Source of the DNA: Deltaproteobacteria bacterium
GTDB taxonomy: Bacteria; Desulfobacterota; Syntrophobacteria; Syntrophobacterales; Syntrophobacteraceae
Assembly (NCBI GenBank): GCA_021793275.1
Contig: JAJYTC010000029.1
Location: 1 to 35,155 of the forward strand
Length of the DNA stretch: 35,155 nucleotides
Direction: 5' to 3'
Part shown: positions 1 through 35,155 of the stretch, one piece after another
Layout of the letters: the number at the start of each line of letters is the position of its first letter
Numbering within the stretch: position 1 is the stretch's first letter
Position numbers and translations under genes: made by a program
Notes under the pieces: model-generated
What the model was told of the DNA's origin: nothing
The model's input: only the letters and a program-made list of their open reading frames with translations
Databases searched by the model: none

Positions 1-46
1 GCCGCTCCTACGAAAACCCGCTTATTCGCAATTCTCGGACAGCCTC

Positions 47-1178
<1,132 letters not shown>

Positions 1179-1190
1179 GTTCTTCGTTTT

Positions 1191-2444
1191 TTAGCCTCCC
1201 CAGGTTTTGCATGCTCTCTCGGTCTGCTCCAAGTTATCCAGTTTCCTCTGCTGGTCGCAGGCCATTTCTCTGATGCGGTCCAATCTAGGGTCGTTCCGCC
1301 CTCGGGTGAACAGGTCGCCTCGGGCGACAGCTCTAGAGATTATCTGTGTCGCAAGGCTCAACCTCTCCCTGTTGTCCCGGCCCCAATCAGGCCGGAAGTC
1401 CGCGTCTTGCGCGATGGCGTTCAGTGCCGCCACCGCCCCGGCCAATTGGGGATATTGCTGCAATACCGCCTCAAAGGGCGTGCGACCGGACTCGTTTTCC
1501 ACCGCCTCCCGCAGCGCCTCGGCAAGTTCGCGCGGCGGGGCGTTTATGCGTGGTTTTTGCTCTCTTCGCTGTTTCACCGCAAGAGCTTGCGCGGGGGCCT
1601 TTGCTTTGACAATCGTCGGCACCTTCTGATCGGCCACCCTCTGGCGTGCATTGTCCCCAGCATAGGATAGCCCCGCCGGGATAACCGCCAGCCGTGGCGA
1701 TCTGTTCGCTATCATGGCCTCCCTATGCTCCATATAAGCACTACGCATAGCGATATAGGGATCCAGGGAGGCTTTTTTCATAGCTTCGTATTGATCGATA
1801 TGATCCGAAGCCTTGCCTGTATATTTGACGAAATCAGCAGGCCAGGTGAGCCAGAAAGGACCCGGCACCCAGAAGAGCGGGTCCAGCACGTCATCGACCG
1901 CGAAACCGACGAAGTCTCTTGTGTCCATGGGGCCGAGCCCCGGGACCACCAGGTAAGGTCCCGGCCCCACGGACCACGTGCCCAGTGTTTCGCCGAAATC
2001 CGCATCCTGGTCCTGGATTCCGAGGGCATTGTCAGCGACATCGAACATACCGCCAACACCGACGGTCGAATTTATGACAAAGCGCGTCAATTCGTCACCG
2101 GCCCTGCGAGGCTTTCCCTGCAGGGCGAAATTTACAATGCGAGAAGGGTCTTCCAGGTTTTGGAAACCGTTGTAGAACACCTTGCGGACAGATGGAGGCA
2201 ATTGCTCATAAACCACGGTCAGGGGCTTCACGACGTCAGTGTAGAGCAGATCGTTAAAGTAGAAGACTTTCTTGTTGGAGCGTTCAAGGGGGTCCCAGAC
2301 TTTTTGTTCAACCTCGCCCGGTTGAGGACTGACGTATTGCTCCTGATTGCTGAAGATCTGAGCTTCGGCCAGAACTGGAAGGCACAAAAGGCTAAAAATT
2401 AAAAGGGTAAAAAACACCCTTGCCAAAAAGGTGATCTTTTTCAT
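1191..2444 (-). CDS. mlaA: MlaA (VacJ)-family outer-membrane phospholipid-transport protein with C-terminal extension
   Basis: Residues about 45-245 match MlaA/VacJ, the outer-membrane component of the Mla system that returns mislocalised phospholipids from the outer leaflet. Recognisable segments are DPLERSNKKVFYFND, NLEDPSRIVNFALQGK, RFVINSTVGVGGMFDVA, DFGETLGTWSVGPGPYLVVPGLGP and DFVGFAVDD. The N-terminus is a signal peptide with a hydrophobic stretch at residues 10-25. It has no good lipobox (Cys21 is preceded by SLL) but a plausible signal peptidase I site (VLA/EA), whereas classical MlaA is a lipoprotein. Residues about 250-417 form a basic, then helical, tail of unknown function; the protein is much longer than E. 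coli MlaA (about 250). The start at 2444 is supported by an AGGGG ribosome site. No other mla genes are in the window. Confidence 0.85.
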   Translation of the reverse strand: MKKITFLARVFFTLLIFSLLCLPVLAEAQIFSNQEQYVSPQPGEVEQKVWDPLERSNKKVFYFNDLLYTDVVKPLTVVYEQLPPSVRKVFYNGFQNLEDPSRIVNFALQGKPRRAGDELTRFVINSTVGVGGMFDVADNALGIQDQDADFGETLGTWSVGPGPYLVVPGLGPMDTRDFVGFAVDDVLDPLFWVPGPFWLTWPADFVKYTGKASDHIDQYEAMKKASLDPYIAMRSAYMEHREAMIANRSPRLAVIPAGLSYAGDNARQRVADQKVPTIVKAKAPAQALAVKQRREQKPRINAPPRELAEALREAVENESGRTPFEAVLQQYPQLAGAVAALNAIAQDADFRPDWGRDNRERLSLATQIISRAVARGDLFTRGRNDPRLDRIREMACDQQRKLDNLEQTERACKTWGG

Positions 2445-2855
2445 CGAGATTGCCCCTGGTTAAGTTCGCGGATTTATGTACATATTAATAAAAAGATCAG
2501 TGGGTTCAAGGAAATAATGTATTTGTGAATGTATTTTCGTGCAGCCCGCATAAGCCAAATAATACACTTACCCAGGCGCCAAGCGTTCCCACCGCACTGT
2601 AAGATCGGCTATTTGGCAGAAACGCAGCCTTAGATTGAAGAGGGATATAAGCTCCAGACCCCACCCATAGAACAACACAATGGGCCCCGGGGTCGGTTTG
2701 TGTTGGGGTTCGCTTTGGCTCACTCCAACCTACCGGACTACATCATGCCCCGGCAAAATTGGTGTATCAAAGATGGAACTTGCCCGGATTTGTATTATTG
2801 TAAAATAGAATGTGCTGAAGCGAAGTAGCGACCCCTTTTCAGAAAGGAGTGGTGC
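2445..2855. other. Intergenic region between divergent mlaA-like and msrAB genes
   Basis: No gene is supported here. It must contain the promoters of both flanking divergent genes, but I could not pick a convincing pair of boxes. One imperfect stem-loop is visible: GACCCC (2657-2662) pairs with GGGGTC (2689-2694), and CCCAT (2664-2668) with ATGGG (2680-2684), with a C-rich bulge. It has no T-tract, so it is not a standard terminator. Confidence 0.5.
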
Positions 2856-3941
2856 ATGGCGGAACAGGCAAGGAAGAAAGCTGCTTACGACGATTTTTAC
2901 AAAAAGGGTTCGCCGGACGAGGACGAATACGCCGGGCTTGCGAGGGCCACATTTGCCGGAGGATGCTTTTGGTGTACTCAAGCCGATTTTGAAAAGGTCG
3001 GCGGAGTGGTGAAGGTGAGAGCGGGCTACACGGGAGGACACACTGAAAACCCGACCTACGAAGAGGTTTCATCGGGCAAGACGGGACACGTGGAGGCGGT
3101 GCAGGTGATCTACGATCCACGCAAGGTAAGCTACGAGCAATTGCTCGATTTTTTCTGGAAACATATAGACCCGACAGACCCTGGAGGACAGTTCGTCGAC
3201 AGGGGCTCTCAGTACCGCAGCATAATCTTTTATCATAACGAGGAACAGCGGGGCGCCGCTGAGGCATCCAGGCGCGCGCAGACGAATTCGGGCAGTTTCC
3301 AAAAACCCATAGCCACTGAGATCCTGCCGTTTACGAAGTTCTACAAAGCGGAGGAATACCACCAGGATTATAATAAAAAGAATAGGTCGCACTACAGCTA
3401 TTACAGGTTTTTGTCCGGACGGGACCAGTTCCTCGCAAAGGTATGGAGTAAGGACATGGAGATAGATCAAGCGAGACCGGAAACTGCAGGCCCTGCCGGG
3501 AAATACGTAAAGCCCGACGACGCGGTTCTTCGTAACAAGCTCAGCGGTCTACAATACGAGGTGGCCCGGAAAAACGGCACCGAACCGGCCTTCGACAACG
3601 AATATTGGAATAACAAAGCCGAAGGCATCTATGTGGACGTGGTGTCCGGCGAACCGCTTTTCAGCTCGCTTGACAAATATGATTCCGGGACCGGTTGGCC
3701 GAGTTTCACGCGGCCTCTCGAACCGGGCAATATCGTCGAGAAAAAAGATTTCAGCCTGTTCGCCCTGAGAATTGAGGTAAGGAGCAGGCACGGCGACTCG
3801 CACCTGGGACATGTTTTCAACGACGGACCTCCTCCGGGCGGCCTGCGATACTGTATAAATTCAGCCGCCCTGAGGTTCATCCCGAAAGCAGAGCTGGAAA
3901 AGGAGGGGTACGGGCAATACACGGGTCTTTTTTCAAAATAG
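2856..3941 (+). CDS. msrAB: Bifunctional methionine sulfoxide reductase MsrA-MsrB
   Basis: A 361-residue fusion that reduces both S- and R-methionine sulfoxide in proteins. The MsrA half (about 30-185) carries GGCFWC with catalytic Cys37, followed by [15 protein letters not shown] and the YHQDY segment. The MsrB half (about 210-355) carries [31 protein letters not shown] and the catalytic RYCINS (Cys about 333). The two CxxC zinc motifs of zinc-type MsrB are missing, as in many fused enzymes. There is no signal peptide, so it is presumably cytoplasmic. The ATG at 2856 follows GAAAGGAG at good spacing. It is convergent with the permease gene, with only 7 nt between stop codons. It probably protects an anaerobe against oxidative damage. 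Confidence 0.93.
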
Positions 3942-3948
3942 AGCGGAT

Positions 3949-4728
3949 TTAACCACCATTTACCGTACTCCCGGTCAATTCAGCCCCTGATCCGGGTGTT
4001 TTTATATAATTTATTCCCATGTAGATTAATGCACCGGCAAACACGATGCGCAAGAGCACTTCCGGCAGCAAGTGGGCAAAGGAGGCTCCTAAAAACGAAC
4101 CGGCAATAATGCCGGGGATCAATCCCGGCAGGATATCTGCGCTGACATTGCCCATACGCCAATAGGTGGAAGCGCCTACCGCCCCGATAGGTATCATGGC
4201 GAGAAGGGAACATCCCTGTGCGGTGAACTGGCTGAATCCGAGAATCAGCACCATGGAAACCACCATGATCCCGCCCCCTCCGACTCCCATCATGCCCGAG
4301 AGAAAACCGGCAGCGGCCCCTGTAAACAGCAGGATGAGTATTTGCTCCCACAAATCGAAGGTCTCGGCGACATGGGGCAGGAGGGGTTTTAATAACAAGA
4401 GCGAAGAGACCACGACCAGAAACACGCCAAAGGATTTCTTTAGCGCCCATTCATGAAGGGCGTTGGAAAAGCGAGCCCCTGCCCTGGAGGTAAATATGGC
4501 CGTAGAGGCCAAAAGCACAGCACCCGGCAGATCCACGGAACCATGGCCGGCATACGTGGCAGCCCCCGCAATTCCCGTGAAGACGAGGGCCACAAGGCTC
4601 GTGCCGTGGGCCTTGTGCTGACTTATTTTCAACATGCCAACCATCATTGGTATCATGATCGCGCCGCCCCCAAGGCCAACAAGTCCCCCGAAAAATCCGG
4701 CGGCCAATCCAATCAATAAACTCAGCAT
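3949..4728 (-). CDS. TauE/SafE (DUF81) family sulfite/organic-anion exporter-like permease
   Basis: A 259-residue integral membrane protein with about eight hydrophobic helices and the two glycine-rich repeats of the family (GLAAGFFGGLVGLGGGAIMIP near the N-terminus and AAGFLSGMMGVGGGGIMV mid-protein). Family members move sulfite, sulfoacetate, taurine-derived or other small organic anions across the inner membrane; the substrate cannot be read from sequence. The frame is open to an ATG at 4857, but the ATG at 4728 is preferred: it is preceded by GGAGG at about 8 nt, and the first 43 residues of the longer form are polar and unlike the family. It is transcribed away from the glcDF-type genes and convergent with msrAB. 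Confidence 0.85.
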   Translation of the reverse strand: MLSLLIGLAAGFFGGLVGLGGGAIMIPMMVGMLKISQHKAHGTSLVALVFTGIAGAATYAGHGSVDLPGAVLLASTAIFTSRAGARFSNALHEWALKKSFGVFLVVVSSLLLLKPLLPHVAETFDLWEQILILLFTGAAAGFLSGMMGVGGGGIMVVSMVLILGFSQFTAQGCSLLAMIPIGAVGASTYWRMGNVSADILPGLIPGIIAGSFLGASFAHLLPEVLLRIVFAGALIYMGINYIKTPGSGAELTGSTVNGG

Positions 4729-5109
4729 TTGCACAACCTCCGCTATGGGAAAAGGAAATCCCACCCAAGATACCCAGTTGCGATCAAGATCGATGTTGCT
4801 GGAGGGCCTACAGCGCGCGATCCCGCCGCCGGCGAGACTGCGCTCCCCCTCCCCCACGGTAAGGGGCGTAGTTTATCCCCGCCCGAACTTATGCGCAACT
4901 CGGTATGAGTCAAATTTTACGTATTGTGGATAAAACGCCGGAAAAGACGAATTCCACAACATCCGCCAAATGGGTGGGAAGCTAACAGGAACAATTCTAC
5001 CACAAATGGGGCGCCAAATACTATCGATGATGCGGCGATCACAAATGAAGCATTGACAGGGCGCAGCGGCCTGAATCGGTTTGTGCGGTACCTGACTCGA
5101 TTCGCTCCA
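4729..5109. other. Intergenic region upstream of the TauE-like permease and downstream of glcF-type gene
   Basis: I find no gene here; the small open frames have no recognisable features and poor ribosome sites. The part next to 4728 (minus strand) should hold the permease promoter. Nothing resembling a T-tailed hairpin was seen behind the glcF-like stop at 5110. Confidence 0.4.
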
Positions 5110-6411
5110 TTACGGTGAGATCGATTCTGCATAAATCTCGACGGCATGTTTTACCTGGATGCGTTGCCCGGCCTGAGAGAGCATATCGCTTATTTGCAAC
5201 ATGCAGGCCGGACAGCTCGTTGCAACCGTCGAGCATCCGGACTCGATGATGGCGTCACGCTTGCGCCGCCCGATCGAAGCCGAAATGGGGTAATACTGGA
5301 CGTTGAAACTCCCCCCGCAACCGCAGCACCTGTCGGGTTCGTTCATTTCCCTGAAGACATATGCCGGGTTGGAGCGAATAAGGGTCCTGGGCTGAGCTGC
5401 TATGCCGAGGGATTTTTTCAGATGGCACGGATCGTGGTAAGTCAAAAGAATTTTATCTCCGCAGCCCGAGGAATCCGCCGGGACAATATTTGTCCGCTCA
5501 ACCAGAAACTCGCTTATATCCATCGTCTTTTCGGCCAATTGCTTTATAAGCAACCCTTCCGCCCCGCTCATATAGTCTGCAAATTGCGGCCACAGCTTCT
5601 TAATAGTAGACGTGCACGTGGCGCAGGCGGTCACAAGGAAATCGAAGCAGCTCGGCTGGAACCTTTCGAGATTATATCGAACCAGCTTTCGAAAAGTGTC
5701 GATATCGCCAGAGGCAAGCGCCGGCATGCCGCAACAACCCTGGTCTTCGGGGAGGAATATACCGACCCAGTTGTGTTCGAGGGCGCTCAAGACCGCATGG
5801 CCGATGCCGGTATATACTTTATCGATCATGCAGCCAACGAAAAAACCTGCTCTCAATCCCGAGGCGGTTTTCGTCTCGACCCGGCCGACACTCGAATGGA
5901 AAGAAACGGGCGCCAGGGCTTTCACGCGCCGGTCTAGCGCCGGGATCGAAAACCGGGCGCAAGAAAGGCCGGAGAAGTCGTCTGCGGGCACAAGAAAGAG
6001 CTTCTGGAGCTTCGAGGCCGAGTTTGAAAGGCTGTCGAAAAATTTCGGATGCGCCAGCATGCCGCGGAAAATAACTTTTTTTACGGGACTCAGCCCCATA
6101 TAGCCGGTCAGGATCACCCTGGCCTTGAAAAATATATCGAGGACCTTGACACCGCTCGGGCAGTTGGCGGCACACGAGCCGCACAGAAGGCAGCGCGTCA
6201 GCCGTTCGTTTACGCCCTCGGGGTCTTTGAACATCCCCTGGATAAGGCCGTCGAGCAGCGAGAGCTTACCGCGCGCCACATCGGCTTCCCGGCCCGTTTC
6301 GGCGAAAAGCGGACAAACCGCCTGGCACATTCCGCACCGCATGCAAACAACAAGCTGATCTTCCAGGCTTTTAACCAGATCGGCCAGCTTTTTCATGTCG
6401 TACACGCTCAT
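5110..6411 (-). CDS. Iron-sulfur CCG-domain subunit of 2-hydroxyacid (D-lactate/glycolate) dehydrogenase, GlcF-type
   Basis: A 433-residue iron-sulfur protein that takes electrons from the FAD subunit encoded just upstream. The N-terminus has two ferredoxin-type [4Fe-4S] motifs, CMRCGMCQAVCP (about 23-34) and CLLCGSCAANCP (about 73-84). Two CCG (HdrB/GlpC/GlcF-like) domains follow. The first has FFVGCMIDKVYTGIG, QGCCGMPAL and TACATC. The second has TYHDPCHLKKS, DRCCGCGGSFNV and SCPACMLQ. The start overlaps the stop of the FAD gene (ATGA type), so the two are translationally coupled. The pair resembles the Dld-II type D-lactate dehydrogenase of Desulfovibrio and also GlcDF without GlcE; D-lactate is favoured because of the neighbouring LUD genes. 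Confidence 0.88.
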   Translation of the reverse strand: MSVYDMKKLADLVKSLEDQLVVCMRCGMCQAVCPLFAETGREADVARGKLSLLDGLIQGMFKDPEGVNERLTRCLLCGSCAANCPSGVKVLDIFFKARVILTGYMGLSPVKKVIFRGMLAHPKFFDSLSNSASKLQKLFLVPADDFSGLSCARFSIPALDRRVKALAPVSFHSSVGRVETKTASGLRAGFFVGCMIDKVYTGIGHAVLSALEHNWVGIFLPEDQGCCGMPALASGDIDTFRKLVRYNLERFQPSCFDFLVTACATCTSTIKKLWPQFADYMSGAEGLLIKQLAEKTMDISEFLVERTNIVPADSSGCGDKILLTYHDPCHLKKSLGIAAQPRTLIRSNPAYVFREMNEPDRCCGCGGSFNVQYYPISASIGRRKRDAIIESGCSTVATSCPACMLQISDMLSQAGQRIQVKHAVEIYAESISP

Positions 6412-7790
6412 CCTCCAATGATTTTGCCGGGGTTGAGGATGTTATTGGGATCGAGCGCCGCCTTTATCCGGCGCGAGTACAAAATTGCGGGGCGACCGGT
6501 TTCGTTTTGGAGGTATTTGGATTTGGCCGTTCCGATCCCGTGCTCGCCGGAAAGTGTGCCTCCGTATTCGAGAGCTTTTTCGAAAATAGCGTCAATCGCC
6601 TTTTCCACTCTTCCCCATGCTTCTTTGTCACGGCGGTCGCTAAGGATGGTCGGGTGCAGATTTCCATCTCCGGCATGACCGAAAGTGCCGATCAGCAGGT
6701 CGTATTTGCGGCCGATCTCCTCGATCGAGCGTATCATGGCGGGCACTTTGCTGCGAGGGACCGTGGCGTCTTCGAGCACCGTGGTGGGCCTTATCCGAGA
6801 GAGGGCCGAAAGCGCCGCACGGCGCCCCTCCCACACCTTGTCACGCTCGGCGCCGTCGCGGGCGACTTGAACCCGCATTACGCCCATCTTCCTGCAGATC
6901 GCCTCGACCCTTGCGGCTTCCTCCTCGACCTGGGCGGGATGGCCGTCGACTTCGATCAGCAGCAGCGCAGCGGCCTCCACGGGCAGTCCCGCGCGGCTGA
7001 AATCCTCGACCGCCCGGATGGTGAAATTGTCCAGAAATTCGAGAGTAACCGGGACGATCTTATCGGCAATTATTGCCGAGACCGTTTCGGATGCAGCGGA
7101 CACATCGGAGAAAACCGCCATCATCGCCTTTTTGGCTGCGGGCATGGGTATGAGTTTGAGCGTAATGCGGCTGAAAATCCCCAAGGTGCCCTCGGAGCCT
7201 ACGAGGAGGCCGCCCAGATTGTAGCCGGTTACACATTTGACCGTTCGCGCCCCGGTTTTTACCGTCTCGCCGTTGGCATCGAAAAATTCGAGTCCCATGA
7301 CATAGTCGCGCGTAACTCCATAGCGCAGCCCGCGTAATCCTCCGGCATTTTCCGCAACATTTCCCCCCAGTGTCGAGACCGATTGGCTGCCGGGGTCGGG
7401 GGGATAGAAAAGCCCTTTCGATTCGACGACGGAGGCGAATTTGGCCGTCACAACCCCCGGCTGCACGACAGCATAGAGGTCCTGCTCATTGATTTCGAGG
7501 ATTTCATTCAAAGCGTTGGTAACGATTACAACGCCCCCCGGCTTGGGGATGGTCCCTCCGCTCAAATTTGTCCCGGCGCCCCTTACGGTCAGCGGCAGGC
7601 GGTTTTCGTTACAGACCCGCACGGCCGCCCCAAGCGCTTCAGCGGATCGGGGTCTTAGGACAAAGTCGGGAAGCGAAGGCTCCAGGACCGCTGCGTCATA
7701 AGAGTAGGCATGGCGGTCGGTTTCTTCACTGAAGACATTGTCCTTGCCTAAAATTCTTTCGAATTCTTTCAAAAGACCATTAGTGCTCAT
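6408..7790 (-). CDS. FAD-linked 2-hydroxyacid oxidase, D-lactate/glycolate dehydrogenase subunit (GlcD-type)
   Basis: A flavoprotein of about 460 residues in the PCMH/VAO family that oxidises a 2-hydroxyacid (D-lactate, glycolate or similar) to the 2-oxoacid. The FAD_binding_4 domain (about 35-215) shows LTVRGAGTNLSGG, PPDPGSQSVSTLGGNVAENA and LLVGSEGTLGIF. The FAD-oxidase C-terminal domain carries FGHAGDGNLHPT and SGEHGIGTAKSKYL, which hold the conserved metal/substrate histidines. In-frame starts exist at 7805 (TTG), 7796 and 7790. I chose 7790 because GGGA lies about 6 nt upstream of it, while it is too close to the 7796 ATG. It overlaps the iron-sulfur partner downstream and is divergent from the LUD genes. 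Confidence 0.9.
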   Translation of the reverse strand: MSTNGLLKEFERILGKDNVFSEETDRHAYSYDAAVLEPSLPDFVLRPRSAEALGAAVRVCNENRLPLTVRGAGTNLSGGTIPKPGGVVIVTNALNEILEINEQDLYAVVQPGVVTAKFASVVESKGLFYPPDPGSQSVSTLGGNVAENAGGLRGLRYGVTRDYVMGLEFFDANGETVKTGARTVKCVTGYNLGGLLVGSEGTLGIFSRITLKLIPMPAAKKAMMAVFSDVSAASETVSAIIADKIVPVTLEFLDNFTIRAVEDFSRAGLPVEAAALLLIEVDGHPAQVEEEAARVEAICRKMGVMRVQVARDGAERDKVWEGRRAALSALSRIRPTTVLEDATVPRSKVPAMIRSIEEIGRKYDLLIGTFGHAGDGNLHPTILSDRRDKEAWGRVEKAIDAIFEKALEYGGTLSGEHGIGTAKSKYLQNETGRPAILYSRRIKAALDPNNILNPGKIIGG

Positions 7791-7898
7791 CTTCATTCCC
7801 AGCAACCGCAGTAAGCTCTACCATTGCAATCCGGCCAGCAATCGGCAGGCGCATCCAAAGACCCATAGCAAGGCATGATAATAACCGACTTTTGTCAG

Positions 7899-7910
7899 AT
7901 AATCGATTAT
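7899..7910. promoter_or_regulatory. Perfect 12-bp palindrome in the divergent lactate-gene spacer (possible operator)
   Basis: ATAATCGATTAT reads identically on both strands and sits in the 264-bp spacer between the divergent GlcD-type and LUD genes, about 110 bp from the former and 145 bp from the latter. A shared regulator site is a reasonable guess from position and symmetry. AT-rich palindromes of this length can occur by chance, and no regulator gene lies next to it. Confidence 0.3.
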
Positions 7911-7979
7911 AATTGGCGGGTTTAATTCGGCGCAGCGAAACCGCAGCCAAAAAAAAGAAAAAAAATCCACCGCAGAGCG

Positions 7980-8023
7980 CGCAGAGAACGCCGAGAGGAG
8001 ATTTCTCCTCTGTGTTCTCTGCG
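7980..8023. repeat. CGCAGAGAAC-type inverted repeat hairpin
   Basis: CGCAGAGAAC followed by GAGAGGAGA on the left pairs with TCTCCTC and GTTCTCTGCG on the right, leaving only a small internal bulge and a loop of a few T. It is preceded by an A-rich run and a related CGCAGAGCG unit. It looks like a dispersed intergenic repeat element, lies 31 bp upstream of the LUD gene start, and would be transcribed in its leader. Confidence 0.6.
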
Positions 8024-8054
8024 GGGGATTTCAGTCGTCCACGGAGGGTTAAAA

Positions 8055-8612
8055 ATGGTTGAGCAGGAGAGCACAGCAAAATTTGCCGAAAGGGCCAGGT
8101 CCGCCCAGACCGTCGTGGTGGAAGCAAAGGACCTGGCCGCCGTTTTCGAATACGCTGCCGATCTCACCTTGCAACAGGGCGGGCAGAGCATTGCAGCTCC
8201 CGGCATCAAAGGCAAGGAGCTGGCTCATCTATCGAAGTTGTGCCAGGCCAAAAAGATCGAGCTTCTCACCGGGGACCTGAGACAGAAAGCCGACATGATA
8301 AGCACCGGTCTTACCGGCGCCGACTGGGGTATCGCCGAGACCGGCACGCTGGTTGTGGATTCGAAATCCGAGGACATTCGATTAGCCGGCATGCTGTGCG
8401 ACACTCACGTGGCATTCCTTAAGAAGTCGCGGATCGTGCCGGATGCAGGGACGATCGAAAAAGAGCTTTCGCGGATGATGAAGACTTCCCACGGCTACAC
8501 TGCCTTTATCAGCGGCGCGAGCCGAACGGCGGATATCGAAAGGGTGCTCACCATAGGAGTTCACGGTCCGAGGGAACTGCACGTGCTGATCCTCGGGGAG
8601 GACAAGCAATGA
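8055..8612 (+). CDS. lutC: LUD-domain lactate utilization protein, LutC/LldG type
   Basis: A 185-residue protein consisting essentially of one LUD (YkgG/DUF162) domain. Visible segments are GADWGIAETGTLVV (about 95-108) and RTADIERVLTIGVHGP near the C-terminus, the latter typical of LutC/LldG. In Bacillus (LutABC) and Shewanella (LldEFG), these proteins form a non-flavin L-lactate dehydrogenase complex with iron-sulfur partners that oxidises L-lactate to pyruvate. The gene overlaps the start of the next gene by four bases (ATGA), so the two are co-translated. It is divergent from the GlcD/GlcF-type genes. Confidence 0.9.
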   Translation: MVEQESTAKFAERARSAQTVVVEAKDLAAVFEYAADLTLQQGGQSIAAPGIKGKELAHLSKLCQAKKIELLTGDLRQKADMISTGLTGADWGIAETGTLVVDSKSEDIRLAGMLCDTHVAFLKKSRIVPDAGTIEKELSRMMKTSHGYTAFISGASRTADIERVLTIGVHGPRELHVLILGEDKQ

Positions 8613-10762
8613 TAAAGACACCCGGCGACGTAAAGACATATAAAAAGGATTTGAAGCGCGCTCTTTCGAACACATTCCTGGGCGCCACACTGGACGCTTT
8701 TGCAAGCGCTTACCCTGCATCGCGGGCTAACGCGTTTTCGGGAATCGATTTCGAAGCCCTTGCGGCTGAAATAGCAAGGGCCAAAGACGAATCCATCCCC
8801 AATCTCGAGAAGCTTCTCGAAGAATTCACCGTGCAGGCGCAGAAGGCCGGGGCCGTGGTCCATTTTGCCCGCACGGCTTTCGAGGCCAATTCCATCATTG
8901 CTTCGATAGCCGAAGAAAATGGTGTCAGGCGGATCGTCAAGGGTAAATCGATGACCGCCGAAGAGACTTTTTTAAATGATCACCTCGAGCGGTCCGGATA
9001 TGAAGTGACCGAGACCGACCTGGGCGAGTGGATTATCCAGATGCGGGGCGAAGGGCCCTCTCATATGGTAATGCCTGCCATTCATCTGTCGCGCAGGGAG
9101 GTTGCCGAGCTTTTTACGAAAGTAACGGGACAGGCGCAGGACCCCGACGATATCGGCGCAATGGTAAGGGTGGCGAGAAGCGAGCTTCGCCGCAAATTCC
9201 TGGAAGCCGACATGGGAATAAGCGGCGCAAACTTCGCCATAGCGCAAAACGGCGCTATCGGGCTGGTTACAAACGAAGGAAACGGCCGGCTCGTGACAAC
9301 TCTTCCGCGTGTTCACGTCGCGCTGGTGGGCGTCGACAAACTCGTCCCGGATGTCAAATCCGCCATGAGGATACTGACGGCCCTTCCACGCAATGCCACG
9401 GGCCAGCTCATCTCGACCTACGTCACCTGGATTACCGGCGCGGTGGAGTGCAAATCGGCGCCCGGGTCCAGGAAGAGCATGCACATTGTTTTCCTCGACA
9501 ACGGAAGGCTCGCGCTGGCCAAAGACCCGGTATTCTCGCAGGCGCTCAGGTGTATCCGTTGCGGGGCATGCGCAAACGTCTGCCCCATCTACAAACTTGT
9601 TGGCGGGCATAACTACGGCCATGTCTATATTGGCGCCATCGGACTCGTTTTGACCTACTTCTACCACGGACGACAGAACGCGCGGGCGATCGTAAGAAAC
9701 TGCCTCAACTGCCGGGCCTGTAAATCGGTGTGTGCCGCAGGAATCGACCTCCCTCGACTGATAAAGGAAGTCTACGGCGCGATCCTCGAGGTGGAGGGCG
9801 AAAAGCCGGTAAAAAACGTCCTGCTGGAGAAAACGCTTGGAAATCGACGGCTGTTTCACTTCTTGCTGCGAAGCGGTTCGCATTTGCAAGCACCTGTTGC
9901 CGAAGGGCGGTTTCTGCGGCATCTGCCGTTAATTTTCTCCGAGGAACACCAGTTCCGAAGGCTGCCCGCACTAGCAAAAGTCCCGCTCAGGGACAAGTGG
10001 GAAAAGATCAATCCCGTAACTCAAAATCCCCGCTACAAAGTGGCTTTCTTTGGAGGATGCCTGACCGATTTCGTCTACCCCGAGCAGGGGCAGGCCCTTT
10101 TGGACGCATGCAGGGACCTCGGAGTGCGGTTTGAATATCCCATGGAACAGACCTGCTGCGGGCTGCCCGCGCTCATGATGGGAGAAAAGGAAACCGCCAG
10201 ACGTGTTGCCGTTCAAAACATCAAGGCCGTCGATCCGGCGGAGTTCGATTACGTGCTGACGCTGTGCGCCTCCTGCGGCTCACATCTCAAGGAATACGTG
10301 AACCTTCTCTCCGATGAACCGCTCCTTGGCGTGAAGGCCGCTCAATTGAAGGACAAGGTGATCGATTTCAGCTCATTTATGACAAAAGTGCTTAAAATCG
10401 ATCCAAGCCAATTCCTGGCAGGAGGAGGCAAAACGGCCTATCACGCTCCGTGCCACCTCTGCCGCGGGCAGGGAGTGAGAGAAGAGCCGAGGGAGCTTCT
10501 TGCGATCGCCGGTTTAGAATATGTCCAGACCAAAGACGAGGAAGTGTGCTGCGGATTCGGAGGCTCCTTTTCATTGGATTTTCCGGAGATATCGGCCGAG
10601 CTTCTCAAACGGAAACTGGACAATGTGGCGGCTTCGGGCACCGGAGCACTGGTGACCGACTGTCCGGGATGCGTTTTGCAGCTAAAAGGCGGAATGGAGA
10701 ACAGAGGCGGCGCAATCGAAGTCAAACATATAGCCGAGATTGTCGCCGAACGCAGAAAATAG
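8609..10762 (+). CDS. Fused LutB-LutA-type L-lactate dehydrogenase iron-sulfur protein
   Basis: A 717-residue fusion of the LutB and LutA functions, as in Desulfovibrio-type sulfate reducers. Residues about 50-300 are a LUD domain (ISGANFAIAQNGAIGLVTNEGN is the signature). Two [4Fe-4S] motifs follow, CIRCGACANVCP from residue 315 and CLNCRACKSVCAAG from 365. Two CCG domains occupy about 475-715: FFGGCLTDF (Cys484), QTCCGLPAL and LCASCGSHL, then YHAPCHLC, EVCCGFGGSF and DCPGCVLQL. It would oxidise L-lactate to pyruvate with LutC and pass electrons onward through iron-sulfur clusters to a membrane or soluble acceptor not in this window. The start overlaps the LutC stop. Length and order match a complete protein. 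Confidence 0.9.
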   Translation: MIKTPGDVKTYKKDLKRALSNTFLGATLDAFASAYPASRANAFSGIDFEALAAEIARAKDESIPNLEKLLEEFTVQAQKAGAVVHFARTAFEANSIIASIAEENGVRRIVKGKSMTAEETFLNDHLERSGYEVTETDLGEWIIQMRGEGPSHMVMPAIHLSRREVAELFTKVTGQAQDPDDIGAMVRVARSELRRKFLEADMGISGANFAIAQNGAIGLVTNEGNGRLVTTLPRVHVALVGVDKLVPDVKSAMRILTALPRNATGQLISTYVTWITGAVECKSAPGSRKSMHIVFLDNGRLALAKDPVFSQALRCIRCGACANVCPIYKLVGGHNYGHVYIGAIGLVLTYFYHGRQNARAIVRNCLNCRACKSVCAAGIDLPRLIKEVYGAILEVEGEKPVKNVLLEKTLGNRRLFHFLLRSGSHLQAPVAEGRFLRHLPLIFSEEHQFRRLPALAKVPLRDKWEKINPVTQNPRYKVAFFGGCLTDFVYPEQGQALLDACRDLGVRFEYPMEQTCCGLPALMMGEKETARRVAVQNIKAVDPAEFDYVLTLCASCGSHLKEYVNLLSDEPLLGVKAAQLKDKVIDFSSFMTKVLKIDPSQFLAGGGKTAYHAPCHLCRGQGVREEPRELLAIAGLEYVQTKDEEVCCGFGGSFSLDFPEISAELLKRKLDNVAASGTGALVTDCPGCVLQLKGGMENRGGAIEVKHIAEIVAERRK

Positions 10763-10819
10763 CCTTCGGCGCCAATTATTTGAGAAGGCTGGAGGACATT
10801 CAATCGAAAGGATAGGAAA

Positions 10820-11464
10820 ATGGGCGAGGCAAAAAAGATCAGGGTCGATATGCACGAAGGGCAGCTCAGCACGGACCTGGAAAGATACAGGCAACTGGCC
10901 CTCGAATTGGGGGCTTCCAAAGCCAGCATAGTGAAGGCCGAACAAATCCCGGTGGACGAGCGGGTACAGATGAAATGCCAGATACCGAGGTGTTTCGGAT
11001 ACGGCGTCGGCGCCCAATGCCCGCCCAATACAATGAAGGCTGCAGAGCTTAGAGAGCTCCTCGCGAAGTACCAGTGGGCGGTTCTTTTCATAAAGGACAT
11101 CCCCGCTGAAGTCATCGTAAGGGACAGGGCGACAATAAAGGAAAGAGTGGAAGCGTACCAGCAGCTCTACAGCATCGTCTCGGAGGTCGAATCGGCGGCC
11201 TTCCATGACGGGCATTACCTTGCCTTCGGGTTTGCCGCCGGCTCCTGCCGCCATACTTTTTGCGGCCAACTGGCCGATTGCCAGGCGATGAAGGGGGACA
11301 AATGCAGGTTCTCGCTTAAATCCAGGCCATCGATGGAAGCTGTTGGAATAGACGTCTACAAGATGGTCGCCCTGGCGGGCTGGGACATCTTTCCGATAGG
11401 AAGCGGCGACAAAGCCCCCAACGTTCCCAAGGGCACGCTTGCAGGACTTGTGATCGTTCAATAG
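10820..11464 (+). CDS. DUF2284 cysteine-rich putative metal-binding protein
   Basis: A 214-residue cytoplasmic protein matching DUF2284 (predicted metal binding). Eight cysteines fall in two groups: CQIPRCFGYGVGAQCPPN (about residues 54-71) and GSCRHTFCGQLADC followed by GDKCRF (about 141-165). The arrangement suggests one or two iron-sulfur clusters. It begins 57 bp behind the LutBA-type fusion on the same strand, with AAAGGA ahead of the ATG, so it is probably in the lactate operon. The biochemical function is unknown; a redox or metal-site accessory role is only a guess. Confidence 0.75.
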   Translation: MGEAKKIRVDMHEGQLSTDLERYRQLALELGASKASIVKAEQIPVDERVQMKCQIPRCFGYGVGAQCPPNTMKAAELRELLAKYQWAVLFIKDIPAEVIVRDRATIKERVEAYQQLYSIVSEVESAAFHDGHYLAFGFAAGSCRHTFCGQLADCQAMKGDKCRFSLKSRPSMEAVGIDVYKMVALAGWDIFPIGSGDKAPNVPKGTLAGLVIVQ

Positions 11465-11479
11465 TTGGTATCGGGCGGT

Positions 11480-12187
11480 TCAAATACGGGCTATAACGGC
11501 CGTGATATTGTCCCTGCCTCCGGCTTCAAGGCAGGCGGCGAGCATTTCGACCAGCTTTTCCGTCAAGGCGAGGTCGGAAGATAAAAAAGCAGCGATCCGA
11601 CTATCCGGAATCAGATCGTGGAGTCCATCGGAGCTGAGCAGGATAGAGTCGCCCTGCGTCAGATGAAAGACGCCCGAGTCGGGCTCATGGCTTTCGCATC
11701 CTATGCACTTTGTCAATATGCTGCCGTAAGGGTGGACGCGGGCCTGTTCTCTGGTGATTTCGCCCTTTTTCAAGAGCATGCCGGCAATTGTGTGGTCTTC
11801 CGTTACGCGAACGAGCGCGCCTTGATGATGGTGATATATGCGCGTATCGCCTACATGGGCCCAGAAGGCCGATCTGCCCGCGAGCATCAGCGCGGTAAGC
11901 GTTGTGCCCATCCCGGTGAAGGAAGGGACGGCGCGGGAGCGTTCCACGACGGCCTCCTGGGCTTTCTTCATGCGATCGAGCAATTCGGCGCATATGTCGG
12001 CGCCGGCGGGGCGGTAGCCTTCAAAACTCGACACGGCAATTTCCGCGGCGATTTCTCCCGCCGCATGCCCGCCCATCCCATCGGCAATGACCAAAAGGGC
12101 GCGCTCCTCATTAAGGACATTTACGAGGAAGCGGTCCTCGTTGTTTTTCCTGAATAGACCCACGTGTGTAATCGACTCGATTTGCAT
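11480..12187 (-). CDS. PP2C-family Ser/Thr protein phosphatase (Stp1/PrpC type)
   Basis: A 235-residue single-domain PPM/PP2C phosphatase. It is Mn/Mg-dependent and removes phosphate from Ser/Thr on proteins phosphorylated by Hanks-type kinases. The full set of motifs is present in order: GLFRKNNEDRF (metal-binding Asp), LLVIADGMGGHAAGE, GMGTTLTAL, FWAHVGDTRIY, VTEDHT, ILLSSDGLHDLI and GGRDNITAVI. There is no transmembrane segment, so it is cytoplasmic. No kinase gene lies beside it, whereas such phosphatases often sit next to one. It is convergent with the DUF2284 gene, with 15 bp between stops. Confidence 0.93.
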   Translation of the reverse strand: MQIESITHVGLFRKNNEDRFLVNVLNEERALLVIADGMGGHAAGEIAAEIAVSSFEGYRPAGADICAELLDRMKKAQEAVVERSRAVPSFTGMGTTLTALMLAGRSAFWAHVGDTRIYHHHQGALVRVTEDHTIAGMLLKKGEITREQARVHPYGSILTKCIGCESHEPDSGVFHLTQGDSILLSSDGLHDLIPDSRIAAFLSSDLALTEKLVEMLAACLEAGGRDNITAVIARI

Positions 12188-12278
12188 ATTGTGTCCGGAT
12201 TAGAGATTCCAGGCGCCCTGAAAAAGCCCGTCATTTAATGCCGATTAATCATAACATTTGAATTCTTTTTCGCGATGC

Positions 12279-12307
12279 TTGATTCGATAAAAGCGGTGAA
12301 TTAGATT
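12279..12307 (+). promoter_or_regulatory. Candidate sigma-70 promoter for the small phasin-like gene
   Basis: TTGATT (12279-12284) and TAGATT (12302-12307) are separated by 17 bp and lie about 115 bp upstream of the phasin-like start. Each box matches consensus at four of six positions, so this is a weak prediction. Confidence 0.3.
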
Positions 12308-12422
12308 TCCCCTGCCGGGATTCCGGTCCAGTTCTTAAGCGCATATCAGGCCTTACCCCAATGAAAATTTATTCTATCAACGCCGTCTGCCAACGTCTTA
12401 AAACTTCGAGAGGGAGTCAATT

Positions 12423-12683
12423 ATGAATCAACAGTTTAGGATGGTGAAGCAACTGATCGATATGCAAAAGGCCTCCTGCGACGGAATGATCGACAATCTA
12501 ATGATGATGTGGGAACAAACGAGATCGATCCTAGAAGCGGCCACCTGGTTTCCTGAAGAGGGCAGGAAGGCGTTCAGGCAGTGGGTGGAAATAAATAAGA
12601 GTGGTTGTGAAAACCTGAAGACCGCCGTTGACAGCGGCTATGCGGGTCTTGAGAAATTCTTCGATGCTTCGGCCCGGCAGTAG
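12423..12683 (+). CDS. Small helical protein, phasin-like
   Basis: An 86-residue, Met-rich, all-helical protein with no signal peptide. It begins with a hydrophobic/charged helix (MNQQFRMVKQLIDMQ), has a central FPEEGRKAFRQWVE segment, and ends with an amphipathic LKTAVDSGYAGLEKFF stretch. The overall pattern resembles short phasin-superfamily proteins that coat polyhydroxyalkanoate granules in related bacteria. No PHA synthase or depolymerase is in the window to support that role. The start is supported by GGGAG seven bases ahead of the ATG. It is monocistronic and convergent with the NHL-repeat gene. Real gene: likely. Function: tentative. Confidence 0.65.
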   Translation: MNQQFRMVKQLIDMQKASCDGMIDNLMMMWEQTRSILEAATWFPEEGRKAFRQWVEINKSGCENLKTAVDSGYAGLEKFFDASARQ

Positions 12684-12760
12684 CGCCGATTGAAGGCGAG
12701 GTTGCCGGGAGACATTGGGATATGATGCATAAGGGATTCGGGAAAAACTCTTCCTCTATC

Positions 12761-15418
12761 TCAATCGCTCTCCCACTTTCCAGCGTTCAAATCATAGAAC
12801 CTCCGTGGGGTTGACGATTGTCCCTGCGCCGGAACGGAATAGTAAAGCCAATGACCGTCACTGGCCCTGTAGACGTATGGAAATACCGTTGCACTCGTCC
12901 ACCAGAACGAACCCATCGCCGGGTCATAAAACCAAATGCTGTCGGTGGAAGTTCCGAATGGATAGAGCCAGCCGAGCGTCAGATGGTATATCCATGGAGA
13001 ACTGTCGGTATTGAAGTAGCCGAACCATTTCAGCCATTTCCAGTCGCCTCCAAGGTCTGTGGCGGTTTGCCAGAGGCCTCCGGTCGTCGAAACGTCCGCT
13101 GAACAGCTTGCATCCGTGCCGCCATTCTGCCCCGCGCAAGTCCAGCTCCACGGCCCTGTGCCGGTAACAGAGGAAGCCGTACCGCTGCTGCAAAGATCGG
13201 ATGTCGGCGCCGAGGAAAATGTTCCTCCATCGCTGCTTCCGCACGCGCCGTTGACAACCGGCGGATTGGCCGAACAGCTTGCATCCGTGCCGCCGTTCTG
13301 CCCCGCGCAGGTCCAGCTCCACGGCCCTGTGCCGGTAACAGAGGAAGCCGTACCGCTGCTGCAAAGACTTGTTGCAGGGGCGGAAGTGAACGAACCACCA
13401 TTGCTGCTTCCACACGCGCCGTTGACAGCCGGCGGATTGGCCGAACAGCCTGCATTCGAACCGCCATAATGTCCCGCGCAGATCCAGTACCACGGTCCTG
13501 TGCCGGTGACAGACGAAGCCGTGCCGCTGCTGCAAAGACCGGATGTCGGAGCGGAGGCAAATGTTCGTCCATTGCTGCTTCCGCATGCGCCATTTATGAT
13601 TGCGTATACTTCTCTCACTCTATAGTTGGTGGTATCCGCTATGTAGATATTGCCGGAGGAATCAACCGCTAGGCCGGAAGGACTGTTTAATTGCGCCGAG
13701 GTCGCAGGCCCCCCGTCGCCCGAATATCCTCCCGTCCCGTTGCCCGCCACCGTGCTGATGACTCCCGATGCATCCACCTTCCTGATGCGGTTGTTCTTAT
13801 CATCCGCTATGTAGATATTGCCGGAGGCGTCAACGGCTACGCCGAAAGGACTGCTTAATTCCGCCGAACTCGCAGGCCCCCCGTCGCCCGAATATCCTCC
13901 CGTCCCTTTGCCCGCCACCGTGCTGATGACGCCCGATGCGTCCACCTTCCTGATGCAGTTGTTCGAACTATCCGCTATGTAGATATTGCTGGAGGCGTCA
14001 ACGGCTACGCCGGAAGGAGTGCTTAATTCCGCCGAGGTCGCAGGCCCCCCGTCGCCCGAATATCCTCCCGTTCCGTTGCCCGCCACCGTACTGATGACTC
14101 CCGACGCGTCCACCTTCCTGATGCAGTTGTTTTTATCATCCGCTATGTAGATATTGCCGGAGGTGTCGACGGCTACGCCGGAAGGACTGCTTAATTCCGC
14201 CGAGACCGCAGGCCCCCCGTCGCCGGAATATCCTGCCGTCCCGTTGCCCGCCACGGTGCTGATGACGCCCGACGCGTCCACCTTCCTGACGCAGTTATTC
14301 GAACTATCCGCAATGTAGATATTGCCGGAGGTGTCAACGGCTACGCCGGAAGGAGTGCTTAATTCCGCCGAGCTTGCAGGCCCCCCGTCGCCGGAATATC
14401 CTGCCGTCCCGTTGCCCGCCACCGTGCTGATGACTCCCGATGCGTCCACCCTCCTGATGCGGTTGTTTTTATAATCCGCAATGTAGATATTGCCGGAGAA
14501 GTCAACGGCTACGCCGGAAGGACTGTTTAATTCCGCCGAGGCCGCAGGCCCCCCGTCGCCCGAATATCCTGCCGTCCCGTTGCCCGCGATCGTGCTGATG
14601 ATGCTTCCCGGTGACAATGAAGCCGTAAGAGTGACCGGGTTTGAAGACGTACCGGCGCCGAAGGTGCCGTCGAGATTACCTAAAAAACCCAACTGGCTGT
14701 AATTGGTGTAGGATGTCACAATGCCGGCCGGAGCGTTCTGGCCTCCCAGGGAGGTAACGCCCGAAAGAGCCACCACCAGCTGGTAGGAGTCGCCGCTTAC
14801 AAGCTGTAGCGCGACCGTTTGCGGCGAATTCGCAAGACTGGAAAGGCTGAATGCTTCCGAGCTCAAAAGGGCACGGGTATTGTTGCTCGAATCCGTCTGG
14901 TAGAGCTGGACCTCTCCTCTCAGCTGGACGGGCGATACGTAACCGGACCCGGAGGTAATGTTCGAATAAAGCGATCCGGCGCCCGAAGCGGTAAGAGTAT
15001 ATTGTCCGGTCGAACTGACCGTGAAGCTCCTGTCTATGTAAGAGATGACGTTTTGCCCTGCACCGAGGACGCCGGTCTGGTTATCCAGCGCCAGGTTGTT
15101 GGCCGCGTATGCGTGTACGGTTGCCCCACCCGAGTCCGCGGACGAATTCTGCGACGAGCCGCCCCATGCTCCGGACGCCATGCTCAGGCCCGAATACGAT
15201 TCGGTCGCCGTTGCTACGGACGAGTTTTCCGAATCGCCGTCCGCAGTGGACATGGACTGTGTATTGGAGAGTGCATACATTCCCGGGAAGTAGATTCCGC
15301 CTGTGTCTTCGGCGCTGTATATGAAATTGTCGCCCGTCCAGGTGATGCTAGCCTCCGCATTGGAGAAGGCAAGAAGAAAAAACCCGAAGATTAGTAAAAG
15401 GAAGATTCTGAGCCTCAT
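12761..15418 (-). CDS. Secreted NHL-repeat (beta-propeller) protein with Cys-rich repeats
   Basis: An 885-residue exported protein. Residues 1-23 form a signal peptide. Residues 24-269 are a Ser/Thr/Gly-rich domain without a recognised family. Residues 270-605 are six 56-residue NHL-type repeats of the pattern ISTVAGNGTAGYSGDGGPA...LSSPSGVAVD...NIYIAD...NN.IRKVD, expected to close a six-bladed beta-propeller. Residues about 609-777 are three 57-residue repeats (NGACGSS...LCSSGTASSVTGTGPWSWTC), each with four regularly spaced cysteines. Residues about 778-885 are a Trp/Tyr-rich end (WLKWFGYFNTD, WLYPFGTSTDSIWFYD). The start follows GGAGG. A cell-surface or extracellular binding role is likely; the ligand is unknown. 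No sorting signal or LPXTG is seen. Confidence 0.88.
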   Translation of the reverse strand: MRLRIFLLLIFGFFLLAFSNAEASITWTGDNFIYSAEDTGGIYFPGMYALSNTQSMSTADGDSENSSVATATESYSGLSMASGAWGGSSQNSSADSGGATVHAYAANNLALDNQTGVLGAGQNVISYIDRSFTVSSTGQYTLTASGAGSLYSNITSGSGYVSPVQLRGEVQLYQTDSSNNTRALLSSEAFSLSSLANSPQTVALQLVSGDSYQLVVALSGVTSLGGQNAPAGIVTSYTNYSQLGFLGNLDGTFGAGTSSNPVTLTASLSPGSIISTIAGNGTAGYSGDGGPAASAELNSPSGVAVDFSGNIYIADYKNNRIRRVDASGVISTVAGNGTAGYSGDGGPASSAELSTPSGVAVDTSGNIYIADSSNNCVRKVDASGVISTVAGNGTAGYSGDGGPAVSAELSSPSGVAVDTSGNIYIADDKNNCIRKVDASGVISTVAGNGTGGYSGDGGPATSAELSTPSGVAVDASSNIYIADSSNNCIRKVDASGVISTVAGKGTGGYSGDGGPASSAELSSPFGVAVDASGNIYIADDKNNRIRKVDASGVISTVAGNGTGGYSGDGGPATSAQLNSPSGLAVDSSGNIYIADTTNYRVREVYAIINGACGSSNGRTFASAPTSGLCSSGTASSVTGTGPWYWICAGHYGGSNAGCSANPPAVNGACGSSNGGSFTSAPATSLCSSGTASSVTGTGPWSWTCAGQNGGTDASCSANPPVVNGACGSSDGGTFSSAPTSDLCSSGTASSVTGTGPWSWTCAGQNGGTDASCSADVSTTGGLWQTATDLGGDWKWLKWFGYFNTDSSPWIYHLTLGWLYPFGTSTDSIWFYDPAMGSFWWTSATVFPYVYRASDGHWLYYSVPAQGQSSTPRRFYDLNAGKWESD
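13088..13594 (-). repeat. Three tandem 171-bp coding repeats (57 aa, Cys-rich)
   Basis: The unit encodes NGACGSSNGG...CSSGTASSVTGTGPWSWTCAGQNGG..A.CSANPP, three times. The second and third copies are nearly identical in DNA over long stretches, and the first (nearest the NHL repeats) is more diverged (WYWICAGHYGG). Four cysteines per unit suggest two disulfides each outside the cytoplasm. Confidence 0.9.
13604..14611 (-). repeat. Six tandem 168-bp NHL coding repeats
   Basis: Exactly 1008 bp, six units of 168 bp (56 residues). The units alternate: copies 2 and 4 have LSTPSG and DSSNN, and copies 3 and 5 have LSSP and DDKNN. The inner four copies therefore look like two copies of a 336-bp dimer flanked by more diverged end copies 1 and 6. 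Confidence 0.93.
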
Positions 15419-15673
15419 GTTTTTCCTCCTCTAATGTGGGTCTACCCGAATCCCTTCCTTTTCGAACAGCATAGCACACGCTCCCGAGACGGTTGTCTCA
15501 AGTGGACAAAAAGTTGGCTCAGAAATCCTTCCCGTAAGCTATTTTTCATTCGACGCTCCCGCAGCGTGGGGACGGCTCGGTCATGAGGGCAGAAGTCTCT
15601 TTGCCGATGAGAGGGCACCAGATGCACCGGGGGCTGCTGATTGAGATGTGGGGGATATCTTTCGAGGCAGATT

Positions 15674-15702
15674 AAAAAGGGCTGAAGATTTCTCTTAAGC
15701 CC
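15674..15702 (-). terminator. Rho-independent terminator of tRNA-His
   Basis: On the minus strand GGGCTTAAGA, loop GAAA, TCTTCAGCCC, then TTTTT. The stem has one T/C mismatch. It begins about 16 bp past the 3' end of the tRNA. The plus strand also ends in a T-run, so it may work in both directions. Confidence 0.85.
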
Positions 15703-15717
15703 TTGTTTTTGCTGAGG

Positions 15718-15792
15718 GGTGAGTGATCGGGCTCGAACCGACAGCCTCTGGGGCCACAACCCAGTGCTCTAACCAATTGAGCTACACCCACC
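15718..15792 (-). tRNA. tRNA-His (anticodon GTG)
   Basis: The minus strand folds into a cloverleaf. The acceptor stem is GTGGGTG/CACTCAC (one G-U) with the extra G at -1 opposite discriminator C73, the hallmark of tRNA-His. The D arm is GCTC..GAGC, the anticodon stem CTGGG/CCCAG with loop TTGTGGC (anticodon GTG), and the T arm GTCGG TTCGAGC CCGAT. The 3' CCA is not fully encoded (CC then T). Confidence 0.96.
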
Positions 15793-15810
15793 AGAAATGT
15801 TGAAGGCGGA

Positions 15811-15839
15811 TTAATACCATTTGGCGAAAAATAAATCAA
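15811..15839 (-). promoter_or_regulatory. Sigma-70-type promoter of tRNA-His
   Basis: Minus-strand TTGATT (15834-15839), 17 bp, then TATTAA (15811-15816), which would start transcription a few bases before the tRNA 5' end at 15792. Box quality, spacing and position all fit. Confidence 0.65.
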
Positions 15840-16050
15840 GTGCGGGTTAAAGGGTCGGAGAAATTCAAAAGAGATACAATTTTGGTCTCGGGACTTCGCC
15901 CTCACGAACGGCATTGACTTTAAAGTTTCTCATACGCAGAGTATATACATGTAATATTTAAAACGATTTTTCCGTTCCGCGCTCGATCGAGCGCGGCCCG
16001 TCCGGTCGGCGCACAAGTGTAGCGCCCGGCGAATATAAGGAGAAATTGCG

Positions 16051-16695
16051 ATGAACGGTGAACATGGCACAATCGGAGTTTCGAGACTTGAGGTCGGCGG
16101 CCCGATGGCCGAAGCAATCGTGGGTCTTGCCGGGTTGGCTCTTGCCATCATAGGGCTGGCTAACGTTTTTCCATGGCTGCTGGCGTCAATCGCCACAATT
16201 GCGCTTGGAGCCGCTTTTGTTTTCGAATCAGGCGCGATTGGCAAACGATTTTCGACGCTGGCCAGAGAGGAAACGGCCGAGACGACTCAAACCTCAGCCG
16301 CATGGGGCGGCATTACGGCCGGGTTCCTGGCCGGGTGCGCCGGAATTGCACTGGGAATCCTGTCGATACTGGGTATCGCAACAATGGTGCTCGTACCTGT
16401 TGCGGTAATAGTGTACGGTGTCGCCCTTCTAATGGATAGCGGAACAAGGTTGAATCTTATTGAGATGGAAAGCGAGCACGCCGGTTTGCATGGAATGCCC
16501 CTGAAGGTTGCCAAAGAGGAAGCGTCGGTATTTGCGGGCATCCAGGCACTCATGGGTTTGGCCGCCATTACATTGGGGATACTGGCAATTATAAAAATCG
16601 TTCCTCTGACATTGAGCCTGGCTGCTCTGGTGGCGGTCGGTGCAACGGTTGTTATTTTCAGCTCTCCAATCGGCAGAATTATGAGTCTCCGTTAA
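16051..16695 (+). CDS. Hypothetical six-helix membrane protein with three repeated units
   Basis: A 214-residue protein of unknown function. It is made of three similar hydrophobic hairpin units: residues about 23-65 (GLAGLALAIIGL...GAAFVFESGAIG), about 92-133 (GCAGIALGILSILG...GVALLMDSGTRL) and about 166-212 (GLAAITLGILAI...ATVVIFSSPIGR). Each unit gives two transmembrane helices, about six in total, with short polar linkers. The start ATG at 16051 has AAGGAG at eight bases. It stands alone between tRNA-His and the glycerate kinase gene. I do not recognise a named family. Confidence 0.75.
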   Translation: MNGEHGTIGVSRLEVGGPMAEAIVGLAGLALAIIGLANVFPWLLASIATIALGAAFVFESGAIGKRFSTLAREETAETTQTSAAWGGITAGFLAGCAGIALGILSILGIATMVLVPVAVIVYGVALLMDSGTRLNLIEMESEHAGLHGMPLKVAKEEASVFAGIQALMGLAAITLGILAIIKIVPLTLSLAALVAVGATVVIFSSPIGRIMSLR

Positions 16696-16854
16696 AAGTT
16701 CCGAGAGAAGAGCAACCGGGCGCGTCATCTTGACACATAATGCCGACCGGACGACATTTTCCGCTGCCTGAAACGCCAATCCCATAATGGCTCACCCTTT
16801 CAGGCGAGAGGTTTTTTTCAAAGAGAGATGAGATAAAAAGGACTTGAGGCCCAG

Positions 16855-18213
16855 GTGCCTGTGAATTGGGACAAGGCGCTACACGACGCCGACACGATCT
16901 TTCGCGCAGCCCTCGAACGCGTGGATCCGCTCGCAATGATCGGCCGCTGCATGTCGATCGATGCGGGGGAACTCGTTATCCGCACCGAGTACGACGAGGC
17001 GTGCTACGCAATGGGCAATTATGACCGGATCGTCGTTGCGGGGATGGGTAAGGCCGCTGCGAGAATGGCTCTCGGGGTCGAGCAGGCGCTTGGCGACCGG
17101 ATATCGGGGGGCCTCATTGCCGTCAAGGAAGGGTGCGAAGAACCGCTTTCGAGGCTTGCCGTCGTAGAGGCGGGTCATCCGCTGCCCGATCTTCGCTCGA
17201 TGCGCGCCGCCGCAGGCCTCCTGGCCGTGGGGCGGGGTCTCGACGAGCGCACACTGGCGCTCGTTCTCATCTCCGGAGGTGGCTCGGCCGTTGTTTGCGC
17301 CCCTGCGCAGGGACTTCGGCTGGAAGATAAGATCGCAACCACGGGACTTCTTCTATCCTGCGGCGCGACAATCCAGGAAATCAACTGCGTCCGAAAGCAT
17401 CTGTCGGCAGTCAAGGGCGGTCGTCTCGCGGAGGCTTTCGCGCCCGCGACGGTGGTCTCGCTAATTCTTTCCGACGTGGTGGGCGACGATCTCGACGCCA
17501 TAGCATCAGGGCCTACCGTTCCGGACCCGACGACTTTCACCGACTCCCTGGAAGTCTTGCGCCGTTATGGCATAGAGGAACAAATACCTTCAGACGTCAT
17601 GCATTTTCTGCGTCGGGGAGCTGCGGGAAAGACGCCGGAAACGCCCAAACCGGGAGAGCCGGTCTTCGACCGGGCAAGGACGATACTTCTTGGAACCAAT
17701 CGGCAGGCCCTGACAGCCGGCCGGGCGCGCGCGCAAGAGCTTGGCTATGCAACCATGGTTTTGACCTCGCGCCTCACCGGAGAGGCAAGAGAAGCCGCAC
17801 TGATGATCCTCGGGATAGGCAAGGACATCGCCTCATCGGGTTTTCCTCTCGCAAGGCCCGCTTGCATCATTATGGGCGGCGAGACCACGGTAACGCTCAG
17901 AGGAACAGGCAAAGGCGGACGCAACCAGGAAATGGCCCTGGCGTTTCTCACCGGACTCGAGCGGTCGCCCAAAGACGGGCAGGATCTCCTTTTTTTCTCG
18001 GCTTCCACCGACGGATCGGACGGACCGACCGAGGCCGCCGGCGCCTTTGCGTCCTCGGAGCTTCTTTGCCGCGCCCGCCTTGCCGGTCTTTATCCGGAGG
18101 CCTTCCTTTCCAATAACGACTCGTACAATTTTTTCAATTCCTGCGGGGGCCTGGTTCGCACAGGCCCGACCAACACCAATGTTTGCGATATCCAGATACT
18201 GCTGGTACCATGA
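16855..18213 (+). CDS. Glycerate 2-kinase (GckA/MOFRL family)
   Basis: A 452-residue protein of the DUF4147 + MOFRL family, which phosphorylates D-glycerate to 2-phosphoglycerate; older annotations call it hydroxypyruvate reductase. Seen in order: VVAGMGKAAARMA (about 61-73), EAGHPLPD, VLISGGGSAV (nucleotide-binding), VRKHLSAVKGGRLA, SLILSDVVGDDLDAIASGPT, and the C-terminal MOFRL part GGETTVTLRGTGKGGRNQEMAL and STDGSDGPTEAAGA. The start is a GTG at 16855, five bases after GAGG; a second GTG at 16861 is possible. It is monocistronic and convergent with rsmA. It could serve the glyoxylate/serine route for C2-C3 acids, which would fit a glycolate role for the GlcDF pair, but that link is inference. 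Confidence 0.88.
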   Translation: MPVNWDKALHDADTIFRAALERVDPLAMIGRCMSIDAGELVIRTEYDEACYAMGNYDRIVVAGMGKAAARMALGVEQALGDRISGGLIAVKEGCEEPLSRLAVVEAGHPLPDLRSMRAAAGLLAVGRGLDERTLALVLISGGGSAVVCAPAQGLRLEDKIATTGLLLSCGATIQEINCVRKHLSAVKGGRLAEAFAPATVVSLILSDVVGDDLDAIASGPTVPDPTTFTDSLEVLRRYGIEEQIPSDVMHFLRRGAAGKTPETPKPGEPVFDRARTILLGTNRQALTAGRARAQELGYATMVLTSRLTGEAREAALMILGIGKDIASSGFPLARPACIIMGGETTVTLRGTGKGGRNQEMALAFLTGLERSPKDGQDLLFFSASTDGSDGPTEAAGAFASSELLCRARLAGLYPEAFLSNNDSYNFFNSCGGLVRTGPTNTNVCDIQILLVP

Positions 18214-18242
18214 GGGGAAAAGGTCTATTTTGAAAAGTTCAT

Positions 18243-18267
18243 GTTGGGTTGCTGCGCTTAACCCAAC
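18243..18267. repeat. GTTGGGTT...AACCCAAC dispersed palindrome
   Basis: A perfect 8-bp inverted repeat (GTTGGGTT / AACCCAAC) around the loop GCTGCGCTT, 30 bp after the glycerate kinase stop. It has the form of a widespread intergenic palindromic repeat, and a related copy lies at 25143-25169. Confidence 0.65.
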
Positions 18268-18293
18268 GGTGCTGGAAAGGCAAGGGGCAAAGT

Positions 18294-18314
18294 CGGGGGG
18301 AGCCGTGCCCCCCG
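18294..18314. repeat. G/C-run hairpin between convergent genes
   Basis: CGGGGGG, loop AGCCGTG, CCCCCCG forms a seven-pair stem between the convergent glycerate kinase and rsmA genes. It lacks a T-run. It could block readthrough in both directions or be part of a dispersed element. Confidence 0.45.
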
Positions 18315-18346
18315 CACCCCCACGGGATGCAGGCGCCCTGCCCTGC

Positions 18347-19192
18347 CTAGGACGAAGAGGCTTCACCGAGCAAACGGGCGAGGGTAAGGAATTCAGAGGG
18401 CGAAAGGGTTTCAGGACGCCTTTTCGGATCGATCCCGGCCTCCTCGAAAGCGTTTTTAAGCGCTTCCGGACAAAGACCGAACACGCCGGCGAGGCTGTTC
18501 GCGAGGGTCTTTCGGCGCTGCTCGAAGGCCTTGCCGACCAGTCTTCTCAAAAAATCAAAACCCGGACCCGCAGGAGGGTCCAGGGCAAAATCGATGCGGA
18601 GGACGATAGAATCGACTTTAGGGGGCGGCAGGAACTGGCCCGGTCCTACGACGAAGAGCTTACGCACCCGGGAGTAAATCCCGAGAAGCACAGAAAGCAC
18701 TCCGTAATCCTTCGATCCGGGAGGTGCGGCAAACCGGATTCCGACCTCCTTTTGGACCATAAACACCGCGCGATCTACGGCAGGAAAAGCTTCGAGGAGT
18801 CGAAAGACAAGCGGAGAGCTGATATTGTACGGAAGATTTCCCAATACGACCAGACGCTTTCCCAGTGCGGCGGAAAGGCTTTTGAAGTCGAAGGAGAGCG
18901 CATCCTGCCGGTAAATCACAGCCTTTGGCGCCGGGGCCCGTTCACGCAAATACTCGACCATTGCCGGGTCCACTTCGATCAAGTGGATTTTTTCCGCCTG
19001 CTCCATTATGAAACGGGTAAGCGCTCCAAGCCCGGGGCCTATCTCGACGACGGCGTCGCCGGCTGAGAGCTGCGCGCTTTGGACGATTTTAAGGGCCGTT
19101 GCCGGCTGAGAGAGGAAATGCTGCCCGAAATGCTTCAGGGGCCGGGAATCGCGCCCCTTAAAATATTCGGCGGGCGTCTGGAAATCGGGCAT
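18347..19192 (-). CDS. rsmA: 16S rRNA (adenine1518/1519-N6)-dimethyltransferase RsmA (KsgA)
   Basis: A SAM-dependent methyltransferase that dimethylates two adjacent adenines near the 3' end of 16S rRNA late in 30S assembly. From the start at 19192 it has 281 residues, the normal size. Motifs are KHFGQHFL, VVEIGPGLGALT (SAM motif I), HLIEVDPAM, and the catalytic GNLPYNISSPL, then VQKEVGIR and the RRKTLAN C-terminal segment. The frame is open to an ATG at 19321, but that would overlap the tsaD end and add 43 residues unlike the family. No strong ribosome site precedes 19192, so the start is by homology. It lies 49 bp behind tsaD on the same strand. Confidence 0.92.
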   Translation of the reverse strand: MPDFQTPAEYFKGRDSRPLKHFGQHFLSQPATALKIVQSAQLSAGDAVVEIGPGLGALTRFIMEQAEKIHLIEVDPAMVEYLRERAPAPKAVIYRQDALSFDFKSLSAALGKRLVVLGNLPYNISSPLVFRLLEAFPAVDRAVFMVQKEVGIRFAAPPGSKDYGVLSVLLGIYSRVRKLFVVGPGQFLPPPKVDSIVLRIDFALDPPAGPGFDFLRRLVGKAFEQRRKTLANSLAGVFGLCPEALKNAFEEAGIDPKRRPETLSPSEFLTLARLLGEASSS

Positions 19193-19241
19193 CTTGGAAT
19201 CCGGGGCTGCACAGCGCGCCAAGGGAAAAAATGAGAACGCG

Positions 19242-20252
19242 CTAACGGGAGAACGCGTCCAGCTCCAGCATTTCGGGCCGTGGTCCCGAACGCTGCCAGG
19301 TCCTGTATGCGGCGGCGGCAATCATCACTGCGTTATCGGTGCAAAACCTCACCGGAGGCAGATAGAGCCGGAGATTTTCGGCGGCGGCCTCCTGCGCGAG
19401 TCTGTCCCTCAACCTGCCGTTTGCCGCAACGCCACCCACGGCGGCGATACCGGCAAGGCCGCATTGCTTCGCGGCACGGATGCTTTTTTCGACCAGCACA
19501 TCGACCACGGCTTCCTGGAAGCTCGCCGCAAAGTCTTCCAGCGAGAAGGTCCCAACAGCGCCCGAAGCCGGCGCGCCATGGGCGCGGATGAAATTGGCGG
19601 CTGCGGTCTTTAAGCCGCTGAAGCTGAATTCGAGAGAATCCTTTTCAAAGCGCGACCGAGGGAAATAAATGGCACGGGGATTTGCGCCGGCGGCGAGCCT
19701 TTCGATGGCGACACCGCCCGGATAACCTATTCCGAGAATCTTCGCGACCTTATCGAAGGCCTCCCCCGCCGCGTCATCCCGCGTAGCTCCGAGAAGCTGG
19801 CTGCTCCCGTCGGCATCTACTCTGTAGAGGGCGGTATGGCCCCCGGAGACGACAAGACAGACAAACGGCTCCTGCGGCATATCTTCGGAAAGGAAAGCGG
19901 CCTGAATATGCCCGTGGAGATGATTGACCGGAATGAGGGGCTTTCGCAGAGCGTAAGCCATTGCTTTTGCAGCGCTAAGGCCTACCAGAAGGGCTCCGAC
20001 AAGCCCGGGGCCCTGTGTGACGGCAATCGCGTCCAGGTCATGCCGGGAAACGGACGAGTCATCGAGGGCTTTTTCAATTATCGGGATTATGTATTCCAGA
20101 TGCTTCCTGGACGCCAGTTCAGGCACCACTCCCCCATAGGGGGAGTGTACCGGAACCTGGCTTGCGATCACGCCGGACAATATGTCTTTTCCGTCCCTGA
20201 CAACCGCCGCGGCGGTTTCGTCGCAGGAAGTTTCAATTCCAAGAATAACCAT
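19242..20252 (-). CDS. tsaD: tRNA N6-adenosine threonylcarbamoyltransferase TsaD
   Basis: The 336-residue catalytic subunit that transfers the threonylcarbamoyl group to A37 of tRNAs reading ANN codons, working with TsaB and TsaE (not in this window). Signature segments are the N-terminal LGIETSCDETAAAVV, NHLHGHIQAAFL with the two metal-binding histidines, LVVSGGHTALY, DDAAGEAFDKVAKILGIGYPGG, GGVAANGRLRDRL and CTDNAVMIA. Length and start are typical. It sits 31 bp downstream of the molybdenum hydroxylase large-subunit gene and upstream of rsmA, all on minus. Transcription could therefore run through from the hydroxylase operon, although the functions are unrelated. Confidence 0.96.
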   Translation of the reverse strand: MVILGIETSCDETAAAVVRDGKDILSGVIASQVPVHSPYGGVVPELASRKHLEYIIPIIEKALDDSSVSRHDLDAIAVTQGPGLVGALLVGLSAAKAMAYALRKPLIPVNHLHGHIQAAFLSEDMPQEPFVCLVVSGGHTALYRVDADGSSQLLGATRDDAAGEAFDKVAKILGIGYPGGVAIERLAAGANPRAIYFPRSRFEKDSLEFSFSGLKTAAANFIRAHGAPASGAVGTFSLEDFAASFQEAVVDVLVEKSIRAAKQCGLAGIAAVGGVAANGRLRDRLAQEAAAENLRLYLPPVRFCTDNAVMIAAAAYRTWQRSGPRPEMLELDAFSR

Positions 20253-20283
20253 GCAGATTTCGCAACCAGACGGAATGTCAACG

Positions 20284-22695
20284 TTACTTTTTGGCCGAAC
20301 CGCCCGGCGCTTTTCCCTCGCTCGACCGGAGCGCCTCTTCTTTTTTCCGCCTGTACTCCTTGATTGCCATATACACTCTCTCGGGTTTCATGGGAAGCTC
20401 GAAAATTCTCACCCCTATGGCATCGTATACGGCGTTCAAAATCGCCGGGATAGCGGGCATAATGGCCCCCTCGCCTACTTCCTTGGCGCCGAAAGGACCG
20501 TTAGGCTCCTTGCTCTCGATGATAATGGGCTCAATCGCCGGCATATCAAGGGCGCGCGTAATCTTGTATTCGGCAAGGTCGTCATTTAGGACCCGGCCTT
20601 TATCATCGAATTTCACCTCCTCGAAGAGGGCCTCGCCCAGCCCCATCGAGAGCGACCCGTTCATCTGCCCTTCCACCGAGGTCCGGTTTATCGCCAGACC
20701 GCAGTCATGGGCGTCGGTCATCTTTTCGATGTTGATCTTGCCCGTTCCCTCGTCGACGCTAAGCTCGACGACCTGGGCCGAACACCCGTAGGCGGGCGAA
20801 GTGCCGACCGCTGCACCCTTGTGCGTACCGCCAAGCTCCGGTGGCTTGTATTTGCCCTTCCCTACGATGCTCCCCCTGGAAAGAAAGGCGATTCGCGAAG
20901 CTTCTTTGAAAGAAAGCTCTTCGTCCATGCCCGGATTATCGGTCCAACCCCGGTGTTCTTTGATATAACGAGTCCTAAGAGCGCTAAAGTCGGGTTTTTC
21001 CTTCCTGAAGACAATAAAGCCCTTCTTAATATCCATATCCTCAATGGGAACATGCAATTCTTCAGAAAGCACTTCGAGCACCTGGCGTTTTATGTCTTCC
21101 CCGGCCTCTTTTGTCGCCAGGCCGGTCATGAGGGTCTGACGGCTCGAATACGCCCCGAGATCGACGCCAAAATCCGTATCGCCCGATTCGAGCCTTACGC
21201 ATTCCAACGGAATTCCCATTGCCTCGGCGGCTATCATGGCAAAGGTCGTATCCGACCCCTGGCCTATCTCCGCCGATGCCGTGTAAACCAGGGCGGTCCC
21301 GCCGTCTTCGGTAAGCTTGATGATGACCGTTCCGTGAAAGGTGTCGGAGCGATAGATGGGATAGCCGGCCCCGGAGACGAAAAATCCGCAGCTCATGCCA
21401 ATGCCTTTACCCGGAGGAAGCTTGCCCTTTTTCTCTTTCCATCCCGAGCGGTCTCTTACCGCCTCGACACACTCTTTCATCCCAAGGCTGCTCATGTCCA
21501 GAAAGTTGCAAGTGACATCGCCGGCCTTCATCATATTTTTCAGACGCAGTTCGATCGGGTCCATGCCGAGTTCTTCAGCTATCATGTCCAGTTGCTGCTC
21601 CCAACAGGCCCTCGCTATAACACCGCCGTGGCCCCGTTGGGCCCCGCAGGCGGGCAAATTGGTGAAGACGCGATAGCCGTCATATTTCATGTTCGGCAGC
21701 TTATAGGGACCGCCCAGAAGTGAGCCGGCATAATATACCGTGGCGATACCGAAGCTCGAATAAGCTCCGCCGTTCAGATAGCATTTGTGCTCGAGGGCCA
21801 TTATGGCGCCGTCTTTTTTGACGCCGGTGGTCATGGTATGGAAGAACTGATGCCTCGCCCTGCCGTGCATGAAGACCTGCTGTCTATCGAAGTTCATCTT
21901 GACAGGCTTTCCGGTCTTCATGGAAAGGAGGCAGGCCGCAAGCTCCAGATGACTCGCACCCGCCTTGGGGCCAAATCCGCCGCCCACATATGGCTTTATC
22001 ACCCGGACTTTTCCGACCGGCAGCCCCAGCACCATGGCTATGATGCGCTGGAGATAGTGCGGGACCTGGGTGGAGGAATAGACGGTCAGGTTCCCGGAAA
22101 AATCATAAGAGGCAAGGCATCCCTGGGGTTCGATAAAGGCAGCGTCCTGACGTTTGTTGACCAGTGAACTCGTCTTTATCAGGTCGCATTTCTTGAAGGC
22201 GGCCGCCACATCTCCGAACTCGTCATGCACCTCGGCGGTTATATTGCGAGGATAGGCCGCATGCAGAGCAGGAGCGCCTTCGGCCATCGCCTCTTCCACG
22301 GTAAAGACCGCAGGAAGCTCACGGTATTCCACTTTTATCAAGGAAACGGCTTCCAAAGCCGTATCGAGGTCCGTCGCCGCCACGGCAGCGATATTGTCTC
22401 CCACATGCCGAACCTTGTCATGGCAGAAAAGCGTCTCGTCGTAGCGCGCCGGACTGACGCCGTATTTGACCAGTCCCGCTTCTTTATAGGTGACAACCGA
22501 TTTGACGCCCGGAAGCCTTTCGGCGGCCGACGTATCGATATTGAGGAGCTCCCCATGGGCCAGAGGGCTCTGCAACAGGGCGCCATAGAGCATTCCCGGC
22601 ATCTTTATATCGTCAACATAGACGGCCCGCCCCCTGACTTTATCAGAGGCATCCACCCTGGCCGCCCTGGTATTGATAACATCATATTCACTCAT
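20284..22695 (-). CDS. Molybdenum-hydroxylase large (Mo-cofactor) subunit, xanthine dehydrogenase family
   Basis: An 803-residue subunit that binds the molybdopterin cofactor and substrate. The N-terminal domain (about 20-120) has VRGRAVYVDDIKMPGMLYGALLQSP. The Mo-binding domain follows with IKPYVGGGFGPKAGASH, GAQRGHGG, ASAEIGQGSDTTF, and the C-terminal GAKEVGEGAIMPAI bearing the presumed catalytic Glu. The form I CO-dehydrogenase active-site loop (AYXCSFR) is absent. The GAQRGHG segment resembles 4-hydroxybenzoyl-CoA reductase-type enzymes, but the substrate (aromatic, purine, N-heterocycle, aldehyde) cannot be assigned. The start at 22695, with GGGGGA seven bases upstream, is preferred over the longer frame to 22803. 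It is the last gene of an iclR-FAD-FeS-Mo operon. Confidence 0.92.
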   Translation of the reverse strand: MSEYDVINTRAARVDASDKVRGRAVYVDDIKMPGMLYGALLQSPLAHGELLNIDTSAAERLPGVKSVVTYKEAGLVKYGVSPARYDETLFCHDKVRHVGDNIAAVAATDLDTALEAVSLIKVEYRELPAVFTVEEAMAEGAPALHAAYPRNITAEVHDEFGDVAAAFKKCDLIKTSSLVNKRQDAAFIEPQGCLASYDFSGNLTVYSSTQVPHYLQRIIAMVLGLPVGKVRVIKPYVGGGFGPKAGASHLELAACLLSMKTGKPVKMNFDRQQVFMHGRARHQFFHTMTTGVKKDGAIMALEHKCYLNGGAYSSFGIATVYYAGSLLGGPYKLPNMKYDGYRVFTNLPACGAQRGHGGVIARACWEQQLDMIAEELGMDPIELRLKNMMKAGDVTCNFLDMSSLGMKECVEAVRDRSGWKEKKGKLPPGKGIGMSCGFFVSGAGYPIYRSDTFHGTVIIKLTEDGGTALVYTASAEIGQGSDTTFAMIAAEAMGIPLECVRLESGDTDFGVDLGAYSSRQTLMTGLATKEAGEDIKRQVLEVLSEELHVPIEDMDIKKGFIVFRKEKPDFSALRTRYIKEHRGWTDNPGMDEELSFKEASRIAFLSRGSIVGKGKYKPPELGGTHKGAAVGTSPAYGCSAQVVELSVDEGTGKINIEKMTDAHDCGLAINRTSVEGQMNGSLSMGLGEALFEEVKFDDKGRVLNDDLAEYKITRALDMPAIEPIIIESKEPNGPFGAKEVGEGAIMPAIPAILNAVYDAIGVRIFELPMKPERVYMAIKEYRRKKEEALRSSEGKAPGGSAKK

Positions 22696-22745
22696 CGATA
22701 TTTCCCCCATCCCTGCCGCCGGCCAAGGGGCTGCGGCGCGCGGCG

Positions 22746-23204
22746 CTATTTGCTCACAGATTTCACGGCATCGATGATCTGGAGATATCCCGTGCACCGG
22801 CACAGATTTCCCGATATCCCCTCCCGAATTTCGTCTTCGGTCGGATGCGGGTTCTCATCCAGAAGGTTTTTTGCGGAAAGCACCATCCCCGGGGTACAAA
22901 ACCCGCACTGGATGGCCCCTTTCTCAATGAACGCCTGCTGCAGCGGGTGCAGCCCGTCCTTACCCTCCACACCTTCAATGGTGGTGATGGTCCTGCCGTC
23001 GGCCTGCATCGCCAGAACGAGACAAGAGTTGACCGGGGTCCCGTCCAGAATCACCGTGCATGCGCCGCAGTCACCCTCCCCGCAGCCGTTTTTGGTCCCT
23101 GTCAGCCCCAAATCATAGCGGATCATGTCCACCAGAGTTTGGTTCGGCTTAACCGCCACTTCATACTCCACACCGTTAACCGTCACACGAATCAGCTTTT
23201 TCAT
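22746..23204 (-). CDS. [2Fe-2S] small subunit of molybdenum hydroxylase (CoxS/XdhC-like)
   Basis: A 152-residue electron-transfer subunit with both [2Fe-2S] clusters of the family. The plant-ferredoxin-like N-terminal cluster has GCGEGDCGACTVILDG (about 42-57, last ligand in NSCLVL). The C-terminal four-helix cluster has QCGFCTPGMV (about 97-106) and GNLCRCTGY (about 129-137). It carries electrons from the Mo site to FAD. GGGAG precedes the ATG at good spacing. Gaps of 46 bp to the FAD gene and 50 bp to the Mo-subunit gene fit one transcript. Confidence 0.95.
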   Translation of the reverse strand: MKKLIRVTVNGVEYEVAVKPNQTLVDMIRYDLGLTGTKNGCGEGDCGACTVILDGTPVNSCLVLAMQADGRTITTIEGVEGKDGLHPLQQAFIEKGAIQCGFCTPGMVLSAKNLLDENPHPTEDEIREGISGNLCRCTGYLQIIDAVKSVSK

Positions 23205-23250
23205 GAAACGCTCCCTTAACGAACCAGCGTCGATCGACCGTTTTTTGCAG

Positions 23251-24141
23251 CTATGCCGTAAGCCCCATCGCTTCCCTGTACGCCATGGTAAGCGTCCTCA
23301 CGGTCAATTCCTTAACCATGTCTTTTTTGTATTCCGCCGAGGCACGCGAATATGCCGAACCTCTTGGGGTCGCAGCTTTCATTGCAGCCTCCCCGGCACT
23401 CTGGAAAAGCGCTTCGGAGGGTTTTTCGCCTATGAGCAGCGACTCAGCCGCGAGCGCCCTCACGTGAGTGGGCGCCACGCAACCCATAACGATCCTCGCA
23501 CTCTTTACGGCGCCGCCCGGGCCGTCGAGCGCGATATAGGAGGCCACGTTCAAAATATTGATGTCGCAGGCATTGCGAATGCCCAGGTTGAAATAGCCGG
23601 CCCCGGAGTGGGCCGGCGGCTCGGGTATCCTGATTTCAGTAAGAATTTCATCGGGCGTCATTACAGTCACCCCGGTACCCTTGAAAAAATCGTCGAGGGA
23701 GACGACTCTTTCCCCGGACGTGTTTTTGAGCACCAGACTTGCCCCGTAAGCCATCAAAGGAGGAGGCATATCGGCGGCCGGTCTTGCCGACGCCAGGTTT
23801 CCGCCCACGGTTGCGAGGTTGCGGACCAGACACGACCCCAGAGCTTTCCCCCCGGCGCACAACGCGCCCCACTTCGCGCCTATTTCCTTCGATTTCACTA
23901 TTCGCGAAACGGTAACGCAGGCGCCGATTTTCAAAAGGCCGGGCGCTTGATCGATTGTTTTCAGTTCTTCGATTTGCGGAATGGAGATCACATGCTCCGG
24001 TGATATCCGCTTCCTTCTCATGTCTAGCATCAGGTCCGTTCCGCCTGCGAAAATCTTCGCTTTGTCGCCATATTCGGCGACCATCCGGCAGGCCTCGTCA
24101 ACGGTCCCCGGCGCATGGAAATCAAATTCGGGCAAAGACAT
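23251..24141 (-). CDS. FAD-binding subunit of molybdenum hydroxylase (CoxM-like)
   Basis: A 296-residue flavoprotein subunit. The N-terminal FAD-binding segment reads AKIFAGGTDLMLDMRRK (about 33-49), and the second FAD motif is LVRNLATVGGNLASARPAADMPPPLMAYGA (about 104-133). A CO_deh_flav_C-type end follows. The extra [4Fe-4S] insertion typical of 4-hydroxybenzoyl-CoA reductase HcrB is not present, which argues against a simple HcrABC assignment. GGGGAG precedes the ATG. It begins 21 bp after the iclR-type gene. Electrons would leave through FAD to NAD+, ferredoxin or another acceptor. Confidence 0.92.
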   Translation of the reverse strand: MSLPEFDFHAPGTVDEACRMVAEYGDKAKIFAGGTDLMLDMRRKRISPEHVISIPQIEELKTIDQAPGLLKIGACVTVSRIVKSKEIGAKWGALCAGGKALGSCLVRNLATVGGNLASARPAADMPPPLMAYGASLVLKNTSGERVVSLDDFFKGTGVTVMTPDEILTEIRIPEPPAHSGAGYFNLGIRNACDINILNVASYIALDGPGGAVKSARIVMGCVAPTHVRALAAESLLIGEKPSEALFQSAGEAAMKAATPRGSAYSRASAEYKKDMVKELTVRTLTMAYREAMGLTA

Positions 24142-24162
24142 GTCATTTCTCCCCGTTCGTCA

Positions 24163-24927
24163 TTAAAGGCTCCAATCGAACAACTCTCTCGACGCCAAGC
24201 GCGCCGCCTGCGCAACAGCCCCGCCCAGCGCGATGAGACCTTCTTCCCCTAACTGGTCCTGGAAACCCATGGACAAAAAAATGGCCCGCAAACGGTCGCC
24301 ATGCAGAATCGGCGCCGCAGCGGCATACACACCCCGAAGATATTCGCTGCGATCAAGAGCAAGCCTCTCAGCCCTCACACGCCCAAGCTCCTCATTGAGA
24401 GCGGCGACCTCCCCGATAGAGTCTTCGGTAAAACGCGGCAGGACATCGGGCATGGATGCGGCCCCCCAGGCAAGAGCAACCTTGCCGGTGGCTCCGGCCA
24501 GAAGCGGTATGGAACCGCCCTGGACAGCCTTCACCTGGAAAGCTCCGCTTCCTTCGACCACCATTACGATCCGAAAGCGGTCTGTCTCGGGCACTCCGAA
24601 TATTCCCGAATAGCCCGTCTGCTGGACCAGACCCTCCAGGTAAGGCCGGCACATCTCGGCCAAGGTGCGCCCACCCCGTCTTTCGCGGGCGAGTTCTTCG
24701 ACCAGGGGTCCGAGCCGATACTTGTGATCACCAGCGTCTTCAACAGCCCCTGCGCCGAGAAGGCCCTGCAGAATTCCGTGAACGGTGCTTTTGCCGATAC
24801 CCAAAGCCCGGGCCAGGGCGGAGACCCCAAGAGGCGCCTTCTCCCGGCCGAGAAACTTGAGGATGGCGAAGGCCCGATCGACGGCGGGTGCGGGCGAGGT
24901 TTTGTTCAGCGTATTGAACGAGTTCAT
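24163..24927 (-). CDS. IclR-family transcriptional regulator
   Basis: A 254-residue regulator. It has an N-terminal winged helix (about 15-75) with AVDRAFAILKFL and LARALGIGKSTVHGILQGL, then an IclR effector-binding domain (about 80-250) with LGPLVEELAR, LLAGATGKVALAW and YLRGVYAAAAPI. IclR proteins usually sense a catabolic substrate or product and control the adjacent operon. Here it is the first gene of the unit encoding the molybdenum hydroxylase, so substrate-dependent autoregulated control is likely. There is no strong ribosome site before 24927. Confidence 0.92.
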   Translation of the reverse strand: MNSFNTLNKTSPAPAVDRAFAILKFLGREKAPLGVSALARALGIGKSTVHGILQGLLGAGAVEDAGDHKYRLGPLVEELARERRGGRTLAEMCRPYLEGLVQQTGYSGIFGVPETDRFRIVMVVEGSGAFQVKAVQGGSIPLLAGATGKVALAWGAASMPDVLPRFTEDSIGEVAALNEELGRVRAERLALDRSEYLRGVYAAAAPILHGDRLRAIFLSMGFQDQLGEEGLIALGGAVAQAARLASRELFDWSL

Positions 24928-25142
24928 CTCAGAGAATTTTATACTCTAGGCCCGACGGCTCGTCAAGGAATAAAAGAGCTGATAAACGGGACTTTACCAG
25001 AGAGGCGAGCGGGAAATTCTTCTTCCCAAACACTCCTTTTGCGAACATAATATATTGTTTGTCATCTGTGTGCGTGCAGGGGCGACTCCGATGGGATGCG
25101 GCGCCCCGCGCACGGTGGATTTTCAAGCTTCGGCAAGTACCC

Positions 25143-25169
25143 GATGGGTCGAGCAGTGCTCAACCCATC
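25143..25169. repeat. 27-bp near-perfect palindrome GATGGGT...ACCCATC
   Basis: GATGGGTCGAGCA, centre G, TGCTCAACCCATC: twelve of thirteen positions are self-complementary (one C/A mismatch). It lies 30 bp upstream of the LABN start. It resembles the palindrome at 18243-18267 in its GGGT/ACCC arms, so a dispersed repeat is more likely than a specific operator. Confidence 0.7.
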
Positions 25170-25199
25170 CCGCACTTTCATGTTTTTTGGGATATTGTT

Positions 25200-25520
25200 A
25201 TGGCTTTCGCTTTGAGCGACCCGATCTCTTTTTTAACGAGCCATTGCCTGCTGGTTCTGGGATTCATCGGCCAGGGATTATTTTTCAGCCGGTTCATGGT
25301 CCAGTGGATTGCCAGTGAGAGACAGCGCCGCAGCGTTGTGCCCGTCGCCTTCTGGTATTTCAGTGTCGGTGGCGGAGGGATTCTTCTCATTTACGCCATT
25401 CTGAGAAGGGACCCGGTCTTCATCCTCGGGCAGGCCGGCGGCTTGCTTATATATATAAGGAATCTTGTTCTTATATACAAAGAACGCTCCGGACACAAAA
25501 ACCGACATGCAACCGGTTGA
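25200..25520 (+). CDS. LABN-domain (lipid-A-disaccharide synthase N-terminal-like) membrane protein
   Basis: A 106-residue protein matching the stand-alone LABN domain (lipid A biosynthesis N-terminal). It has three hydrophobic helices: about 12-30 (LLVLGFIGQGLFFSRFMVQW), about 44-62 (AFWYFSVGGGGILLIYAI) and about 68-86 (FILGQAGGLLIYIRNLVLI). The signature FSRFMVQWIASERQRRSVVP lies between the first two. The domain is found fused to LpxB or near lipid glycosyltransferases; alone its role is unclear, perhaps envelope lipid or polysaccharide modification. The ATG at 25200 gives the family length; longer in-frame readings from 25059 start inside the palindrome region and are disfavoured. Confidence 0.8.
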   Translation: MAFALSDPISFLTSHCLLVLGFIGQGLFFSRFMVQWIASERQRRSVVPVAFWYFSVGGGGILLIYAILRRDPVFILGQAGGLLIYIRNLVLIYKERSGHKNRHATG

Positions 25521-25990
25521 GCGGGCCACATCCACCCGGTTGCCCCGATCGCACTCCGGTTTCCACTCTTCATAACCACCATATCCCGATCCTTGCTTTT
25601 CGATAGCGCAGATGCCTTCCATTCGCGCCACCCTGATTTCAGTTGCCGGGTGGTTTCGAAAGAAGGGAGGGGGAAGAATGTCCTGGCGAGTGGAGAAGGA
25701 GTTTCGAAAAGTCCGTACCCGGCGCCATTTTCAGGGCGGGGAAAGTAGAGTTTGGGATATCGGGGTTACTCTGAGGTTTTGTTGCAGCAGCAAAAGCCCC
25801 GTTTTCATCTTTTAAAATGAAATCGACGGCCGTGATTCGGGAGGCTCTTCCCGTCACCCCCCAGAAAAGATCCCCCCCAAGGCCGCTTTTTGCGATTTGG
25901 CCATATCATTTATCTTGACTTACTCACGAAATTGCCCGATATGGGAGAGACTCGACTGCCACGCCAACATTGCTTGCAAAGGTCACAAAG
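25521..25990. other. 470-bp intergenic region before the kor-hdr cluster
   Basis: No gene is supported; short frames on both strands lack recognisable features. A candidate promoter lies near its downstream end. The rest shows no repeat or strong hairpin that I can identify. Confidence 0.4.
25915..25943 (+). promoter_or_regulatory. Candidate promoter of the kor-hdr cluster
   Basis: TTGACT (25915-25920), 17 bp, GATATG (25938-25943), about 48 bp before the ferredoxin start at 25991. The -35 box is good and the -10 box poor, so this is tentative. Confidence 0.3.
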
Positions 25991-26278
25991 ATGAAATTCT
26001 GGCGCGTTCCCCTCGATACCGAACAGATCGTCATCACCAGGGGCGTGGTCCACATCATAGAGGACCGGTGCAAGGGGTGCGGCTACTGCATCGACTATTG
26101 CCCCAGAGGCGTTCTTGAAGCTTCCAGCCGGTTCAATAACAAGGGGTATCATCCCCCGGTGGTGAGGCAGCCCGATCTGTGCGTAAATTGTCACTATTGC
26201 GAGGCCATCTGCCCCGACTTTGCCATCTACTCGGTGGAAGCTCCCGCGCAGCCGATTTCCGAGCTTCCGATCAAGTGA
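25991..26278 (+). CDS. korD: 2-oxoacid:ferredoxin oxidoreductase delta subunit (ferredoxin-type)
   Basis: A 95-residue 2[4Fe-4S] protein. The first cluster motif is CKGCGYCIDYCPRGVL (about 24-39) and the second CVNCHYCEAICPDFAIY (about 64-80). It belongs to the delta subunit of 2-oxoacid oxidoreductases, which accepts electrons from the thiamine-diphosphate subunit and hands them to ferredoxin. I took the ATG at 25991, preceded by AAAGGT; an in-frame TTG at 25970 is less likely. It is the first of four kor genes, 8 bp before korA. Confidence 0.9.
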   Translation: MKFWRVPLDTEQIVITRGVVHIIEDRCKGCGYCIDYCPRGVLEASSRFNNKGYHPPVVRQPDLCVNCHYCEAICPDFAIYSVEAPAQPISELPIK

Positions 26279-26286
26279 GTCTTTTT

Positions 26287-27435
26287 ATGGAACCTGCCGT
26301 TCTCACCGGAGAGCATTTTCTCAATGGCGACGTGGCATGCGCCGAAGGAGCGCTGGCCGCCGGATGCCGCTTCTTTGCCGGCTACCCCATAACCCCCGCC
26401 ACCGAGATAGCCGAGCACATGTCCAAGCGGCTACCGCAGGTCGGAGGGGTCTTTATCCAGATGGAAGACGAAATAAGCGCAATGGCGGCAATCCTTGGCG
26501 CCTCCTGCGCGGGGGCGAAAAGTATGACGGCCACCTCGGGTCCCGGTTTCAGTCTTATGATGGAAAACATCGGGCTGGGGATTACGATGGAGACCCCGTG
26601 CGTTTTGGTGAACGTGCAGCGGGCAGGCCCTTCGACGGGACTTCCGACCCTTGGCGCGCAGGGCGACATGATGCAGGCCAGATGGGGTTCACATGGTCAC
26701 TACGAGATCATAGCGCTTGCGCCGGCATCACCCCAGGAGATTTTTTATCAGACCATTACGGCCTTCAACCTGAGCGAAACCTACCGGCTTCCCGTGCTGA
26801 TAATGGCCGACGAGATAGTGGGCCATCTGAGCGAGAGGGTGATCATACCGGATTCGTCAAAAATAAAGCTGCGGTCCCGACCGCGTCCCAAGGGAAGAAA
26901 GGACCGTTTCCTGCCGTATCGGCCGGGCGCGAACGGTGTGGCGCCGATGGCCCACGCCGGTGAGGGCTACATGGTTCACTTTACGGGCCTGACTCATGAC
27001 GAGAAGGGCTATCCGGTAATGACCGCCGAGGCGCAGGCTGAAATGGTCGATCGCATCACGGGAAAAATACGAAAGAACCTCGACAGGATAATTCAGGTGG
27101 AAAGGTATCGGCTCGAAGATGCCGAGGTAGCCCTCATATCTTACGGGATCAGCACGAGGAGCAGCCTAGCTGCGGTTGATGAGGCGCGGGAACAGGGCAT
27201 AAAAGCGGGCCTTCTGAGGCTTTTGACGGTTTGGCCTTTCCCGGAAGATATGGTTAGAGAGCTTGCAAAACGCGTAAAGGGCCTCATCACGGTGGAACTA
27301 AACCTTGGGCAGATTCACCTCGAAGTGCAGAGGTGCGCGGAAGGCAGGGCGCCGGTAGTTCTCGTCGGGCATGCCGGAGGGTCGGTAATCACACCTGAAG
27401 AGATAGTGGAAAAAATTAAAGAACAGGTTGGATAG
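26287..27435 (+). CDS. korA: 2-oxoacid (2-oxoglutarate):ferredoxin oxidoreductase alpha subunit
   Basis: A 382-residue alpha subunit. The N-terminal pyrimidine-binding domain shows GEHFLNGDVACAEGAL, FFAGYPITPATEIAE, QMEDEISAMAAILGAS and KSMTATSGPGFSLM. The middle part has QRAGPSTGLPTLGAQGDM, and the transketolase C-terminal-like domain ends near the stop. With KorB it decarboxylates a 2-oxoacid with CoA to an acyl-CoA and reduced ferredoxin. The four-gene D-A-B-C order and sequence style fit 2-oxoglutarate, but a branched-chain or other 2-oxoacid is possible. The frame extends upstream to 26179 within korD; the ATG at 26287 is the natural start. Confidence 0.9.
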   Translation: MEPAVLTGEHFLNGDVACAEGALAAGCRFFAGYPITPATEIAEHMSKRLPQVGGVFIQMEDEISAMAAILGASCAGAKSMTATSGPGFSLMMENIGLGITMETPCVLVNVQRAGPSTGLPTLGAQGDMMQARWGSHGHYEIIALAPASPQEIFYQTITAFNLSETYRLPVLIMADEIVGHLSERVIIPDSSKIKLRSRPRPKGRKDRFLPYRPGANGVAPMAHAGEGYMVHFTGLTHDEKGYPVMTAEAQAEMVDRITGKIRKNLDRIIQVERYRLEDAEVALISYGISTRSSLAAVDEAREQGIKAGLLRLLTVWPFPEDMVRELAKRVKGLITVELNLGQIHLEVQRCAEGRAPVVLVGHAGGSVITPEEIVEKIKEQVG

Positions 27436-27534
27436 GACGAAAAAAAAGAAAAAAGCAAAAAACAAAAAGCAAAAAAATAAGACAAATAGGACGCATAGGA
27501 CATATAGTTGCCCTGCTCTGGGTCAGGATATTTC
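27436..27534 (+). repeat. Low-complexity A-rich and nonamer-repeat spacer inside the kor operon
   Basis: The korA-korB gap is an A-rich stretch with repeated AAAAAGC-like units, followed by ATAGGACGC, ATAGGACAT and ATAG, a short nonamer array. It is unlike the tight junctions elsewhere in the cluster and has no coding capacity. Confidence 0.6.
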
Positions 27535-28359
27535 ATGAACGGCAGCACATCTTCTCAAAAGCACCCGCTGGACGGCCTGCTTCGAACGGATCGCATACCG
27601 CACATATGGTGCCCGGGATGCGGAATCGGCACTGTCTTTTCCTCGTCTCTTATCGCCATCAGGTCAACGGGGGCTGAGCCGATGAAGACCGCGGTAGTCT
27701 CGGGGATAGGGTGCACAGGAAGAGGCGCGGGCTATGTCAATCTCGATTCCTACCACACCACGCACGGCAGGGCGATTCCGTTTGCCACCGGCATGAAGCT
27801 CGCCAATCCCGAGCTTTCGGTGGTCGTTTTCAGCGGCGACGGGGACCTGTTTGCAATCGGCGGCAATCACTTCATCCACGCGGCAAGGCGCAACATGGAC
27901 CTTACGGTAATCTGCGTAAACAATCTCAATTACGGCATGACGGGAGGACAGGCCGCCGCTACGACCCCTTATCTCGCCAAGACATCGACAACGCCGCTGG
28001 GAAATCCCGAGGCGCCGTTCAACCTGCCGCTTCTGGCATACGCATGCGGCGCCACCTACATCGCGCGCTGGACAATGCTTCATACGCGGGACCTTACCCA
28101 GTCGATAACCGAGGCCCTTACGCGCACGGGTTTTTCCTTCATCGAGGTCCTTGCCCCCTGCCCTACCGGCTACGGCCGCAAAAACAAGCTCAAAGCCAGT
28201 GATTTGCTGAAGGTCTACCAGGAAAAGGCAATAGTGAAAAACGGCGCCAACCCCGCCGAAACGATCCTCGATCTGGAACAGGGAATAACTCTTGGCAAGT
28301 TTGTGGAGTACGACAGGCCGACTTTTGCGCAAAACTACAAGGCAGTGACCAGTGATTAG
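27535..28359 (+). CDS. korB: 2-oxoacid:ferredoxin oxidoreductase beta (ThDP-binding) subunit
   Basis: The 274-residue thiamine-diphosphate subunit. It has IWCPGCGIGTV (cluster/ThDP region, about 23-33), SGIGCTGRGAGYVN, the GDGDLFAIGGNHFIHAARRNMDLTVICVNN ThDP/Mg motif (GDG...N, about 102-131), and YGMTGGQ. These are the standard elements for the site where the 2-oxoacid is decarboxylated. Start: ATG at 27535 with AGGA about seven bases upstream; a TTG at 27508 is less likely. It is followed 13 bp later by korC. Confidence 0.92.
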   Translation: MNGSTSSQKHPLDGLLRTDRIPHIWCPGCGIGTVFSSSLIAIRSTGAEPMKTAVVSGIGCTGRGAGYVNLDSYHTTHGRAIPFATGMKLANPELSVVVFSGDGDLFAIGGNHFIHAARRNMDLTVICVNNLNYGMTGGQAAATTPYLAKTSTTPLGNPEAPFNLPLLAYACGATYIARWTMLHTRDLTQSITEALTRTGFSFIEVLAPCPTGYGRKNKLKASDLLKVYQEKAIVKNGANPAETILDLEQGITLGKFVEYDRPTFAQNYKAVTSD

Positions 28360-28372
28360 CGGATGGTGAGCG

Positions 28373-28942
28373 GTGAGAAAAGAGATCCTTATAACAGGCC
28401 TGGGAGGACAGGGCATCGTGCTTGCGGGCCAGGTGCTCGGCATGGCCGCCTGCCTGGCGGACCACCTCGAGACCAGTTTTACGCAGTCCTACGGTCCCGA
28501 GGCGCGCGGGGGCGCGTGCAGCGCCCAGTTGATAATATCGGACAAGCCGATCCATTACCCTTACGTGCGCGAGGCCGATATCCTTGTATGCATGTCACAG
28601 GGGGGATATGAAAAATATCGCCCCATGCTGAAGGACGAAGGGACACTGATAATCGACCAGGACATGGTGCGATCGGGCGAGGCAGTCCCCGGGGATGTTT
28701 TTTCGGTTCCGGCGACCCGCATGGCCGAGGAACTTGGCAGAAAAATGATGGCCAATATAGTCATGCTCGGCTTTGTCACATCGGTTACGAGCGCCGTTTC
28801 ACTCGAAGGGATGCTGTCCTCTGTTGCCGATTCGGTGCCCAAGGGGACCGAGAAGACAAATATCGCGGCCTTCAACAAAGGCTACGATTTAGGGCAGGCG
28901 ATGCTGAAGGCCAGGATGAAAAAGGCCGCCGCCAGGCATTAA
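28373..28942 (+). CDS. korC: 2-oxoacid:ferredoxin oxidoreductase gamma subunit
   Basis: A 189-residue gamma subunit with the family opening ILITGLGGQGIVLAGQVLGMAA (about 5-26), SYGPEARGGACSAQLI (about 43-58), and the C-terminal part with NIVMLGFVTS. It completes the four-subunit enzyme. Translation starts at GTG 28373, in a GGTGAGCGGTGAG context that itself repeats a heptamer-like unit. The next gene starts 21 bp later, so the hdr genes are very likely co-transcribed with kor. Confidence 0.92.
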   Translation: MRKEILITGLGGQGIVLAGQVLGMAACLADHLETSFTQSYGPEARGGACSAQLIISDKPIHYPYVREADILVCMSQGGYEKYRPMLKDEGTLIIDQDMVRSGEAVPGDVFSVPATRMAEELGRKMMANIVMLGFVTSVTSAVSLEGMLSSVADSVPKGTEKTNIAAFNKGYDLGQAMLKARMKKAAARH

Positions 28943-28963
28943 AACAAAGAACAGGGCTGATTG

Positions 28964-31900
28964 ATGAAAGACCCCAGGGAACGCCTTCAAAAGGTGTGCA
29001 TAATAGGCGCGACGCCCGCCGGAATTGCCGCAGCGAACAAGCTGGGCGAGATGGGGATACCGGTCACACTGATCGACGAGGCTGGCGATCTGAATGAGAA
29101 GCTCTCATGTGAAGCCTGGAGGATGGACTCCGGGGTTCTGTTCAACTACGCCATGCGCCCCGGGCTTCTTAGGATAATGAGAAATCCGAGAGCAAGACTC
29201 GTTCTTCCCGCTTCCGTCAAGTCGATCAAACACACTCCGCAGGGATTTTCGATACGGTACAAAAAGGCGCCCACTTACATAGACAGGGGAAAGTGCACGC
29301 TTTGCGGGCTTTGTTGGCAGGCTTGTCCAGCGATCGGCCCGGACGGTAAAAAGGCGCTAAAATTCGGCGGCAGGCACGCTCTTCCGGGCAGGCCGGTAAT
29401 CGACAAGCGCAAGGCCCCTCTTTGCCAGGCCAATTGCCCGCTCGGGGTAAACGTCCAGGGATACATGGCCCTTACGCGCGCGGGAAAGTATGGTGAAGCG
29501 CTCGAACTGATCAGGAAGGACAACGTTTTACCCGGCATCTGCGGCAGGGTCTGCACCCATCCGTGCGAGGCCGCATGCCGCAGAAACGAAATCGACCAGC
29601 CCCTTGCCATACGCGACGTGAAGCGATTCGTTGCCGACAGCGCGCCGCCTGCGCCCTTCGGGCAGAAAGCGGTAAAGACCCGGGCCGAGAAAATTGCGGT
29701 GGCGGGTTCGGGACCCGCCGGACTGGCTGCGGCATCCGATCTTGCCCGTTCGGGATATCGGGTCACGGTCTTCGAGAAAGAAAAAGCGCCGGGGGGACTT
29801 TTGCGTTACGGGATCGGAGCGCACCGTCTTCCGCGAGCCGTGATCGACCGGGAAATCGATTATCTTCACGGGCTCGGAGTCCAATTCCGCCTCGAAAGCG
29901 AGTATAAACCGCAGGAGGGCTCGGAGTTTTCCGCGGTCATCCTGGCCACAGGGTTATGGGAAGATCGAAAGCTTAACGCCCCCGGAGAAGCACTCGAGGG
30001 CGTTTCGGGATGCGTGTCGTTTCTTTGCGGTGTACACCGGGGACAAATAAAGTCAGTTACGGGGAAAACCGCGGTTATCGGCGACGGCAATTCCGCATTT
30101 GAGGCCGCACGCACCCTGGCGCGCCTTGGCGCGGAAGTTACACTGATCTCCTGGTTTCCCGGGGAGCTTATCCCTGCCGACGAGCGCGAGGTCGAAGAGG
30201 CCGCAAAAGAGGGAATAGCGATAAAGACCAGCCTGAAAGTCGCCGAGTTCGTGGGCGCTGGGGGGAAGCTAAAAGCTATTCGCTTTATTCCTACCGTTCC
30301 CGGTCCGCCTGACGCAAATGGAATCCCCTGGCCCATTGCGGCAGAGGGGGGAAAGCCGGTAGAGATCGAATTCGAACGCGCCGTAGTAGCGATTGGCCAG
30401 ACGGCAAACCCGGCATCTTTCGAAGGTTATGGAGAAGCGTTCACTACGGCTTCCGGGCTGATACAGGTTGGCGAAAACGGTGAGACACGGGAGAAGAAGG
30501 TCTTTGCCGCAGGAGATGCGGCAAGCGGCCCATCGACCGTCGTGTCCGCCATGGCCTCCGGTCGCGCGGCCGCAAAGGCTGTTCACAGGTTGATCAGCGG
30601 GGAAGACCGGGCTTCAGAAGAGGGTGTAGTTTACAGGCGCCGGGAGGTGGACTATCCGGAGATTACCACGGAGATTGCGTCCGTGCCGCGCACAATGATG
30701 TCGGAACGCAATCCCGCTTCGCGCCTGCAACTTTCAACCGAGGTCGAACTCGGACTGAGCGAAGACCAGGCCCGCGCGGAGGCGTCGAGGTGCCTTCAGT
30801 GCGGAGTTTGCTCCGAATGCGGCCAGTGCGTGGAAGCATGTTCGGCAGCCAGGGCAGTTTTGCACGCCGAGGATTGCTCAGATGAGATCGAACATGCGGG
30901 GGTGGTCATTATCACCGATCCTGCATCGGCCCCGAGTATAAAAGGCGAGGACGTTATCCGCGCTTACAGCTCGAAGGCCATCCAGCCGGACGTTTTCGCC
31001 ATGATGCTGCGCGGGTTCGCCGCGGCGGCTGAAACCGCTCTTTTGCTTGGCGAGAGCACTGCACGCCTTAAGGGCGGCGGTATTCTGTTTTCGCCGCCGG
31101 AACCTCAGCTCTCGCCGGAGCTTCGCATCGGGGTTTTCGTATGCCGCTGCAACGATTCGCTCGGCTGGGACCCCGAACTGGACAGGCTGATATCCTATCT
31201 TCCCGAGAATTCACCGGTGGAGCATGCCGAGTCGATTCCTTCGGCCTGCACCCCGGAAGGCGCGGCCTCTATATTGAGGACGATTCGTGAAAAGGGCCTT
31301 ACCCGATTCGTTCTGGCTTCCTGCGTATGCTGCCCGCTGGATCTCATATGCACGGCGTGCACCGACCAACGCAGCAGGCTCAAGGCAGCCATTTTCCAGG
31401 GGACCGGCGTTCCGCGGGCGATGGCTGAAACCTGCAACATCAGGGGTGAGGCGCTTGCCCTTTTAGGGAGCAATCGCTCTCTTGCCATAAGCCGCTTTGA
31501 AGGGCTTTTGCAAAGATCGATCCGGCGCACGGCGGGCCTCAAGTCCCTGCCGACTCCGGCGCGCCAGTACAACTTTACGACCGCAGTGATCGGCGAATCC
31601 GAGGCAGCGCTAAGGAGCGCCCAAACCCTGGGTCAAATGGGCATGGAAGTGTTTTTGTTCGGGGGCCGGGACAGGCCGCTCACTCTCACGCCCGCCTACC
31701 CCAACGTTCATGCATTTCCAGGCTCCAGCGCCCGGTCTCTCAAGGGCACGGTGGGAGACTTTCAAGTAATTGTCAGCATGGAGGACGGCACACACCAGGT
31801 TTTCAGCGCCGGAGCGGTAATACTGGGAGAAAGATCGCGAAAGAACATGGCCTATATGCCTCATCCGGACATGCCGCCCCATGAGTTCGAAAACTCCATG

Positions 31901-32314
31901 CAGGCAAGAGGCCGCCTGGGAATCCCGTTCTTCGTTCCGGGAGCGACCTCCATATCGGGGCTTCTGCTGGCCAGTCCGCCCGGCGTCAATATCTCCGAAC
32001 GACTGAAGGGCACTGCGGCGGGGATTCTCGCAGCGACGGTCATGCCTCGCGGCCCCAGGCAGAACAAGGGATATACGGTTTCAATAGATCGGGACCTTTG
32101 CAGAGGATGCGGCCGTTGCATGAAGGCTTGTCCCTATAAGGCCATCAGCTTTCACGCCAATAATGCTCCGCGATCTGGCTACGCGGTTGTCGACGAAGCC
32201 CTTTGCAAGGGTTGCGGCAACTGCATTTCGATTTGTCCGTCCGGGGCGGCCGACAGTCCCTATCGTGAAAGGCGATTCCTCGAACAGGCCATAGAAGAAA
32301 TAGTCCACAAATGA
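28964..32314 (+). CDS. Large HdrA-like / GltD-like / HdrA-like flavo-iron-sulfur fusion protein
   Basis: 1116 residues from the ATG at 28964. Residues 1-105: HdrA-like Rossmann segment with a degenerate GATPAG loop. About 111-122: CTLCGLCWQACP [4Fe-4S]. About 150-210: the GltD-type N-terminal cluster region (CQANCPLGV, CGRVCTHPCEAACRR). About 245-585: GltD/NfnB-type pyridine-nucleotide-disulfide fold with FAD motif GSGPAG (248-253), second dinucleotide motif GDGNSA (373-378) and VFAAGDAASGPSTVV. About 610-630: CLQCGVCSECGQC. About 720-850: HdrA N-terminal domain (IGVFVCRCND, ASCVCCP). Then a degenerate Rossmann stretch and a C-terminal 2[4Fe-4S] ferredoxin (CRGCGRCMKACP from 1046, CKGCGNCISICP). 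It may link NAD(P)H to the Hdr subunits encoded next. The start of the following gene overlaps its stop. Confidence 0.88.
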   Translation: MKDPRERLQKVCIIGATPAGIAAANKLGEMGIPVTLIDEAGDLNEKLSCEAWRMDSGVLFNYAMRPGLLRIMRNPRARLVLPASVKSIKHTPQGFSIRYKKAPTYIDRGKCTLCGLCWQACPAIGPDGKKALKFGGRHALPGRPVIDKRKAPLCQANCPLGVNVQGYMALTRAGKYGEALELIRKDNVLPGICGRVCTHPCEAACRRNEIDQPLAIRDVKRFVADSAPPAPFGQKAVKTRAEKIAVAGSGPAGLAAASDLARSGYRVTVFEKEKAPGGLLRYGIGAHRLPRAVIDREIDYLHGLGVQFRLESEYKPQEGSEFSAVILATGLWEDRKLNAPGEALEGVSGCVSFLCGVHRGQIKSVTGKTAVIGDGNSAFEAARTLARLGAEVTLISWFPGELIPADEREVEEAAKEGIAIKTSLKVAEFVGAGGKLKAIRFIPTVPGPPDANGIPWPIAAEGGKPVEIEFERAVVAIGQTANPASFEGYGEAFTTASGLIQVGENGETREKKVFAAGDAASGPSTVVSAMASGRAAAKAVHRLISGEDRASEEGVVYRRREVDYPEITTEIASVPRTMMSERNPASRLQLSTEVELGLSEDQARAEASRCLQCGVCSECGQCVEACSAARAVLHAEDCSDEIEHAGVVIITDPASAPSIKGEDVIRAYSSKAIQPDVFAMMLRGFAAAAETALLLGESTARLKGGGILFSPPEPQLSPELRIGVFVCRCNDSLGWDPELDRLISYLPENSPVEHAESIPSACTPEGAASILRTIREKGLTRFVLASCVCCPLDLICTACTDQRSRLKAAIFQGTGVPRAMAETCNIRGEALALLGSNRSLAISRFEGLLQRSIRRTAGLKSLPTPARQYNFTTAVIGESEAALRSAQTLGQMGMEVFLFGGRDRPLTLTPAYPNVHAFPGSSARSLKGTVGDFQVIVSMEDGTHQVFSAGAVILGERSRKNMAYMPHPDMPPHEFENSMQARGRLGIPFFVPGATSISGLLLASPPGVNISERLKGTAAGILAATVMPRGPRQNKGYTVSIDRDLCRGCGRCMKACPYKAISFHANNAPRSGYAVVDEALCKGCGNCISICPSGAADSPYRERRFLEQAIEEIVHK

Positions 32315-33894
32315 ATGACGAACTCAAAATAGTTCTTTTTCTGTGCAACTGGAGCCCGCACGCGGCATACCAGACGCTCCAGGACACTCTTGCGCCGCTG
32401 CCCGTTGAAATCCGCATGATAAGGATTCCGTGCAGCGGGCGAATTACGAAGTCGCTTCTCTTCAAGGCTTTCGAGACGGGCGCCGACGGCGTCGTGCTGC
32501 TCGGCTGCGAAGCAGGCGCCTGCCGTTACGGGATCGGAACTCGAGTCGCCCAGAGAAACATTGGCGACACAAGGGGAATTCTTGACCTGCTGGGTCTTGG
32601 AGAGGAACGGCTCGGTTTTGCCTCCTTCAATCCCGATCAGCACCTGGAACTGCTCGCCTATCTGACTGCATTCAGAAACAAGATCGAAGAGCTTGGCAAA
32701 ACACCCGTCGTTCCTGCAAGCCGAGCGAAAGAGGTTGCCCTCTCCGCCGGGTCCGCAGCCTCGATCAGCGCCGCACACAATGTCTACGTCTGCCAGGACT
32801 GCGGCAAATGTTCATCCGCGTGTCCCGTGGCCCTTTCGGGCAAGGAATTTTCTCCCCGGGCAATCGCCAACGCCGTAGCGACCGGCGATCTCGACTCGCC
32901 TGTTATCCGGGAGGACATCTGGTCATGCCTGACGTGCGGCCTTTGCTATGACCGATGTCCTTCCGCGGTCAGCTTTCCCGAGTTCATAAAGGATATGCGC
33001 TGCGCGACGCCGGCGAATGGAAAGTTCAATGCCCACGAAGGTTTTTTCCATTCACTCATGCGCGCCATGACATCTCCGGGGCTGCCCGTCGAACACTGGA
33101 AGTGGCTTCCTTCCGACATTCAGACGGATACGAACAGTAAAATTCTTTTCTTCGGAGGCTGCGCCCCCTACTTCGACACATTTTTCAAAAATCACCTGGG
33201 CATCAGCACAAGCGACATTCTGGTCGATGCGCTCAGGCTCATGAACTTTTTCGACATTCGTCCGGCGATCCTGCAAAACGAGAGGTGCTGCGGCCACGAT
33301 TTGCTGTGGTCCGGAGACCGCGAGAATTTTATCAAGCTTGCCCGGTTGAACGTCGAGCTGATTTCGGCGATGGGGACCCAAGAGTTGGTTACGGCGTGCC
33401 CGGAGTGTTACCGCGCCTTTTCCCGCGACTATCCCGAAAACGGCATAAAAACGGGGTTCAAGGTAACCCATATTTTCGAGCTGGCCGAAGCCGAGATCGG
33501 CAAGGGCGCTGTCGGATTTACAAAACTCAACAGGAAGATAACCTACCAGGATCCCTGCCGGCTCAGCCGTACACAAGCCGGATGCGAATTGCCGCGGGGC
33601 CTTCTGAAGCGCTTAAAGGTAGCCGATTTCACCGAGATGCGGGACCGGGGGGCTTCTTCGCTTTGCTGTGGAAACTGCGCCTGGACGGGATGCGACAGCT
33701 ATTCCAAGGCCATGCAGGTAAACAGGCTGAGGCAGGCCAGGGAAACCGGCGCCAATCTGCTCGTGACGGCATGTCCGAAATGCCAGATTCATCTCAGGTG
33801 CGCCATGGAAGACCCTTTTCTCGAAAACGAAATCCGCATGGAGATGATCGATTTGACTTCCATTCTGGCCAAAACGATACAGTGGGAAGGATAG
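32311..33894 (+). CDS. MvhD-HdrC-HdrB fusion protein
   Basis: 527 residues combining three Hdr/hydrogenase parts. Residues 1-130 are MvhD/FrhD-like (hydrogenase [2Fe-2S] subunit): LFLCNW with Cys12, IPCSGR with Cys41, and GCEAGAC with Cys66 and Cys71. The usual second Cys of the CNWC motif is Ser. About 161-218 is HdrC, with CQDCGKCSSACP and CLTCGLCYDRCP. About 275-520 is HdrB, with two complete CCG motifs: FFGGC (Cys284), RCCGHD, TACPEC; then YQDPC, LCCGNC, TACPKC. These ligate the paired non-cubane clusters that carry out disulfide-type two-electron chemistry in Hdr. The ATG overlaps the preceding stop, which ties its expression to the large flavoprotein. The acceptor is unknown. Confidence 0.9.
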   Translation: MNDELKIVLFLCNWSPHAAYQTLQDTLAPLPVEIRMIRIPCSGRITKSLLFKAFETGADGVVLLGCEAGACRYGIGTRVAQRNIGDTRGILDLLGLGEERLGFASFNPDQHLELLAYLTAFRNKIEELGKTPVVPASRAKEVALSAGSAASISAAHNVYVCQDCGKCSSACPVALSGKEFSPRAIANAVATGDLDSPVIREDIWSCLTCGLCYDRCPSAVSFPEFIKDMRCATPANGKFNAHEGFFHSLMRAMTSPGLPVEHWKWLPSDIQTDTNSKILFFGGCAPYFDTFFKNHLGISTSDILVDALRLMNFFDIRPAILQNERCCGHDLLWSGDRENFIKLARLNVELISAMGTQELVTACPECYRAFSRDYPENGIKTGFKVTHIFELAEAEIGKGAVGFTKLNRKITYQDPCRLSRTQAGCELPRGLLKRLKVADFTEMRDRGASSLCCGNCAWTGCDSYSKAMQVNRLRQARETGANLLVTACPKCQIHLRCAMEDPFLENEIRMEMIDLTSILAKTIQWEG

Positions 33895-33900
33895 AAGATC

Positions 33901-33985
33901 GGTGAATGGGTGAATCGGTGAGTCGGTGAGTTGACGCATATCCCCCATTCACCCACTCACCCATTCACCCGTTCACCCGTTAACT
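33901..33985. repeat. Inverted tandem octamer array between hdr genes
   Basis: Four plus-sense octamers GGTGAATG, GGTGAATC, GGTGAGTC, GGTGAGTT (33901-33932) face CATTCACC, CACTCACC, CATTCACC, CGTTCACC and a degenerate CGTTAACT (33946-33985). The two arms could pair over about 32 bp around a short loop. It fills the gap between the MvhD-HdrC-HdrB gene and hdrA, with no T-tract at its end. Confidence 0.85.
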
Positions 33986-34003
33986 TTGTCATGGTGTTGC
34001 GAG

Positions 34004-35155
34004 ATGAAGAAATTTTCTACAAACGGTGAAGCTCCGCGAATTGGCGTCTATGTGTGCCATTGCGGGTTGAATATCGCAGGGACGGTGGATTGCCCGAAGG
34101 TGACCTCGGAGGTCGGCAGGCTTGAAAACGTGGTCCATGCGCGAGACATTCAATATGCCTGTTCCGAACCCGGCCAGCAGGCCATAACCAAAGATATCGC
34201 CGAGCTCGGGCTTGACCGCATCGTGATCGCCTCCTGCTCTCCGAGGCTCCATGAACCGACCTTCCGGCAGATGCTCGAACGCGCGGGCTTGAACCCCTAC
34301 CTGCTCGAAATGGCCAACCTGAGGGAGCAGTGCAGTTGGGTGCACATAAACGAGCGTGGCGCCGCAACAGCCAAAGCAACCGACCTGGTGCGCATGGCGG
34401 TGGCCAGGGCCGCCCGGCTGGAGCCGCTCCAGAGCAGAAAAATACCGCTAAACAGGCGAACTCTCGTCATCGGAGGAGGTATCGCCGGCATCCAGGCGGC
34501 GCTTGACCTGGCCGATAACGGCTACGAGGTGGTCCTGGTGGAAAAAAGTCCCTCGATCGGCGGCAACATGGCGCGGCTCGACAAGACCTTCCCCACCATG
34601 GACTGTTCGATCTGAATACTCGGTCCGAAAATGACCGATGCCGGTCGGCATCCAAAAATCAAGCTGTTGACTCTTTCTGAAGTGATCGATGTAAAAGGAT
34701 ATGTCGGCAACTTCGAGGTCAAGATTTTAAAGAAGGCCAGATACGTATCCGAGAAAGAGTGCACCGCCTGCGGCGACTGCGCCAAGGTATGTCCGGTGGT
34801 GCGTGCGGACGAATTCAATTCAGGTCTTTCCTCCAGAAGGGCCGTTTACTCGCCTTTTCCTCAAGCGGTGCCTTCGGCTTACGTGATCAACATCAACGAG
34901 TGCCTCGGCCATAACCCGGTAGTGTGCGCCAAGTGCGCGGAAGTCTGCGAGAAGAAGTGCATCAATTTTCATATGTCCGATGAGGAAGTGGTCGAAAGCG
35001 TGGGAAGCATCGTCGTGGCCACCGGCATCGAGGCCTATGACCCGACCGAACTCGACGAGTACGGCTATACGCGCTATGAGAATGTGCTGAGCAGCCTGGA
35101 ATTCGAACGGCTGGTGAGCGCGGGCGGGCCGACCGGAGGCGAGCTGATCCGGCCC
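34004..35155 (+). CDS. hdrA: Selenocysteine-containing HdrA, FAD iron-sulfur subunit (partial, runs off window)
   Basis: A heterodisulfide reductase A homologue, the bifurcating flavin subunit. The HdrA N-terminal domain (about 10-130) has IGVYVCHCGLNIAGTVD, YACSEPGQ and IASCSPRLHEPTF. The FAD domain begins with VIGGGIAGIQAALDLA (about 153-168) and GGNMARLDKTFPTMDCSI. The next codon is TGA (34613-34615, residue 204), where homologues have Cys (DCSxC-I-L-x-PKM). The same frame then reads ILGPKM, CTACGDCAKVCPV, RPFPQAVP-like YSPFPQAVPSAYVI, CAKCAEVCEKKC and IVVATG without a stop to the window end. I therefore read TGA as selenocysteine. ATG 34004 is chosen over an upstream TTG at 33986. It is the third Hdr gene of the cluster. 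Confidence 0.9.
34637..34652 (+). promoter_or_regulatory. Bacterial SECIS-like hairpin for the HdrA UGA
   Basis: GATGCC, loop GGTC, GGCATC: a perfect six-pair stem with a GGUC apical loop beginning 27 nt after the TGA. Bacterial SECIS elements sit immediately downstream of the recoded UGA and carry a G/GU-rich apical loop; E. coli fdhF also has GGUC in its loop. Position and loop fit, but binding by SelB is not demonstrated. Confidence 0.75.

What the first reader, a model, noticed from the sequence alone, without database searches (positions are those of the whole stretch)
28964..32314. Unusual HdrA-like / GltD-like / HdrA-like domain order in one 1116-residue protein
A NfnB/GltD-type FAD-NAD(P)H module is sandwiched between an HdrA-like N-terminal Rossmann segment and a second HdrA-like part that keeps the HdrA N-terminal iron-sulfur domain and ferredoxin tail. 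The HdrA-like dinucleotide loops look degenerate, so the protein may hold active flavin only in the GltD-like core. It contains many iron-sulfur motifs and could act as a hub between NAD(P)H and the Sec-HdrA.
Basis: partly seen in the sequence, partly recalled or inferred. Interest (0 to 1): 0.72.

Follow-up and report, generated by a model that had tools for sequence, protein, structure and literature searches.

The report
Stripped-down HdrL in a Kor–Hdr cluster
This protein is a shrunken member of a known family that fuses an NAD(P)H-handling enzyme into a heterodisulfide-reductase subunit; it has lost the flavin sites of its two reductase parts and always sits in a conserved seven-gene cluster that seems to link a 2-oxoacid (probably 2-oxoglutarate) enzyme to an electron-splitting machine.

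Summary
Window 28964-32314 (+) encodes 1116 residues: HdrA-like Rossmann plus first ferredoxin motif (9-148), a complete, circularly permuted NfnB/GltD-type module (about 150-640), an HdrA N-terminal Fe-S domain (717-860), a degenerate second Rossmann remnant and a 2[4Fe-4S] tail. Both HdrA flavin sites are gone: bifurcation residues (E356/K409 equivalents) and the Cys/Sec motif are missing in all 46 orthologues compared, whereas the GltD FAD loop and 31 cysteines are kept by all 46. HdrA-GltD fusion itself is known (HdrL, 2009; type III HdrA, 2025). New here: a reduced HdrL subfamily with its own 8-cysteine domain, fixed in a cluster korD-korA-korB-korC - reduced HdrL - MvhD/HdrCD - Sec-HdrA·MvhD. 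It occurs in 44 of 395 sampled genomes of the phylum; gene order was the same in all 34 loci read. The partner Sec-HdrA keeps the bifurcation residues. Related KorDABC sets pair with other Hdr modules in at least four further arrangements. Best reading: NAD(P)H port and Fe-S wire of a Kor-Hdr (con)furcating complex. No biochemistry exists; the AlphaFold model was unusable.

The parts
25991..26278 (+). korD, 2[4Fe-4S] ferredoxin-type subunit of a 2-oxoacid oxidoreductase, 95 aa
   Evidence: Read from sequence; homologue at the same place in L100, L102-L121 and others
26287..27435 (+). korA, alpha subunit of a 2-oxoacid:acceptor oxidoreductase (2-oxoglutarate/KOR type)
   Evidence: Pfam POR_N and PFOR_II; NCBIfam PRK08659 575.9 bits, above its cut-off 411; PDB 1yd7 and 8ys5. 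Start at ATG 26287 chosen by eye; the ORF tool gives an upstream GTG at 26179
27508..28359 (+). korB, thiamine diphosphate subunit
   Evidence: Pfam TPP_enzyme_C; PorB_KorB
28373..28942 (+). korC, gamma subunit
   Evidence: Pfam POR
28964..32314 (+). reduced HdrL: HdrA-like / GltD / HdrA-like fusion, 1116 aa (the finding)
28988..29407 (+). residues 9-148: first HdrA piece, Rossmann start plus first ferredoxin motif C111-C114-C117-C121; flavin loop degenerate
   Evidence: hhalign to HdrA 145-291, probability 99.2; loop counts
29411..30604 (+). residues 150-547: GltD/NfnB core with intact FAD loop (GSGPAG), dinucleotide loop (GDGNSA) and C154, C158, C193, C197, C201, C205
   Evidence: Pfam Fer4_20 and Pyr_redox_2; PDB NfnA, NfnI and dihydropyrimidine dehydrogenase homologues
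30686..30841 (+). residues 575-626: permuted GltD N-terminal segment (C610, C613) followed by a second ferredoxin motif C616-C619-C622-C626
   Evidence: aligns to residues 5-43 of 4ylf_B and 10-51 of 5jca_L; all six cysteines invariant, 46/46
31112..31543 (+). residues 717-860: HdrA N-terminal Fe-S domain with an 8-cysteine variant motif C727, C729, C762, C787, C789, C790, C796, C799 (SCxCCPL..CxxCxDQRxR)
   Evidence: hhalign to the HdrA N-terminal domain; cysteines 46/46; motif not found in the own-genome relatives whose domain could be read
31574..32053 (+). residues 871-1030: degenerate remnant of a second HdrA flavin domain
   Evidence: E356/K409-type motifs absent
32075..32254 (+). residues 1038-1097: C-terminal 2[4Fe-4S] ferredoxin domain
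   Evidence: Pfam Fer4_7/Fer4_10; eight cysteines 46/46
32311..33894 (+). MvhD-HdrC-HdrB(D) fusion, 527 aa, two CCG domains
   Evidence: Pfam FlpD, Fer4, CCG x2; PDB MvhD and HdrC homologues
34004..35155 (+). Sec-HdrA, cut by the end of the contig; in-frame TGA at 34613-34615 (CSI-U-ILGPK); the complete copy in L010 is HdrA fused to MvhD
   Evidence: HdrA2 model 326 bits on the N-terminal part; L010 copy 785 bits to HdrA 5odc_A over its full length
34616..34652 (+). hairpins just behind the TGA, a candidate SECIS
   Evidence: fold -13.5 kcal/mol, z -2.28; tRNA-Sec found in the own genome, 74 bits

Best explanation
Shown by sequence: the protein is a reduced HdrL, i.e. an HdrA-GltD-HdrA fusion whose two HdrA flavin domains have been cut down, leaving one complete FAD/NAD(P)H module (GltD) and cysteines for about seven, perhaps eight, [4Fe-4S] clusters, and it belongs to a fixed cluster with KorDABC, MvhD/HdrCD and a Sec-HdrA that keeps the bifurcation residues. 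Inferred: these products form one complex in which NAD(P)H docks at the GltD FAD of this protein and electrons run over its Fe-S chain to the Sec-HdrA flavin. That flavin splits (or, in reverse, merges) electrons between a low-potential branch serving KorDABC (2-oxoacid / acyl-CoA + CO2) and a high-potential branch through HdrCD to a disulfide. The protein would thus act as the NAD(P)H port and wire, standing in for the second HdrA of the usual HdrA dimer, and not itself bifurcate. Direction is open; I lean slightly to NAD(P)H-driven reductive carboxylation of succinyl-CoA, because most examined genomes that carry the cluster also have a normal 2-oxoglutarate dehydrogenase E1 for oxidation. 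Identity and loss of the HdrA flavin sites: about 0.9. Kor-Hdr coupling: about 0.7. The whole mechanism: 0.5.
For: Domain map. 31 cysteines invariant in 46 orthologues and one more in 44, GltD loops kept, HdrA loops not. E356/K409-type motifs and the CSIC/U motif absent in 46/46 reduced HdrL, but the bifurcation motifs are present in the partner Sec-HdrA copies (one copy misses one motif pattern), and at least one YCSxxCC..K motif is present in every larger or single-HdrA GltD fusion examined that was complete there. Partner is full-length HdrA-MvhD. Same gene order korABC-HdrL-MvhD/HdrCD-Sec-HdrA in 34 loci, including a distant tier only about 33% identical in this protein. Closely related KorDABC also sits with HdrA.MvhD-HdrC-HdrB, with a 660-aa GltD/Fd protein-MvhD-HdrCD, and with upstream or interleaved HdrA, so the Kor-Hdr link was made or rearranged repeatedly. 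SucA above cut-off in 8 of 12 genomes tested. Kor-Hdr interleaving with proposed electron flow to the 2-oxoglutarate enzyme was reported for tubeworm symbionts (PMC6315080, PMC11636981).
Against: No expression, purification or activity data; complex formation is inferred from synteny only. Some KorDABC of the same clade stand without any Hdr gene in the sequence fetched (L168, L171, L172, L185), so coupling is not obligatory for the enzyme. In L181 the GltD protein goes with KorDABC, MvhD and HdrCD and no flavin-bearing HdrA is nearby, which suits a linear chain. SucA is absent in three of the tested cluster carriers (G374, G107, G336), so the directional argument is weak. Nucleotide preference is unclear: the Arg pair usual for NADPH binding is replaced by S-W-F in most orthologues, while the loop is GxGxxA. 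The AlphaFold model (mean pLDDT 40) says nothing.
Confidence: 0.5

Rival explanations
1. Linear, non-bifurcating 2-oxoacid:NAD(P)+ oxidoreductase: KorDABC passes low-potential electrons straight to the GltD FAD of this protein, which reduces NAD(P)+, as in phenylglyoxylate:NAD+ oxidoreductase; the Hdr genes serve as a side branch.
For: The protein directly follows korC in every locus read; L181 has KorDABC with a GltD/Fd protein, MvhD and HdrCD and no flavin-HdrA; NADH-dependent 2-oxoacid oxidoreductases with related alpha, beta and gamma subunits exist (PadG, PadI, PadE models match KorA, KorB, KorC weakly).
Against: A complete Sec-HdrA.MvhD with bifurcation residues is co-conserved in every locus with enough sequence; a linear chain would not need it.
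Confidence: 0.25
2. The protein is a Fe-S scaffold that has lost nucleotide chemistry altogether; electrons only pass through its clusters between KorD, Sec-HdrA and HdrCD.
For: Both HdrA flavin sites are lost; the NADPH-binding Arg pair is lost in most orthologues.
Against: GltD FAD loop and C-terminal flavin motif (AAGD) are conserved in the orthologues, as are GxGN loops at the nucleotide site; a bare scaffold would be expected to lose them.
Confidence: 0.12
3. The same kind of complex, but for another 2-oxoacid (branched-chain, aromatic, 2-oxobutyrate) in amino acid or propionate metabolism; the 2-oxoglutarate label is wrong. (This rival concerns the substrate and can hold together with the best explanation.)
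For: Substrate cannot be read safely from family scores: the dedicated 2-oxoglutarate synthase alpha model PRK09627 scores 391, below its cut-off 579.
Against: The two best solved-structure matches of KorA are a 2-keto acid:ferredoxin oxidoreductase and a 2-oxoglutarate synthase; it is the only alpha subunit of this type in the genome, the others are at most 33% identical.
Confidence: 0.3

Closest known systems
HdrL (heterodisulfide reductase/glutamate synthase fusion) of Desulfobacterium autotrophicum HRM2, PMC2702500
   Same: HdrA and GltD-type sequence fused in one large protein; MvhD encoded nearby; proposed NADH input
   Different: The HdrL-like 1400-1570-aa proteins examined here have two HdrA flavin domains; this protein has lost both HdrA flavin sites and lies in a kor cluster, which that paper does not mention (the word oxoglutarate does not occur)
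Type III HdrA of methane-metabolizing archaea, PMC12054007
   Same: GltD inserted into the inserted ferredoxin domain of an HdrA flavin domain
   Different: Type III keeps a TrxR-type flavin domain; here there are two HdrA parts and both lack it. Nine archaeal sequences were described there
Canonical HdrA of HdrABC-MvhAGD (PDB 5odc)
   Same: N-terminal Fe-S domain, Rossmann start, inserted and C-terminal ferredoxin motifs
   Different: No E356/K409 equivalents, no YCSxxCC..K motif, GltD inserted, extra four cysteines in the N-terminal-type domain
NfnB/NfnL, GltD, dihydropyrimidine dehydrogenase A and relatives (PDB 5jca, 9n5u, 4ylf)
   Same: Complete FAD/NAD(P)H module with its clusters
   Different: Circularly permuted and embedded in HdrA sequence
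Flx-Hdr-KorABCD clusters of tubeworm symbionts, PMC6315080 and PMC11636981
   Same: Idea and synteny of Hdr bifurcation feeding a four-subunit 2-oxoglutarate oxidoreductase
   Different: NADH enters through FlxABCD there, through a GltD domain here; different phylum and gene order

Membership tests
HdrL (HdrA/GltD fusion protein) | HdrA-type and GltD-type sequence in one chain | tested here: met
HdrL (HdrA/GltD fusion protein) | MvhD encoded nearby | tested here: met
   next gene starts with an MvhD domain
HdrL (HdrA/GltD fusion protein) | Complete HdrA flavin domains as in the 1400-1570-aa relatives | tested here: not met
   deleted segments, motifs absent in 46/46; hence 'reduced HdrL', a variant, not a plain member
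Type III HdrA | GltD inserted in the inserted ferredoxin domain | tested here: met
   HdrA match ends at HdrA 291 and GltD starts near residue 150; single-HdrA relative L047 breaks at HdrA 293/302
Type III HdrA | TrxR-type flavin domain retained | tested here: not met
Electron-bifurcating HdrA | E356 and K409 equivalents, flavin loop GxGxxG | tested here: not met
Electron-bifurcating HdrA (partner gene, Sec-HdrA) | Full-length HdrA with E356 and K409 equivalents | tested here: met
   L010 copy 785 bits to 5odc_A with both residues aligned; motifs in nearly all copies. The window's own copy is cut before K409
GltD/NfnB FAD-NAD(P)H module | Fer4_20 plus Pyr_redox_2, FAD loop, dinucleotide loop | tested here: met
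GltD/NfnB FAD-NAD(P)H module | Binds FAD and oxidises or reduces NAD(P)(H) | not testable with these tools
   needs protein
2-oxoglutarate:acceptor oxidoreductase (KorDABC) | Four subunits of the KOR type | tested here: met
2-oxoglutarate:acceptor oxidoreductase (KorDABC) | Acts on 2-oxoglutarate | not testable with these tools
   substrate assay needed

The most novel reading that the evidence does not exclude
A previously undescribed class of flavin-based (con)furcating enzyme, widespread in this phylum, in which a 2-oxoacid oxidoreductase is the built-in low-potential partner of an Hdr complex, and NAD(P)H enters through an HdrA-derived subunit that has given up its own bifurcating flavins and replaces one HdrA of the dimer.
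Probability: 0.35. Interest if true: 0.78.

Novelty: new variant of a known kind. Interest (0 to 1): 0.55.

Why it matters
If true, making or oxidising 2-oxoglutarate in many sulfate-reducing and syntrophic bacteria is energetically tied to NAD(P)H and a disulfide inside one complex, which would change energy budgets of these organisms and give a natural example of CO2 fixation by reductive carboxylation driven by electron bifurcation. The reduced HdrL is also a clean case of a bifurcating subunit that lost its flavins while keeping its wires.

Tried and rejected
A GltD tree separates the main clade (100/100) but leaves the distant tier unresolved; the tree of the HdrA N-terminal domain groups all 46 reduced HdrL in one split, SH-like support 0.96. 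Idea that both HdrA parts might hold flavin: rejected on deleted segments and missing motifs. Idea of a MAG assembly artefact: rejected, same ORF and synteny in many independent genomes, including single-contig ones. Idea that DsrC is the obligatory disulfide partner: weakened, G336 carries the cluster without a DsrC match. Literature on this kor-HdrL cluster: none found in the open-access library searched; the Syntrophobacter fumaroxidans proteome paper was searched for Hdr, 2-oxoglutarate and heterodisulfide and the passages shown do not mention it. Subscription papers, notably the 2021 review of HdrA(BC) modules by Appel et al., could not be read. Distribution outside the phylum was hardly tested (one genome-contig scan with close-relative patterns). 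One motif pattern was written with the wrong spacing; one search gives the corrected count, 45 of 46 (the alignment shows all eight cysteines in 46 of 46).
Full report
What was checked. The ORF at 28964-32314 is real and 1116 residues long. Pfam and NCBIfam see a GltD/NfnB-type module (Fer4_20 150-227, Pyr_redox_2 243-533; best NCBIfam model PRK12771, 409 bits, below its cut-off of 516) and a C-terminal 2[4Fe-4S] domain; HdrA models match only in pieces. No curated family covers the whole protein.

Anatomy. Profile-profile alignment of 24 orthologues to 22 full-length Sec-HdrA sequences places residues 9-148 on HdrA 145-291 (start of the flavin domain and first ferredoxin motif) and 717-935 on HdrA 3-235 (N-terminal Fe-S domain and start of a second flavin domain); the tail 1038-1097 is the C-terminal ferredoxin. 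Between 150 and about 640 lies the GltD module. Its last part (575-613, ending in RCLQC) corresponds to the N-terminus of ordinary GltD/NfnB chains, so the module is circularly permuted; by homology the two missing GltD cluster cysteines are supplied from there (C610, C613). A second ferredoxin motif (C616, C619, C622, C626) follows.

What has been lost. In canonical HdrA the bifurcating flavin depends on E356 and K409 (PMC12054007). The HdrA segments that hold them are missing here, and the corresponding motifs, the YCSxxCC..K motif and the CSIC/U motif are absent in all 46 reduced HdrL sequences. The Rossmann loops are degenerate (first: GATPAG/GANPAG or unrelated; second: GESEAA-like), whereas the GltD loop is GSGPA or GGGPA in all 46 and the flavin motif A/G-G-D persists.

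What has been kept or gained. 31 cysteines are invariant in 46 of 46 aligned orthologues, and C193 in 44. They suffice for about seven [4Fe-4S] clusters by homology: two in the inserted ferredoxin, two in GltD, one in the N-terminal HdrA-type domain, two in the tail. That N-terminal-type domain carries four extra invariant cysteines (SCxCCPL..CxxCxDQRxR instead of SCSPRLHEP), possibly an eighth cluster; this motif was not seen in the own-genome relatives whose domain could be read. A tree of that domain puts all 46 reduced HdrL in one split (0.96).

Relation to other HdrA forms in the same and related genomes. There are single HdrA with GltD inserted exactly between HdrA 293 and 302 (L047, L049), and 1400-1570-residue proteins with two HdrA flavin domains and GltD in the first (L045, L046, L050-L054). 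The present protein has the layout of the latter with about 380 residues of flavin domain removed; descent from such a protein is the simplest reading, not proven. One orthologue (L038, genome G018) has a GltD core that groups with the large HdrL proteins, a domain swap or a chimera.

Neighbourhood. Upstream are korD (25991-26278), korA, korB, korC, a complete four-subunit 2-oxoacid oxidoreductase. Downstream are an MvhD-HdrC-HdrD fusion with two CCG domains and a selenocysteine HdrA cut by the contig end, whose intact relatives are HdrA-MvhD fusions, 785 bits to PDB 5odc_A over the full HdrA length with E356 and K409 equivalents. The in-frame TGA is supported by conservation of CSI-U-ILGPK in every copy found, a hairpin behind it and a tRNA-Sec gene.

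Distribution. All 25 same-genus and same-family genomes searched have a match of E 9e-270 or better. In an even sample of the phylum 44 of 395 genomes match the HdrA-like C-terminal part at E<=1e-25: 29 with at least 49% identity and 15 at about 29-35%. In 34 loci read in detail korA, korB, korC, this gene, MvhD/HdrCD and Sec-HdrA follow one another in the same order, and korD precedes them wherever it was looked for and the contig reached, also in the distant tier (in that tier MvhD and HdrCD are separate reading frames). Named relatives are Syntrophobacteraceae and other deltaproteobacterial MAGs.

The Kor-Hdr link is wider than this protein. KorA of the same clade (55-72% identical) was followed into genomes lacking a reduced HdrL match. 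It sits there with HdrA.MvhD-HdrC-HdrB (L175, L177 and, by BLAST only, L173, L178, L180), with a 660-residue GltD/ferredoxin protein plus MvhD and HdrCD (L181), behind an HdrA gene with korB and korC fused (L174, L176, L179, L182, L183), or interleaved with HdrA and MvhD (L184); some sets stand alone. Repeated pairing in different arrangements is the best evidence that Kor and Hdr exchange electrons directly. The same idea was published for Flx-Hdr/Kor clusters in tubeworm symbionts (PMC6315080, PMC11636981).

Mechanism. Best reading (0.5): NAD(P)H port and Fe-S wire of a Kor-Hdr complex in which the Sec-HdrA flavin splits or merges electrons between KorDABC and a disulfide at HdrCD. Shown: composition, co-conservation, retained and lost sites. 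Inferred: complex formation, electron path, direction. SucA (8 of 12 genomes above cut-off), citrate synthase (10 of 12) and DsrC (11 of 12) were surveyed; presence of SucA in most carriers mildly favours a reductive role for Kor, but three carriers lack it. The main rival is a linear 2-oxoacid:NAD(P)+ enzyme.

Known or new. The fusion principle is known: HdrL (PMC2702500, 2009) and type III HdrA (PMC12054007, 2025). I found no description of the reduced form or of this gene cluster in the library available, which lacks most subscription papers. I file it as a new variant of a known kind.

Limits. No structure (mean pLDDT 40); cluster counts are by homology; genome sample limited to one phylum; substrate and nucleotide specificity unknown.

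Noticed in passing
L038:124-3483 (G018:C378): Orthologue whose GltD core groups with the ~1500-aa HdrL proteins while the rest is like the finding: GltD domain swap or MAG chimera.
   Followed up: partly
L014:10001-13217: Orthologue split into two overlapping ORFs (755 and 383 aa), probably a frameshift or assembly error.
   Followed up: no
L181:8363-14738: KorDABC with a 660-aa GltD/ferredoxin protein, MvhD and HdrCD and no flavin-bearing HdrA in the fetched stretch: possibly a simpler Kor-NAD(P)H-Hdr system.
   Followed up: partly
L174, L176, L179, L182, L183 (about 1-6500): KorB and KorC fused in one ORF, with an HdrA gene directly upstream of korD.
   Followed up: partly
window 5110-10762: FAD-linked oxidase plus CCG/Fer4 protein on the minus strand and a LUD-CCG protein on the plus strand: looks like a lactate or glycolate oxidase locus.
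   Followed up: no
window 2856-3941: Fused methionine sulfoxide reductase A-B (PMSR + SelR) in an anaerobe.
   Followed up: no
window 33900-33980: Short near-repeats (ggtgaatgggtgaatcggtgag, cccattcacccactcaccc) in the gap between the MvhD/HdrCD gene and the Sec-HdrA gene, seen by eye.
   Followed up: no

Follow-up and report, generated by a model that had tools for sequence, protein, structure and literature searches.

The gene at positions 32311 to 33894 of a 35,155-nucleotide stretch of Deltaproteobacteria DNA (the window) encodes an MvhD domain that lacks one of its conserved cysteines and is joined to HdrC and HdrB in a single chain. Does the loss of this cysteine mean that the cluster is held differently, that the domain has another partner, or that its electrons do not come from a hydrogenase? 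A sequence-only reading of the locus had proposed the three-part fusion and had suggested that ligation or partner may be changed, consistent with an electron source other than hydrogenase. The parts of the gene are as follows.

32311 to 33894, forward strand: FlpD(MvhD)-HdrC-HdrB fusion gene, 527 residues (open reading frame, Pfam, 45 aligned relatives)
32311 to 32700, forward strand: variant MvhD (FlpD) domain, residues 1-130, with Cys12, Cys41, Cys66 and Cys71 kept and Cys15 lost
32353 to 32355, forward strand: codon 15, AGC (Ser); Cys or selenocysteine in ordinary MvhD
32776 to 33015, forward strand: HdrC-like dicluster ferredoxin domain, residues about 156-235 (Pfam, alignment)
33136 to 33891, forward strand: HdrB-like domain, residues about 276-527, with two CCG motifs (Pfam, alignment, fold)

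A variant MvhD domain fused to HdrC and HdrB

The open reading frame starts with ATG and has a four-base overlap with the stop of the preceding gene. Pfam assigned residues 7-129 to FlpD (PF02662) with 102.5 bits, against a curated cut-off of 22.3. It further recognised 4Fe-4S dicluster domains (about 159-220) and, twice, a cysteine-rich CCG stretch, with the best match at 410-496. In the AF2 model (mean pLDDT 70.8), the N-terminal part has the MvhD fold: it matched chain D of 5odc with a Z score of 19.8 over 135 residues (rmsd 2.1) and ElpC (8rvu chain F) with a Z score of 19.0, the confidence in this part being moderate (about 55-93 per 10-residue block, below 50 at residues 42-44). The C-terminal part matched HdrB (8rvy chain b; Z 18.7, rmsd 2.7). 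The open reading frame, Pfam and the fold matches thus confirmed the proposed three-part fusion.

Both motif pairs of an HdrC-HdrB (HdrD-like) arm, two 4Fe-4S and two CCG motifs, are present. Their cysteines, 161/164/167/171 and 206/209/212/216 in the HdrC part and 284/326-327/363/366 and 416/452-453/488/491 in the HdrB part, are invariant in 46 aligned rows. The CCG spacings, C-x41-CC-x35-C-x2-C and C-x35-CC-x34-C-x2-C, lie slightly beyond the range quoted in PMC5296606, C-x(31-39)-CC-x(35-36)-C-x2-C.

In the MvhD domain the motif reads LCNWS. Of the full cysteine set of MvhD (C-x2-C/Sec, Cys41, Cys66 and Cys71), the second position of C-x2-C is thus occupied by Ser, while the other four cysteines are found in the translation, as had been claimed. 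We therefore call the domain a variant MvhD rather than an ordinary one.

Residue 15 in ordinary and fused MvhD

We compared 139 unique FlpD domains, two partial ones having been excluded. Residue 15 was Cys in 89 and selenocysteine (Sec) in 7 of 96 ordinary MvhD domains, a sample made up of 13 same-operon tails, own-genome copies, the 30 best-scoring loci and hand-picked short regions, which is weighted to high-scoring members from one phylum and under-samples low-scoring FlpDs. Ser did not occur at this position in the 96 domains, so that the claimed departure from ordinary MvhD stands. Of the 13 ordinary copies aligned from the genome itself, nine have Cys at residue 15 and four have Sec encoded by TGA. 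Residue 66 of the 96 domains was Cys in 83 and Sec in 13, whereas residues 12, 41 and 71 were always Cys; none of the domains had Sec at both 15 and 66. Sec-containing mvhD genes are already listed in PMC2702500, and a CxxU motif of MvhD with two Sec is given in PMC13188914.

Full-length relatives of the fusion (52-91% identity, E 9e-196 or better) were found in 31 of 59 near-relative genomes, its own included; every one of the 26 genomes sampled from its own family had one. Among named genomes, a scan yielded 16 loci, with titles of Syntrophobacteraceae, Desulfobacteraceae, Desulfatitalea, Desulfobacterales and Deltaproteobacteria MAGs. In an even draw across the phylum, 33 of 395 genomes had matches at E 1e-120 or better, three of them unfused and one without the start of the MvhD domain; no record in the plasmid collection searched reached 80% query coverage. 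The fusion set forms a single clade in the domain tree (support 1.0), whose sister group is weakly supported (0.54).

The alignment of the query with 45 relatives comprised 46 rows, one of which is fragmentary and lacks the MvhD part. In the 45 remaining rows, Cys12, Cys41, Cys66 and Cys71 are invariant, and residue 15 is Gly in 25, Ser in 16, Cys in 2, Asn in 1 and Ala in 1; the rows contain some genomes met through two collections, and the number of distinct domains is 39. Residue 15 could be read by pattern in 59 of 66 loci. The two rows with Cys15 are identical across the displayed stretch and sit in the Ser clade. We take them to be one genome met through two collections and, because it is nested in the Ser clade, read its Cys15 as a reversion. 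Ser is therefore not borne out as a meaningful state in itself, since Gly is the commoner residue and one member has gone back to Cys. Nor is it an error or a private mutation, as it is common to many independent genomes. Judged from these alignments, position 15 is unimportant in the fusion family, but not in ordinary MvhD.

The surroundings of residue 15 have changed as well. All 39 distinct variant domains have Pro16, His17 and Arg72, where ordinary domains have mostly Ser, Ala or Thr at 16, Tyr (94) or Phe (2) at 17 and His (93 of 96) at 72. Residue 67 is mostly Glu in the variant (His in 84 ordinary domains) and residue 70 is Ser, Thr or Ala (Asp in 83). Asp21, Gly24 and Asn77, each present in 96 of 96 ordinary domains, are replaced. 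The suggestion of a changed partner is supported to this extent, that the surface looks changed at Pro16, His17 and Arg72.

The residue preceding Cys12, Leu11 in the query, is Cys in some ordinary MvhDs, a point overlooked in the sequence-only reading. It varies freely among ordinary domains (Leu 36, Ala 24, Cys 19, Val 12, Phe 3, Ile 2; n = 96), which rules out Leu11 as a lost ligand.

The operon, the electron donor and the order of events

The fusion gene lies in an operon with the following further genes.

25991 to 26278, forward strand: korD, 4Fe-4S delta subunit of 2-oxoacid:ferredoxin oxidoreductase (profile, operon comparison)
26287 to 27435, forward strand: korA, 2-oxoacid:acceptor oxidoreductase alpha subunit (NCBIfam, 576 bits against a cut-off of 411)
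27508 to 28359, forward strand: korB, TPP-binding beta subunit
28373 to 28942, forward strand: korG, gamma subunit
28961 to 32314, forward strand: HdrL-type protein, 1117 residues (Pfam, alignment)
34004 to 35155, forward strand: hdrA2, cut by the end of the window and contig (profile, orthologs)
34613 to 34615, forward strand: in-frame TGA of hdrA2 (MDCSI-U-ILGPKM), probable selenocysteine

All seven genes stand in the order korD-korA-korB-korG-hdrL-fusion-hdrA2 in 12 of 17 loci (the window and 16 others); the other five are cut at contig edges and agree in gene content as far as present. The next match to KorA in the same genome is only 33% identical. In the HdrL-type protein, a GltD/NfnB-like FAD/NAD(P)H module (about 150-640) lies within HdrA2-like pieces (10-128 and 722-1114); the AF2 model of this protein is of low confidence (pLDDT 56.2).

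In 63 of 66 other loci a TGA stands at this motif of hdrA2 as well, and the other three sequences end before or at it. The codon aligns with Cys197 of the HdrA chain of 5odc, as counted in the alignment. Folding of 53 nucleotides at the TGA as a bacterial SECIS gave z scores of -1.69, -0.71, -0.49, 0.74 and -1.61 in five loci, no convincing sign of such an element. A tRNA-Sec candidate scored 74 bits; three weaker matches were also above the cut-off, as were matches in 5 of 14 control genomes. The TGA of hdrA2 probably specifies selenocysteine. With the TGA read as Cys, one HdrA2 ortholog (L054) scored 1189.8 bits against the HdrA2 model (cut-off 1100), and its K421 and E368 stand opposite K409 and E356, the FAD-contacting Lys and Glu that PMC12054007 assigns to bifurcation; the hdrA2 of the window is cut before the Lys. 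The orthologs carry an intact CNWC MvhD tail in 13 of the 16 compared loci, that is, in all with a detected tail domain. The tail is known from these orthologs, since the window's own hdrA2 ends before it.

No hydrogenase gene (mvhA or mvhG) was found in the operon. Together with the GltD/NfnB-like flavoprotein and the 2-oxoacid:ferredoxin oxidoreductase, this agrees with the proposed electron source other than hydrogenase. Yet such a donor does not explain the loss of Cys15. If it did, MvhD domains next to other HdrL-type proteins should also lack the cysteine. The same genome contains four other HdrL-type loci (on contigs C238, C275, C13 and C166), each with a nearby MvhD that keeps Cys15, and a non-hydrogenase donor alone therefore does not remove it. 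An ordinary CNWC MvhD is found near a hydrogenase-like gene on contig 42. What distinguishes the fusion operon is that HdrA2 supplies a second, intact MvhD. This domain at the C-terminus of HdrA2 is probably the classical partner of HdrA, so that the fused copy need not bridge to the HdrA flavin.

We also considered the possibility that the fusion itself had caused the loss of Cys15. Three loci from a single other family (L167-L169; 41% identity) share the operon but have mvhD and hdrCB as separate frames, and their MvhD reads CNW-A15-P16-W17; a further locus (L170) reads CQWAPH. The TGA separating the two domains in L167-L169 lies in the linker, at differing residues and a few codons before an ATG. 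We read it as a stop, read-through being possible in principle. As these loci are unfused and yet lack Cys15, the fusion is ruled out as the cause, and the comparison indicates that the loss of Cys15 is older than the fusion. Residues 12-296 and 563-659 of HdrA2 align to HdrL, the C-terminal ferredoxin part falling on the end of HdrL, and residues 664-804, the MvhD tail, align to the variant MvhD; HdrA2 is thus collinear with HdrL and the start of the fusion, across the gene boundary. PMC2702500 describes separate Hdr genes arranged in the order in which the corresponding domains occur in fused reference proteins.

A proposed complex and its relation to known systems

We lean towards the view, drawn from these sequence comparisons, that the fusion is the HdrC-HdrB arm of an HdrL/HdrA2 bifurcating complex and that the variant MvhD bears a [2Fe-2S] cluster and is tied to the HdrL half. 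This complex would be soluble, would perform flavin-based electron bifurcation or confurcation coupled to the 2-oxoacid:ferredoxin oxidoreductase, and would consist of an asymmetric HdrL/HdrA2 heterodimer with an HdrCB arm. It would hold two MvhD domains, the intact CNWC domain on HdrA2, serving the bifurcating FAD by analogy with archaeal HdrA2, and the variant on HdrCB. The latter would derive from an MvhD that once followed the HdrA-like HdrL protein; there the constraint on residue 15 would have been released, and the domain would later have fused with the N-terminus of HdrCB. Its [2Fe-2S] cluster is most likely kept through Cys12, Cys41, Cys66 and Cys71, and the domain would dock on the HdrL half and so give it a covalent link with HdrCB. 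Taken as a whole, the complex would connect NAD(P)H (HdrL), ferredoxin (Kor and HdrA2) and, at HdrB, a substrate of the disulfide type. Flx-Hdr, which exchanges electrons among NADH, ferredoxin and DsrC (PMC10553843), is by analogy a reasonable model.

Does the variant hold its cluster as ordinary MvhD does? The four invariant cysteines, a ligand set deduced from conservation alone, argue for a retained [2Fe-2S] cluster and would suffice to hold one. The ligands of the MvhD cluster are named nowhere in the accessible portions of the open-access literature searched. Ligation would truly be changed if Cys15 were a ligand in ordinary MvhD and if Cys66, Ser15 or His17 substituted for it here, with a shift in potential. 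The strict presence of Cys or Sec at 15 in ordinary domains speaks for this, as do the joint appearance of Pro16 and His17 with the loss of Cys15 and two QmoB-type domains, which have Asp15 and also keep the other four cysteines. Furthermore, Sec occurs at 15 or at 66 and never at both, as if the sites were interchangeable; this suggests related roles near the cluster, and a change of ligation thereby keeps weight. However, residue 15 is mostly Gly, which is unable to ligate, and residue 17 is Trp in the three unfused, early-branching relatives, so that no single new ligand fits. We think that retention of the [2Fe-2S] cluster by the four cysteines is more likely, and we regard a change of ligation as possible though rather unlikely.

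The heavy rewriting of the shell, with Cys15, Tyr17, His67, Asp70, His72, Asp21, Gly24 and Asn77 replaced in most or all members, could also mean that the variant has lost its cluster and is a mere structural tether of HdrCB to HdrL. In that case the four cysteines should hardly be invariant, and the domain should hardly have a mean identity to the query of 69%, close to that of HdrC (72%) and HdrB (73%) and far above that of the linker (39%). We therefore consider this very unlikely. We give equally little credence to the idea that Ser15 is unremarkable, whether as a neutral change at a position of no importance or as an error of sequencing. The drift among Gly, Ser, Ala, Asn and Cys and the return to Cys inside the Ser clade fit neutrality within the family, but outside it and QmoB the position is fixed, and Ser itself recurs in many independent genomes. 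A more daring variation on the proposed complex is that HdrL replaces one half of an HdrA dimer, that the intact MvhD of HdrA2 passes an electron pair to the flavin by means of a redox-active Cys/Sec15 next to its [2Fe-2S] cluster and that the variant on HdrCB, which lacks this residue, is a one-electron relay. This is doubtful on present evidence. If true, Cys/Sec15 would take part in the transfer of two electrons from MvhD to the FAD of HdrA, which is described as an unknown step in PMC12350162; the distance quoted between MvhD and FAD is 25 Å there and over 30 Å in PMC6019823.

The operon provides, within a single presumed complex, a natural pair of MvhD domains, one with the otherwise fixed Cys/Sec15 and one without, so that the role of this residue could be tested directly by comparing the two. 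In addition, the operon suggests that Desulfobacterota have an uncharacterised complex which connects NAD(P)H, ferredoxin and a disulfide with the oxidation of 2-oxoacids. The accessible portions of the open-access literature searched contained no description of an MvhD-HdrC-HdrB chain, of an MvhD lacking Cys15 or of this Kor-HdrL-HdrA2 operon.

Among known systems, the MvhD of HdrABC-MvhAGD (5odc chain D) and ElpC have the same fold and PF02662 domain, and four of their five conserved cysteines are kept in the fusion. Unlike them, the fusion has lost Cys15, has the shell of Tyr17, His67, Asp70 and His72 replaced, is joined to HdrCB and belongs to an operon without a hydrogenase gene. The C-terminal FlpD domain of QmoB (QmoABC, same genome) resembles the variant in lacking Cys15 and keeping the other four cysteines; it differs in its Asp15 and CEND motif, belongs to a membrane quinone complex and falls outside the fusion clade. 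A PDB search with QmoB at E 1e-15 returned HdrA and MvhD chains and no QmoB entry.

Desulfobacterium autotrophicum HRM2 has HdrL, a Sec-containing MvhD and HdrD (PMC2702500). It shares with the present operon the HdrA/glutamate-synthase fusion, the HdrC-HdrB fusion (HdrD), the collinear gene order and Sec-containing HdrA and MvhD. Its mvhD is a separate gene beside hdrL, and the accessible part of that paper shows neither a single MvhD-HdrC-HdrB chain nor a loss of Cys15. HdrA2B2C2 of Methanosarcina acetivorans contains a type Ia HdrA with a C-terminal MvhD (PMC5296606). The hdrA2 of the operon is alike in that, as seen in the orthologs, it ends in an MvhD tail and scores above the cut-off of the HdrA2 model. 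In contrast to the archaeal system, it has an in-frame TGA (probable Sec) and an HdrL-type partner, a second MvhD sits on HdrCB, and HdrB and HdrC form one chain.

Cysteine 19 and the MvhD copies of the source genome

In L167-L169, the early-branching loci in which the variant MvhD is unfused, a cysteine is present at residue 19, one helix turn past the lost Cys15. Cys19, which might represent a relocated fifth cysteine, is also found in L170 and is absent from the window protein.

The source genome itself gave 19 MvhD (FlpD) matches at E 1e-10, and eight of its aligned copies carry a TGA at residue 15 or 66; its set of Sec-type MvhD is unusually large.

Own-genome MvhD (FlpD) copies: L009, L010, L012, L014, L016, L018, L019

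A second QmoB-like FlpD domain, with a CEND motif and Asp15, was found at L005 (contig C211), separate from the QmoABC locus itself (contig C237).

In-frame TGA of hdrA2

The hdrA2 product is probably a selenoprotein. An in-frame TGA (34613-34615) splits the gene where a CxxC is conserved (MDCSI-U-ILGPKM), and ordinary gene callers as a result report two ORFs.

Other genes of the window

Molybdenum hydroxylase genes and an IclR-type regulator immediately precede the kor operon and are encoded on the opposite strand.

20284-24927 (-), molybdenum hydroxylase genes (MoCo, 2Fe-2S-like and FAD subunits) and IclR-type regulator

Further CCG/dicluster proteins are encoded at 5110-10762.

5110-7805 (-), FAD-linked oxidase and Fe-S partner
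8609-10762 (+), LUD-dicluster-CCG protein

The genes of this region resemble those of lactate or glycolate oxidation.
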